Part shown: one piece after another, positions 1 through 64,000 of the stretch
How the letters are laid out: each line of letters starts with the position of its first letter
How positions within the stretch are numbered: position 1 is the first letter of the stretch
Source of the DNA: Halichondria panicea
Taxonomy: Eukaryota; Porifera; Demospongiae; Suberitida; Halichondriidae
Length of the DNA stretch: 64,000 bases
NCBI RefSeq assembly: GCF_963675165.1
Contig: NC_087389.1
Span: 6,000,621-6,064,620, forward strand
Reading direction: 5' to 3'
Program-made: the position numbers and the translations under genes
Notes under the pieces: generated by a model
The model's database searches: none
What the model saw: only the letters and a program-made list of their open reading frames with translations
Told to the model about the DNA's origin: nothing

Positions 1-925
1 ATATCGGGTGGCAGCATGTCGAGAATCTCTTGATTCCTCTTGATAAGAGTATCCAAGCTCTTGAGCTGATCTAAGAATGTGCCCACAAAGATCATCTTTG
101 GCTTCTTGTCTTGTGAGGTATGGGACTCAATGGATCGAATGAGACTCTGAAGTGTCTCCCCGAGGGTCATGTGAGATGCATGAGGACTACCAACAAGCTG
201 CCCATCCTTGTAGTACTCGTCAGAAGGGAAACTGGAGAGTTCGTCAATCAAACGCAGGACTATCAACGCCACCGAAATGTGCTTGATGAAGAGAGGGCTG
301 ATGTCGTGGAATTGGGGTTGTCCACCGCAGTCGGTAACGTACACCCAGTTGGAATCAAACAGTTCTCCTTCTTGCTGGTCACTGCTCGACAGTTGGTCAG
401 TTCCCTGTGTGGCTGGCTTCAGCTCTTCTGCCACACCACTCACTACACTTGCTATCACTTTATTGATAGCTCTGTCCAACCTTCTTGCAGAGCCAGAAAG
501 TGCGACGGAATCGTTGCTCGATGGAGTCGATTTGAAACCAGAAATTGGCTCATCAGAAACAGAAATTAGCTCGGTTGTGGTCATCTTCTTCAAGCTCTCG
601 GCAACCCTTAATGCCGAGGATGGATCGGTGCTTTCTTTTGGTAGTTTGGCGATGATTTGAGCTAGTAGCTTACGCAGCTTTGGCTGAGACATCTCTTCCC
701 AGCCTCTTCCAGTTGACCTGAATTTTGCATTGGACACGGGTCGAATGCGTACTGGCTTTTCCATACAAGAAGTGCTGTCTCGCTGTAGTGGAGGGGGCTT
801 GTCAGTTAGCAGGTGCTTGAGGTTGGTCTTCCCTGTTCCCGCCGGTCCAAACACGAGCATGTTGACAATGTTGACCAAGACGTGTCCGTGCTTCATCCCC
901 TCATCAAACAATCGCTTCGCTGATT
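1..925 (-). CDS. GTPase exon of copy A (Roc-like P-loop domain), partial
   Basis: The reverse strand is open without a stop for the whole stretch. It begins after a TTTAG acceptor with residues ESAKRLFDEGMKHG, then a hydrophobic beta strand and the Walker A loop GPAGTGKT. About 150 residues later comes TDCGGQPQFHD, which matches the G3 element (DxxGQ) of Roc/Ras-like GTPases, then FVGTFLDQ in the place of the G4 base-recognition strand. The segment between Walker A and G3 is long, Ser/Thr/Glu-rich and poorly conserved with the A' copy, while the motifs and their flanks are conserved. The exon continues past the left edge, where the COR winged-helix region should follow. The G4 motif departs from the usual NKxD, so nucleotide specificity cannot be assumed. 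Confidence 0.82.
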
Positions 926-3900
926 CTAAACAGGATGTGTGAATGTAACTAACTATATGCAATACTTCACAGCTAGGTGACAAGATGAACTACCGTAGAA
1001 ACTGGATTATTAGCGCATGCGCTCATGCATGGGGTCAATAGCAGAGCTCTATATGCTTATATTCGAGAATGCGCCTATAATGCAGTCATATTCTAGCCCC
1101 ACCCAGTAACCGGATGTCTCTGGGACGAGTGATGTTTCAAGGCAAGCTAACTCGATCTATATCACAATTATATGTTACAGTTCATTTTACACTTCATTTT
1201 AAATTCATATCGCTTATAAAAATATTCATATTGACCAAGAACTTGAAACAAAAGGACGTCTCACATTCTCTCAGCATGATCAGACATGGTAACAGCATGC
1301 CCAGAGAGTCCTTCCAGATGGATATCACCAGCTATAATTATAGCTACCATGCACTGTACAAGCTAGCTCATAGGAATCAATTCAAAATGTTCACCAAATA
1401 ATTATTATTATCTTTCGCATGCCATGTAAACGTAGCGGGTAATTTTCATAAGGTAAAAATTAGTTCAACTTGAACACGGTGATGTTCGTGAGTCAAAATG
1501 TTCATTGCCTGCACTGCATTGCATGCGTTCCAGTAAACCACGCCTAGGTCAGCTTGCCCACGAAAATAATAACGAATATCTTACCCCAAAAAAATTATCC
1601 GCTATACGGTAGTCTGTCAATTGGCTTGGCATAATCAACCCTACAGGTTAGGTAGTCCATTGGTTTGGATATAGCCTCAACAAAACAAGTTATTAGTGTT
1701 TCAGATTTTGATGTTAAAGTCTCCCACACGCCTCAGGGTTAATTGTATTGACATTCTGCGCAACCAAGACAGTGTGAAAACACAATACAATAACAGTACT
1801 TGTGGTCACACATACATGTTGTATTGTAAACAAAATTACATCAAATCATACGTAACTTGGTGCATGTACAATAGAGTACATTGAGTGTGGAAGGCAACTA
1901 GGTAGCTCTAGTTATACAATAGAAAAGCATTTAATGGAAGGACCGGCATCGATCTGCTACAAACAATGGATACAGCAGCTGTACGTACATAAACCTTTAA
2001 AGCTTGCTAAGTGAGTGACCCACCAATGACAGGGAATGTGGCTGATCATTACAGGAATGTGCTATGAATGAATTGACATGATGATGTCACTAAGTACACA
2101 GTACAACGTTACCAACCCAATCAGTCAATCACAGTGACTGTACATGTATGTGCGCATATATTGATGCAATGTCTGATAAACAGTATCCATAATTAATTAT
2201 AACACATGTACCACAGTGTGTGGAATATAGTCAAAGGAACAATGCTCTAGCTTGATCAAACCAGGACCACATGGAAGGGAGTAAGCAACTAATACACACC
2301 ATATAAATACATGTCAGGTATGTCAAACACACTTGTAGTGATGAAATTTGTGTGTGTTGACCAAGGCTAGGTGGGCTAATCATAGATTAAGTCTACGCAT
2401 GTGCTTGTGCAATTAATCCATGATTTGAGTGGTTGCATACAAACCTTATTAAGGTAATGAAAGAGGTGAAGCCAACAGTTTAATAAGAGCGGGATTACCA
2501 ACATTGAAACATTGAGACAGCTCGCAACAGCTGTACGTACACACTACATGTATACAGTAGAGGACAAATTAAAGTTTATGATGCGTTTGTTAACCCGAGG
2601 CACTCCACGGGCTATAGTAGTCAATCTGTGTGTCTGTGGATATGAGTCTATACTCACCCGGATGTGATAGCACTGTATTGGTACCATGGATAGCCTCAAC
2701 ACAACAAGGTTTTATAATATTAAAGGTTAAAGTTCTGTTGTCGAGCAAAAGCTAAAAAGCATGAACTGCACTGCAAGATTTACACGTGACTTTGACTCGA
2801 GGCTGTAAACGTATAGACCTCAAACTAACGCCGAGGGTTTGCACTTCAGTTTGATTCTGTTGCACAAACAAAATAATTGTTTTTGTGCATATGCGCTCAA
2901 GCTTGCAATATATAGGTACTGAGAGCAAAAACATTTTAACTTTCCTCGTAAATAATTGGAAAATGCAGAGCGGGATTACAAACATTGTACAATGGATTTT
3001 GTACGTACAGTCTACTAATAACTATAGTCACGGTAGAGGACAAATTAACGTTTCTGTTCTGTTTGCATATAATTATAGTCTCTGCGTTTGTGTACGTTGA
3101 TTCTGTTGCACAAGCCAGTGGGAAATGCAGTAGGAAAGCGAGCGGAAACATTTGAACGCCCAAGCACAGGAAGCCACACCCACTTTCCTGCGCATGACAG
3201 GTGTGGTCACTAAACGTACAAAAGCTCAATCTGAATACCTAGTACTGCTCACTGCTTATGAATAGCTCCACTTTAGCTTATACTATAAGGCCTAGAGGGG
3301 TGCTGATCTCATAGCTGGATAAGCAAAACAATTGTTTTTGTGCATGTGCAATCAAGCTTGCAATATCAAACCACTAATCATATTCATAGTAATTAAGGCT
3401 GATAATGTAAACACAGTATTACTAAACCATGCACAGGTGGTACAGTCAAATTCCTCAGTCACCAAATATTCCAGTTATATGGTACTACCGTATAGCGCGA
3501 AATTTTCGAGGGGCTTAATTTTCGCGGATTTCGTGGGTTGGAATTCTACACGAAAATTAAGTCCACGAAAAGTGTTCGTTAATAAGAATTACCTGCTATC
3601 ATGCAAATATTTAAAGGCGTGGCTTCCGGTAAGCAGTCATTCCGCGAACATTGTGCAACGAAATGGCTTTTAGAGGCCAATCCACGAAATATAAGTGCCT
3701 CGAAAATTTCGCGCTATACGGTATATGCGAACGAAACAGAAACTTTAATTTGGCAAGTTGCTACAGGTACGAGTGATTGCAACTATGAGCATCAACACTC
3801 ACTGTACTACAAAGTTCCTTGCTCCCCTCACCTTCCTTTCTCTGCCTCTCTGGCCTTCCTCGTATCTCAGTAATGTCATTCTCCTCGTCATGTATCTTCC

Positions 3901-6900
3901 CCTCCCAGTAGTGTATGTCTGAGACACACTCCTTGATCTCCTCCTCCACCACCTCCAGCTCTCTCTGGTCCTGGTCAGTGATGTCACCAGACAGTCTCTG
4001 TTGGAGGGCAGCTCTTCTCTGGGGGAGTAAAGAATATATATACGACTGAATGAACATTCCACCAAATAGAACATGCAGCTGATACAAATCACTACTGCAC
4101 GTTATAAGGTTAACAAATTGCGTACAATCCACATAACAAAATATAAAGGTCAGCAACCACCAACCTATTCAATCAGTAAAAGTGGACTTATAAAACATAC
4201 ACAAAGGTAGACAAAAAGCAACCATTCATCATACAATGGACAGTACATGTACACACATTGTCGTTCTGCTAGACTACGTCTACCACTCTTACCACGAGAG
4301 TAGTAAGTGCAACTGTCAACACTCACCGTCTCATGACTCTTCAGTTCACTCTCTTTCTTAGCCTTCATCTGGACAAGGTGAACAAGACAAGAGTGATTAG
4401 ACTGTGTGTTTGTGGTCACACATTATGAGTTGTCTATAGGTGTAGCTACGAGGGTCAGGTAAGGATATGAGACTATTACAAACTGAATGCACATGAGGTG
4501 TACGGTATGTTTGCCAACATTGTTTGACTCACTTTCTATTGTTCCAGATATTCAGTAACCATAGAAATGTATGGAGAGAAAAGAATATAATCACAAACCT
4601 GTACACTATGATATCAATAATTTATATTACACGGCATGTACTCACACGTACAACTCAAACATTACTGACACAAGTACAGTCACAAGTCAGTGCAGTGTCC
4701 CGCTCACCTTCTGTTTAGTCCAATGAGACACCAGCGTAAGACATACATGGAAACAGAGAGAGGGGGATGATGGTAGGAGCAGTGAGTGCATTCATACATG
4801 TCTGTATACTGTAACTTACATTCTGTTGTTCCAGTAATCATTAGCAGTAGTCACATTAACAAGCACGGACATGTAGAGAAATGAACATGTTCAAATACAC
4901 GAATGCATTCACACATGTATACATCAATTATTGCAAGTACACGTCTGTACAGCATGAAACTATCAAGAGCAGTACCAATCTAAACTAGAGCACTAAAGTG
5001 CAAACCCTCGGCTGGTGACATGATTATAAAGAAACCAGAAATATAATGCAGTGCATTGCCATAATATAGTGATGTTGTTATCATGTATGACTTGCACAGC
5101 AACTCAGGAGCAATAAAACTAAACCAGACTGGAGGCATGCTGAAACATTTGAGAACAGGTAGTGGTACTATAGATATATACACTGTGGATTAGGATCAGA
5201 GCAAAGAAGCCTGGAGTCTCAGAGAAGTATGGCTCAGGTCCTGCATCGAGTAGGATCCCAGTCAGCTAAAGCAGTATAGGAGCTATAATTCAAGCTTTCT
5301 ACTTTAGTGACCCTGTTCCATTGTTCTTGGTACAGGATCACTTCAGTTATAAGTCAAGTTCTGTTCAAGCTACATTTTGCTCGCTTTTATTAGACAACGA
5401 AGCTTTTAACACAGAAAGGTACCACTATCAAAAGTACTAACTTGTTGTATGGAGGCTACCCATGCTGTATAAACGCAGTGCTAGAACATCCAAGTAAGCA
5501 GACCCAGTCACAAAGCTTGTTCAAGCTTCTTAGCTTTTGCTCGACAAAGAAGCATTAACATCAAAAACTGCCACTATTTAAACCAAGATATTGTTGTGTG
5601 AAGGCTATCCATGCTGTAAACGCAGTGCTGTGGTACCCAGGTGAGTAGATATACCTGTGACAAACAGACAAACCAACATACTACTATACCCGTGGCCGCC
5701 CGCGCGCGCCTCGGGTAATAAAGCCACACAATTTCTGCCTTCATGCAGTAGACTAATTACATGTACACAAGTAAGTCTAGTTTGCCATTAAATATACAAT
5801 GAACAAACTACACAGCTATAGCGCACACTGACAATAATAAACTCACGTGCTGTTGTTGAGTAACAGTCCACAGAGGGTACATGTGCATGAGGAGAGGGAT
5901 ATGAACACACTGGTAGTAACTCAGTACACACACTGGCTAGTACACACACAGGTACTTAGTACTAGCAATGGCAGATAATGGAAGGGTCAGTGGGTGGGTC
6001 AGTGAAAGGGATGGTAAACGGTACAACAAGCATCTTACATGTACAACTTTGATACGTATGATTTTGTTTGTCGTACAATACAACACGTGCACTCCATGAG
6101 ACACACACACAATCACAACATACCTCAATGTAACGCTGAGACACACATCAAATGGTACATGTGAGGGAGAGATTTAATCTTAACACACATACAATACATC
6201 AGATCAGTTGAACGCTGGTGTGTATGGGACCATAGATAGAGTAGAAGAGGGATTGGAAACGGAAGTACCCTCGAAGTACCATCCGTGTATCTCCGCGGTT
6301 TTAATCGAGGCTTACTTTTTAACACGAGGGCTAAACATGAATAATTCATGAGAATTGTTTTGCTCTCTGTAAGAAGTCCACGAGCAGTTCTGCTGCTAAA
6401 CATCAACTTTCTCTAATACTTGAGGCCATTTGGGACACAGGACACTATTTAGTTACAAAGCCTTAGCTATATCAAAGGTACTATAGGAACACAAGCATGA
6501 AAAAGTGCTCTGTGTACCTTCACGACAATCGAGATTATATTTTCTTTGTTTCCAATTGATACCTACTATTAGGGGGCATGTGATTCAGTAATGGGGGTAG
6601 CTCTGAGATGTATGCTTTGGACACAATAAGTTTCCCGGGCTTTTGCGGGAGTTATGGAAGAGATACACGGATGGTCCCAAAGCCACTACGTAGACTTCAT
6701 TGTAAAACATCACGTGAATCACTTCCGTTTCCAATCCCTCTTCTACTCTATCTATGATGGGACTGACTACACATAGCAACAAGTGGAATACATCTAGACC
6801 TAAGAAGCTCACCTTCTACAGTAGTCCAAATCAGTGTGAGGTCCAACATAGGAATGAGTGTGTGCATGGGAAGAGACAAACACGATAATGTACCAACTTA

Positions 6901-9900
6901 GATGCATATTCTATGAATCAACGAAAGTATTAAAAGTACAACCTAATAAGTTTTGTGGGCCTCGGCTAATACCAAGTTGGCAATATGCAAATTAAGAGAT
7001 AAAGACATTTTACAATTAGTGTAGGAGTTCCTATAGTAACCATTAAAATAAGTGTACACGTGCAAACACAACTTACACGCTGTTGATCCAGAGAGGGAGA
7101 ATCCACAGGGCAAACACGTGGGAAGATAGTAAATGAATGATTACGAGGTTGAATGTGATCATACTAAATATTTCCCTATATAACACTATGGCACTGCACA
7201 CACACAAGAGTAATAATGGGGAAGTAGAAACATCACAGAATATGCAACAGACACTAAATACTCTGACAACACACACCAACTTACAGTCTGTTGTTTCAGA
7301 TGGTCAGTCAAAGGTGAGGTGGAGATGCATGAAATGGAAGGAAGAGAACATTAGTGCAGTGATACAGTACACTGGTGATTGCATGACACAGGGGAGGGGA
7401 AACAATTGTGGACAGCCAAACATGCAGACTCAAACACTTGACCGAATAGCCGCGGTTGACGCTTTGAAGCGTCAATACCTGAATAGCTGGTAGCCGCGGT
7501 TGACGCTTTGAAGCGTCAACCGCACATTACTCTACCATAGATAGTAGAGGGACTATACTATCTCTACTATCTATGACTCTACTCTTAATTAATTTGTGGT
7601 GAGCTACAACCTTCCAGAGCTCCACAGCTTTGCAAGGCTTCTCTCGAAGGTCAACAGAAGCCGTACTGAGTCCGATCACCATAGGTTAGCAATCAAAAAT
7701 TTGCTGAAATTTTCATGTGAAATTTGTATTTCAATATCAATCTCAAAGTGAACATACACTATAATAAATACAATTACAATTAATTCTATAGTACAACAAT
7801 GACTAAGAGGCCTCTGCACACAGGGGATGAGGTACTCCTAGGTATCCTGGATAGTAGTCACAGTGAGTAGACCTTCTCAGACCCATAAGATGGTGGTGGT
7901 TCCATGGCAGATAGCAGTGACGATAGTTTCACAGACCTGCATGAGGAAGAAGGAGTATTGCCAACCAAGCAGATCACCTCTAGAATCAATGGTTCTTACA
8001 CACAAGTAGCACAGAACCTGACAAACACCAGCCAACAAGCCAGCCATAAAGAATTGAATTTTAAATGTAACCTTTGGGGTGGTGCCTAAAAGATCAAAAG
8101 ATTATCATGCAATCAATACACACACTAAATTGAATAATAACATTCAGCCACATAATTATAATTGAATTGCTATAACAGACACCACACTAAAAATTGGGTA
8201 GATACATGTAACACAGCACTAACTCACAAGCCAACAAACCTAAAGAAGTATACTGAGAACAGCCCTACACAAAGTACAGTACATCTCATACAAGGGTGAC
8301 AAAAAATAATTATGAATCATGCAACCTTAGACATAATTATGTATAGGCTCCCACAAGCAAACTTACATGCAATGGCACTCATAGGCACATATAAAGCAAT
8401 TGTGATCCTACAACAAACTGGGAGTTCATAAAAGATTCAACTTTGGGCACAGAAGAATTACAATGCATATCACAGGCAAACACACAAGCCAACAAGCCAA
8501 CTAATAACAAATTATGACCTAATCCTAGCTGGGGAGCATAACACAACCAACAAGCCTATTATGTTGGGAATAAAATGTCCTTACACAAGTAAACAGTACA
8601 CTCATAAGCCCAACAAGCCTTTGCTTTCCCCTGAAAAGGTCAGAACATTATTATGCAATCAACCACCATACATGTACACAGTGAGCCTAATGAGTAGTGA
8701 GCCTAATTGAGTAGTAGCCTAATTGAATTGTAACCTTGGAAGCAAGCAGAAACTTCACACAAGCCTAGGCATAAGAATTAACTTTGGCAGCACTGATAAT
8801 ATGTAAATTGTTAGCACATATAAAGTCTCATGCCACAGGAACACACAGGGGGCACACACCGCACGGGCGGGCGGGCACGCACACACACACATGCACGCAC
8901 ACACGCGGGCATCAATAGTGAATACACATTCAGCTATTAACAGAATACATTGTGGATGAGACCAACAGATAGCTAAGCATAACACCTTTACATTGCAACA
9001 CTGCTGAACTGCTGAGCGTACATATATAGGCTTCTGTATTTTAAACTCGGGCTTCAACACACTGCTGGAGCAAGTATACTTTACAAGCTACGTAGGTAAG
9101 CGTATAGTATTATCAGCTATATAGCTAATAATCATACGCACACAAAGCTTACCTCTAAAGTAATCTCTCGCTCTGTCCTTGGCTGGTTGACTCTTCGACT
9201 GTTCAGATAGAACTACAAGGTAGCTTGAAGAGAACTGTTACTGTTACTAAGGGGTGCATCTTTCTTTGCCACACTGAAACAAATAAATTGAATATCAAAC
9301 ACTGTACACTACACTCTAAAAACAGGCTCTAAACTAACTCAGCTTCTACACAAGTATACTTTACACACTCATAAGCTATCTAGGCAAGTGCATAAGCATA
9401 TTAAATCAGCTCAGAGGCTTCTGAAGGCTTATACTAGCTACATAATGCTTGCTATATACGCACACAAAGCTTACCTCTGAAGTGATCCCTTGCTCTGGCC
9501 CTTGGCTGGTTGACTGTTTCTTTGGAAACCAGGAGATCCTGACACAGTAACTACTGTAGACTACTTTGCTAAGAAGTTGAATAAAGAAAACTGTCACTGT
9601 TTCCAAGTTATGCATCTTTCTTTGCTAGAGGCGAATGCTGAAAAAGAGAAAATAATTTGAATATCAAACGTTGTAGACTACACTCTAAAAACAGGCTCTA
9701 AACTCACGAAGCTACTCTTCCAGTATATTTCACACACTCAGAGGCTATCTAGGTAGGTGGACAAGCATATTACATCAGCTCAAAAGGCTTATAAAGGCTG
9801 AACTAGGAAAATGATGATCGCTATACACACACAGAGCTTACTTGTGAAATGATCCTTCGCTGGGGCCTTGGCTGGTATACTCCTCCGTTCAAAACTTAGA

Positions 9901-10551
9901 GATCCTGGCAGAGTAGCTATTCTAGACTAGTTTGCAACAAAGTTGCCTGCAGAAAACTGCTACTGCTTCTTAGATACGCATCTTTCTTTGCTAGGAGCTG
10001 ATAATGAAAGTAATTTAAAATTAATTAGATTTTGGTTCCGCGGTGGGCGGTACTACATATGAAATCATAACCGCGGCTATTCGGTTAACCATGCATATAC
10101 TTTCAGGTACTATACTATACAAGTAGATCTACTGGTCTCAATTAAGGAATAGTATCACATTCAGTTATCCGTATGTGCTCTTTTTTACACTGTCTACCTC
10201 CTAACAACAAGTGCTCAGAGCACAAGCATGTCAGCTTGGTAGAATGTGATTGCACACAACGTACCTCAATCTTTTCCTGTTATCCATTCAAAGAGAGTGG
10301 TACATGTGGAGAGAACAACAACAAGAGATAAACACCTCACACTGACAGGGTAGAGTGTAGGCACTATACTGTGATGAATGAATGATGCCAAGTGTGTTTA
10401 TGGGTGGTCAACAAGTACATCTAGGCACTAGGAGAATGCACTGATCATTGAGTATCTATCTATCATGTGTATATCATACCCTTTCCCTATCAGTGAGTCC
10501 CTCCATCAACTGTGGGGAACTAGCAGCATTCAGTGTTGTAGATTCAGCCAT
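1..10551 (-). CDS. Copy A: coiled-coil / Roc GTPase (COR, death-domain) gene, 3' end outside window
   Basis: Spliced gene read right to left. Exons: 10480-10551 (start ATG at 10549-10551), 10336-10341, 10265-10276, 7285-7287, 7077-7079, 6813-6815, 6124-6135, 5847-5849, 4820-4822, 4708-4710, 4533-4535, 4327-4368, 3832-4018 and 1-925, which runs off the window. All exons up to 4327 have lengths divisible by three. The coiled-coil exon ends in phase 1 and the GTPase exon begins in the matching phase, so the frame is continuous. No stop is seen in any exon, so this copy may be functional, unlike copy A'. COR and death domains are expected to the left of position 1 by analogy with A' (inference). 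Two introns carry transposon insertions absent from A' (6231-6756, 7441-10085). In animals, Roc-COR proteins with death domains are intracellular signalling GTPases; an innate-immune or cell-death role is inference only. Confidence 0.75.
926..3831 (-). other. Long intron of copy A
   Basis: No coding exon recognised. It aligns almost throughout with 24721-27403 in A'. It contains a degenerate CCGTATAGCG-type repeat (about 1430-1612), a dispersed repeat beginning TTAACCCGAGGCACTCC (2590-2755; related inverted copy at 5390-5712) and one A-specific MITE (3488-3721). Confidence 0.6.
3488..3721. mobile_element. 234-bp MITE with TA target duplication
   Basis: Terminal inverted repeats begin CCGTATAGCGCGAAATTTTC and are mirrored at 3701-3721. 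TA flanks both ends (3486-3487 and 3722-3723). The paralogue A' has the clean empty site GGTACTATATGCG near 27290, so this is a direct insertion/empty-site pair. TA duplication fits the Tc1/mariner superfamily (family knowledge); no transposase is encoded. Confidence 0.88.
3832..4018 (-). CDS. Main coiled-coil exon, copy A
   Basis: Acceptor CCCCAG and donor GTGAGG bound 187 nt coding a charged helix. It starts RRAALQQRLSGDITDQDQ, then heptad-like acidic/basic residues, and contains DIHYWEGKIHDEE. It ends in phase 1, matching the GTPase exon at 925. The A' homologue (27404-27605) is 15 nt longer, in frame. It is read as the N-terminal oligomerisation helix of the GTPase protein. The exact family of the coiled coil is not recognised. 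Confidence 0.75.
4327..10341 (-). CDS. Train of micro-exons, copy A
   Basis: In transcription order: 10336-10341 (CE), 10265-10276 (EKIE), 7285-7287 (T), 7077-7079 (R), 6813-6815 (K), 6124-6135 (RYIE), 5847-5849 (H), 4820-4822 (N), 4708-4710 (K), 4533-4535 (K), 4327-4368 (14 residues starting MKAKKESEL). Each lies between an AG, usually CAACAG preceded by a long AG-free pyrimidine-rich stretch, and a GT donor, usually GTAAGT or GTGAGT; the 6-nt exon has the weak donor GTGTTT. All are in phase 0. The same order, spacing and splice signals occur in A'. The joined residues form a charged helix. Without transcript evidence, skipping of individual exons cannot be excluded. Confidence 0.72.
4981..5712. 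repeat. Copy-A-specific insertion with tandem ~150-bp units
   Basis: A' lacks this segment (its sequence runs directly through near 28568). It contains two diverged tandem units (about 5390-5540 and 5541-5700) sharing the string GCTTTTGCTCGACAA or its relatives and ATGCTGTAAACGCAGTGCT-like words. The right end, CGTGGCCGCCCGCGCGCGCC, is unusually CpG-rich for this AT-rich window. An inverted relative lies at 2590-2755 and 26390-26550. Boundaries are approximate. Confidence 0.6.
6231..6756. mobile_element. 526-bp MITE with 7-bp target duplication
   Basis: Terminal inverted repeats of 36 bp run from CATAGATAGAGTAGAAGAGG through GGATTGGAAACGGAAGT, mirrored at 6721-6756. The element is flanked by direct repeats ATGGGAC (6224-6230 and 6757-6763). 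The A' copy has the single-copy empty site TATGGGACTGAC near 29055. It sits in an intron of the copy A gene. It shares the inner terminal motif GGGATTGGAAACG with elements at about 33112-33607 and 38101-38868. Confidence 0.9.
7441..10085. mobile_element. 2.6-kb element with 17-bp perfect inverted termini
   Basis: It begins ACCGAATAGCCGCGGTT and ends with the exact reverse complement. A' reads straight through at this point (CACTTGATTAACC near 29750), so the segment is an insertion in copy A, inside the intron between the 12-nt and first 3-nt exons. No clear target duplication is visible. The left end has two copies of the perfect 20-bp palindrome TTGACGCTTTGAAGCGTCAA (partly degraded in the first). 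The interior holds an 8-kb-region track rich in the word CAAGCC and three tandem units at 9130-10010. No transposase is recognised, so it is probably non-autonomous. Confidence 0.8.
9130..10010. repeat. Three tandem ~330-360 bp repeats inside the 7441-10085 element
   Basis: Units start near 9140, 9467 and 9830. Each carries AAGCTTACCTCTRAAGTRAT-like sequence, then CCTTGGCTGGTTGACT, then GCATCTTTCTTTGC. On the minus strand each presents a short open stretch (residues like NQPRARARDH) followed by GTAAGC, so tandemly duplicated exons of the element's own gene are possible but unproven. Confidence 0.6.
10480..10551 (-). CDS. First coding exon, copy A
   Basis: ATG at 10549-10551 opens 24 codons beginning MAESTTLNAASSPQLM and ending at donor GTATGA. 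The A' counterpart (31698-31772) is 25 codons with the same start. I chose this Met because frame and phase join directly to the 6-nt exon and because both copies conserve it. An upstream in-frame extension exists but reaches no better start. Confidence 0.7.
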
Positions 10552-10748
10552 TTTCAATCTCAAATTAGTTCTTTGTTGTTCAAGTTCAAAGAGGGGCGTA
10601 GTGTGTAGGTTAAATGAGGGAATTCCCCACAACAGACAATTATGTAAGGGAATTTCCCAGCCAAGAATTTGCAAAACATTATGTACGTACATTAAAATTG
10701 TAGACCACAGTCAATAATTGTATCAAATTATCACTTGAGGACAACAGT

Positions 10749-10865
10749 ACGATTGACCTTCGCGTTGACCTTCGCTAGTGGACAGTACGATTAACCTTCG
10801 CTAGTGGAGAGTAAAAGTGACCTTCGATAATAGGTAGTACGATAAACCTTCGCTAGTAGAGAGTT
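10749..10865. repeat. Short satellite of ~30-35 bp units
   Basis: Four imperfect units of the type AGTACGATTAACCTTCGCTA followed by GTGGAGAGT. One further unit lies at 15053-15081, just beyond the transposon cluster, so the cluster at 10866-15052 appears to be inserted within or next to this satellite. Copy A homology to A' ends where the satellite starts. Confidence 0.75.
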
Positions 10866-12158
10866 AGCCTCGATCCCAGGCCGATCCGTCTCTAATTGAA
10901 CGCTAGGTCGCCTCCTCGGCCTGGTATTGATTGTATCTGGGCGTGTATCTGGGCATGTGCTGTGGTTTCTGTGGTTGCTCAGGTATTCGCTAAAAAAGAG
11001 GGAATACCTGAGCAAGGTGGAGCGAATAGAAACACTAATAGTGTATGTAAGCATACTTACTCCGTAAAATCACAAAGAACTCCGTGTCATAGGTCTATTC
11101 TTTGCAAGTTTAGTTTGTCATAGATATAGGCTTAGCTAGCTAGAGTGTGAGGAGCTGTCTTGTGCGAAGACCTAGGTTCTCAAGTTTCTGCTATCAGTGG
11201 CTACCTTTGATTGACTACACAATTTAATACAAGCGCTTGATTAGACCATTGATTGCCAGATACACTTGGTAGAGTCTATCCTCAGACTCTGGCCATCGGT
11301 CTCTTGTATACTATGCTCAGGGGTGTCCACAAGTGGCTGGGCCTGGGATATATTGTCAAGGTGAGCGATATAAATCAATAATACCCTTTCATCATTGAAA
11401 ATTGTACACTATAGCCTATAGTCCAATCCTTGGTATCTGGATCAAGATATGACATTACGGCACTGGCACTGGTGTTGTGTTAGCCTCCTTCACCGGCCTT
11501 CAAGGAAGTGCGGCCTGGGATCGTGGCTAGTTTTGTGTGGACCATCACTGTGAGTTACAACATGTATAGTGGAATGGTGAATTTAAGTTCATACTAATTT
11601 GTATACAGGAGCAAAATGGAACCTTCCCCTCCAACCCCCGTTGTACTCCTCCTAGCTGATGGGTGTGAACTCATTGAAAGAGGATGCCCCAGTGCCACTC
11701 ATGTCCTTCCCAAGGGTCCGATCTTATAGAACTACCTGCACTAAAACTACTGACGTGGAATGGCTCTTTCAACACTTGTGGTTGCTATCCTGACCAGTGA
11801 CGTCGGGATTCTACTGTCTCTTGATGCACTGTGAACACACAATCTTTGTTATGCCACCTGAAGGCTTAGCAGGCATATCCAACGCATATTTATTAAGTCT
11901 TTCTGGAAGCTCTTGTTTGAGATCTTCGCTTCTAAACATCTGCATTTATTATAGACGCAGTACTGCTGTGCACGGTATTAATTTCTAGTGTCATTATATC
12001 ATTATATCGCTGTATTTTTAGCCAACTGTATGAACTGAAGATTTTACAGTACATAGCTGATACTTACCAGTTTCCGGTCACGCCCAGATACAATCAATAC
12101 CAGGCCGAGGAGGCGACCTAGCGTTCAATTAGAGACGGATCGGCCTGGGATCGAGGCT
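10866..12158. mobile_element. 1.3-kb element with ~80-bp inverted repeats (AGCCTCGA family)
   Basis: The left terminus at 10866-10945 (starting AGCCTCGATCCCAGGCCGAT) is reproduced in inverse complement at 12079-12158. The internal ~1.1 kb holds only short ORFs without recognisable similarity. The outermost AGCCTCGA motif is shared with the 9-bp-duplication elements at 38896-41385 and 58127-58188, suggesting a Mutator-like family (inference). No target duplication is visible here because another element abuts its right end. Confidence 0.82.
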
Positions 12159-12267
12159 GTCTAGAGCGGAAGTGAATAAATCACGTGTTGTTGATGGGGC
12201 GGGACTAGTAAGCCTCTTTAAAGGCCGAGTTGTCTCTAAAATAACGCACTGAGCGCGGTAAATTTGA

Positions 12268-13257
12268 ATGATGGCGTCTTGTGAGCCTAACAGAACAAGT
12301 GCATACAGTGAGGATCTGAGATGGAGGATGGTGTGGCAAAGGGAAGCTTTGGGCCTTTTAAACAGAGAAGTTGCTAGAAACTTGTGTGTGGATACATCAA
12401 CTGTTTCCCGAACAATGGTTCTGTTTCATGCTACTGGTTCAGTAACAAAGCGCACCTATCCCAAAGACAGAGCATCAAGAAAACTCACAATGCCTTGCCA
12501 GCTACTCATATTGAATTCTGTGATTCAAAGTCTAGGCATTTTTCTGCGTGAAATCCAGAAAAAGATTGAAGAGTTGCTCTTGGTGAACATTAGCATCACC
12601 ACTATTTGTAAATTTATTTACCAAAGTGGTTTCACTCGTCAAAGACTCCGTAATGTAGCACTGCAACAAGATGCATTCTTAAGAGAGCAGTACAAATGTG
12701 ATGTATCAGTATATACAGCTGATATGTTTGTATTTGTTGATGAGACTGGGGCCGATAGACGTAACACAATGAGAAAGTATGGATACAGTTTGCGAGGACG
12801 ACCAGCAGTGAACCATTCTTTGCTGATTAGAGGAGAGAGGATATCGGCTATTGCGTGCATTTCAGTTCAAGGAATATTAGACGTCAAAACTGTCAAAGGT
12901 ACCAGTAATGGTGACACGTTTTATGACTTTGTACAGGAACATTTAATTCCTCACCTGATGCCTTTCAATGGGTTCAATCCTCATTCTGTTGTAGTGCTAG
13001 ATAACTGCTCCATACACCATATAGCAGAAGTGAAGACAATGTTGGAAGAAATTGGAGTTCTTGTTCACTTCCTTCCACCATATTCACCTGACTTCAACCC
13101 CATTGAGGAAGCATTTTCGAAGGTGAAGTCTGGCCTTAAAAGCCAGCTTGACAGTAGTAGTGATGTAGAAACACTCTTACTTACTAGCTTCACAAGTATT
13201 AGCCCAGAAGATTGTCGTGGCTGGATTGAACATCCAGGTATATACAACTTCAATTGA
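12268..13257 (+). CDS. DDE transposase, IS630/Tc1-mariner superfamily
   Basis: A 329-residue intact ORF. Residues 10-65 form a helix-turn-helix DNA-binding region (SEDLRWRMVWQREAL, then NREVARNLCVDTSTVSR). The catalytic core shows FVDETGADRR (first Asp, about residue 154), VVLDNCSIHH (second Asp, about 246) and the PPYSPDFNPIEEAFSKVK block with the terminal acidic residue (about 281). This is the DDE_3-type arrangement. Length is normal for the family and there is no frameshift, so the enzyme could be active. It would cut and join DNA at the element's inverted ends in the nucleus. It is followed 240 bp later by a convergent accessory ORF. Confidence 0.93.
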   Translation: MMASCEPNRTSAYSEDLRWRMVWQREALGLLNREVARNLCVDTSTVSRTMVLFHATGSVTKRTYPKDRASRKLTMPCQLLILNSVIQSLGIFLREIQKKIEELLLVNISITTICKFIYQSGFTRQRLRNVALQQDAFLREQYKCDVSVYTADMFVFVDETGADRRNTMRKYGYSLRGRPAVNHSLLIRGERISAIACISVQGILDVKTVKGTSNGDTFYDFVQEHLIPHLMPFNGFNPHSVVVLDNCSIHHIAEVKTMLEEIGVLVHFLPPYSPDFNPIEEAFSKVKSGLKSQLDSSSDVETLLLTSFTSISPEDCRGWIEHPGIYNFN

Positions 13258-13499
13258 CTTTGTAAACACATTAATTTTTCACATTTTTAAATTGTTTGCC
13301 ATAATTATAATAACAAACAGTAACATGTTGACACAATAGTTATAATTATTACAGTTTCCGAATAGATCCAATAATTAGTTCTTTTTGCTCACGGTATTCC
13401 TCTGTACTAAGAATTCCATCATCATACAACTGTTGCAGGTAACGTAACTGTTCATAGTTCTTCATGCGTAATTCCACAGATCGCCCAGGAGAAATTCCA

Positions 13500-14354
13500 C
13501 TAGCTAACAGAAGAAGAAGAAGTTGAAGCTGGAGATTGGTTTTCGTTTCGGCCTTTTAAACAATCAGCAAAGGCAACAGCAGCTCCACTTATAGTGTCAG
13601 ACAAGCTCTCTCTACGAGCACGCTTAGGGGTACTTCCTTGAAATGCCGGAATTTCTGGAGGATCATCAAAATCATTGTGAATCCCTGTGGTTATCATTCG
13701 TGCCCATAAACGCAGCCTAGGTGAATCGTATTTATTTCCATGTTTCTCGCGTAATTCTATAAATGTTTTTTCCACTTCTTCCTCTTTCCCTTGCCGATAT
13801 GTGCTTCCAGATTGAGAGTCTAACTCCCTAGTTCGTTTAGATGTAACTGTAGACCTTCCATCACACCAAAGCGATACAGTTCCACCAGTGGGGTACTTCT
13901 TGTACATCACATCCAAGTCATCATTAGTTACAACCCAAGTTTTGGACTGCTGGCTGCCATCGTAGTACCCTACTGAGAAATCCAGTTGGTTTGGCACTTG
14001 ATCTCCGAATTCTTCAATAAGCTTTATCTTAATAGCTGTCACAGATTCGAATTTAACCTTATGGCTATTCAAATGGCGAAGACAAGTATCACTTTTTTTA
14101 TTAGGATTAATCACCTTCACTTTATAAGTGTATTTTTGCTGTATACTTGTCCCTGGTATTGTACTGCTACATGTAGCAACGTTTGTCACATTAACTGAAT
14201 TAGCAGCAGCAGACGTTCTTATTGGTAAAGTCCCTTGAACTGGTAGAGATAGGCTACCTCGAGCAACTTGATTTATAGGAGGCAGATTAGAGCTTTGCAG
14301 TAGTTGCTGCAGAAGGTTCTGCGCTGCTGAGGTTCCCTGGCCCTGTGGATCCAT
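13500..14354 (-). CDS. Accessory ORF of the DNA transposon, unknown function
   Basis: An open frame of 284 residues from the Met at 14352-14354 (MDPQGQGTSAAQNLL) to a Ser-rich tail. The longer frame starting at 14501 runs into the MITE at 14391, so its first 49 residues are probably not native. The N-terminus is Gln/Ser-rich. The middle (KYTYKVKVINPNKKS ... SVGYYDGSQQSKTWV) resembles a small beta-grasp, PB1-like fold by pattern only. A basic stretch TPKRARRES near the C-terminus could be a nuclear signal. It converges on the transposase and probably belongs to the same element. No function is claimed. Confidence 0.65.
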   Translation of the reverse strand: MDPQGQGTSAAQNLLQQLLQSSNLPPINQVARGSLSLPVQGTLPIRTSAAANSVNVTNVATCSSTIPGTSIQQKYTYKVKVINPNKKSDTCLRHLNSHKVKFESVTAIKIKLIEEFGDQVPNQLDFSVGYYDGSQQSKTWVVTNDDLDVMYKKYPTGGTVSLWCDGRSTVTSKRTRELDSQSGSTYRQGKEEEVEKTFIELREKHGNKYDSPRLRLWARMITTGIHNDFDDPPEIPAFQGSTPKRARRESLSDTISGAAVAFADCLKGRNENQSPASTSSSSVS

Positions 14355-14390
14355 AGACTTCACTCTCAAGACTAAGATTACATGTACAGC

Positions 14391-15052
14391 GGTTTTCAGA
14401 GTTCTTGCATTTGCAATGTTTAGAGCGGAAGTACCTGTCACGTGAACCGTTACGTAACAAGATTGCAGTTCTAGCCTCATTCTAAACCGATTTTTTTCCA
14501 ATACATGATTTGGGAGAAAATCAACCTTGGAAATAGCCTTTGCAAGCCTTTGGCATCACCGCTGAAGCTATCCTTGAGATTGTAAGCACTTCCAATAGTT
14601 TTGTGAGCTACTATTAGTAACACAGGACTGGATGTCTGGAGCTAAGAGAGATTCTACTGTCTATATGACTCATCAGCTTGCAGCAACACAAAATGAGTAG
14701 GCAGGCCGGGGCAGTCACTTCAACCAGTTTCTTATATAATACTGAGAAGCTACACGCTTATTTCAGACTTCTCTGAATAACTAGTAACGAATAACTTTGT
14801 CTGTAAAATTTATATTGAAAACTCATGTAAAAAAACTTGCCTGACTCAGCAATATTTGTGCTCCCGTGATGTTGTCCAACCTTAAATGTTTGGGAATATC
14901 ACGTGACCAGTGACTTCCGCTCTAGACATTGGAGATGCAAGAACTCTGAAAACCGCTGTACCACGTGGCAATTAATGTCGCAAGAATATCACGTGAGAGG
15001 GTACTTCCGCTCTAGACATTGCAAATGCAAGAACTCTGAAAACCGCTGTACG
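14391..15052. mobile_element. MITE of the AGAGCGGAAGT family
   Basis: Left terminus TACAGCGGTTTTCAGAGTTC continues through TTGCATTTGCAATGT and AGAGCGGAAGTACC to a CACGTG box. It is mirrored at 14992-15052, with a second partial right terminus at 14920-14971. A cousin with the same architecture lies at 39011-39595. Confidence 0.78.
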
Positions 15053-15140
15053 AGTACGATTAACCTTCGCTAGTGGAGAGTTCATTTTTTTCTAGTAAAA
15101 GCTCACCTTCTAGCTAAAAACCTTTACCTAGGTATGTAGG

Positions 15141-16951
15141 TAAATAGGCAAGTAGCCCTACAAAACATAAGAAGAATCTGCCCTCCTATCGCAACTGCTC
15201 TTATCAATACTTACCGTCAACCAACAGATTTGTTTGTTGATGGAAACACTCTACTATCACAGGAGGGAACAACACAAGGGGACCCTCTAGCAATGGCCAT
15301 GTACGGCCTTGCAACCATACCCCTCTGAGTCATTAGAAAACTGGAAGGCCATTGTAAGCAAGTGTGGTATGCAGATGATTCTGCAGCTATCGGACAGATA
15401 GAACAACTAAGTACCTGGTGGGACACCCTGAGAGAGGAAGGACCAAAATTTGGCTATTTCCCAAACCCATCGAAGACCTGGCTTGTTGTTAAAGATCCAC
15501 AGTGTTCGGTATCTACCATTGCAAACAGTGGGATAAACATCACGACCGAGGGGAGACCGTATCTTGGAGCCGCCATTGGAACAGAGAAGTACATGGAGGA
15601 ACATGTGAAATCCAAAGTGGCAAAATGGGCAGAAAATATCACAATCCTTAGTTCGTTTGCCAAAACCCAACCACACGCATCATATGCGGCTCTAACACAT
15701 GGATTAATGAGCAAATGGACCTATCTGAGCAGAGTAATGCCTGCCATTGGTCAGCTGTTACAACCGCTTGACGAATGTATCCAAGCAAACCTAATCCCAG
15801 CCCCTACGGGGAGACCACCACCAAATGACCTCGAAACAACCCTACATGCACTACCTGCCAGCCTAGGGGGACTGGGCATCAGCATTCCATCGAAGAAGGC
15901 AGAAAGGGAATTCCGATCCTCACTAGCTATTTGTGGGCCTCTCATTGATGGAATTCAATTGCAGGACCATGCTTATAGATTGGAAACTCTTGACACACAA
16001 CTGGCCCAGAAGAAAGATGTTAGGAGATTGAATAACCATGAGAACAAGTCAAAAGCCACTGAGCTAAATCAACTTCTCCCAGACACTATGCAAAGAGCAA
16101 TGGATCTTGCCAGCGAGAAGGGAGCTTCCTCATGGCTGACGGCACTCCCACTGTCAGAACATGGCTTTACCCTACACAAGGGAGCTTTCCAAGATGCCCT
16201 AGCATTGAGATATGGCAACAAACACTCCAGCAAATTGTGACTGCGGCAAAGCCTTTTCTACTGAACACGCTCTCTCGTGTGCCAAAGGAGGTTTTCCGAC
16301 TATTAGGCACAACGAGATAAGAGACTTAACCGCGGACCTGCTCACTGAAGTATGTAACGACGTTCGCATAGAACCGGGCCTGCAGCCAATTACTGACGAA
16401 ACACTCCGGTGTGCTACAGCCAACACTCAAGAGGGAGCTCGTCTAGACATCTCAGCAAACGGGGTATGGGGAGGCAGACTGGAAAAGACCTACTTCAATG
16501 TAAGAGTGTTCAATCCCCATGCCCCATCAAACAAAGGCCCACTAACAGCTTGCTACAAGAAACATGAAAGAGAGAATAAAAGATCCTATGAACAGAGAGT
16601 ACGAGAAATAGAACATGCATCGTTCACACCCTTGGTAATGTCTGCAGAGAGGCCACAACCTTCTATAAACGATTGGCTTCCCTGCTCTCGCACAAATGGG
16701 ACAATCAGTACTGCAAAACCCTCAACTGGCTAAGATGCCGCCTCTCCTTTTCACTGCTTAGATCCTCGATCCAGGCAATAAGAGGAGCCAGATCTTCTCG
16801 CGGCAAGGCTGCGGAGCTGGCTACAGTGGAATCAATGCTGCACACATTACTTGTTATAATTCTTTTTATTTTTTGTCTTTTGTGTTTGCTTTAGTTTTTG
16901 TTTTTGTTTACTGTTTTACGCCCCGAGATGGAGTGCACTTAAAAAAAAAAA
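15141..16951 (+). mobile_element. 5'-truncated LINE-like retroelement with poly(A) and 9-bp target duplication
   Basis: The insert ends in an 11-A tail (16941-16951) and is bracketed by direct repeats GTATGTAGG (15132-15140 and 16952-16960), the signature of target-primed reverse transcription. It holds the degenerate reverse transcriptase fragment described separately. Confidence 0.82.
15170..16894 (+). pseudogene. Reverse transcriptase fragment with C-terminal Cys/His domain
   Basis: The frame shows [17 protein letters not shown] (RT palm), a TGA at about 15328, then VWYADDSAAIGQ (catalytic YADD) and GYFPNPSKTWLVVK. After a frameshift near 16215 comes CDCGKAFSTEHALSCAKGG and RHNEIRDL, then ARLDISANG and FNVRVFNPHAPS, a possible PD-(D/E)xK-like block. 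A second frameshift near 16650 precedes FYKRLASLLSHKWDN and the C-terminus. A stop, two frameshifts and 5' truncation make it inactive. A second copy of the C-terminal part lies at 50363-51086 on the other strand. The family is common in sponges and cnidarians as far as I know; I do not assign a clade. Confidence 0.82.
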
Positions 16952-16965
16952 GTATGTAGGAAGGT

Positions 16966-17455
16966 GCTGACCTTATATTTGACCTTAGCTACACACAGAT
17001 GCTATCTATAAATATTAAAGAGCCATGCTGGCCTGCTTTGGACAGCAGGCACAACACTAGATGTCCTAGTGACTCACTGGCTACAGTTGAACAGTAAGCA
17101 ATTAAGCTGCATGGTTGCTTATTTGTGTGCTGATGTTTCTAGTACATGTAGGATTTGTTGTAGTAGCTAAGTTTATAATAATACAATAATTCCATGTTCT
17201 ACTCTAGGGCTGTTCAGTGTTGAGTGGACTATTTTTCTTTTGCCAGATTGAAGTCCAGAGTAGAACATGTAGCCTGTAGGAATGACTGTATTAGAACATG
17301 TAGAGGCACAAACAACAGCACACAAACAAGATCAACTTACTGTTCAACTGTAACCTACTATAGGTTAGTGTTGTGCCTGCTGTCCAAAGCAGGCTATGCA
17401 TGGCTCTTTAATATAATATAGCATCGGTGTGTAGCAAAGGTCAAATATAATGTGC
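16966..17455. mobile_element. ~490-bp MITE with very long inverted repeats
   Basis: GACCTTATATTTGACCTTAG at the left is mirrored at 17430-17455, and the complementarity continues through ATTAAAGAGCCATGC and GCTTTGGACAGCAGGCACAA for over 90 bp. Inner words TTGAACAGTAAG and CTTACTGTTCAA are also mirrored. The transcript could fold into a near-complete hairpin. It lies directly between two LINE remnants. Confidence 0.8.
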
Positions 17456-17462
17456 CAGTCCA

Positions 17463-19134
17463 TTGTCTACCCCTCTTTACAATATATTTCGTACTTCTCT
17501 AAATTCAGCTATTCTACCAGACGAATGGAAGGTACACAAAATTTGTCCCATTCCTAAGAAGAAAAATCCTTGTTCTGTTGAAAATTTCAGACCAATATCT
17601 TTGTTGTGCATTGTAGGAAAGGAATATATTATAAATAATAGTTGTCGGCCTAGCTAGAAACAACTCGGGCTGGAATCGAGGCTAGTCTATGATAAAATTA
17701 TAGATTTCATTAAAGGCAAAATCTCTAAATGCCAACATGGATTCATGAAGAATAGATCTTGCTTATCTCAATTGTTGTGTTCCTATATATGCTTTTATCC
17801 AAGAAGAAATTGAAAATAGCTGTGCTGTTGATGCTGTTTATTTAGATTTTAAAAAAGCTTTTGACTCTGTTGGTCATAATGAGTTACTTTTCAAGCTTTG
17901 GAAATTAGGAATAACAGGCCCATTATGGCTTTGGTTCAAGGAATATTTGTCACAGAGAGTTCATTATGTAACAATGGAAAATAAAAGCTCAACTATGTTA
18001 CCTGTAAAGTCTGGAGTACCACAAGGCAGTATCTTAGGTCCTATACTATTCCTAGTATACATCAATGACTTACTTGACTGTATCCAGAATTCTAAGTGTT
18101 TCTTGTTCGCTGATGATACGAAACTGTTGAAATCCTTTAGAGATACAAGGGACGAAATTCTTATGCAAGATGATTTGAATGCTTTGAGTTTATGGTGTGA
18201 AAAGTGGAATATCGGACTCAATGTGTCCAAATGCAAAACTATTAGACAATCGTTGAAGCAAACTGAAGAAACTAGTCATTACTCTGTTCAGGATAACACC
18301 ATAGAGCAAGTCAATTTTTATCGTGATTTAGGGATAACAGTTACGCAAGATCTCTCATGGTCTCAACAGCATAGTAAAATATGTGGAAAAGCTTACATGT
18401 CACTCAATCTTATTAGAAGAATCATTCCAACAAACTATTCAACTAATTTAAAGAAACAATTATATCTGTCTCTTGTCAGAACTCACTTAACATAATTATT
18501 GCTCGCAGTTGTGGAGACCTAAATTAATAAAGGTCACTAGAAAAAGTGCAACGCAGAGCCACAAAATATATCCTTAATGATTATGTATCAGACTACAAAG
18601 CAAGACTCTGCAAATTAAAGTTATTGCCCCTCATAAGATGGTTTGAACTGCAAGATATCATGTTTATTGTGAAATGTATGCAGCAGCAGTCGGACGATAT
18701 AAGAGAACTAGTATCTTTCACTTCATCCAAAACCAGAGCAGGCTGCTCAGGCCATTCCCTTCAAATTAAATTTGCTAGAAATAACTATTCAAGACACTTC
18801 TACTTCATTAGAATTGCTAAGTATGGAATAAATTACCGTCGAATTTAGATTCATCTCTAGGAACAATCAAGAAAAAGACTTCGGACTTTTTAGTGTCAGA
18901 TTTTCTAGAAAACTTTGACACAAATAACTTATGTTCCTTTCATATGGTTTGCCCATGCTCTAAATGTCATCTATAGGCTCCTCTGTTAACTATTCTTATC
19001 ACTCTATAATATACATCAGCTGCTCCAATGTTGGAGTAAGTCTGTTAGCTATTTCCTTCTCACCCAATCTTTTCACTTAATTTCTTTTGTGCATAGCTGT
19101 AAAGTTCACATAATAATAATAAATAATAATAATA
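17463..19134 (+). pseudogene. CR1/L2-like non-LTR retrotransposon remnant
   Basis: Reverse transcriptase motifs appear in order: LPDEWKVHKICPIPKKK and FRPISLLCIVGK (17463-17630), AVYLDFKKAFDSVGHNELL (17825-17890), SGVPQGSILGPILFLVYIND (18010-18070), FADDTKLLKS (18105-18130) and FYRDLGITVTQDLSW (18315-18360). The C-terminal block LEKVQRRATKYILND (about 18540) is out of frame. The element ends in an (AAT)n run at 19112-19134, typical of this LINE group. A 45-bp AGCCTCGA-type insertion interrupts it at about 17640-17685, and several frameshifts make it dead. The 5' part is missing. Confidence 0.85.
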
Positions 19135-20170
19135 ACTAGTGTTCAAGCTGGCGCTGTGCTAATGCCTCTCACCATGTTTTTGCTTTCGCTGAAAAGTATT
19201 AGAGTGTTATATTAGTTTCTATAATGAATTTTATATTAAAGTTAGCTTATCTATATAAAGTCACTGAGAAGAAAAGACTTATTTACATGCTTCTATTGTT
19301 GTATTATGTGGCTTACTAGGACCTCAAGAATTAAAGAAGAAAATTGATTCTTCCAAGATCTGTAGTTCAGTGTATATAATATCTAAGAAGAAAAGACCTG
19401 TGTACATGCATATTGTTATCTATATTGTTATATGGTAGTGTTTTGTGGCTTACCAGGCCTTCAAGACAAAGATGATTCTGCCAGGAGGATCTGGATCTGG
19501 ATCTTGGATATTATTATTTTCTCACACGTGGGGAATGAGCGCGCATGCGCATTACATACACAGGAATAATTAAAGGGTGTGTCCAAAGAGATCAATTTCA
19601 CAAATGGCTACTGCTAGCTAGCTGTTTTAACAGATATTTTCTGAGTATTGTAGCTAACAAAAAGCTAGCGCTTTAGTGCAAGGCTAACTCATATGTTGAA
19701 TAGAAAGTTTGTGCGGACAGATGATGCTATGAAAGATTCTGAAGAGACTGCAACAGCCTTCAATGTGAGTCAAACTAGCCATAACTCGAGAAAGAAGCTT
19801 TAGTTTGCAAATCCACCAATTAAAATTCAAGAGAACGTGGCTAGAAGCCTATAGAAGCTGTTAGTTTTCGTCGCATTGCAACCGTTGAGCAGTTACAGCT
19901 GGAACAGACACACAGACACACACACACACACAGTCAGCTTTACCCTTGACTAAAATGTAATATTGAAACATCCTTTCAACTCCTAATGAGAGTTGATTGT
20001 GTGGGTGTTAACGTTGCTAAGTACGTGTACATACTGCGCATGCTCAGTTCAACTTTTCACATTCTACCACAACAATGTATTGAAAAAAGCACAGCATCAA
20101 TAATAAGCTCACACATTATAATTACAGAGACACAAACAACATCAAAGTAAAGAACAGTTATTTATCAGTT
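19135..20170. other. Intergenic stretch, nothing recognised
   Basis: No ORF or repeat structure beyond a short (CA)n run near 19915-19932 and a GCGCGCATGCGCATTAC palindrome-like CpG island relic at 19540. It follows the 3' end of the A' gene. Confidence 0.5.
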
Positions 20171-20412
20171 TCAGTTTCGGTCTGTATTGTCTACAATGAA
20201 TCTACAAATGTCTGTAGCAGTGTCTCCTCTTCTCAGTCTTATGGCAATTTCCACCAAGGCCCTGAAGGTAGCTCTGGAAGGATTCACTCTTTGCCACGCT
20301 CTCAATGCATGAGCCACTCCAGCTTGATTGCCATAACGACGTGTGACATCAGTTACATCACCGAGGTCGGCTGGGGTGAGGTTGAGTCCATCCAGCAGGT
20401 TGGATTGATTGA
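20171..20412 (-). CDS. Second death-fold exon, copy A' (C-terminus)
   Basis: Eighty residues after a TTCATGCAG acceptor, ending with TGA at 20171-20173. The pattern LLDGLNLTPADLGDV, then GVAHALRAWQRVNPS, then FRALVEIAIRLRRGDTA and ICRFIVDN matches helices 2-6 of a death domain, including the Trp in helix 5 position common to the family. Helix 1 would come from the preceding exon. Confidence 0.78.
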
Positions 20413-23400
20413 CTGCATGAAGAAATAAAGACATCACTAAAACGACAATTTACAATTTTCGTGATAGTCTTATTCAGCACTAAAAATGACACACAGGTGA
20501 ATAAAAAAAATGCACACTGAAAATAGTAACCTACAATTTTCTTGACAGCTTATATCATTCACTAAAAATGGCGAATAAAAAAAATGCACAAACAGTTACC
20601 TGTGATACTGTCAGCCAAATTGATGAGCTTCACTGTGGGCTTTTTGAGACCATCTGACAGGAGACTCCATGTTACATGTTGTGTACTCAGGAGCTTGGCC
20701 AACATTTCACGCAAGCACGATACATTATTTCCACGATGCTCGCTATTGATGTTGGTGAGAACAGGATGAGTTAGACCTAGAGCCAATCCCAGATTGAACC
20801 AGTAAGGGCTGGCACTTTCATGTAGTTTCTCGTAAACATGTTGTAGATCGTTGATTGTCAAAGCCTGTACAAAAACAACAATCAACAGGGTTTCATTTGG
20901 TGGGGATTGCCCCCTTGGAAATACCTTCTAGAGGAAACTCAATGGGAATACAATTGAGGGGTTCTGGTGAACAATATTCTTAACAGGGCAGATATAGTAA
21001 TGAATTTCTGGGGTCACGAACCCTCCAGATATATACATGTCATCAACACCCTAATATCATGCACGTGCACCATTTGCTCCCCTTACCAAAATGTCAGGAG
21101 GATAAGTAGATACAAGATTTAGAGTACTGCCTACCTTGTGTACGTTCAGCAGGTGAGGAAATTTCTCCGCGATTAGAACGATGTCACTCTCAGGGATTTC
21201 TTGATTGAGTTGTTGGTCTCTCACTCCAGTCTTCTTACACACATCTTCCATTACTGTAACAGAGGACAATTCACCTCAAGAAAAATATTGGGCCAAAAAG
21301 TAAAAGTATTCTTTATAAGCGACATAAAAAACTTAATTACAGCAACCATTGGAGATATTTTAGGACACAATAAACTGTTAAGTCTGAGTTGGTGCTACAA
21401 TTACATCAACTACACAGTATCAACTACACAGGCACTGAATTATACACGAGGATTAACATGATCAGGCACAGGACACATTAATGATCATAACTTGTCGACC
21501 AAACGGCACTTTCTTACTGGTATGTTGATGTGGATCACTCGTTGTATTGACCACATGTTCCATTGCAGGAGACAAGTTGTCTGAGGAGGGAAATTTTATA
21601 ATAAGAAAGTGAGTACAAAACAAAGCTTACCAGAAGTAATGCACTGATCATGATCATGTACTTCCGTCTTCAAGCACACATCTTCCATTACAGAATTACC
21701 TGAGGAAAAGCAGACACAGCTCATGTAGTACGTCTGTCAATTAACATGCTCACTCAAACAAGGCTGTTGATCACTCATTCCAGATCCAGTGCTACTAACA
21801 ACATTGGCCAGAGTCCCACATTGATTGACTGAAAACAACAAGAATTACTATAAATTGACATCATGCGCATTAAACCCTGAACCCTCATACATATACAGGT
21901 ATATTATACACGTACGGTGTATGTGCTTACTAGAGTATTGCTGCTGATCACTCTTTCTCTCAGTCTTCCTACCAGTACCTCCCGTAGCAGACGATGGTTT
22001 TCCTAATAGAAGAATTTGAGGAGAAACTATATAATTGGTAAAATAATACTTATCCACCGGAAACTTCCTTACTGGTATATTGATCACTCATTCTACACAC
22101 AGTTTCCATTACAGGGGACGATGGACCTGAGGGGGATAATACAATGATACGAAAATACTTTGTTATACTAATATAGTACACAAATATAAAAGCTGCAAAT
22201 ATTTACGTATAGTGCTACATAACTACCGGAGTATTGCAGCTGATGTCTCTTTCTTTCAGTGTTCACCTCTGAGGAGGCTTCACCTATAACAAAGGAAACA
22301 TGATAGTTAGGTAATTAACATATTCAGTATTAAGTAACCTAATAAGTGATAGTAAAGCAATGTATGTCATGTACTTACCAGATTGTTGCTGCTCATCACT
22401 CAATGTCATCTTTGTAGACATGTCTCCCGTAACAGAGGATAACGCACCTAATTGAGGGGGAGAGATAATAAACTACATGCATAATTAGAGACAATACATG
22501 AAACTATAAATACACTGTAATGCATGTACTGCTATCACAATGCCCTACACAGAATGTATACCATAGTTGCTATTCATCTACCCCCTCCCCGGAAGTTACA
22601 AGGAAAGGAAATATAAAGTAATAACTCACCTTCCGCAGGAATAATTGCCGTACCTAACCAAACAGTATGACTCGTCTTGAGATCCCCATCTAGATCAAAA
22701 TCTTCAGAACAGCACCACAGTTTTGTCGATAAGTGGATATCAGCAAAATGGCGTTTGCCTTGTTGTGTTGCTCCTTCGTGAGGGCAGAAGATGCTAATGA
22801 CTGGCTTGTCGTTGTTGTAGTGAAGTGCATCAGAAGCAGCATCTACACCTTCAAGGACACTGGCTCTAACTAGAGGACACACGGTCAGAAGCACATGTGG
22901 TCGGGCTTTGACATGGACCTCCATATAAGAGAAGGAATCAATCAGTGTAACGCTACCAGGAGAATCGGGTAACCGAAACTTGACACAGTTCCTAGCTAAA
23001 AGAACCGGCTTTCCAGAAGGAAGACACACTATCCACCCACACTTCTTCATGAGGAACACCACTAGACAACAGAAGACCCCACATCGAATACAGCCACTGA
23101 CAAATCGGATGAGAAGAGGATCAGCTGAGGAAGTGAATACACGATGGTCCTCTAGCTCAGAGGGTGGAACAGATCTGAGGAGACTGGGCATGAGAAACTC
23201 CACTTGAGAGAAAGAGCAATCAACTCGACCAAGTAGTGGGATGGTGAGAGGGGCTATTATCAGAAGCTCCATCATGATTGCTATCATATCAGCAGGTGTG
23301 AAAAGGCCGTCTTCGTAATGCTTCTGGAACTCTTCCGATTCGAGCATATCAATAGTAAAAATACCTTGATCTCTGAACTTGAGCTATTTTGCAGCCTTGG

Positions 23401-26400
23401 CAGAAGGACGTTTTCTTTGATCCCTCAGGGAGACAGCATGTTGTGTTAACTCACTAACTTTGTCTAGTGGGACTTGAGGATCCACAAACACAGTGTGGGG
23501 CAGGATGTGTGGGTAGTAGTGGACAATGCACATGTCATTGAAGTAGTCGAGAGCAGCATCCAATGCAGATGGATGGAATCCAAGCTGTTGAGCCAAAGCG
23601 ATACACTCACTCTTACTAAGGATACCTCTTTTCATGATCTTGCAAAGCTTTTGTAGAGCTAACTCGAGGATGAACCACCACAGGGGAACTTTGAGGTCGA
23701 ATGTAGGCGAATTTTCCACAGCTTTCCGAATTTTTTTGGCAACCTCTTGTGCATTTTCATCACGACTGCAAGCATTGACGGTGAATATCACCTGTTTCAA
23801 TGGCAGATTGCTGTAGATGACTTCTTCTTTCAGTTCAGGAGGCAAAGCATCAAGCAGGGCTTGGTTTTTCTTGTCGATAACTTTTTGATCTTTGATTTTA
23901 TCGGAGAAAGTGCCCACAAAGATGGGGCGTGGCGTTTTCCCATCCCTCTTGCAGGAGAGAAAGGATCGCAGTAAACTCATATTGGTTTCCAGATAGGAAA
24001 GGTGAGATGGAGATGAGGGACCGACTGGCTTTCCATCCTTGTACAAGTCGTCGTGGGGATAATCTGCAAAATCATCAGTGAGCCTGGAAACAAACAGCCC
24101 TGCTGAAGCATGTCGAATGAAGAGAGGGGCCACATCGTGAAACTGAGGCTGTCCTCCATTGTCGGTCACACGCATCGTTTTCGTACCAAACAGTTCTTTG
24201 CCTTCAGTTGAGGAGATTGAGGCTTCTTGTTGTGACGGTGTTGACACCATAGCTTCAACGACTAACGCGACAACATCTTCGATTGCTTGCTGCACAGGAG
24301 AAACACTCTCTTGAGAAGGTGGGATTGAAGTAGCTTCGGTTGCTGCACTGGTACTGGCTTCAGTGGACAATTCCTTGAGCCTGGTCTGAAGGTCACTAGG
24401 TAGCTTGTCACGAGAGCTCTGGGGTAGATGCTGAATGGCCTTTGCCAACATGTTGACCAAATCCTCTTCACTTACTTCCTCCCATTTGTTGTCAGAACCC
24501 TGGAAACGACCCTGAAAAAGGAGATTGGTGACTGGTCGAACGTGGGCTATTCTATCTCGACAAGGAGTACTGTTTCGTACTTCTGAAGGTGGATTGCCAA
24601 GCAAGAGATTCTTTGTGGCTGATTTACCGCTACCAGCTGCACCCATGAGTAGGAGGTTGATGTTGCGAAGAATAACGTATCCATCCTTCATGGCCTCATC
24701 AAAGAGATGCTGCGCAGACTCTGTGATTAAAATTGCACAACTAGCTATAATTATATTGAATATTTACGCCAGACAAAAAATTTGATTACTTTTTTAGAAC
24801 CGATGCAGGTAGGAAAAATATGCGCTCATGCATGGGGTCAATAGCAGATGCTTATATTCGAGAATGCGCCTATAATGCAGTCATATTCTAGCCCCACCCA
24901 GTAACCGGATGTCTCTGTGACGAGTGATGTTTCGAGGCAAGCTAACTCGATCTATATCATAATTATGTTACAGTTCATTTTACAGTTCATTTTAAATTCA
25001 TAATTATTATAATTTATTATAAAAATATTCATAAATATTGAGCAAGAACTTGGAACAAAAAGACGTCTCACATTCTCTCAGCATGATCAGACAAGATAAC
25101 GGCATGCCCAGAGAGTCCTTCCAGATGGATATCATCAACTATAATTATAGCTACCATGCACTGTACAAGCTAGCTCATAGGAATCAATTCAAAATGTTCA
25201 CCAAATAATATATTATCTTTCGCATGCCATGTAAACGTAGCGGGTAATTTTTGTGGGGTAAAAATTCGTTCCACTCGAACACGGTGATGTTCGTGAGTCA
25301 AAATGTTCATTGCCTGCACTGCATTGCATGCGTTCCAGTAAACCACGCCTAGGTCAGCTTGCCCATAAAAATAATTTACCCCACCAAAATTATCCGCTAT
25401 ACGGTAGTCTGTCAATTGGCTTGGCATAATCAACCCTACAGGTTAGGTAGTCCATTGGTTTGGATATAGCCTAAACAAAACAAGTTATTAGTTTTTCAGA
25501 TTTTGATGTTAAAGTCTCCCACACGCCTCAGGGTTAATTGTATTGACATTCTGCGCAACCAAGACAGTGTGAAAACACAATACAATAACAGTACTTGTGA
25601 TCACACATACATGTTGTATTGTAAACAAAATTACATCAAATCATACGTAACTTGGTGCATGTACAATAGAGTACATTGAGTGTGGAAGGCAACTATAGGT
25701 AGCTCTAGTTATACAATAGAAAAGCATTTAATGGAAGGACCGGCATCGATCTGCTACAAACAATGGATACAGCAGCTATACGTACATAAACCTTTAAAGC
25801 TTGCTAAGTGAGTGACCCACCAATGACAGGGAATGTGGCTGATCATTACAGGAATGTGCTATGAATGAATTAACATGATGATGTCACTAAGTACACAGTA
25901 CAACGTTACCAACCCAATCACTCAATCACAGTGACTGTACATGTATGTGCGCATTATATTGATGCAATGTCTGATAAACAGTATCCATAATTAATTATAA
26001 CACATGTACCACAGTGTGTGGAATATAGTCAAAGGAACAATGCTCTAGCTTGATCAAACCAGGACCACATGGAAGGGAGTAAGCAACTAATACACACCAT
26101 ATAAATACATGTCAGGTATGTCAAACACACTTGTAGTAATGTAATTTGTGTGTGTTGACCAAGGCTAGGCGGGCTAATCATAGATTAAGTCTACGCATGT
26201 GCTTGTGCAATTAATCCATGATTTGAGTGGTTGCATACAAACCTTATTAAGGTAATGAAAGAGGTGAAGCCAACAGTTTAATAAGAGCGGGATTACCAAC
26301 ATTGAAACATTGAGACAGCTCGCAACAGCTGTACGTACACACTACATGTATACAGTAGAGGACAAATTAAAGTTTATGATGCGTTTGTTAACCCGAGGCA

Positions 26401-29400
26401 CTCCACGGGCTATAGTAGTCAATCTGTGTGTCTGTGGATATGAGTCTATACTCACCCGGATGTGATAGCACTGTATTGGTACCATGGATAGCCTCAACAC
26501 AACAAGGTTTTATTAAAGGTTAAAGCTTTGTTGTCGAGCAAAAGCTAAAAAGCATGAACTGCACTGCAAGTTGGCCTAGATGTACACGTGACTTTGACTC
26601 GAGGCTGTAAACGTATAGACCTCAAACTAACGCCGAGGGTTTGCACTTCAGTTTGATTCTGTTGCACAAACAAAATAATTGTTTTTGTGCATGTGCGCTC
26701 AAGCTTGCAATATATAGGTACTGAGAGCAAAAACATTTTAACTTTCCTCGTAAATAATTGGAAAATGCAGAGCGGGATTACAAACATTGTACAATGGATT
26801 TTGTACGTACAGTCTACTAATAACTATAGTCACGGTAGAGGACAAATTAACATTTCTGTTCTGTTTGCATATAATTATAGTCTCTGCATTTGTGCTGATT
26901 CTGTTGCACAAGCCAGTGGGAAATGCAGTAGGAGGTACTGAGAGCGAGCGGAAAACATTTGAACGCCCAAGCACAGGAAGCCACACCCACTTTCCTGCGC
27001 ATGACAGGTGTGGTCACTAAACGTACAAAAGCTCAATCTGAATACCTAGTGCTGCTCACTGCTTATGAATAGCTCCACTTTAGCTTATACTATAAGGCCT
27101 AGAGGGGTGCTGATCTCATAGCTGGATAAGCAAAACAATTGTTTTTGTGCATGTGCAATCAAGCTTGCAATATCAAACCACTAATCATATTCATAGTAAT
27201 TAAGGCTGATAATGTAAACACAGTAATCACTAAACCATGCACAGGTGGTACAGTCAAATTCCTCAGTCACCAAATATTCCAGTTATATGGTACTATATGC
27301 GAACGTAACAGAAACTTTAATTTGGCAAGTTGCTACAGGTACGAGTGATTGCAACTATGAGCATCAACACTCACTGTACTATAAAGTTCCTTGCTCCCCT
27401 CACCTTCCTTTCTCAGTCTCTCCACTGCTTCTCCTCGTATCTCAGCAATCCCCTTCTCACTGTTATGTATCCTCCTCTCACACCATTGTATCTCTGAGAC
27501 ACACTTTTTGATCTTCCCCTCCACCTCCTCCAGCTCTCCCTGCAGTAGTCTCCGGTCCTGGTCAGTGATGTCACCAGACAGTCTCTGTTGGAGGGCAGCT
27601 CTTCTCTGGGGGAGTAAAGAATATATATACGACTGAATGAACATTCCACCAAATAGAACATGCAGCTGATACAAATCACTACTGCACGTTATAAGGTTAA
27701 CAAATTGCGTACAATCCACATAACAAAATATAAAGGTCAGCAACCACCAACCAGTAAAAGTGGACTTATAAAACATACACAAAGGTAGACAAAAAGCAAC
27801 CATTCATTATACAATGAACAGTACATGTACACACATTGTCGTTCTGCTAGACTACGTGTACCACTCTTACCACGAGAGTAGTAAGTGCAACTGTCAACAC
27901 TCACCGTCTCGTGACTCTTCAGTTCACTCTCACACCTAGCCTTCGTCTGGACAAGGTGAACAAGACAAGAGTGGGTTAGACTGTGTGTTTGTGGTCACAC
28001 ATTATGAGTTGTCTATAGGTGTAGCTACGAGGGTCAGGTAAGGATATGAGACTATTACAAACTGAATGCACATGAGGTGTACGGTATGTTTGCTAACATT
28101 GTTTGACTCACTTCCTATTGTTCGAGATATTCAGTAACCATGGAAATGTAGGGAGAGAAAAGAATATAATCACAAACCTGTACACTATGATGTCAATAAT
28201 TTATATTACACGGCATGTTCTCATACGTACAACTCAAACATTACTGACACAAGTACAGTCACAAGTCAGTGCAGTGTCCCGCTCACCTTCTGTTTAGTCC
28301 AATGAGACACCAGCGTAAGACACACATGGAAACAGAGAGAGGGGGATGATGGTAGGAGCAGTAAGTGCATTCATACATGTCTGTATACTGTAACTTACAT
28401 CCTGTTGTTCCAGTAATCATTAGCAGTAGTCACATTAACAAGCAGTAGGACACGGACATGTAGAGAAATGAACATGTTCAAATACAGGAATGCATTCACA
28501 CATGTATACATCAATTATTGCAAGTACACGTCTGTACAGCATGAAACTATCAAGAGCAGTACCAATCCTAAATAAACCCACACAATTTCTGCCTTCATGC
28601 AGTAGTACATGTACACAAGTCAGTCTAGTTTGCCATTAAATATATAATGCTCAGCTAGCGCACACTGACAATAATAAACTCACGTTCTGTTGTTGAGTAA
28701 CAGTCCACAGAGGGTACATGTGAGGAGAGAGGGATATGAACACACTGGTAGTAACTCAGTAGTCACTGGCTAGTACAGACACAGGTACTTAGTACTAGCA
28801 ATGGCAGATAATGGAAGGGTCAGTGGGTGGGTCAGTGGAAGGGACGGTAAACGGTACAACAAGCATCTTACATTTACAACTTTGATACATATGATTTTGT
28901 TTGTCGTACAATACAACACAAGCACTCCATGAGACACACACACAATCACAACATACCTCAATATTACTCTGAGACACATCAAATGGTACATGTGAGGGAG
29001 AGATTTAATCTTAACACACATACAAGACATCAGATCAGTTGAACGCTGGTGTGTATGGGACTGACTACACATAGCAACAAGTGGAATACATCTAGACCTA
29101 AGAAGCTCACCTCCTACAGTAGTCCAAATCAGTGTGAGGTCCAACATAGGAATGAGTGTGTGCATGGGAAGAGATAAACACGATAATGTACCAACTTGAG
29201 ATGCATATTCTATGAACCAACAAAAGTATTAAAAGTACAACCTAATAAGTTTTGTGGGCCTCGGCTAATACCAAGTTGGCAATATGCAAATTAAGAGATA
29301 AAGACATTTTACGATTTCCTACAATTAGTGTAGGAGTTCCTATAGTAACCATTAAAATAAGTGTACACGTGCAAACACAACTAACCCACTGTTGATCCAG

Positions 29401-31772
29401 AGAGGGAGAGTCCACAGGGCAAACACGTGGGAAGATAGTGAATGAATGATTACGAGGTTGAATGTGATCATACTAAATATTTCCCTATATAACACTACGG
29501 CACTGCACACACACAAGAGTAATAATGGGGAAGTAGAAACATCACAGAATATGCAACAGACACTAAATACTCTGACAACACACACCAACTTACATACTGT
29601 TGTTTCAGAGGGTCAGTCAAAGGTGAGGTGGATATGCATGAAATGGAAGGAAGAGAACATTAGTGCAGTGATACAGTACACTAGTGATGCATGACACAGG
29701 GGAGGGGAAACAATTGTGGACAGCCAAACATGCAGACTGAAACACTTGATTAACCATGCATACTTTCAGGTACTACTATACGAGTAGATCTACTGGTCTC
29801 AATTAAGGAATAGTATCACATTCAGTTATCCGTATGTGCTCTTCTTTACACTGTCTACCTCCTAACAACAAGTGCTCAGAGCACAAGCATGTCAGCTTGG
29901 TGGAATGTGATTGCACACAACGTACCTCAATGTCTTCCTGTTGTCCATCCAGAGAGAGTGGTACATGTGGAGAGAACAACAACATGAGATAAAACACCTC
30001 ACACTGACAGGGTAGAGTGTAGGCACTATACTGTGATGAATGAATGATGCCAAGTGTGTTTATGGGTGGTCAACAAGTACATCTAGGCACTAGGAGAATG
30101 CACTGATCATCTATCACTGTTGGGTGCATATCCATTACTTTTCAGGGAAAATGTTATGGAGTAATCACAATGACTTAATTGCCTTTTCATGGGCAAATCA
30201 TTGATAACACCTATTAAAATTAAGAATTTCAAGGATAGTACATACCATGAAATGTGAAATATCCATTAAAATTCATATGCATTTCACAGCGCGATAGACC
30301 AGCTGAAAATGTTGCACACCCATGAAAAGCAGATGGAAAATCAAACTACGGCATCATTGCTTTTCATGGGAAATTCATGGATACATCTATTAAATTTTAG
30401 AATTTCAAAGATTGAGCATTGTGAAATATCCATTAAAATTTAATAATAGTTATAAAGTGAATCAAAATTTACATACTCATCAAATGAAACTTAAAACGTA
30501 CATGCTATGGCCACGAGCATTTGTATGCCATAATAATTATAACATAACATAATATCTTCCTGTCTCTTTTTCCTCTCCCAGTGCACATGTAGAAGGGTCG
30601 TTCTTTTCGTTATCTCTCACAACCAATATTTCGAGCCCTATGTGCATATAAAAAATTTCTATTGATTTGCATTCATGAGGGATAACAGTGAATACAATAG
30701 ATTTACCTGTATAAACATAATTATTATGAGACTGCATGTGTATAATTATTGTAGAGATTCACCAACACACACAGAACACTAATAAACAGGTAGGTATTAA
30801 CTGTTGTCTACTGCTAGCCAGAACAACTGCCTGGAGAAACTCACTTATAATAAGAAGCCACTCTTGGTCCCTCCTTATTTCAGACTACTTTGACTCAAGT
30901 CTCTCTAGTAGAATCCTAGGCTGCAGCTGCAAAGTATATATAATTATAGGTATTTTACTGTTGGATGTGTACAGCTATTATACTGCCTGGAGAAACTCAC
31001 CACTTGCTATCCTGGTCATGACACCATTCTCTGTTTCATCCTCTTTGAGCCTTTGTTCCCTGGTATACGTAGTGGCGGCGTACATGGTATCCTCTGAAGT
31101 TTCCCTGCTTTAATTTTTAGACTCTCAGTTCTGGAGCTATAGCAACTAGTAACTGCGCATGCGCATAGCAACTGCTGCACTGGGCTTTATATAGAAATTC
31201 TGAAAAAAGAAAAGAAAAGCAACAAAGTCTAAGACTTTAATGAGAACTCAATGGTCTTCTCTTGCTTTATGGAGGGGTGTCTGCAAGATCCACCAGACAT
31301 GATCCAAACTTTCTTATGTTGACTTAGATCTACTTGCTCAGTGCTCACATGATATTAAATTTAGGCCATAAATTGTTACCTGCTGCAATCATTATCAGGC
31401 CAAAAATTAATATTATTTTACTGTTAGTTTCATGGATTGAATAGAGTTGTCAAAAACAGCATACCCATCAAATCACCGTGAATACAACGTGAATACGAAA
31501 ATCATGGTGAACTAATTGTATTTTCATGGGTATGCTTTGATTTCACGATGTTTTACAGTTAAAGCTGTTATCAATGAAAAGTCTATGAAACATTATATAA
31601 TGAATGTTTCATTGGTTGCTACTACAATTAATTGCTTTTTCATTTGTGATTCAAAGGATATGAGGCCAGTAGTGTATATATCATGTGAATATCATACCCT
31701 TTCCATACTAGTGAGCCCATCCTTCATCAACTGTGGGGAACTAGCAGCATTCGGTATTGTAGATTCAGCCAT
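20171..31772 (-). CDS. Copy A': coiled-coil / Roc-COR GTPase / death-domain gene with one internal TAG
   Basis: Exons in transcription order: 31698-31772 (start), 29998-30003, 29926-29937, 29594-29596, 29386-29388, 29111-29113, 28957-28968, 28684-28686, 28399-28401, 28287-28289, 28112-28114, 27905-27946, 27404-27605, 22630-24720, 22379-22447, 22227-22283, 22073-22126, 21931-22002, 21760-21828, 21631-21699, 21518-21580, 21135-21274, 20600-20864 and 20171-20412 (stop TGA). Every junction is GT-AG and every phase matches, giving about 1,186 codons. The single break is TAG at 23384-23386. Domain order: N-terminal coiled coil, Roc-like GTPase, COR-like region, Ser/Gln-rich linker, two death folds. 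Such an architecture suggests a GTP-controlled scaffold recruiting death-domain partners (inference from Roc-COR and death-domain families). Confidence 0.75.
20413..20599 (-). other. Intron with tandem ~85-bp duplication, copy A'
   Basis: The words ACAATTTACAATTTTC and CACTAAAAATG...GAATAAAAAAAATGCACA occur twice in tandem (20445-20515 and 20530-20590), a local duplication within the intron between the two death-domain exons. Confidence 0.65.
20600..20864 (-). CDS. First death-fold exon, copy A'
   Basis: Acceptor TTTGTACAG, donor GTAACT. It codes LTINDLQHVYEKLHES, then WFNLGLALGLTHPVL, NINSEH, LREMLAKLLS, and TWSLLSDGLKKPTVKLINLA. The order of amphipathic segments and the W...L.LGL...L..I pattern is that of a six-helix death domain. 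It starts in phase 0 and ends in phase 1. Confidence 0.82.
21135..21274 (-). CDS. Linker exon leading into the death domains, copy A'
   Basis: Acceptor TTTCTTGAG at 21275-21283 restores the phase left by the upstream mini-exon. The exon codes SELSSVTVMEDVCKKTGVRD, then DQQLNQEIPESDIVLIAEKF. The second half looks like the opening helix of a death domain. A diverged copy of the same exon is found at 48540-48680. Confidence 0.7.
21518..22447 (-). CDS. Tandem array of seven homologous mini-exons, copy A'
   Basis: Exons of 69, 57, 54, 72, 69, 69 and 63 nt (22379-22447, 22227-22283, 22073-22126, 21931-22002, 21760-21828, 21631-21699, 21518-21580). All are phase 1 on both sides, so any can be skipped or duplicated without frame loss. 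Each repeats a loose consensus: G-x-S-S-x-V/A near the start, a basic or acidic middle, and S-D-(Q/E)-Q-Q-x at the end (for example ERKSDQQQYS, TLSDEQQQS, GSGMSDQQP). They form a low-complexity Ser/Gln linker between COR and death domains. They probably arose by exon duplication. Confidence 0.75.
22630..24720 (-). CDS. GTPase-COR exon, copy A', with in-frame TAG
   Basis: After an ATCACAG acceptor the exon codes SAQHLFDEAMKDGYVI and the Walker A loop GAAGSGKS. Then come a variable Ser/Glu-rich insert, VTDNGGQPQFHDVAPLFIRH (G3), FVGTFSDKIKD (G4-like) and VIFTVNACSRD. A winged-helix-rich COR-like part follows: VPLWWFILELALQKL, ILSKSECIALAQQLG, ALDAALDYFNDMCIVHYY, VFVDPQ. TAG at 23384-23386 interrupts the frame after PSAKAAK, but the same frame continues with LKFRDQGIFTIDMLESEEF and LFTPADMIAIMMELLII, as COR domains do, and stays open to the donor at 22629. 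A C-to-T change in a CAG codon would explain the stop. Confidence 0.85.
24721..27403 (-). other. Long intron of copy A'
   Basis: No exon recognised. It is the paralogue of 926-3831 and retains about the same order of sequence, including the degenerate CCGTATAGCG-type repeat (about 25240-25405) and the TTAACCCGAGG repeat (26390-26550), so both predate the duplication. Confidence 0.6.
27404..27605 (-). CDS. Main coiled-coil exon, copy A'
   Basis: 202 nt between CCCCAG and GTGAGG. It starts RRAALQQRLSGDITDQD and is followed by a longer acidic helix than in copy A. A stretch SEIQWCERRIHNSEK corresponds to the YWE repeat motif of copy A. It ends in phase 1, joining the GTPase exon. Confidence 0.75.
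27905..30003 (-). CDS. Train of micro-exons, copy A'
   Basis: In order: 29998-30003 (CE), 29926-29937 (EDIE), 29594-29596 (Y), 29386-29388 (W), 29111-29113 (E), 28957-28968 (SNIE), 28684-28686 (N), 28399-28401 (D), 28287-28289 (K), 28112-28114 (E), 27905-27946 (TKARCESELKSHET). The W exon uses donor GTTAGT; the others keep GTAAGT, GTGAGT, GTGAGC, GTATGT or GTACGT. The joined string CEEDIEYWESNIEND aligns position by position with CVSDIHYWEGKIHDE in the copy A coiled-coil exon. So the single-codon exons spell a repeat of a motif that elsewhere is encoded in one exon, which is strong internal support. Confidence 0.75.
30122..31680. repeat. A'-specific intron insertion, ~1.56 kb
   Basis: Copy A is continuous at the equivalent point (about 10447-10465). 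The insert contains AT-rich words such as CATTAAAATT and TTTTCATGGG repeated in both orientations, including an imperfect hairpin at about 31455-31550 and a duplicated phrase ACTGCCTGGAGAAACTCAC (30829 and 30982). No coding sequence recognised. Boundaries are approximate. Confidence 0.55.
31698..31772 (-). CDS. First coding exon, copy A'
   Basis: Twenty-five codons beginning MAESTIPNAASSPQLM and ending LTSMER before donor GTATGA. Joining to the 6-nt exon gives SMERCEEDIE, a smooth helix start. Homologous to 10480-10551. Confidence 0.7.
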
Positions 31773-32097
31773 TATCAATCTCAAATTAGTTCTTTGTTGT
31801 TCAAGGGCTGTTTCATCAAAGAGGGGCGTAGCTTGTAGGTTAAATGAGAGATTTTCCCACAGCAGACAATTATGTAAGGGAATTTCCCAGCCAGGAATTT
31901 GCAAAACATTAAATTGTAGACCACAATAATTGTATCAAATGATCACTTGAGGACAACACAAAATGAATGAGGTATAATTATACAAAAACAAAGTGTGTAA
32001 ATTATGTTCAGTTCAAGTCCAGGAAGCAGCTGTCACAGACTCTGACCAACTTCTTTGAGGAGGGCAGCTGGGTGCTTTGTGAAGTGCAGAATATCAT

Positions 32098-32100
<3 letters not shown>

Positions 32101-32170
<70 letters not shown>

Positions 32171-32181
32171 GTGTGAGTGGG
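32101..32181. repeat. (GT)n microsatellite
   Basis: About 70 bp of GT with GGG interruptions. On the minus strand it forms (CA)n ending in CAG immediately before an open stretch (DDILHFTKHPAALLKE), which may be an exon of unknown identity. Confidence 0.85.
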
Positions 32182-32385
32182 GGGGGATCCATTAATTACT
32201 GAATGTCTGAACATACGTAACAGTACACACATGACTGTACATGTAGACACGGCTTATAATAATCATCTGTTGGAATCTACAGGTAGGCAGTGGTATCCAT
32301 TAGTATCTGTTACTGAGGTATGCACTAGAATAGCCTAGCGTATATAGACTAACAGGGAATTAGTATCTGTGAGGTATGCAACAGA

Positions 32386-32465
32386 ATAATGTTCTCCTCC
32401 ATCCTGTAGCCACTCTTACACTCATCACAGCCCTCGCTCCAGAGCAGCTCAGCTGACAAGAGACG
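32386..32465 (-). pseudogene. CRELD-like furin-repeat exon, frameshifted
   Basis: Preceded by a (CA)n-CAG acceptor. One frame gives SCQLSCSGA and another continues EGCDECKSGYRMEEN; together they match the Cys-x3-Cys-x-Gly ... Cys-x2-Cys-x2-Gly-Tyr pattern of the furin-like repeat in CRELD proteins. The two halves lie in different frames (shift near 32435), so the exon is broken. No donor is clear at the 3' side. Confidence 0.55.
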
Positions 32466-32516
<51 letters not shown>

Positions 32517-32543
32517 TGGGGGTGGGTGTGTGGGTGTGGGTGT
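32466..32543. repeat. (GT)n microsatellite
   Basis: Long GT run with GGGTGTGGGGGTG variant at its right end, directly abutting the CRELD-like exon on the minus strand. Confidence 0.9.
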
Positions 32544-32639
32544 CCTAAAATCCTTATCATTACCACAACACCACCATACAATGTTGCTATGCAAACAACA
32601 TGTAGTCCTAAGCAATGATGGCTTCCAGAACTTGTATGG

Positions 32640-34620
32640 TACTTTTTAGGGCTAATATTTTCTGGCTAATATTTTCTGGCTAATCTTCGAGATAAAATTA
32701 GACCCTCGACAATTCCCCGCTATAAGGTAGTATCAATGGTAGATGCTCTTATCTACTCTTGGTGGTATGGAAACTCACATACAAATTATAGTAAGGATTT
32801 GAAGTATAGAGAATGGGCTGGGACTAGCTTGCATATACCAGCAGATATACCTGTGTAGCTACTAATCTGTCCACTGCATGTATGGAAAGCAGTGTGAAGG
32901 CTGAACAGCATGCAAGTCTCAGCATAAAGCGTTAATTGGTAGATCCCCAGTGTTCTATGAGTTCCCATAGTCTAGTTCTAGAAGCCATCATTGCTCTTCT
33001 TATTTATAACTATACTACATGCATGTACATGTATTTATACTATTTGCATAGCAACATTGTATGGTGGTTTGTGGTAATGCAGTGAATGATTTAGCAAGGT
33101 CTGTGCTAACATAGGGATTGGAAACGGAAGTAGCGTCAGGTGACATTTTAGATTGAATTTGCAGCATGGCACCAGAGAGCCTTTGATGTCAATCCGTGTT
33201 ACGGTTGCTCAACACGCGGGAAACAATGTTTCATGAATTATGATCACTACAAGATATTCAGAGCCTCCCTAAAACGTCATTCTCATGCCCCCTAATGATG
33301 AGCATCAGTTGGAAAAGAAAAATACATTTTTGACTTTTGTGAAGATAGCTAGAGGTACAAAATGTTCTTCGTCACGCTATGAGATCTTTATGTACCTAGA
33401 ATGCTTTCAATATAGCTAAGACTGTGCAACTCATCGGTGTATTGTGTCCCACCCTATAATTATGGTCTCAAGTGTCAGTTGGAAGTGCAAGTTTTAGTAC
33501 AAATGTAGTAGCAGACAGTCGAAGGTACTATCTAGCCTAGATACACAGCCTCGATTGCGGATATAATTCGAGGAACTTCCGTTTCCAATCCCTCTCCCTA
33601 TTCAATCTATGGTAGCACTCACTGTACCTGTAGTCCTGCCTGCAGCTGTTGGGTCTGTCCTGCCAGACAAGAGCTCTCTTGTATCAGCTCCGGTCCTCCT
33701 CACTATCCTGTGAGGGTGTGGGAGGTATGTATTGAGTGTGAGGGTGTGTGGAGTGTGTGTGGAGTGTGAGGGTGTGTGAGGTATGTGTTGAGTGTGGAGT
33801 GTGGAGTGTGTGAAGGTTACCAATTATATGACAGATTTTCATCAAAAATTCATGGACCAGTAAAAATAAAAATTAAGAGGGAGGTTTTAGATGGTATAGC
33901 TGGTTATTTTAGAGGCACGAAATTTTCGAGGTTTTCGAGGATTGACCCAGAAACAGGCAGGCTGGTAAAAAAAATTAAATTAAAAGGGACATTGAGTTTT
34001 TAGATAGTTTCTGCACATAGAGAATGTGTTAGACTTCCCTGAACATGTTGTGGTAACTAATAAGCCTTATAAGGAAGTAACAGTAGTTGTTGGGTTAACA
34101 AAAGGGAACTTATAGCTTCCAAAACAGGGAAGCTAAAGCTGCACCAAATAGCAGTGTGTGCTGACTGGAGGTCAGAGGTCAAGTGTAGCCAATGGCAACT
34201 ACAACCAAATTGAGTTGATTGAAGTATCAAGTCTCCAATGGATACGATAGATACATGTACAATGGAGACACAAGGCTAACAACCAAAAGAGTCTGTTTTT
34301 ACCCAGCGTATACGCTACATTAGAGACAAGTTGTCCTAGGAACAAGCAATGCAATAGCAACCTATAACTAGGTATACACACACGCATGAACAGCTAGTCG
34401 GACAATACGCACAATTAGCGAGTGCTACAACAATACACAAACAAACAAACTAACAACAACACATTGCTACCAATCAGCACACACTCATCAATACCATATA
34501 GCTATTTCAAAGGGAGATTTGACAAAAATTACAGGCTACCAAAAACAGCTGAATTGTTGAAAAGCTATAGCCTTGTGCTTTTGTTACAATAGAGCGCAAC
34601 TATATATGCACACGCTTAGG
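32640..34620. other. Repeat-rich stretch without recognised genes
   Basis: Contains relics of the CCGTATAGCG-type MITE (32640-32730 and about 33905-33930), a GTGTGGAGTGTGAGG-type degenerate tandem repeat (33715-33815), a MITE (33112-33607), and a 165-bp segment (34347-34515) duplicated at 46656-46815. A short open stretch on the minus strand at 33640-33715 between AG and GT was seen but not identified. Confidence 0.5.
33112..33607. mobile_element. MITE of the GGGATTGGAAACGGAAGT family
   Basis: AGGGATTGGAAACGGAAGT at the left (about 33112) is mirrored at 33575-33595 (ACTTCCGTTTCCAATCCCT), followed by CTATTCAATCTATG. The left end seems to have lost the outermost part seen in the relative at 6231. 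No target duplication found. Confidence 0.7.
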
Positions 34621-34625
34621 CTCAC

Positions 34626-34781
34626 CTGAATGTGTTGGCTACTACACCATCAGTCCACTTAGTGACAGCCTTGGGGTTGATGACTCTATAGCCTGTCTTG
34701 TTCTCTTCCATCTGTCCCCTCTCATTGATTAGTGTGAGTGTGTCAGCTAGTACATGTACCTCTAGGACCTTGGTCTTGCCT

Positions 34782-34853
<72 letters not shown>

Positions 34854-35640
34854 GGGGGGTACTACGGTAGATGAATAGCAATGGTATTGTATATAGGAGG
34901 GAGGTTGTTAAACACTTTAAATTCCACTACAACATGACCTTAGAAAGTACAAGTGGTACTGGGGCTCCATAACTTTAGTTGCCATTTCAAATTTTGGGGG
35001 ATTTTCTGAAAGCTATAAATCAAAAATTTGGTAGGGGAATAGTTAGATCGCAAAAATTTTTTACCGGTAAAATATTCTAGTAATACGGTAGGCCTCTCCT
35101 AGCTTATAGTACCATACCTTGGGTAGGTTGACGTCCATGATGGATCTGAGCAGTAACACGTCTTCATGTTCGTTAGGGTACTTCAGTTTCAGATGACCGG
35201 CTGCCACCAACACTGCACTGACTGGACTGCACGCATGCCTACAGTGTACAATAGTGAGTAGGTCGAGTATACAGTACAGTGGGTTGTACCCACCATAGTC
35301 AGAATGGAGTTGGCTGGAGAGTTGCTCTGAACACAGTCCATAGGTCATGACAATCTTGACGGCCAGATTACGAGCATCCACAAAACCATAAGAGTAGAGA
35401 GAGATCTCTCCAATCATGGAATAGTCTGGCACCATCATGGCCACTGTACGAAACAACACCTACAGAGAGAAATATTGAAATACATAGAGGCTAAATAGAA
35501 AGTACTGATAGTTACCTTTAGATTGTCTGGTAGTTCAGAGCAGCCAGCATAACCTGGGTTCATGGTTCATGGTGATGCAGACAAAGCACGATGGACACAG
35601 GTTCAGAGTAGTGCCCTCAAATACAAATGTCTTTAGATGA
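34626..35640 (-). pseudogene. Axonemal dynein heavy-chain fragment (AAA1-AAA2 region)
   Basis: Four colinear exons. 35516-35635: FEGTTLNLCPSCFVCITMN then PGYAGCSELPDNLK, but a tandem 7-bp duplication (CATGAAC) shifts the frame. 35294-35459: [19 protein letters not shown] ... [15 protein letters not shown]. 35118-35238: GMRAVQSV then [18 protein letters not shown] ... DVNLPK, with a tandem 5-bp duplication (CAGTG) shifting the frame. 34626-34779: GKTKVLEV ... LADTLTLINERGQMEEN, RVINPKAVT, TDGVVANTFR, with about 14 residues missing before the last block and a 6-bp duplication. These are the end of AAA1 and the Walker A start of AAA2 of an axonemal dynein heavy chain. Several lesions make it non-functional. 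Confidence 0.85.
34780..34858. repeat. (GT)n microsatellite at a dynein-like exon
   Basis: About 70 bp of pure GT followed by a G-run. On the minus strand it supplies the CACCAG acceptor of the exon at 34626-34779. Confidence 0.9.
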
Positions 35641-35836
35641 GTTTTCACTGCTCTCAAGATGGACAAAATGTATACAGTAATTATAGGGATTGTTGAACGG
35701 CCATAATAATTATATAGATAATAAAATTATACTATGATTGAAACAAAGGACTACAAAATGCATCTCTTAATTGTGAAAATGCACAATCCTAACTTAAGTT
35801 ATGAGCACAGTCAAAGTTAGTGGATCATGTGCCTAC

Positions 35837-35950
35837 CTTTACAGTCATGTGACCCGGCAGTATTGTCACAGTAGGTACCACTAGAGCACAACGACTCCAC
35901 CTCACACTCGTCCACATCTGGGGAGATAGTCTGACCATCTGCACACACTG
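35837..35950 (-). pseudogene. CRELD-like calcium-binding EGF exon
   Basis: Exon 35837-35917 between CCCCAG and GTAGGC codes DVDECEVESLCSSGTYCDNT and AGSHDCK, a calcium-binding EGF domain as in CRELD. Just upstream a remnant of the preceding furin-type exon is left (TGCAGTGTGTGCAGATGG). The paralogous pair at 55881-56116 retains both exons. Isolated from the rest of its gene, so read as a fragment. Confidence 0.6.
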
Positions 35951-36160
35951 CATGGGGAGAATACACGGATAACTGCAAACACGCTATAGTGGAAATTATA
36001 ATAATACGGACACTTTAACTAATGGAAAGTGAACTGTTTATTGTAGTGTGTCTGCTAATTTCATGTGCTTCTATTGAGTTGGGACTTCCCCTGATTATAA
36101 TGCCTGATTATAAGAGGTGTCTTTATTTCAAGGGTGGTCAGTGTAGCCACACCCCCTCAC

Positions 36161-36256
36161 CTGTAATGGCGTGCTGTATCTTCCTCTTCCTCTCTAGGAT
36201 GCTCCTCTCCTGGTCCTCCACTGACTTGTGATAGAGCTACTCACCACACAGCCTCA
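36161..36256 (-). CDS. Possible small exon(s), unknown protein (block B)
   Basis: On the minus strand a stretch EDQERSILERKRKIQHAIT ends at a GTGAGG donor. The homologous stretch is at 56680-56776 in B'. It looks like part of a charged helix, but neither start nor gene is identified. Low support. Confidence 0.3.
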
Positions 36257-36460
36257 TCTGACAACACACCTGAAACAAGGGACAACAATTTGTTATAATT
36301 ATGTTGGAGAACAATAAATACTGTAATAGTGCTGCTCACATGCATCACTTACAGGAAGATAGACTCTTTAAGCCTGCATTCAGTATTGTATTCATTCTTG
36401 CTTTTCTCTTTCGTTTCTGATCCACGTGGCACCAGCAAAACTCAAAAGTCAAAAGTAGTG

Positions 36461-36545
36461 AGGGAGGGGGAGGGGCTGGTGTTTAATTCATTTCCCTTTA
36501 GCCTAAAAAGGGAAATGAATAAAACACCAGCCCCGCCCCCTCCCA
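36461..36545. repeat. Perfect hairpin, ~36-bp arms
   Basis: GGGGGAGGGGCTGGTGTTTA ... TTTCCCTTTAGCCTAAAAAGGGAAA ... ACACCAGCCCCGCCCCCTCC. The B' counterpart (56973-57043) has lost part of one arm. A foldback element relic or a MITE remnant. Confidence 0.75.
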
Positions 36546-38100
36546 CTAATTAATTGTCTCTCAAAAGTCAATGACAATAATTATAAGAGAGTTGCAACAT
36601 AGATACTATAAATTACTGTGGTAGCAAGCTCTGCTAATGCACACTTGAAACAACAATGATGGTCATTCATTACCCACTCCCTGAGTTTTTGCATGCAGCA
36701 AAATTAACATGTGTATAAAACTTTATGTTATGTAGCTTTAATACTTTGACATCTCAACCGAGGCATCAGCACCTTTTTTTTCATTTTTAATAACTTGTAT
36801 TTGGGCTTTGTTCAACAAAGAAAGGCGTTGTTTGTTTTCTAAAGTAAGGGAATTCCCCAAACTGCACGGATAGGTGGGGCTCATCCATAATTATGCATTC
36901 CGTATTTCCAAGGGCGTATACGCCCTTGGTATTTCTTAGCCCTTATTCTGGCTTATTTATTCCTGTAGAGTGCTGATTAATCACCCACACCATCTTTTCT
37001 CTTTTCACAACAACATTTGTAGGTCACTGTCACCAGGCAAAAGCAAAGAACTGATCAGCTCTAAATGTATGCAGTCTAAATAATATTTATAGACTGAGTC
37101 AAAGGTCTCTATGGGGTTTTGAGACCTGAAGGCCCGAGGCTGTAGCATCTCGAGCGTAGCGAGGGTGCTACTAAGGGCCTGAGGGTCTCAAAACTCCATA
37201 GTGACCGTTGACGAGGCCTATAACTGGTTTAGAATAGTGCTAAGCAAGCTAGGCTATATTAACACAAAGAAGACTCTGAAACCAAGAGTTTCTACAAGCC
37301 TCAAGCAACGTTAAAGCTTTGCTCTGGCTAGTCTACATAAAAAAACTCACATTGATGAAGGCAGTTTCTGTTTCTTGAGAATCACGCATTGCAAATAAAA
37401 AGTTGCTATTGTCATAGTAGTTAGCTCTGCACTAGAGCACTAGCTATTGTAGCTGCAAGAGAGAGATAAAAGCTGCAAAGCGGCACTGCAGAATGCAAAA
37501 CTTAAAAAAAAATTAATTTTTAATGATGCACTGTATCATCGTTACTATGACTTCAACATAAACTGTGTGATGTTGCCATGTTCCATACAAGTTAATCTTG
37601 ACATCATCTTGCCTGTAGGCATAATCAGTATAATAGACCTACTTAGAAGACCTCAGGTCCATAAGTGAAATAATGGACCTCTCAGTGACCTATCAGATTG
37701 CAGTATTACTACAAGCATTTTCTAAGTCCAGATAATTAGCAATGTCAGTGAGTGCATATAATTACAGGCTACTGCATAAATCTATTATATTATATTATAA
37801 TTTATATATACAAGCTATAAAGTGGATGTGCATATGAGCATGACCTCCTATAAACTACTGCATAATTATAGTCTTCTTAAGTTACAGCTCTCCCTCCCCA
37901 TGTAGGGCAAGCGTCCGATAGCTCAGAGCAAGGTTGTCTTTATCTCACTCCTAGTGGTGGACATGCTCAACACCATCCTGCAAGAGACCATCACACTCTC
38001 CAAGGGTGATCGAGTAGCAAGTGCCCGAGCTGCCATTATTGTCTTTATTCTCTGTATGATTATATTATTTGGCCCGTTAACGATTGGCCATTATGTCTAT

Positions 38101-38868
38101 CCAGAGATACAAAAGAAAGGGGATTGGAAACGACCGCCCACGCCCTATGTAAAAGGACTAACATCCGGTGAAGCACTCCGTGTAATTATTGCGCTCGCAA
38201 ATAATTACATGGAAAAGTTTTGTATCCCTGGTGTCTAGCTCTCCTATCCACTAGAGATCACTCAGGGCCTGGGAGATACTTGAGAGAAGTAAGCTTATAC
38301 CACTGACAAGCTCTAAGTCCGTTGTCTTTACTCTGTTTCCAATTTTTTTGAGTTTAGCTTGAATTACTCTATGTCAACTTTTCTCTGTCCCTCCTGTGAA
38401 GTCAAAACAGCAAAGGACATTGCTTGACTTGGTTATTATGTATCTAAGTGCTACATAGAATGGCTTCATGCTATAAATAAGCTGTACTGTTCATAAACGT
38501 TTGCAGTACGGTCCTTTAAACTGCTTTAGTATACTTTTAGACACACCACGGGCCTGTCCCTCCTACGACTTCATAGTAAAGGCTATTTCTTCTTGCATAG
38601 CATTTATTTGTCTAGTAATAGTGGCTGCGTTGCTTAGTCGACTTTTTAGAGCTAAATTCTCTTTACTTTTTAGAAAAATCAACATTAAAAATGATCAATT
38701 TCACTGTTTCTATGTACAGCACATTGTAGAGCAGTCAAGACAGGTAATAAGCATGCTGACTATAAATATAATCCTTTGTAGTTTTAGCCACGCCCTATAA
38801 CGCGGAATGCTTCACGCAAAAATTTCGCAAAAATTTCGTTTCCAATCCCCTTTCTTTTGTATCTCTGG
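38101..38868. mobile_element. 768-bp MITE with 5-bp target duplication
   Basis: Inverted ends CCAGAGATACAAAAGAAAGG followed by GGATTGGAAACGA. Flanked by TCTAT (38096-38100 and 38869-38873). Empty site in B' is GTCTATCTCTGC at 59076-59087. Internal ORF (38501-38800) has no similarity and is not called. Confidence 0.9.
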
Positions 38869-39010
38869 TCTATCTCTGCATAACAAGAAAAAATCTAGCC
38901 TCGAATCCACGCCGATTAAAATACGGCCTGCAGGGGTGTTAGTGCACATGCGCTGCACAATTACCCAGAATCTGGGTAATCGTGCATGCCAGTAAAACTT
39001 TTAGTAAATG

Positions 39011-39595
39011 CTACAGGCATTTCAGGAGTTCTTGCAACTATAATGTCGAGAGCGGAAGTACCTGTCACGTGAACAGTTACGTAATTATGGTTCATTTCAA
39101 ACCAATTTTTCTCCAATAAAGCCTTTACTCAGGCCTGTTTATTTTGGGAAAAAATCGACCTATACAGGAGGCTTTGCTCTGCATATAATTATCTGCAAGC
39201 CTTTGCACCACAGCTAAAGCTATCCTTGTACTATTAGTCTGTCACACAAACTGTGTATCCAGCTGGAGCTAGCCTAAGAGAGATTTTACTAAGACTAGTG
39301 ATACACTTTCAACAGCTTACGGACAGGCTGGGGCAAGTAGTAGCTCACAAAACGATTAGAATCTCAAGGATAGCTTCAGCTGACAACCTGCTGTGGTGCA
39401 AAGCCTTTATATTTACCAAAGGCTCTTAGCTTTCTGATGTAAGTCGATGTTTTCCCAGTTTAACAAAAATGAATAGGCTCTATTGGAGAAAAATTGGTTT
39501 GGAATGAGCCAAAATTCAATCTTGTTACCAAGGTTCACGTGACAGGTACTTCCGCTCTCGACATTACAGTTGCAAGAACTCCTCAAATCCCTGTA
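39011..39595. mobile_element. Nested MITE, AGAGCGGAAGT family
   Basis: Left terminus CTACAGGCATTTCAGGAGTT through GAGAGCGGAAGTACCTGTC and a CACGTG box, mirrored at 39532-39595. Related to 14391-15052. Inserted into the larger element at 38896-41385 just before the helicase fragment. Confidence 0.82.
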
Positions 39596-39635
39596 GCTAG
39601 CTGTAATACTTGGAATTTGTTCCGTGTTACTATCA

Positions 39636-40245
39636 ATGGCGTCGACTGAGTTTTGTGAAGCTGTGGCTTATGCTCTTCGTTGCGTTGGTCTAAAGGATCT
39701 CACACTGAAGCCAAAGCAAAAGGAGGCTCTCATCCACCTGTATGACAATCATGATGTCTTTGTTTGGTTCCCCACGGGCTATGGCAAGTCTTTGTGCTTC
39801 CAACTGCTCACTGAAGCAGACAAGCTCTAGCTCTACAAGAGTTGAGAGAAGTGTTGTGCTGGTGCTGTCACCACTAGTGTCTCTGATAATAGACCAGGTT
39901 TCAGGCCTCCGGAAGATCAAGAAGGGTGTCTCTGCTGTTATAATTATTGTCTGGCAACAAAGGTATTAAAGATGTAGATCTAGATAGCTATATTAAAGAA
40001 TCTAGGAACTGATGATATTAATGGCCTGAACTTAGTGCATTATTACAGTCAACACTGATCCTTCATTTCATAGATGTCGAGAAGGTGAGTGACGTGTCCG
40101 AGGGTCGGTTCTCTCTCCTCTATAGTGCTCCCGAGGCACTCCTTGGCAGAGAAGCGTAGAAGCAGCTCTTGGTCCAACGTCCCCTCTGTGACTCTGTAGT
40201 GGCAGTCGCTGTTGACGAAGCACACTGTGCGTATAAGTGGTAAGC
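39636..40245 (+). pseudogene. RecQ-type DEAD/H helicase fragment
   Basis: From ATG at 39636: LTLKPKQKEALIHLYD, then the Walker A motif FPTGYGKSLCFQLL. A frameshift near 39830 is followed by VVLVLSPLVSLIIDQV (motif Ia). After about 100 bp of probable intron come RFSLLYSAPEALLG and, after a TAG, VAVDEAHCAYKW (motif II, DEAHC as in RecQ). Motifs, spacing and order match the N-terminal half of RecQ helicases. The fragment ends before motif III. It lies inside the 9-bp-duplication element and was probably captured from a cellular or transposon helicase gene. Confidence 0.82.
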
Positions 40246-41385
40246 AAGAGTGGTTACAGTGTTTATTCGATTTGAAGCTTTTAAATATTACGAATCCCCA
40301 GGGGTGGCTACTTTTTGAGGCAGAAACATTATTTTTAAAAGTCCTTGTAGGGAATCCACTAGCCTCTATTCCAGGCCACTTTAAAATACGAACTACATGT
40401 ATTACAATAAGTGGCTACATCATTTTAGGACGCGGCATATAAAACAACACTGCTTGAGTAAGTGCTACTTTGATAATGTCCTAAGATGTAGTGTGTTGCA
40501 TATTTGGAGGGTCTCCTTAAAAAATGTACACGAGATACAATATACATGAACAATTGTACGTTAAAACATAGTGCCTTTACATGTGCTCTACTGTCTACGC
40601 AGTTTTGTATAATGATTTTACAAATGCCCCCTCACTCAACCACTTGTCTAGCACTTTGGTATGGCCTTCACTGATCTTTTTGTTAATATCGCTTCATAGC
40701 TGATTGATGTGGTTTAGCCTGGCCCAAGCCTTAATTAATAATAATTGAATAATCACTTGTTTGTCAGTAGGAGTACTGGCACTCGTAGTCTGTAGTGTGC
40801 ACTCAATTCCAGCTATATTTAATTATTGTTTTTTTTTATATAACACTCTGCAGGTACAGAGATCTACCGTTGGGTTGCTGAGTACTGGCAGTCTCAACAG
40901 AAGGTGCTTGAGTATAACGTTGCTCCGATCCCTCAGCGGCACGGCACGTCTTGTTGATATGAAGCAGTGACTAACAAAATTAATTAACAGTAATTTTTAC
41001 TCTCTTGTTTTTATATTACTCTTGTCCTGGACGGGGAAACAGAGTCGCCTTCCAGCGGCTCCAACGGTCTGACGCTTAGCTAATGGTGGTCTTGCTACGT
41101 GTACGTGTGTGTGTGTGTGGGAGAAACCCCTACCCCACTAGTGTCTTTGGATATCTTTCTCGGAGCCGATTACTCGTCGGCTGCCAGTGACACTTGTGAG
41201 AGGCCTGGGCAGCCATCTCTAGCTCTCTGTTGTTTTAATGTATTTTTCCTACGAACCATGCGGTTTAACGTATTCTCATTTTGTTTATTTTCCGTTTTAT
41301 TATCAACAATAAATTTAGCGCATGTGCACTAACACCCCTGCAATGAACACCAGGCCGTATTTTAATCGGCGTGGATTCGAGGCTA
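40246..41385 (+). other. Rest of the helicase-carrying element
   Basis: A short open stretch at 40858-40966 (EIYRWVAEYWQSQQKVLEY) follows a TACAG acceptor-like site. It may be another captured exon but was not identified. Otherwise nothing recognised. Confidence 0.35.
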
Positions 41386-42236
41386 GAAAAAATCCAGTCA
41401 GTTTTATTACATCTCTCCTTGAAATTATAGGAGTACTTTTCTTTTTCTATGGCAACAATAATTATCACAAGTATTATCAACAGCTGGAGAATTGAGTTAG
41501 GTTGTGACTCTCAATGCGTCCTTGATAATCAAATAGCAGCTGCTTTCTCTTTGGGAATGTCTCTAATCATTTTCAGATAGTTCCGTCAGTGCTGAAAAGT
41601 TGTTAAAGTTGCTGAAGAGAAAACAACAAAATGAGAAGAAAACAAGATCACCTGATTGGTACACTGCGCTTGATTTGATCACGATGTTTATCAAGATCAA
41701 CACCATCTACTCGGCTATTGTTGGGATGACACAATCCACTGATTTCTGCAGCAGCACTGAAGTTGCTGCAAGCTCAGTTTTCCTGTCCGTTTGTGTTCTA
41801 CTGGGAATTGCTAGCGAGTTAATCAATTGCTTTGGACACGAATTTAAATAGCAACAAAGAATACATCGACAAGTCATTCAATCAATTGGTAACTATCGGC
41901 ATGATTCTTATTGTCACTATTTGCCTTCCCTTTTATTTACTGGCCGATAATTTCCAGCCTCTCGATTGTGCGTTCAGTTGTGACACTATTGTTGCTAATG
42001 CGACCATCAGCACAACCACATGCAACCGGACGGCCAACAGTGGAGTTAGACTGGGGTTTACCCTAACCACGCTTATTATCGTCCTCATCTTCTCCAGTGT
42101 TTATTTCTATCATGTTCGATTAGCTGAAATAAATCGAAAGAAGCTGAAGAGTAACATTGTTATAATTACTGGGAAAGAAACAGTGGTGTAGAATTTAAAA
42201 TTTTTCATTATAATTATCAAGTTGTATTGTCATAAT

Positions 42237-42604
42237 GCACCTATCAATGTCAAGCCCCACCCCTGACATACGGGCAGTATATATAGGGGCATTAGTAGGG
42301 GGTTATACAGCTTTTAGCACTCAGTTTCCCCCCAACACAGGGGCTTTTGCATCAACATTTTTCCCAGCAATTTTGAGGGCGGGGCCAATGTTTGCGCATG
42401 CGCATCATAAAGTTGCAATGTAGCTGACTAAATCCCCTGTTAATCCCCAGTGTACCCCCACCATATATACAAGGGATTGATAGGGGATTATACACATGAG
42501 GAGCCCCCACCCTATTGGGCATTCATTAAGTGAAAATGTATAATCCCCACCCAATCCCCTATACTGCCCGTATGTCAGGGGTGGGGCTTGACATTGATAG
42601 GTGC
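42237..42604. mobile_element. 368-bp MITE with 5-bp target duplication
   Basis: 45-bp perfect inverted termini start GCACCTATCAATGTCAAGCC. Flanked by ATAAT (42232-42236 and 42605-42609). Empty site in B' near 59948. The internal sequence is itself C/G-patterned with repeated CCCC/GGGG runs. Confidence 0.9.
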
Positions 42605-42609
42605 ATAAT

Positions 42610-43234
42610 TATATGCTTTTTCTCAGAATTAACTATAATCAGGAGTAGCTATACATAAAGCTAATTAAAATTAATGATTCAATAATTATGTATAGGTCTG
42701 CAGTGCGAGTGATATAGGTCTGAAGTGGTGTGGTCCATATTAATTGTGCCCATTATATCACTCCTAAAAGGGGTGGGGCTGGTCTTGCAGGTACACTGTT
42801 ATAGGAATATAATTATGCTATGAACTTTACTTCCAACTTTAAATTATTAGGTATTGAAGAGTCTCACACTAGGCCCTCATAACATTATTTTTACCATTAT
42901 TCTATTAATTCTCGGATTGAAAAATGTGCTTATTATTAAAAATGCAAAAATGCGACATAATAATTATAGAAAAAATTAATTAAGACGTATACATAAACAC
43001 AGCACACATGCAAAGCTAATTATAACTGACACATGTACACGATATAATCATGATTCTCATAATATTGGTGATAATCCTTCACATGAAAATGTCGTTATGC
43101 AAAATTTAATGTAATGATCTTTACCAAAAATGGACATTGAGGATATTTATCTTCTAATTATGCTAAAAATTATTCCGAGCATAATTTATCAGGGCCTACA
43201 TTACACACTGTGCATATGGCAAATGACACTATCA
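42610..43234. other. 3' flank, block B
   Basis: AT-rich sequence between the membrane-protein relic and the synphilin-like gene. Nearly identical to 59950-60605. No gene recognised. Confidence 0.6.
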
Positions 43235-44062
43235 TTAGTAACATACAAATCTTGAGTATAAGCAATAAAAATAATGAACAGTTTGTGCTATGCTAATAAT
43301 AATTAATTTTTTTCTGATGTGTTCCGAGCTTTCACCTTTGACCCTCAGCGAGTCCCCATCCAACTTGCCAAGGTGACTATGGGACGGACTTTGACCTGGG
43401 ATTGATGCTGATTTCACCTCTGTCGGGTTGTCATAGCGACTGTAGTATGGAAACTCGGTAATAGTTTTAGAGAACTTGACTTTCGGAGCCGATCTCCTAG
43501 CGTCTCTACAGTGTGTGGGCGTGTGTGGGTGGGGGGTAATTTATAAAGAACAGAAATAATGCTGCAACTAAAGTGACTGCTATAGTGTATACACACGATT
43601 GGTAATACACAGTGACACTAGCAAGTGTATGCAATGGCCGAGTGGTCTCCCAGTAAAGTGTAGGGATAACTCACTCTGTGTGTCTCTGGCTCCTGGAGGA
43701 CCTCTCACTCTTGCTATCAGCCTGGGCACAGAAATCAAACAATGTAGGTGGCTACTAAAGTCTATACTGTTGGCTACATTGAGACCTGTCTATACCCTAC
43801 AAGTAGCGTCTATAATACAGCCGGGCCCCAAACCTCTGCCCTATGCATGGCTACTACCAAACAGGTATGATACAGTGCGTACGTAACTCTACTGTATTGC
43901 ACACAAGCTACACACATGTACAGTGTCTCTCACCTCATGTGACTTGCTGTAGAGGCGCTGTATGATAGGAGTGAGGGGGGAGAAGGTTCGGGTCATACCA
44001 CCACCACGTTTATGAGCCTCTCCGTTAGCATTCATACGCTGAGCTACTGACGTCATCTGCTT

Positions 44063-44097
<35 letters not shown>

Positions 44098-46102
44098 TGG
44101 GAGGGTGTGTGCAAGTGTGTGGTGGGAGGGTGTGTGCGTGTGTGTGTGTGGGGGGGAGGGTGTGTGTGTGCGAGGGTATGCGTGTGAGTGTGTGTGGGTG
44201 GGTGGTGCAGTCATAGTGTGTGTGTGTGTGTGGGGGGGTGCAGTCATAGTGTGTGTATAGGTACACTAGTTATAATTCAAGCACGGACATGTTACAGTAG
44301 TTGAACATCTTTCAGCAGCCATAACTTTAGTGCTGTGACCCAAAAATTTGAGAAAGATACCAGGTCTTTTTCTAAGCTTTCAGAAAATCATAAAATTGGA
44401 TCCACGTAATTCAAGTTATGGCGACTGAACGAGTCCACTAACCAATTGATTAAACGGGGGACATGTACATGTAGTACATACCTGCACATTAATTTATACT
44501 ATTCACTCACTCTAACACTTCTTGGGGGTCAATGGTATTATGGTCCTCCCCTTTATCTGCCGCCTTATGACCTCTGTCCTTTGACCCTCAAGACCTCTTC
44601 TTAGCAGCAGGATCCGGGGGTACAGGGGGACGATTGGAGGATCGTTTAGGGGTAGTGGGTGGTCCAGGGGGCGCCTTCCATACAGGTACTTGACCCCTGC
44701 TAGGGGGAAACGGTTGATAATTCACTTTTCGCATCATTTGATAGGATATAAAGAGAGCTACAGAAAACTCTATTTACCGTATATGCTTGATCAGGAGCCG
44801 CGGTTACTAAATGTTTCATTTTGCTGGAAGAGGAGGCTACAATTCAAGAGAGGACACGTACTGTTCAAGACCGGTGTTTATTAGCTCCAAAATATTTAGT
44901 CTGTCATTAAATTGTTGTTTTTTTATAAACTTGAACTCTGCCATGAGAAAGACTTTGTGAAGCACTAACAAGCTGCTACTTGTATCTACGTACATGTAGC
45001 TAGCTGCTAGTAATCATTTTTTTGGCTGCCACATGCAGAAATGCTAGAGTCAAAGTTCACTGAGGCTACTATTTGAGAGCGGTTACTAAATGTTTCATTT
45101 TGCTAGCAAGGGAGGCTACTATTTGAGTGCAGTCTTTATACAAGAGCGGCCTCTGATCGAGCATATATGGTAATACAAGAGTGCTCTTGTTTGGGTCAAA
45201 TGGACCACGGATAATTACTAACTTTAAATAATTTCTGAGACACACCCACGGTTATATATACGAACACAAGGAAATAATTACGTGTGTAGAATAATCATTA
45301 CAGAGTGATTGAACTTACTTCTTATTGGCTGATGGTCCAGTGGGCGAGTGTCCTGGTTCATGTGCAGTATTGATGCCATGAGGTCGACGTGATGTTCCCT
45401 CATCTTAGTCAGTCTCTCCTCGTGACTAGTCAGCAGTTTAGTAATGGCAGATTCATACTCTTTCTCTAGACTGGAGAATGCATCTCGTAACTGTCCATTC
45501 TCCTTCTGTACACTGAGGGGGTGTGTGGGTGTGGCAAGGGGGAGGGGCTTATTACAGTAACAGTGCAGACAATTGAGTGGTGTAGTTAGGTTATCAAAAA
45601 AATAACAAATACCGTATAGCGGGTAATTTTTATGGGGCAAAATATTCGTGGTTTTCGTGATTGAACACTAGCTGGACCACCAATATTTTACCCACGAATG
45701 AAGCGACCTTGACTACCTTTACCTGCAGTGAAAGCAGCAACTACGAACATACTATCCACAAAGTGACTAAATATTGCTCAACCACGAATATTTTGCCCCT
45801 ACTGAAAATTACCGGCTATACGGTAGACACTAGCAGTAGCAATTCTCCCAGTGACACACTCTCATACAGACTTGCACACACACCACCATACACACACACT
45901 ACACAATCCCTAATTAAAGGCCCTCCACTTACATAGCGAGCTGCTCGGCCATGTGTGTCAGTTCTCCGGAGAGTGCCCAACAAGTCTCGTACATCGTGAG
46001 ATAGCGGACACAGATATTCTGACCCATAGCATCGGCCCAATCTACCGGCTTCTGGTTCTCCCTGTCCGTGTGGACCATGCTGTAGCCAAAGTCCATGAGC
46101 AG

Positions 46103-46152
<50 letters not shown>

Positions 46153-46472
46153 TGAGCGGTGTGTGTGTGTGTGGGTAGGGGAGTGATACAGCTAGACTTA
46201 GAACTCTAAAACCAAAAACATGATTGGAGTTATCGTTGCTACAGTAGCTATGTGGTACACACGTTTCAGACTTGAGCAAGCACTTATTACACTAACAGCA
46301 CACATCCACCCACCCACTCATACATCCGCCCACTCACCTGTAGATAGTCGAGGTGTCCTCCCTGTGCTGCAAAGTGGGCGGGGGTCACACCGGACTCATC
46401 CAGTATCTCCGTCACTTCCGACTGTTCGTTCCTCTTCTTCACCGTCTTGAGAAGCCACTCAAGGCACTTGGC
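43235..46472 (-). CDS. Synphilin-like ankyrin/coiled-coil protein gene, block B
   Basis: Exons right to left: 46338-46472 (AKCLEWLLKTVKK ... GVTPAHFAAQGGHLDYLQ, an ankyrin repeat), 45933-46102 (QLLMDFGYSMVH-like repeat, then GQNICVRYLTMYETCWALSG and a coiled-coil start), 45319-45512 (QKENGQLRDAFSSLEKEYES, coiled coil), a Pro-rich stretch about 44560-44700 (APPGPPTTPKRSSNRPP, uncertain), 43934-44063 (RKQMTSVAQRMNANGEAH ... TFSPLTPIIQRLYS) and 43235-43505 (APKVKFSKTITEFPYYSRYD). The GQxxCxRYLxxxETCxxL block directly after an ankyrin repeat is the arrangement I know from synphilin-1 (SNCAIP); identity is by pattern only. KVKFS resembles a PP1-docking motif. The 5' part is missing: the next upstream exons belong to CRELD in an incompatible phase. 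A TGA in the Pro-rich stretch may mark decay. Confidence 0.65.
44064..44250. repeat. (GT)n and variant GT-rich tract
   Basis: Starts with a pure GT run and continues with tandem GTGGTGGGAGGGTGTGTG variants. On the minus strand it ends as the CAG acceptor of exon 43934-44063. Equivalent tracts lie at 61509-61665 and 63486-63735. Confidence 0.9.
45612..45823. mobile_element. 212-bp MITE, CCGTATAGCG family
   Basis: CCGTATAGCGGGTAATTTT is mirrored as AAAATTACCGGCTATACGG, flanked by TA on both sides. Only its right part survives in B' (62229-62279). Confidence 0.85.
46104..46172. repeat. (GT)n microsatellite
   Basis: Pure GT run abutting exon 45933-46102; on the minus strand the run ends CACAG and is the splice acceptor. 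Confidence 0.92.
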
Positions 46473-46655
46473 CTGTCATGTGACGAGCACGTATACCATA
46501 TGAATATCATGTGACAAATAGAATAAGTTATGGATAGTCTAAGTTAGCAAATAATTATTTCGAAAAGTATAGTGGCTATTTTTATTTCTAAATCTCCCCT
46601 AAAATGTAGAGGCCGGTGGTTAATACCAACCACCACCACCGACCAGTGTGGGCAC

Positions 46656-46815
46656 ATCAATAGCAACCTATAACTAGGTATACACACACGCAAGAACAGC
46701 TAGTCGGACAATACGCACAATTAGCAAGTGCTACAACAATACACAAACAAACAAACTAACAACAACACATTGCTACCAATCAGCACACTCATCAATACCA
46801 TATAGCTATTTCAAA
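46656..46815. repeat. Dispersed 160-bp repeat (copy of 34347-34515)
   Basis: AACCTATAACTAGGTATACA through CATATAGCTATTTCAAAGGG is over 95% identical by eye in direct orientation at the two places. Confidence 0.85.
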
Positions 46816-47034
46816 GGGCTATAAAATGAATCTTTTAATCGTGAAAATGCATAATTCAAGTTACATACAAAAATTTAAATTCATGAACCATGGTACTACA
46901 ATACTTGAACAATATTTGAATATTTGCGAGCACTCAAAGTTAGCTATCAAAATGTAAAGCTTCTAAACAGAAAAATCACCAGCTACAAAGGAAGTCAGCC
47001 CTTTCTAGTAACCACACTTCCTGTGTTAACTTAC

Positions 47035-48034
47035 CATCGAGGTTAGTTGAGCACAACCACTGCTTTAGATCATCATAGCCCTCCTCCTTATGTCTCCTGT
47101 GTGCAGGGACACTACATTAGTCACACCAACTACAACACCAGAGGAGGATCGTCAGGGTCAAAAGGTCTAGTCTTAATCATAAAACTGCTTCTGGGAGACT
47201 TTCCACTCAGCTATTGACCCTGACAACCCTCCTCTGCTCCAACCGCATGTGCAAATTCAACAGTCTCCTGTACAGTATAAGTCAACACCAGTTTAACAAC
47301 TTCCATTCTCAAATTCAAGCGTTATTTTAACAACTTTACACACACAGGCAGAGTCACTTATTCAACACAACTGTTGTATTACTGGCTCTTGTAAATGTAC
47401 TCACAGCTTGAACCACCATCTCTCAATGTCCTCCTCATAATTCTCCAGCAGTCGATGGCACTGCATTGAAACACACACAGCTTTATACATTGCAGGCACT
47501 CGTGTATGTACGTATGTCACTATATAACTCCCTAGCAACCAATGAGAGCATGGATACATAGTGACAGAGCTTACACACAGCTTTATACATTGCAGGCACT
47601 CGTGTATGTACGTATGTCACTATATAACTCCCTAGCAACCAATGAGGAGCATGGATACATAGTGACAGAGCTTACATCATAATTTGAATGTTCGTCCAGC
47701 ATCTCGATCAATCGAACCTCACTGCAAGACAACTTTTTGAGAGTGTGAGTGCAATTAGACGGAGGCTACCTGTTAGCGTAGGAGGCGAGTTTCTCCTCCT
47801 CCCAATTCGTGTCCCCATCAGCAAAGTTTGACTTGGCTGTGTCGTCCATCCTCTGGGGGGAGGGGCAGCGTATGAATTACCCCATACACCTCAACACATT
47901 TTAATGATGTTCACACTCACTTTGTTGAAGGCTTGGACAAAATCTTTGCATACTTTACATGATGGTTTGACAGCCAGAGAGTAGCTTGCCAGGAGGAGGA
48001 CAATGAGTACCAATGATCTGTCGAGTGTATTCAT
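47035..48034 (-). CDS. CRELD 5' exons (signal peptide and N-terminal domain)
   Basis: Five exons joined in frame: 47921-48034 (ATG; MNTLDRSLVLIVLLLASYSL is a signal peptide, then CKVCKDFVQAFNK), 47770-47852 (MDDTAKSNFADGDTNWEEEK), 47676-47721 (SEVRLIEMLDEHSNYD), 47405-47460 (CHRLLENYEEDIERWWFK) and 47035-47096 (RHKEEGYDDLKQWLC). Length and order match the N-terminal CxxC/WEEEKL/ExRLxE/WW domain of CRELD, a secretory-pathway EGF protein. All splice sites are GT-AG and phases fit. The following EGF exons are absent: left of 47035 comes the synphilin-like gene in a different phase. So this is a 5' gene piece, possibly still transcribed, and the candidate missing parts lie at 32.4, 35.9 and 55.9 kb. 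Confidence 0.85.
47473..47678. repeat. Tandem ~104-bp duplication in CRELD intron
   Basis: CACACAGCTTTATACATTGC ... CATAGTGACAGAGCTTACA is present twice, head to tail, differing by one base insertion. It is recent. The second unit ends exactly at the splice donor of exon 47676-47721, so the first carries a duplicate donor. Confidence 0.92.
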
Positions 48035-48369
48035 ACCCTTAAGCTGGCATAGTCACTCAACTCAGTTTAGAATGTGGAAGATGTGAAGATTGGTACGGGT
48101 CGTTTCACCCACCTGAATATAATTTTTGTATAGCCTCGATCACAGGCCACACTTCCTAGGGCCAGGCCAGTGATGATGAAGCAATATGTGTTCAGTCTCT
48201 TGACTATAGAATCAATTGCAAGGCCAGGTCTTAGTGATTAATCGTGTGAGCGTTGCTATAGTGTTCATAATAATGATTGCGCATGCTCTTTTCACATACC
48301 ATCACAATAATTATAAGCAGACACATAAAACAGCATCAATAAAACAAAACGTTAAAGTAATTATTTCAG

Positions 48370-48860
48370 TTTTGTTCAGTTCTGCAATGAATCTACAAAT
48401 GTGTGTAGCAGTGTCTCCTCTTTGCTACACTCTCAATGCATGACCCACTCCTGTTTGATTGCCTTCGTACTTTCTCTTTCGAGTAGCATCGCTTTTTCAG
48501 CAGTAGTGAGTTCGAGTCTTTCAAGCAGGCCAGGTGTCATCTCAATGTGTTCAGCTACACAGTAGATGTCCTTAATGTGTTCAGCTACACAGTAGATGTC
48601 ACTGTTGGGGATTTCTTGATCGAGCTGTTGATCAGTCACTCCAGTCTTCCTGCACACATCTTCCATTACAGAGGATGATTGCAATTTACATGAAGTTCAA
48701 AATCACTTTAAAGTCCTCCAAAAATCGTAATTGACTATTTATTGAGCAATGTATATAGCGCTATGTACTTACTATGATCATACACGTACGCTGTATGTAC
48801 TTACCAGAGTATTGCTGCTGATCACTCCTTCTCTCAGTCTTTGTACAAGTTACCTCCCGT
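48370..48860 (-). pseudogene. Third copy remnant of the death-domain gene tail
   Basis: Mini-exon relic at about 48788-48857 (ending SDQQQYS as in A'), then the exon coding VMEDVCRKTGVTDQQLDQEI and a death-domain helix. A 30-bp tandem duplication repeats DIYCVAEHIK. TPGLLERLELTTAEKAMLLE follows, then, out of frame, GNQTGVGHALRV, TAG in place of Trp, and RGDTATHICRFI. Compared with 20171-21274 it lacks the first death-fold exon and part of the last. Frameshifts and the stop show decay. Confidence 0.78.
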
Positions 48861-48969
48861 AAGCAGAGGATCGTTTTCCTAATTATGGGTAAGCAAGTAC
48901 GTACATGACATTGTAAGTACTTGTAATTGCTGTACAAGTACTTGTATAGTTTACTCATCATTTGAATCT

Positions 48970-50330
48970 CATATCTGCACAGCAGGTCAGGTTAAACAGC
49001 TAGCCACCATACCTATTTGCAAAGCACCATAATGCATATAATTATGTATGACCTGCATAATTATAGCTTCAACAAAAATTATACAACTAGCTTCATAATT
49101 CCCAGCTCCTGAACCTATAAACATGCAGGACAAAGTTTATAGGCCTCTGAAGAGTTCTCTTATAAGTATGAACTTCCCCTGTGTTGCTACACCTAGCTTG
49201 AGGCATTATAATTAAGTTACTACCCACAGGCACTTGACTCAAGAGGTTGGTATAGTAGGTTGGTACACAATCATTATTGTAAGGAATGAGCAATATAACT
49301 TGGTATAGCACGTACACTATATATGCAGACTACAACTTGATCTACTCAAGAAGTGAAAAAGCAGTACTGTAACATACATAGCTATAGCAATCAAGCAATA
49401 ACTTGATAGGAAATTTAGGTGGTAGCAATTCCACCATACACAAAACCAAGAGTTCATTAGGAAGAGTACGCAACTCCACTTAAAACTGTAGTAGGCGTTT
49501 CTTCCAACCTACGTCACAACCACCAAATGAACCTCTTGGCAAAACTAACTTAGGAGCTAGACAATAATTATGTACCACTATAGCGTGTACAGTACTTGCA
49601 TGTACTATTGACGTGCTTGCAGTCAGTGCTCTAACAAGGTCATCAGTTATCATCAAATCTTACACTAAAGTCCACCCTAATCCTATACGTGTACAGTGCT
49701 TTTCAAGTAGGCATGCACAGACATGTTCGACCCATCAACAAAAACTTGGAAAGACAATCACCCATTAAATGTGGATTCTGAAATAGCACCTTCTACATAA
49801 ATCTTACAGGACATTCCCTATTATAACGTATGCTTTATTACAAGTACCAGCACAGCACCCACTGAAATATCATTTACCTGTACCATATTGTTGTCATGGT
49901 GAGCATTGCCATGATGATTGCTTGCCCCATTCAGATGTATGTGGCGACCATCAAACTGTAATGTCCAAGTACTTGCAAATCTGCAGAGGAAAAAACAAAA
50001 TCATGAATAGGCCTAGTAGGTTTAGCAAGAAAAATTGAGCACAAGTGATGACACGGGAACAAAGAGCACCTGAGTGACTTGCAGAGAGCCAGCTTCTTCT
50101 TCAGTTCTGTGTATTGATTGTCTGATTGCAGATAGCAGGATGGAAACATACATCCCGTGCACTGCGCGGGCGGGAGGTATAAAGCGCAATGCACGCACTC
50201 AGTCAGTCGGGATTATCAAGGGAGAAACGAGGAAGGAAGACTGTCAACTAACTAACTGCTATCACTAACCGCACTACTATTTACTACTTAGCAGTAGGCA
50301 ACAACACACATGTAATGGCAGAAATTTGTA
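48970..50330. other. Intergenic stretch, nothing recognised
   Basis: No ORF with coding character, no inverted or tandem repeats noticed apart from a GC-richer patch at 50150-50175. Confidence 0.5.
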
Positions 50331-50362
50331 ATGTAGAAAAGTTGAGAAAAAGTTTAATAAGT

Positions 50363-51086
50363 TTATTCTTCGCCGCTGCTGGCCTGGGGAACATTGCCCT
50401 CAGAGCAGGCTAGGTTAATGTCCATGTTGTCTTTGATTGGGTGGTTCTTTGAGGATCGACTTCCCCTAATACACATTACTGCACTTCTCAGGATAGCAAA
50501 GGAGATTTTGCATCTTAGCCAGCCCATTAGTATGCTGTATTGCATTTCTTTTTTTTGAGCTAGCTTATCTGCAAGTCTTTTGTAAAAAGTCTGTGCTTCT
50601 CTACCCATGCCTCCGGAGGTTGACATCACCAGTGGGGTGAACACACCATGTTCTATTTCAAGAATTCTTTGGCCATAAGTTGTTTTTTTCTCGTCTTCAT
50701 GCCTTTTATAGACTGCAGAGAGCCTTCTCGATCTGTTGCTTGGAGCGTTTGGGTGGAACACTCTTACGTCGAAAAAAGTGTCCTGTCCTGCGGTCCAGAA
50801 GCTTCTTGCGCGTATATCGAGTCTTGCACCGTCATTTATGTTTGTTGAGGCTAAGCGGAAGGATTCACCTGTGAGTGGTTGAAGGTGAGGTTCTGTGGCC
50901 ACGTTTGAGCAAACTTCAGTGAGCAATTGTGCCGTCATGTCTCTGATTTCATTGTGGCGTAAAGTGGGGTATCCTCCCATGGGGCAGGTCATTTCATGAT
51001 CTATTTCAAACACTTTGCCACAGTTACACCTTCTGGGTGTGTTTTGTAGTGTCCAGCCATAGCGCAGGCAAATTGCATCCTTAAAT
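50363..51086 (-). pseudogene. Reverse-transcriptase C-terminal fragment, second copy
   Basis: Open from KGEFKDAICLRYGWTLQNTP to the end. It shows CNCGKVFEIDHEMTCPMGGY, RHNEIRDMTAQLL, ARLDIRARSFW, FFDVRVFHPNAPSN, EIEHGVFTPLV and FYKRLADKL. Same order as in 15170-16894, but here the frame is intact and all catalytic palm motifs are missing. The junction at about 51086 is where homology ends; sequence beyond belongs to another unit. It likely represents a 5'-truncated insertion. Confidence 0.82.
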
Positions 51087-51113
51087 TCCCCTTTGTTACT
51101 ACTACTATTCACT

Positions 51114-51987
51114 ATGGCCGCCGTGCCGCACCCAACACCCACACCACACCCACGTCATCTTCTTCACACGTCACCCACTACACTCACTCTCGCTCCACCA
51201 CTTATGCTGCCCTCCACTCAGAAGGGACTCGAGCACAAAAATTCCGTAAGTGTTACTTACTTATACTGTATTTATGCAGCTAGCTATAGCTCGCTATAAT
51301 AGATTATAATTACGCTAATTGCAATGAATATTAGCTAGCTAGCAAGAGCTCACCTTCAAGGAAGTGCGGCCTAGGATCGAGGCTAGCAAGAGCTCACCTT
51401 CAAGGAAGTGCGGCCTAGGATCGAGGCTAGCAAGAGCTCACCTTCAAGGAAGTGCGGCCTAGGATCGAGGCTAGCAAGAGCTCACTTTCAAGGAAGTGCG
51501 GCCTAGGATCGAGGCTAGCTATAGAGCTCACCTTCGAGGAAGTGCGGCCTAGGATCGAGGCTAGCTAGAGCTCACCTTCGAGGAAGTGCGGCCTAGGATC
51601 AAGGCTAGCTAGAGCTCACCTTCGAGAAAGTGTGGCCTAGGATCGAGGCTAGCTAGAGCTATGCTGATAGCAATGCAAGTAGTTTCATAACTTAACAATG
51701 ATTATTCTTTGTACAGCGGCTTACCCACAAAATGATCGTTAGCGTACTGAAACGAAGTGGAAGTACGGAGTCATTGGTGTGCCCACGATGTTATTTACAG
51801 CCTGGAGCTCCCGTGATCGTAAGTATAGCAAAATTAAACTTAGCACACAGTCTAAGTCGATTTATAGCTATTTTATGTCATGTGCATGCGTACGAAATAG
51901 TGTCGCTATGATAAAGCTTGTATTTCATTCCATACAGACGAAGTTTACATGGAAACATCCAATTGATACCAAGGATCATTCCTTTTG
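51114..51987 (+). CDS. Hypothetical spliced gene, small zinc-finger-like protein
   Basis: Three phase-0 exons: 51114-51245 (MAAVPHPTPTPHPRHLL..., Pro/Thr-rich, 44 codons), 51717-51818 (KMIVSVLKRSGSTESL, CPRCYLQPG, 34 codons) and 51938-51987 (FTWKHPIDTKDHSF then TGA). Another frame just after the stop reads NRHAVFIKHLKEVH, which with CPRC would complete a Cys2His2 finger, so a frameshift or alternative splice is possible. Two later tiny AG..GT stretches (AFLDACKT at 52389-52413 and 52605-52630) and an open stretch at 52846-52963 may be further exons. The first intron contains the 44-bp satellite. Not identified. Confidence 0.4.
51346..51660. repeat. 44-bp satellite, seven units
   Basis: Units read GAGCTCACCTTCAAGGAAGT then GCGGCCTAGGATCGAGGCTA then GC plus 2-4 bases. 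Later units have TTCGAGG for TTCAAGG. The right half of each unit matches the terminal motif of the AGCCTCGA transposon family. Single or partial units also occur at 11492-11531 and 48134-48160. Confidence 0.92.
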
Positions 51988-52289
51988 AACCGCCATGCAG
52001 TCTTCATAAAGCACTTGAAGGAAGTTCATAGTAAGTTTTGACTTTCATGGCAGATATTATAATGCCATTTCCATATATTACGCCGACTAATTGCATGGCT
52101 GCAAACGTTGCACTGCTGGCGTAGCTATATGCGTAGACAACATTTTGAATTTCCCGCTTGTCATTTTTCCTTTTTGCAAAGAGTCACGTGATGGTTGCTA
52201 ATACAATGACGAATCAAGTTAATTTCAAGACATTGTATGTAAGCAAGCTTAGAGTGGTCAGGCCAACTTATGTCTAGGTATCAAGGCTA

Positions 52290-52665
52290 ACTACAAAATT
52301 GAAATTGACGATCATTACCATGAAACCTATAGAATCTCGAATATATACAATTTTTGTCATTCAATCTTTTACGTACTTTCTCCCAGGCATTTCTGGATGC
52401 TTGTAAAACGGGTAATGTGGGTGTGGTTCTGGAGCTCATAATTTCAACAGTCTCAAGGCTAACTATTTTCATTAAACGATTACAAAATTGACGATCATTA
52501 CCAGGAAACCTGGCTATAGAATCTTGAACAGTATTATAACATGTACATACAATTCTTGTCATTGGGTGTTTACTAATAATGTATTTTCTCCCATGCAGGC
52601 ATTTCTGGATGCTTGTAAGACAGGTAATGTGGGTGTGGTTCTGGAGCTCATAATTTCAACATAAT
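52290..52665. repeat. Tandem ~190-bp duplication with a tiny possible exon
   Basis: CAGGCATTTCTGGATGCTTG followed by TAARACRGGTAATGTGGGTG occurs at about 52386 and 52602, with similar flanks (AAATTGACGATCATTACCA). Each copy contains AG-GCATTTCTGGATGCTTGTAA-type 25-nt stretch before GTAATG. Confidence 0.75.
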
Positions 52666-52845
52666 CACGACCATTACCTATGATGTCAGTAACGACTGCA
52701 TGCAGTTGGCATCCATGTAAAGCCGTATTTGCTAAGTTTGTTATGCTTGACAGCCCACTCCTTTAATTGTATGTGGTTAAGGACTGATCAACTTCTGAGC
52801 CTTTTTTATCCGTGATCTTTTTATCTATGATTCTTCAATTTACAG

Positions 52846-53546
52846 ACGCCCTCGTACCCAGCCCCAACATAAAGTTTGTTGAAAATCAACTCCGAAACTT
52901 AGACTATGCAATTTGGCTACGATCTAACAAATATCCCACGGACATAGAAGATCAAGGAGGTACGGACTTAGGCACGGCCGCGGGTTCGGGAGGGCAGGGA
53001 CATAATTATAACAACAGTAGAGCAGCTTCTCGAAACTAACTTAAGTTTATTACAGACATGTTGATTATTCATCGCTATATAACATTTTGTTACTCATGTT
53101 AACGATTATTTATCACAATATTTTATTTTCTTGCAGAGGGAGCTACTACGAGTAATACGAGAGGTAGTAAGTTTAGTCCCGTGCATGTCTCCACGGCTTT
53201 CCACCAACATAAACTAAGAGACTACTCGTATTAATGGATCGATGGCAACAAACACCCCGACAACGACTACTACCAATAAGCCACTAGCTATGTGCGATGC
53301 TATTACTACTGATAAATCTACGACACACACCATCAAGGATCGGCCCACTCCCCAAAGTACAAGGCAAGATTACCAGATTGAAGCAGAAGAACTAAATCCA
53401 AACTCGTCAGGGAGCCCCATACTACAACATTATAAAATTAAACATCAAACAACTAAAAATCAAGCAACAAACACAAACACGAAAATTACGAGAGGGCAGC
53501 AAAATCTTTTTTGGGGGGAATCTTTTTTTCGTTCTTTTTTCCTAGG
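52846..53546 (+). CDS. Possible 3' exons of the 51-kb gene or an unrelated gene
   Basis: 52846-52963 lies between TTTACAG and GTACGG (DALVPSPNIKFVENQL, LDYAIWLRSNKYPTDIED). A Thr-rich ORF follows at 53242-53553 (MATNTPTTTTTNKPLAMCD) with low complexity. The relation of the pieces is not established. Confidence 0.3.
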
Positions 53547-53553
53547 CTTTTGA

Positions 53554-55440
53554 GGGGACCTCGAAATAATAATAAAGTTCAAACCAGCTACACCAGTTCA
53601 ACCACAATGTTCAATCCACAGTAGTCACAAGACATCTCAGGTACCAGTTAACACATCTCAGAGATACAAGAGGACAATTAAGACCATGCAGCTATATAAC
53701 AACGTTCATAAGAGGTTTCCAGGACAACAAGACCGTTAACATATCTCAGAGGTTTCCAGGACAATAAGACCGTTAACACATCTCAGAGGTAGTTTTCAGT
53801 ACAAGCACTATTATCAAATCATTTTACTTTAATGGCAGACCACACTACTATAACTTAAAATAGTAAGAAATGGGTAGTGACCCCATAATACTATAATTAG
53901 AATATGCACATGGCAATTGAGATGGTGAGATGCTGAGTCAGCTAGTAGATGTTGCCGTGCTCACGAGTTCAAGTTGTCTTCGCTTCAATCATCAGGGGAG
54001 GTGACCCAGTATTAGGTGTTGCCGTGCTCACGAGTTCAAGTTGTCTTCGCTTCAATCATCAGGCCGGGGAGGTGATTTAATGTTCATTATGTTTATCCAG
54101 CGCAATGATCGACATATCCATATTGTGGTGGTGTCAAAGATTTGAGACTTCCCACAGTATTAGTGACGATCGAGACATCAGGAGATAGCGAAAATTAAGC
54201 CCCTCGAAATTTTTCCCTGTACGGTAGGCTTCTGCTTTACATCGGAGAGTGATCGAGGTCCGGTGGTAAGTTGTGTGTACTTCCACTAGCGTCAAGTTAA
54301 TAAAATGTCCCAGTTAGCGTTGAGAAGTATTAGTGGCCATAGGTGGGAGGGGTCAGGGCTGCAATTGAGATTTATCCCACGTGCACTGAATGATATAGCG
54401 GAGGTCTTACATCTAGAGGAGGCTTTTGCAACATCGTAAGGAGATGGCAATTAAATATAGTTGCAAGGGGAGTGCATGCCATATCAGTTGAAAGTTGAAA
54501 TTTGAGATGAATGTTAGGGTCCGGTAGTTCCTGGCCTGACATCAGTTGAGCGATAGCATCGGAGAATGTCACCCAAGGAGAGTATGAAAGATGGAATGAT
54601 ATCACAAATGTGGAGAGCATTAACATAATTATGACGAGGGGGGTGAAAGTAATCATGACTGTACAACGAATGCTGTGGTATGCCTTCTATGGCGAGATAC
54701 TTTTAGTTGACGTAAGAGATAGATAGCTCTAGGTATTGCACGCAAATATCAGGTTGATCAAAAATAATGTGGAAGACAATGTGACATCAGGGATAAAGTC
54801 ATGACAACACAAAGTGTTAGAGACAAAAATTAACAACGAGCTTGAAATGATATGGTCTATCACCGAATTACAAACTGATAATGTGGGTGAGTTAACGACA
54901 GTTAATGATGTAATGATGTGTTATATAGAGACCACATTGGAATTAGTATCAAAATAATAATAATAATAATAATAACAATATTATAGCACATGGCCTGCCT
55001 TATTTTTAGGGAGAAATTGAAGATTCCATTTTATATCTCTCCACGATCCCGAGAAACAACCAGTCCAAGAGACAGCTAAATTTAAGCAACCAGTCTAAGC
55101 TCGGCAATAAAAAGCATCTATCGTATAACAGAGTACGTTACATCTATTCCAGTCAGTGTAATCAACTTCCCGTCAAACGATATTCCGCAATAAAAAGTAC
55201 CCATAACCTAATACTTACAAGCACAATCCATACGTAGGAATAGAGATCCACCAAAGAAACTGAACAACCTATGTATTCCCTATACCACCGAAATAAACTT
55301 AAAATTGGTCTCCTCCTAATTATGAATATTAACAAAAGCCTGCCCTCAAATCAAACAACTCACAAACATCAATTGTCCCTCCCACAAGCACTGCCGTATA
55401 ATTATGTCCTTTGCGCGTATTCTTAGCGTGTATTATATTA
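53554..55440. other. Repeat-bearing stretch without genes
   Basis: Tandem duplications: GAGGTTTCCAGGACAAYAAG (53715-53790) and TGTTGCCGTGCTCACGAGTT through TTCAATCATCAGG (53951-53999 and 54018-54064). A CCGTATAGCG-MITE relic at about 54185-54228 and an (AAT)n run at 54955-54976. No coding region recognised. Confidence 0.55.
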
Positions 55441-55445
55441 TTATA

Positions 55446-55875
55446 ATATGTGACAGGGCCTAGGAAAACAACCCTTATGGAGCAAACTAATGTATTGTAT
55501 TTTATTGCTTAATTAAATATAAAGCAGTGCTTAAGCTTCAAATTGATTACAATATCACTCACTTTGAACCTTCCTACCCTAAAATATTTTCGGGTGAAAG
55601 GGGGACAGTATTGACCTACTGTTTTGAGAAACTAATGTTTCAAGTTCTATCCGCATACAAGAACAGCATGAACAAATTCAATGGCAGCCATTTAACGGCT
55701 ATACAAAAAAAATTTCGGATAAAAAAATTTTTTTTTAAGTTAGAGGAGATATTGAAGTTACTTCTTATGAAAGAAAACCAAAATCCTAAAATAGCTCTAA
55801 ATATTTTACTTTGTAGCGTACTGAACATTATTAGTTTGCTCCATAAGGGTTGTTTTCCTAGGCCCTGTCACATAT
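55446..55875. mobile_element. 430-bp MITE with ~46-bp inverted repeats
   Basis: ATATGTGACAGGGCCTAGGA then AAACAACCCTTATGGAGCAA is mirrored at 55830-55875. The insertion lies 6 bp beyond the splice donor of the CRELD-like exon at 55881-55964. The ORF inside is A/T-run-rich and not considered coding. Confidence 0.88.
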
Positions 55876-55880
55876 AACAC

Positions 55881-56116
55881 CCTGACAGTGATGCTTCCCC
55901 AGGGTGTTGAGACAGTAGGTACCATCAGAACAGATGGAGTCATCTTCTCTACACTCATCAATATCTGGTGGGCCAGAGTGAGTCACACTGTGTACTAGTA
56001 CAAGCCAGTCTCCTCACCTGTACAAGATCCCTCCACCTCCTCATATCACAGGGCACACTCCTTACAGCTGTCAGCCCCCGGACCACCACACTCTGTCAGG
56101 CATGCCCTATCACACA
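55881..56116 (-). pseudogene. CRELD-like furin and EGF exons with an in-frame TGA
   Basis: Exon 56018-56116 codes CDRACLTECGGPGADSCKEC, then AL, TGA and YEEVEGSCT. Exon 55881-55964 codes DIDECREDDSICSDGTYCLN and TLGKHHCQG. The combination of a furin-like Cys repeat followed by a calcium-binding EGF is the CRELD order. The TGA replaces the Gly expected before the aromatic residue (GGA to TGA). Fragment. Confidence 0.7.
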
Positions 56117-57808
56117 CTGCATGGATGCATGTGCGTGGTGTGTGGGTGTGTGTGGGTGTGGGTGTGGGGGTGGGGAGATGGTGAAAGTACATGTCACTGT
56201 GGGTCACATGTAAATTATGACATGCATTTACATTATTATGTTGAAGAGCTTATGGTTGAGTCACGTGACCACTGGCTTAGGGTCCCGCCCACACGACAAG
56301 ATATGGTGTGCGTGAGTGACAGTTTGAAATAAAGTATGCATTGCCGCCATGGCACAGAAAGTTAAGGGTTAGCTAATTTAAGGGGCTCTCCCTACAAGTG
56401 CAGAAAATTACCGTTCGATGAGTTAATGCTTAACTACATTTTCTGGCGAGCACATACAGTCAGTCGAGATAGTCCGACCATAGGGAGAATACACGGATAA
56501 CTGCAAACATGTTATTAGCGGAAATTCTAAGACTTCAACTATGGAAAGTGAACTGTTTATTGAAGTGTGTCTGCTAATTTCATGTGCTTCTATTGAGTTG
56601 GGACTTCCCCTGATTATAATGCCTGATTATAAGAGGTGTCTTTATTTCAAGGGTGGTCAGTGTAGCCACACCCCCTCACCCATAATGGCGTGCTGTATCT
56701 TCCTATTCCTCTCTAGGATGCTCCTCTCCTGGTCCTCCACTGACTTGTGATAGAGCTACTCACCACACAGCCTCATCTGACAACACACCTGAAACAAGGG
56801 ATAACAATTTGTTATAATTATGTTGGAGAACAATAAATACTGTAATAGTGCTGCTCACAAGCATCACTTACAGCTAGACTCTTTAAGCCTGCACTCAGTC
56901 TTCTTGCTTTGAATACTTTTCTCTTTTGTTTCTGATCCACGTGGCACCATCAAAAGTCAGAAGTAAGGAGAGGAGGGGGCGGGGCTGGTGTTTAATTCAT
57001 TTCCCTTTAGCCTAAGAGGGAAACACCAGCCCCGCCCCCTCCCACTAATTAATTGTCTCAAAAGTCAATGACAATGACAATAAGTAGCACCAATATAAAT
57101 GAAAGCACCGCGGGTGCTGATGCCTCGGTGGAGGTGCCAAAGCTACATAACATAAAAAACTACTAATAGCTAGCTTTTATACACACATTGATTATAATTA
57201 TCATGATGAATTTTGCTGCATGCGAATAGTGGGTAATGATCGACCATGATTGTTGTTAAAAACGATCGATGCCAAAAGTTCAAGTCTAAAATTAATGGCA
57301 GCATCAGCAGAGCCTTGCAGCTCTCTGCTCACTGTTGCAGCTACCAATAGCTAGCGTTCTAGTGCAGAGCTAACTACTAAGTAGAGTAGTAACACTCGGT
57401 GAACAAGTTTTGCTACGGACTCTTCTGAAAAGGCTGCAATAGCATTCCAAGTAAGCAAAACTAGGCATAACTCGAGAACGAAGCATTATTTTGCAAATCC
57501 ACGAATTAAAATCCAAGTAAACATGACTAGAAGCCTATAGAAACTCTTACTTGCACTTGATTCATCCTTGAGAAGCTGTAGCGGTCTACACACACACACA
57601 GACACACAAACACACTACCGTATACCTCGCTTGCGCATGCGCACCGAGGCATAATCAGACAAATAATAGCTGTAGATTTTACTATAAATTACAGTGATTG
57701 ATCAAACTACTGATCTATGCAATCCCTATAATTTTTTGACAGTTTTTTGCTACCAACTCTTGCTAGCAACCTTGTTTTTATGCCTCGGTGCGCATGCGCA
57801 AGCGAGGT

Positions 57809-57810
<2 letters not shown>

Positions 57811-57839
<29 letters not shown>
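57811..57839. repeat. (GT)n microsatellite
   Basis: GT run in the right arm of the foldback element, opposite a (CA)n run at 57590-57600 in the left arm. Confidence 0.88.
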
Positions 57840-57842
<3 letters not shown>

Positions 57843-58126
57843 CTGCTACAGCTGCTCAAGGATGAATATCAAGTGCAAGTAAGAGTTTCTATAGCCTATA
57901 GGCTCTTAATCATGTTTATTGGACTTTAATTTGTGGATTTGCAAAATAATGCTTCGTTATGCCTAGTTTGTTACTACTTGGAATGCCATTGCAGCCTTTT
58001 CAGAAGAGCACGTAGCAAACTTGTTTACCGAGTGTTGCTACTCTACTTTAAGTCTTAGTAGTTAGCTCTGCACTAGAAGGCTAGCAGCTGCAAGAGTGAG
58101 AAGAGAGTTGCAAGGCTCTGCTAATG

Positions 58127-58188
58127 TAGCCTCGATCCCAGCCCCTCTCACATCTTTCTCAATTGAGAGCGGCCTGGAATCGAGGCTA
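58127..58188. mobile_element. 62-bp mini-element with 9-bp target duplication
   Basis: TAGCCTCGATCCCAGCC ... GGCCTGGAATCGAGGCTA, flanked by CTGCTAATG (58118-58126 and 58189-58197). The opposite arm of the foldback element (57298-57320) and block B (36630) show the empty site. It shares ends with 38896-41385. Confidence 0.9.
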
Positions 58189-58448
58189 CTGCTAATGCAG
58201 CCATAATTGTAGACTTGAACTTTTGGCATAGATCGTTTTTAACAACAATCATGGTCGATCATTACCCACTCCCTGAGATTTTGTGCAGCAAAATTAAATT
58301 ATTTATCATGTGTATAAAAGCTATTATATAGTAGCTTTATGTTATGTAGCTTTGACATCTCCACCGAGGCATCGATCAGCACCTGCGGTGCTTTCATTTT
58401 TAATAACTTGTATTTGGGCTTTGTTCAACAAAGAAAGGAGTTGTTTGT

Positions 58449-58501
58449 TAGACTCGCAAGCCGTCACTGTTGCAGGCAAACAGTGACGGCTTGCGAGTTT
58501 A
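58449..58501. mobile_element. 53-bp hairpin mini-element with 9-bp target duplication
   Basis: TAGACTCGCAAGCCGTCACT ... AGTGACGGCTTGCGAGTTTA, flanked by GTTGTTTGT (58440-58448 and 58502-58510). Block B shows the empty site GCGTTGTTTGTTTTC at about 36826. The arms pair over about 21 bp. Confidence 0.9.
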
Positions 58502-58885
58502 GTTGTTTGTTTCTATTAAAAGTAAGGGAATTCCCCAAACTGCACGGAGGTGGGGCTCATCCATAATTATGCATTCCGTATTTCTTGTGGCTGAGCACCC
58601 CTTTTAATCCCCTGCACCCACACCATCCTTTCTCCTTTCAACTTAACAACAATTTTAGGTCACTGTCACCAGGCAAAAGCAAAGAACTGATCAGCTCTAA
58701 ATCTATGCAGTCTAAGTCCAGACATTAGCAATGCCAGTGAGTGCATATAATTACAGTACAGGCTACTGCATAGATCTATTATAATTATTACAATTATATA
58801 CAAGCTATAAAGTGGATGTGCATATGAGCATGACCTCCTATAAACTAATAGTCTTCTTAAGCTACAGCTCTCCCTCCCCATGTAG

Positions 58886-59905
58886 GGCAAGCGTCCGATA
58901 GCTCAGAGCAAGGTTGTCTTTATCTCACTCCTAGTGGTGGACATGCTCAACACCATCCTGCAAGAGACCATCACACTCTCCAAGGGTGATCGAGTAGCAA
59001 GTGCCCGAGCTGCCATCATTGTCTTTGTTCTCTGTATCATTATATTATTTGGCCCGTTAACGATTGGCCATTATGTCTATCTCTGCATAGCAAGAAAAAA
59101 TCCAGTCAGTTTTATTACATCTCTCCTTGAAATTATGGGAGTGCTTTTCTTTTTCTATGGCAACAATATCACAAGTATTATCAACAACTGGAGAATTGAG
59201 TTAGGTTGTGACTCTCAATGCGTCCTTGATAATCAAATAGCAGCTGCTTTCTCTTTGGGAATGTCTCTAATCATTTTTCAGATAGTTCCGTCAGTTCTGA
59301 AAAAGCTGTTAAAGTTGCTGAAGAGAAAACAGCAACATGTGAAGAAAACGAGGTCGCCTGATTGGTACACTGCGCTTGATTTGATCACGATGTTTATCAA
59401 GATCAACACCATCTACTCGGCTATTGTTGGGATGACACAATCCACTGATTTCTGCAGCAGCACTGAAGTTGCTGCAAGTTCAGTTTTCCTGTCCGTTTGT
59501 GTTCTACTGGGATTTGCTAGCGAGTTAATCGATTATTTCTATGCTTTGGACACGAATTTAAAGAGCAACAAAGAATACATCGACAAGTCATTCAATCAAT
59601 TGGTAACTATCGGCATGATTCTTATTGTCACTATTTGCCTTCCCTTTTATTTACTGGCCGATAATTTCCAGCCTCTCGATTGTGCGTTCAGTTGTGACAC
59701 TATTGTTGCTAATGCGACCATCAGCACAACCACATGCAACCGGACGGCCAACAGTGGAGTTAGACTAGGGTTTACCCTAACCACGCTTATTATCGTCCTC
59801 ATCTTCTCCAGTGTTTATTTCTATCATGTTCGATTAGCTGAAATAAATCAAAAGAAGCTGAAGAGTAACATTGTTATAATTACTGGGAAAGAAACAGTGG
59901 TGTAG
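58886..59905 (+). CDS. Seven-helix membrane protein, intact copy (block B')
   Basis: Open exon after acceptor CCCATGTAG to stop TAG (339 codons). It begins GKRPIAQSKVVFISLLVVDM, so an upstream exon or the Met at 58943 is the start. Seven strong hydrophobic helices follow (about AAIIVFVLCIIILFGPLTIG, ITSLLEIMGVLFFFYG, AAAFSLGMSLIIFQIV, LDLITMFIKINTIYSAIVG, VFLSVCVLLGFASELI, VTIGMILIVTICLPFYLL, LGFTLTTLIIVLIFSSVYF). Basic loops (KKLLKLLKRKQQHVKK, after helix 3) and Cys- or NxT-bearing loops (CDSQC after helix 2; CAFSC and NRT after helix 6) alternate, predicting an outside N-terminus and inside C-terminus, as in GPCRs. No known family motif is seen. Function unknown. Confidence 0.8.
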   Translation, partial: GKRPIAQSKVVFISLLVVDMLNTILQETITLSKGDRVASARAAIIVFVLCIIILFGPLTIGHYVYLCIARKNPVSFITSLLEIMGVLFFFYGNNITSIINNWRIELGCDSQCVLDNQIAAAFSLGMSLIIFQIVPSVLKKLLKLLKRKQQHVKKTRSPDWYTALDLITMFIKINTIYSAIVGMTQSTDFCSSTEVAASSVFLSVCVLLGFASELIDYFYALDTNLKSNKEYIDKSFNQLVTIGMILIVTICLPFYLLADNFQPLDCAFSCDTIVANATISTTTCNRTANSGVRLGFTLTTLIIVLIFSSVYFYHVRLAEINQKKLKSNIVIITGKETVV

Positions 59906-60605
59906 AATTTTTAAATTTACCATTATAATTATCAAGTTGTATTGTCATAATTATATGCTTTTTCTCAGAATTAACTATAATCAGGAGTAGCTATACATAA
60001 AGCTAATTAAAATTAATGATTCAATAATTATGTATAGGTTTGCAGTGGGAGTGATATAGGTCTGAAGTGGTGTGGTCCATAATTATTGTGCCCATTATAT
60101 AGTCACTCCTAAAAGGGGTGGGGCTGGTCTTGCAGGTACACTGTTATAGGAATGCTATGAACTTTACTTCCAACTTTAAATTATTAGGTATTGTCTCATA
60201 TTCACATTACACTAGGCCCTGATAACATTATTTTTACACATTATTAACCCTATTCTCGAAAAATGTGCCTAATATTAAAAATCCAAAAATGAATGTGACA
60301 AAAATAATAATTATAGACTAAATTAACATAAACACAGCACACATGCAAAGCTAACTGACACATGTACACGACATTATTAATATAATCATGATTCTCATAA
60401 TATTGGTGATAATCCTTCAAGCCATGAAATGTCGTTATGCAAAACTTAATGTAATGATCTTTACCATTGATGCTTTAGACACTATTATGCTAAAAATTAT
60501 TCCGAGCATAATTTATCAGGGCCTACATTACACACTGTGCATATGGCAAATGACACTATCATTAGTAACATACAAATCTTGAGTATAAGCAATAAAAATA
60601 ATGAG

Positions 60606-62558
60606 CTATGCTAATAATAATAATTTTTTTCTGATGTGTTCCGAGCTTTCACCTTTGACCCTAAGCGAGTCCCCGTCTAACTTGCCATGGTGACTATGGG
60701 ATGGACTTTGACCTGGGCTTGATACTGATTTGATCTCTGTCGGGTTGTCATAACGACTATAGTCTGGAAACTCGGTAATAGTTTTAGAGAACTTGACTTT
60801 CGGAGCCGATCTCCTAGCGTCTCTACAGTGTGTGGGCGTGTGTGTGGGTGGGGGGTAATTTATAAAGAACAGAAATAATGCTGCAACTAAAGTGACTGCT
60901 ATAGTGTACACACTGCTATAGTGTACACACACGATTGGTAATACACAGTGACACTAGCAAGAGCAAGTGTATGCAATGGCCGAGTGGTCTCCCAGTAAAG
61001 TGTAGGGATAACTCACTCTGTGTGTCTCTGGCTCCTGGAGGACCTCTCACTCTTGCTATCAGCCTGGGCAGAGAAATCAAACAATGTAGGTGGCTACTAA
61101 ATAAGTGTATGCTGTTTGTTACATTGAAACCTGTCTATACCCTACAACTAGCCTCTATAATACAGCCAGGTTAATGGGCTCCATAGCATGTGTTTGGACT
61201 TGTGTTAGCAGGCCACCCTCTATAATACAGCCAGGTTAATGGGCCCCAAAGTCTCCGGAGAGCATGTGTCCCTCTATAATACAGCCGGGCCCCAAATCTC
61301 TGCCCGGTGCATGGCCACTACCAAACAGGTATGATACAGTATTGCACAAAAGCTACACACATGTACAGTGTCTCTCACCTCATCTGACTTGCTGCAGAGG
61401 TGCTGTATGATAGGAGTGAGGGGGGAGAAGGTTCGGGTCATACCACCACCACGTTGACGAGCCTCTCCATTAGCATTCATATGCTGAGCTACTGACGTCA
61501 TCTGCTTCCTGTGTGTGTGTGGGGGGGTGTGTGGTGGGAGGGTGTGTGTGTGTGTGTGTGATGGGAGGGTGTGTGCGTGTGTGTGGTGGGAGGGTGTGTG
61601 TGTGGGGGGGAGGGTGTGCGTGTGAGTATGTGTGTGTGTGGGGGGGTGGTGCAGTCATAGTGTGTGTATATTATTACATGACATGGTATCGTGCTAAATC
61701 TGTCATCACCCAAATATCTGGTACCATTTGAAAAGTCTTTTTCTAAGCTTTCGGGAAATCATAAAATTGAATCCACGGAATTCAAGTTATGGCGACTGAA
61801 CGAGTTCACTAACCAATTGATTAAACGGGGGACATGTACATGTAGTACATACCTGCACATTAATTTATACTATTCACTCACTCTAACACTTCTTGGGGGG
61901 TGGCTGTTCGATAGTCAATGGTATTATGGTCCTCCCTTTATCTGCTGCTTCATGACCTCTGTCCTTTGACCTTCGCGACCTCTTCTTAGCAGCATGATCC
62001 GGGGGTACGATTGGAGGATCGTTTAGGGGTAGTGGGTGGTTCAGGGGGCGCCTTCCGCACAGGTACTTGACCCCTGCTGGGGGGAGGGGGTTGATAATTA
62101 GCACAAGAATAATAAGAAGCACTAACAAGCTGCTTTGTAGCTACGTACATGTAGCTAGCTGCTGGTAATAATTGTTTTTGGCTGCCACGTGCAGAAATGC
62201 TAGAGTCAAAGTTCACTGAGGCTACTATTTGAGACTGAACTACGAATATTTTACCCCCCGAAAATTACCGGCTATACGGTAGACACTAGCAGTAGCAATT
62301 CTCCCAGTGACACACTCTCATACAGACTTGCACACACACCACCATACACACACACTACACAATCACTAATTAAAGGCCCTCCACTTACATAGCGAGCTGC
62401 TCGGCCATGTGTGTCAGTTCTCCAGAGAGTGCCCAACAAGTCTCGTACATCATGAGATAGAGGACACAGATATTCTGACCCATAACATCGGCCCAATCCA
62501 CCGGCCTCTGGTTCTCCCTGTCCGTGTGGACCATGCTGTAGCCAAAGTCCATGAGCAG
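60606..62558 (-). CDS. Synphilin-like gene copy, block B', internally deleted
   Basis: Retains exon 62389-62558 (GQNICVRYLTMYETCWALSG), the Pro-rich stretch at about 61950-62090 (8 bp shorter than in B, so out of frame relative to it), exon 61379-61508 (TSVAQHMNANGEARQRGGG) and the last exon 60606-60828 (APKVKFSKTITEFPDYSRYD, stop at 60606-60608). The coiled-coil exon present in B (45319-45512) has been removed by a ~700-bp deletion. Possibly a pseudogene. Its terminal exon looks better preserved than that of B. Confidence 0.6.
61147..61300. repeat. Tandem repeat specific to block B'
   Basis: CCTCTATAATACAGCCAGGT and relatives occur three times (about 61151, 61210, 61271); block B has the sequence once (43808). 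Confidence 0.8.
61509..61665. repeat. GT-rich tract, block B'
   Basis: GT repeats with TGGTGGGAGGG variants. It provides the (CA)-type splice acceptor of exon 61379-61508. Confidence 0.9.
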
Positions 62559-62595
<37 letters not shown>

Positions 62596-62775
62596 CTGTG
62601 TGTGTGTGTGTGTGGGTGGTGTGTGTGTGTGTGTGTGTATGTGTGTGTGGGTGTGTGTGGGTGGTGTGTGTGTATGTGTGGGTGTGTGTGTGGGTGGTGT
62701 GTGTGTATGTGTGTGTGGGTGTGTGTGTGTGTGGGTGGGTGTGTGTGTGTGTGTGGGTGGTGTGTGTGTGTGGGG
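62559..62775. repeat. (GT)n tract with GTGGGTGGT variants, block B'
   Basis: About 215 bp of nearly pure GT, expanded relative to 46104-46172. Acceptor side of exon 62389-62558. Confidence 0.92.
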
Positions 62776-63076
62776 AGTGATACAGAAACTAAATAACCAA
62801 AAATATGATATTCAGTTATCGTAGCTACAGTAGCTATGCAATCGAAACTTAAGTTATGGAGCCACTGGAGGTGACTATAAATATACTAGCTTATGTTTTA
62901 TTATCCCTGGGCTTACGTTATTGGTCTCACTTGTTAAGTTGGATTTGGCCGAATATAGTCAGCTACAGAATGCACTTTTATTGTGTGTAACTGCTCTAAC
63001 CAGGCTAAACTTAAGTATGGCAGTCTAAATTAGCGACTAAATGTCAGTGTCAAACGGACAACCAGTAACTGCCTAT

Positions 63077-63290
63077 TAGTCCCTGTATAGCGAGCATGGC
63101 GGGTGTGGTGAATGAGTCATCTGGTATCTGCAGTGCGGAGGAGGGCAGTCCACTCTCCACTAGGAACTGTATGATGGGCAGGCGGCCATGGAGGGCAGTC
63201 TTGTGGGCCAGACTGAAGTGGTGCTCGTTACTAGAATAGTGAAATCCTCGAGCTCTTTGAGAGGACAGGCATCCAGTTTAGCCCTCATAC
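63077..63290 (-). pseudogene. Ankyrin-repeat exon, frameshifted
   Basis: After a TGCAG acceptor the frame reads MRAKLDACPLKELEDF. Near 63245 the frame changes and NEHHFSLAHKTALHGRLPII follows, then FLVESGLP and DDSFTTPAMLAIQ. These are ankyrin-type helices (HKTALHGRLPIIQFL). The expected donor after AIQ reads GGACTA, so it is also mutated. It lies upstream of block B' synphilin-like exons and is probably their former 5' exon. Confidence 0.65.
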
Positions 63291-63374
63291 CTGCAGTGGG
63301 AAAACAAGAGTCTCAATTAAAGTGGATTAATCAATACATGTATAGGTACAGTGTAGGCAGGCTTGTGTACTAAG

Positions 63375-64000
63375 AGGCGCTGTATGATAGGAGTGAGGGG
63401 GGAGAAGGTTCGGGTCATACCACCACCACGTTTACGAGCCTCTCCATTAGCATTCATACGCTGAGCTACTGACGTCATCTGCTTCCTGTGTGTGTGTGTG
63501 TGGGAGGTGTGTGGTGGGAGGGTGTGTGTGTGCAAGTGTGTGTGTGGGGGGGAGGGTGTGTGTGTGCGAGGGTATGCGTGTGAGTGTGTGTGTGGTGGGA
63601 GGGTGTGTGTGTGTGTGTGTGGTGGGAGGGTGTGTGCAAGTGTGTGTGTGTGTAGGGAGGGTGTGTGTGTGCGAGGGTGTGCGTGTGAGTGTGTGTGTGT
63701 GGGTGGTGCAGTCATAGTGTGTGTGTGTGTGATAGTGTGTGTATAGGTACCTAGTTATAATTCAAACGGACATGTTACAGTAGTTTCAGCAGCCATAACT
63801 TTAGTACTGTGACCCCAATTTATGATTTTGTGAAAGCTTAGAAAGAGACCTTTCAAATGATGTATTTCAATCCAATATTTAGATGTGGTCATAATTCAAC
63901 TTTGAACCCTGGGCTATTATTACATGGTATCGTGCTAAATCTGTCATCTCCCAAATATCTGGTACCATTTGAAAGGTCTTTTTCTAAGCTTTCGGAAAAT
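63375..64000 (-). repeat. Start of a third B copy (B'')
   Basis: From GAGGCGCTGTATGATAGGAG onward the sequence matches 43951-44410 and 61395-61790 again. It includes the exon TSVAQRMNANGEARKRGGGM (acceptor side at 63485, donor side lost at the breakpoint) and its GT-rich tract (63486-63735). It runs off the window. Confidence 0.85.

Follow-up and report, generated by a model that had tools for sequence, protein, structure and literature searches.

Results

Two gene copies with single-codon exons

The window, by which we mean the whole 64-kb stretch of sponge DNA that was analysed, holds two gene copies, A and B, on its minus strand. Copy A has the following layout in transcript order:

10480..10551, minus strand: exon 1, MAESTTLNAASSPQLMEGLTDRER, whose 3' end opens the variable helix (LTxxER)
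10265..10276, minus strand: 12-nt exon EKIE (xxIE), codons 1 and 2 hypervariable
7285..7287, minus strand: 3-nt exon T (ACT), hypervariable
7077..7079, minus strand: 3-nt exon R (CGT), hypervariable
6813..6815, minus strand: 3-nt exon K1 (AAG), GAG or AAG across the 24 tabulated copies
6124..6135, minus strand: 12-nt exon RYIE, codons 1 and 2 hypervariable
5847..5849, minus strand: 3-nt exon H (CAC), hypervariable
4820..4822, minus strand: 3-nt exon N (AAT), hypervariable
4708..4710, minus strand: 3-nt exon K2 (AAG), invariant
4533..4535, minus strand: 3-nt exon K3 (AAA), restricted to AAA, GAA, AGA or AAC at all 39 listed sites
4327..4368, minus strand: 42-nt exon, MKAKKESELKSHET
3832..4018, minus strand: coiled-coil exon, RRAALQQRLSGD..., first half constant, second helix variable
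3..929, minus strand: start of the GTPase exon (GPAGTGKTN, DCGGQPQF), which runs past the window in L026

The seven AG-NNN-GT units that an earlier note had proposed are all present where it had placed them, on the minus strand and in phase 0. Their order from the left, K, K, N, H, (RYIE), K, R, T, agrees with the coordinates read in copy A, and the 12-nt and 42-nt exons lie where that note had put them. The 3-nt exons are not strictly consecutive, as it had described them, a 12-nt exon interrupting the run between the third and fourth in transcript order. A further 6-nt exon at 10341-10336 found no support and was set aside rather than rejected, because its donor, GTGTTT, is poor and its inclusion would break the helix repeat described below. 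Of the 23 copies that the search pattern matched here, 20 have TGTGAG; copy A, which the pattern missed, carries TGTGAG too.

Copy B repeats the arrangement and can be followed further downstream:

31698..31772, minus strand: exon 1
29926..29937, minus strand: 12-nt exon EDIE
29594..29596, minus strand: 3-nt exon Y (TAT)
29386..29388, minus strand: 3-nt exon W (TGG), donor GTTAGT
29111..29113, minus strand: 3-nt exon E (GAG)
28957..28968, minus strand: 12-nt exon SNIE
28684..28686, minus strand: 3-nt exon N (AAC)
28399..28401, minus strand: 3-nt exon D (GAT)
28287..28289, minus strand: 3-nt exon K (AAG)
28112..28114, minus strand: 3-nt exon E (GAA)
27905..27946, minus strand: 42-nt exon, TKARCESELKSHET
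27404..27605, minus strand: coiled-coil exon
23384..24721, minus strand: Roc-like GTPase frame, with an in-frame stop at its end where three close relatives have W
22574..23383, minus strand: COR-like region past the stop, labelled by eye, no Pfam hit
20598..20861, minus strand: Death-like stretch 3' of copy B, which may be part of B or of the next gene

Duplication of a 12-3-3-3 exon set was considered and rejected, as a blastn self-comparison of the window (hits of at least 90 bases) returned no DNA similarity between the two sets. Short similar acceptors remain.

Splice sites and reading frame

The motif CAACAGNNNGTRAGT has seven matches in the window versus 0.03 expected. The looser YAGNNNGTRAG occurs 19 times versus 9.6 expected; 13 of these matches are units of copy A or copy B, and the loose motif is on its own weak evidence. 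When joined, the copy A exons give an open reading frame, and the frame stays open through the 42-nt exon in all 20 of the 24 tabulated copies for which the complete set of units was found. In 13 of these 20 complete copies the coiled-coil exon could be joined as well, for some of the 13 only partly; several of its readings are out of frame because its boundary was loosely defined. In the four remaining copies (L005, L014, L021 and L022) the later units were not found; given these missing units and the in-frame stop in copy B, every copy need not be functional.

A donor GT is present at every unit found, and an acceptor AG at all units found except xxIE1 of L022 (20-24 copies per unit). The earlier note had assigned a special role to a repeated CAACAG acceptor; this sequence is found at four of the seven copy A units (T, R, H and N), the other three using CTGTAG, AAACAG and CAATAG, and the role is unsupported. 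Its broader idea, that such short exons are recognised through signals in the flanking introns, is compatible with the near-invariant donors and acceptors, from which we infer it rather than observe it. Among divergent copies, constraint on the splice flanks is clear in L023 and weaker in L025; in L024 much of the flank has no alignment, and unaligned bases were scored as different.

Codon variation across paralogues

The main point, which the earlier note missed, is that the codons of most of these exons, as read from the assembly, are hypervariable among dozens of paralogues whereas their surroundings are nearly constant. Using a search that tolerated two mismatches, we found the T unit at at least 46 sites in the assembly, clustered on contigs C10 and C13, 43 of them with no flank mismatch. 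Fourteen amino acids occur at T in 46 sites, and 11 each at R (45 sites), H (39) and N (39), with no stop among the 169 codons. One match to the R unit, on C17, has no other unit within 4 kb and is still counted in the 45. The K2 codon is AAG at 39 of 39 listed sites, and K3 encodes only K, E, R or N at its 39 listed sites, with A as third base in 37. Over five single-codon exons, codon differences comprise 1774 non-silent and 6 silent, counted over pairs among 27-32 copies, which are not independent of one another.

Per-site diversity at the T unit is 0.67, 0.70 and 0.00 in 24 copies versus 0.008 over 60 flanking sites, and the introns measured diverge by 0.5-4% among copies of the same contig. 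In a pileup of 15 C13 copies, built without unit positions from copies themselves found by similarity, diversity reaches at least 0.55 in 16 of 45 micro-exon columns versus 6 of the 4989 columns in introns (Fisher p 6e-30). At the 0.5 level the pileup has two adjacent column pairs within introns and a further one within the 5' flank, so variable neighbouring columns are not confined to exons. Flank conservation at the T, R, H and N sites is partly selected by the search pattern, to which the pileup is less exposed. The 24-copy table contains mis-hits: its entries for N in L005, L014, L021 and L022, which fall on the T unit, and its entry for xxIE2 in L021. These affect the 24-copy diversity for N and xxIE2, and leave the T figures, the pileup and the 20 complete copies unaffected.

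This comparison across copies, with 46 T-unit sites around a hypervariable codon, is the decisive evidence that the units are not chance matches, and the pattern of variation strongly supports reading them as real single-codon exons. Since non-silent differences outnumber silent ones 1774 to 6, most of the codons are near-saturated and K2 is constant, selection on the amino acids of coding exons would best account for the pattern.

Lack of association and possible copying of codon variants

All 34 copies in which T, R, H and N were found differ from one another. The six pairs among these units show no association (p 0.19-0.52), and for each pair all four combinations of some allele quartet are present. 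When ten codons were compared in 20 copies, two of 45 pairs gave p<0.05, as chance predicts. Signs of copying came from two units. TGG at R is accompanied by the donor GTTAGT in five of five cases (four on C10, one on C13) and at none of the 40 other listed R sites, and at the H unit the third base goes with the amino acid in 34 of 37 (p 3e-4). The lack of association between codons would also fit repeated mutation; only the evidence of copying points to exchange.

The encoded protein family

The N-terminal part follows the repeat xxER, xxIE, xxE, xxIE, xxK, xxKA, xxE; the residues given by letter vary little or not at all, and x is variable. In this repeat, which would form the first helix of a hairpin, the two 12-nt exons carry xxIE and the seven 3-nt exons contribute one residue each, four of them hypervariable (T, R, H and N), K3 limited to K, E, R or N, K1 being E or K, and K2 constant.

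The GTPase family has 91 matches, most with the GTPase and COR-like part in a single open frame of ~700-860 aa, and GxAGxGK and DxGGQPQF are invariant in 13 of 13 aligned GTPases. Pfam Roc scored E 0.029-0.097 in three proteins, below the cut-off; for COR there was no Pfam hit at E up to 1 in B or at E up to 10 in L017, and Pfam and NCBIfam returned nothing above cut-off on the GTPase and COR-like frames. B, L002 and L017 had no NACHT hit in their GTPase frames, and the frames scanned had no ankyrin hit, the protein having been assembled no further than the COR-like part. PDB sequence searches with the GTPase gave weak small-GTPase matches. By profile, then, the GTPase assignment is weak, and the putative COR and Death labels depend on resemblance or on intermediate sequences.

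Two C8 relatives share their frame with a Pfam Death domain above the cut-off. The Death-like stretch in the window has no Pfam hit; it shows 43% identity to a stretch on C14, and that stretch reaches 15.3 bits against a cut-off of 22.6. In the PDB it matched only designed proteins (best E 1.3e-5), which we took as chance, no matched stretch passing alone. GTPase relatives on C6 and C14 have no [CT]AGNNNGT[AG]AG[TC] in the 7 kb upstream, and a C6 coiled-coil frame that looked similar by eye gave no alignment.

Discussion

We consider it likely, on the sequence comparisons above, that the exons encode the N-terminal recognition module, a helical hairpin, of a large clustered family of immune-type GTPase receptors, with the hypervariable residues placed in single-codon exons. 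The role in recognition and immunity is suggested by the behaviour of the family. Each intron would be removed separately by intron definition, the upstream one first, so that a codon would already belong to the exon ahead of it when its own donor comes into use. The residues would change under diversifying selection, and codon variants would be copied between genes and reassorted by recombination or conversion within the introns that separate them, copies thereby coming to carry different codon combinations. The module would bind foreign or self ligands, and the GTPase would relay the signal. That introns serve in this way as space for crossover or conversion, with single residues swapped independently between dozens of paralogues in the germline and perhaps somatically too, is a tentative extension that we hold to be possible rather than probable. 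The layout of the genes suggests that evolution can alter or swap a recognition surface residue by residue and, if the shuffling is true, an early-branching animal, a sponge, would have a combinatorial receptor repertoire.

The units might instead be alternatively spliced, as all are phase 0 and multiples of three, so that 3-nt exons could be skipped without loss of frame to give isoforms differing by single residues, and alternative splicing is reported for the NACHT-ANK genes of Tuber melanosporum (PMC3689799, PMC4986451, PMC9815663, PMC10197012). We regard this as unlikely here: the loss of one residue would put the helix out of the register kept by the xxIExxE repeat, and the near-invariant donors and acceptors at every unit suit constitutive use. 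Less probable again, and in our view a marginal candidate, is that a targeted process, diversity-generating or deaminase-like, alters the triplets with selection secondary. The sharp change in diversity from triplet to flank would fit such a process, as would the divergence of ~1% in the introns next to the T and R codons, but the changes are not triplet-wide (four-fold degenerate T-unit codons end in T in 27 of 27), K2 stays constant, K3 is confined to four residues, and a given site mostly uses one codon per amino acid. Adenine-directed mutagenesis in particular was rejected because the third-base A of K3 is kept in 37 of 39 codons, a difference from diversity-generating retroelements. That the units represent conserved motifs within introns, or decoy sites, rather than exons, as the modest, twofold excess of YAGNNNGTRAG might allow, is highly improbable, since coding is the sole reading we found for 1774:6 non-silent to silent differences with near-constant flanks and the units fit one helix repeat.

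ROCO (Roc-COR, AP-GTPase) proteins have P-loop and DxGGQ motifs and leucine-rich repeats. The family described here resembles them in both motifs, in its long GTPase and COR-like frame and in having relatives with Death domains; it differs in that Pfam Roc falls below the cut-off, COR has no hit and an N-terminal variable helix replaces the leucine-rich repeats. AP-GTPase and COR are treated in PMC8195603.

The earlier note had called the run of 3-nt exons exceptional, which needs a qualifier, as dozens of alternatively spliced 3-bp mini-exons are described in the NACHT-ANK (nank) NLR genes of Tuber melanosporum (Iotti et al. 2012, via PMC3689799, PMC4986451, PMC9815663, PMC10197012). By these accounts they are the closest precedent, sharing many codon-sized exons, several 3-bp exons per gene (here at the level of sequence), an expanded immune-type NTPase receptor family and a presumed recognition part. 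The truffle genes are fungal, with a NACHT NTPase, a C-terminal ankyrin part and reported alternative splicing, whereas ours combine a Roc-like GTPase with a helical hairpin at the N-terminus, and their codons are hypervariable from one paralogue to another. If our reading is true, this would be a second case, beside truffles, in which immune-type genes have codon-sized exons where they vary; the receptor is of another kind, and there is direct evidence that the codons themselves vary. It would allow tests of why such demanding splicing evolves, with single-residue exchange between genes as a candidate reason, and of how the spliceosome copes with 3-nt exons in series. The variable residues would escape gene predictors and read mappers that set a minimum exon length, and the diversity of such a family could thus be invisible in annotation.

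Other systems share single features. In Podospora WD-repeat (nwd) and other fungal NLR repeat families, as described in PMC4986451, there are likewise few hypervariable positions, diversifying selection, otherwise homogenised sequence and gene-to-gene exchange, but whole repeats are exchanged, whereas here single residues are parted by introns. Schistosome micro-exon genes (MEGs), whose coding region is mostly small exons and whose products are found in secretions or glands (PMC4350168), are similar in their very small, phase-compatible exons and fast evolution; here, in contrast, the tiny exons encode one short helix of a large GTPase protein. Among animals, 3-nt exons in Ncam and Drosophila TnT (PMC8042270) and Drosophila hth (PMC7392893) are reported singly in these sources, whereas here there are seven per gene in dozens of genes, several of them hypervariable.

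Copy A contains seven single-codon exons

An earlier note on this DNA had proposed that copy A, one of two minus-strand paralogues in the window that belong to a receptor-like GTPase gene family, contains seven 3-nt exons in a particular order, and all seven were found in that order on the minus strand. The start codon is followed by a run of tiny exons, and the transcript order is exon 1, EKIE (12 nt), T, R and K (3 nt each), RYIE (12 nt), H, N, K and K (3 nt each), a 42-nt exon, a coiled-coil exon and the GTPase exon, which exits the window at its left end. Every boundary up to the point where the coiled-coil exon begins is in phase 0.

10551, minus strand: start ATG of copy A
4018-3832, minus strand: coiled-coil exon of copy A

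We refer to the 3-nt units by their copy A residues as T, R, K1, H, N, K2 and K3, and to the 12-nt exons as xxIE1 and xxIE2. The pattern YAGNNNGTRAG, which occurs 19 times in the window versus 9.6 expected, by itself lends the exons weak support, while CAACAGNNNGTRAGT occurs seven times versus 0.03 expected, far above chance.

Copy B lies approximately 20-24 kb to the right of copy A. The two share five blocks at 92-96% identity and an exon 1 block at 84%, yet only one of the eight small exons that run from T through the final K is the same in both; in A/B order they read T/Y, R/W, K/E, RYIE/SNIE, H/N, N/D, K/K and K/E. Three introns are longer in copy A owing to additional sequence (window 7441-10085, 4984-5717 and 6230-6757), and one of these insertions contains a direct repeat whose two parts (9134-9628 and 9456-9994) have diverged; the units of copy A persist despite introns grown to 3 kb. 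One of the three, the K-RYIE intron, is also long in many further copies.

The units belong to a family on two contigs

The window corresponds to C13:6000621-6064620 of a 131-Mb assembly with 39 contigs. Two DNA searches each returned at least 42 matches, a lower bound as 40 candidates were scored, and every match was on contig C10 or C13. Pattern searches allowing up to two mismatches located 46 T sites (43 without mismatch), 39 H sites, 39 N sites and 45 R sites followed by a GT donor, including one lone site on C17, along with five unrelated C12 matches; with up to three mismatches, 39 K3 and 39 K2 sites were found. Reversed-pattern controls gave 0 to 2 matches in each of these searches, and 18 versus 142 in a shorter initial pattern search. 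The C17 site (L028:1967-1990) has matching flanks and no further unit within 4 kb, and is perhaps a stray module fragment. At four loci (L005, L014, L021 and L022) the later units were not found in the fetched stretch; these might be truncated, interrupted or diverged members, and might act as sequence donors.

Variation is concentrated in the codons

Across 169 codons at T, R, H and N there was no stop, and the units encode 14, 11, 11 and 11 distinct amino acids, respectively. The three positions of the T unit had diversities of 0.67, 0.70 and 0.00 among 24 copies, versus 0.008 across 60 flanking bases. We also aligned 15 C13 copies on copy B without using unit positions, labelling the columns later. 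Diversity reached 0.55 in 43 of 5570 columns: 16 of the 45 micro-exon columns, 6 of 4989 intron columns, 20 columns of the three larger exons (exon 1, 42-nt and coiled-coil) and a single upstream-flank column. When the threshold was 0.5, adjacent column pairs also occurred in introns (two) and in the upstream flank (one).

Pairwise codon differences at T, R, H, N and K3 comprised 1774 non-silent and 6 silent changes (27-32 copies). Since silent positions are approximately intron-like and replacement positions are near saturation, this argues for selection at the protein level. K2 is AAG at 39/39 sites, and an invariant 3-nt exon amid hypervariable ones indicates that exon size is not the cause of codon variability; K3 is AAA, GAA, AGA or AAC at all 39. 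Any two of the 20 complete copies differ at a mean of 8.8 of 10 variable codons (minimum 6). Over seven introns, excluding those whose length is insertion-driven, the same copies diverge by 0.5-4% within a contig and 1-10% between contigs. The T-R intron diverges by 0.012 between C10 and C13, versus 0.010 and 0.012 within contigs, yet the codons on either side of it are unrelated.

Codons may be copied between family members

Of the 46 copies with T, 34 have all four of the T, R, H and N units; the combined codons are distinct in every one of these 34, and no association was found between these units in any pair, which fits either exchange or repeated mutation. The R codon TGG is accompanied by the donor GTTAGT in 5/5 cases, on both C10 and C13, versus 0/40 other R sites. 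H codons for the same amino acid agree in their third base in 34/37 cases (p 3e-4), and in the listed C10 sites K3 is AGA with GTGAGTT (7/7), AAA with GTGAGTC (7/7) or GAA with either. Because of these linkages and the third-base agreement, we favour copying of codons between copies over repeated mutation, and infer that single residues would be exchanged.

Splice sites are retained around the units

The donor GT is retained at every unit found (20-24 copies per unit), as is the acceptor AG with the exception of xxIE1 in L022. In the divergent copy L023, identity to copy B is 0.84-0.86 up to 20 bases from a unit and 0.55-0.71 past 60 bases; L025 shows a smaller drop (0.82-0.94 to 0.70-0.80) and L024 an uneven one (0.59-0.64 to 0.35-0.57), with unaligned bases scored as different. 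The majority of units are still identifiable in all three. Introns between units are mostly about 100-600 bases, with a maximum of 3 kb in copy A. As donor and acceptor machinery cannot sit together on three bases, the introns would likely be removed stepwise by intron definition, and we infer the order of splicing on this basis.

The module precedes two types of GTPase

Every unit is present in 20 of 24 copies, and all 20 are open through the 42-nt exon, with the coiled-coil exon joined in 13. The joined reading is ...L T xx ER xx IE xx E xx IE xx K xx KA xx E SELK... followed later by RRAALQQRLSGDITDQDRRQLQGELEEVEGKIKKCVSEIQ xx E xx IH xx EN x IAEIRG, from which single copies deviate. It forms a four-plus-three helical repeat in which one face is nearly constant, followed by a middle part that is constant and then by another variable helix; this second variable stretch runs into the GTPase. 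From this arrangement, the module may fold as an antiparallel hairpin.

GxAGxGK and DxGGQPQF motifs were present in the GTPase frame of 13/13 aligned sequences, and Pfam returned Roc, AIG1, G-alpha and others, all sub-threshold. The genome contains at least 91 GTPase matches, mainly open frames of approximately 700-860 aa (95 of 224 candidates scored, with two pieces from some genes). The same module precedes two GTPase types that are about 40% identical to each other, one in copy B and loci L002, L008 and L011, the other in copy A and the remaining loci with a GTPase match; module and body therefore have separate histories. The GTPases of copy A (3-929) and copy B (23384-24721), both minus strand, are about 40% identical versus 92-96% in most module blocks. 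In copy B, an in-frame stop at window 23384-23386 (minus strand) separates the GTPase from the COR-like part; L002, L008 and L011 have W at this position, and copy B may be truncated or non-functional.

A Pfam Death domain above cut-off is in-frame with the GTPase in two C8 relatives. Death-like stretches downstream of copies A and B (98% identical) had no match in a Pfam search; they are 43% identical to a C14 stretch scoring 15.3 bits, and another C14 stretch scored 21.6 bits, both below the Death cut-off of 22.6. Several Death-like frames lie upstream of a GTPase relative on the reverse strand of L035 (C14), and the two C14 stretches with these scores are among them.

Comparison with known systems

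The sequence comparisons establish a multigene family of hypervariable single-codon units that bear the marks of coding exons, with a putative recognition function; the earlier observation holds and is more interesting than was described. Among the matches listed from the literature searched, which includes few subscription papers, none was recognisable as a report of a comparable family in sponges or any other animals. Four papers describe codon-sized, alternatively spliced exons in truffle NACHT-ANK genes, one citing dozens of 3-bp mini-exons (PMC3689799, PMC4986451, PMC9815663, PMC10197012), and single 3-nt exons are on record in animal genes (PMC8042270). The setting here is consistent with an eLife survey, whose available text does not name the present family, reporting that TRADD-N and Death-like proteins are greatly expanded in the sponge Amphimedon (PMC8195603).

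The window also contains a second duplicated pair on the plus strand (35951-46252 and 56479-62838; blocks 74-96% identical), which holds a hydrophobic-looking 339-aa frame at 58886-59905, and, at 51301-51704, a tandem array of approximately 44-base units. A 329-aa frame at 12268-13257 resembles a DDE transposase by eye, judging from its motif.
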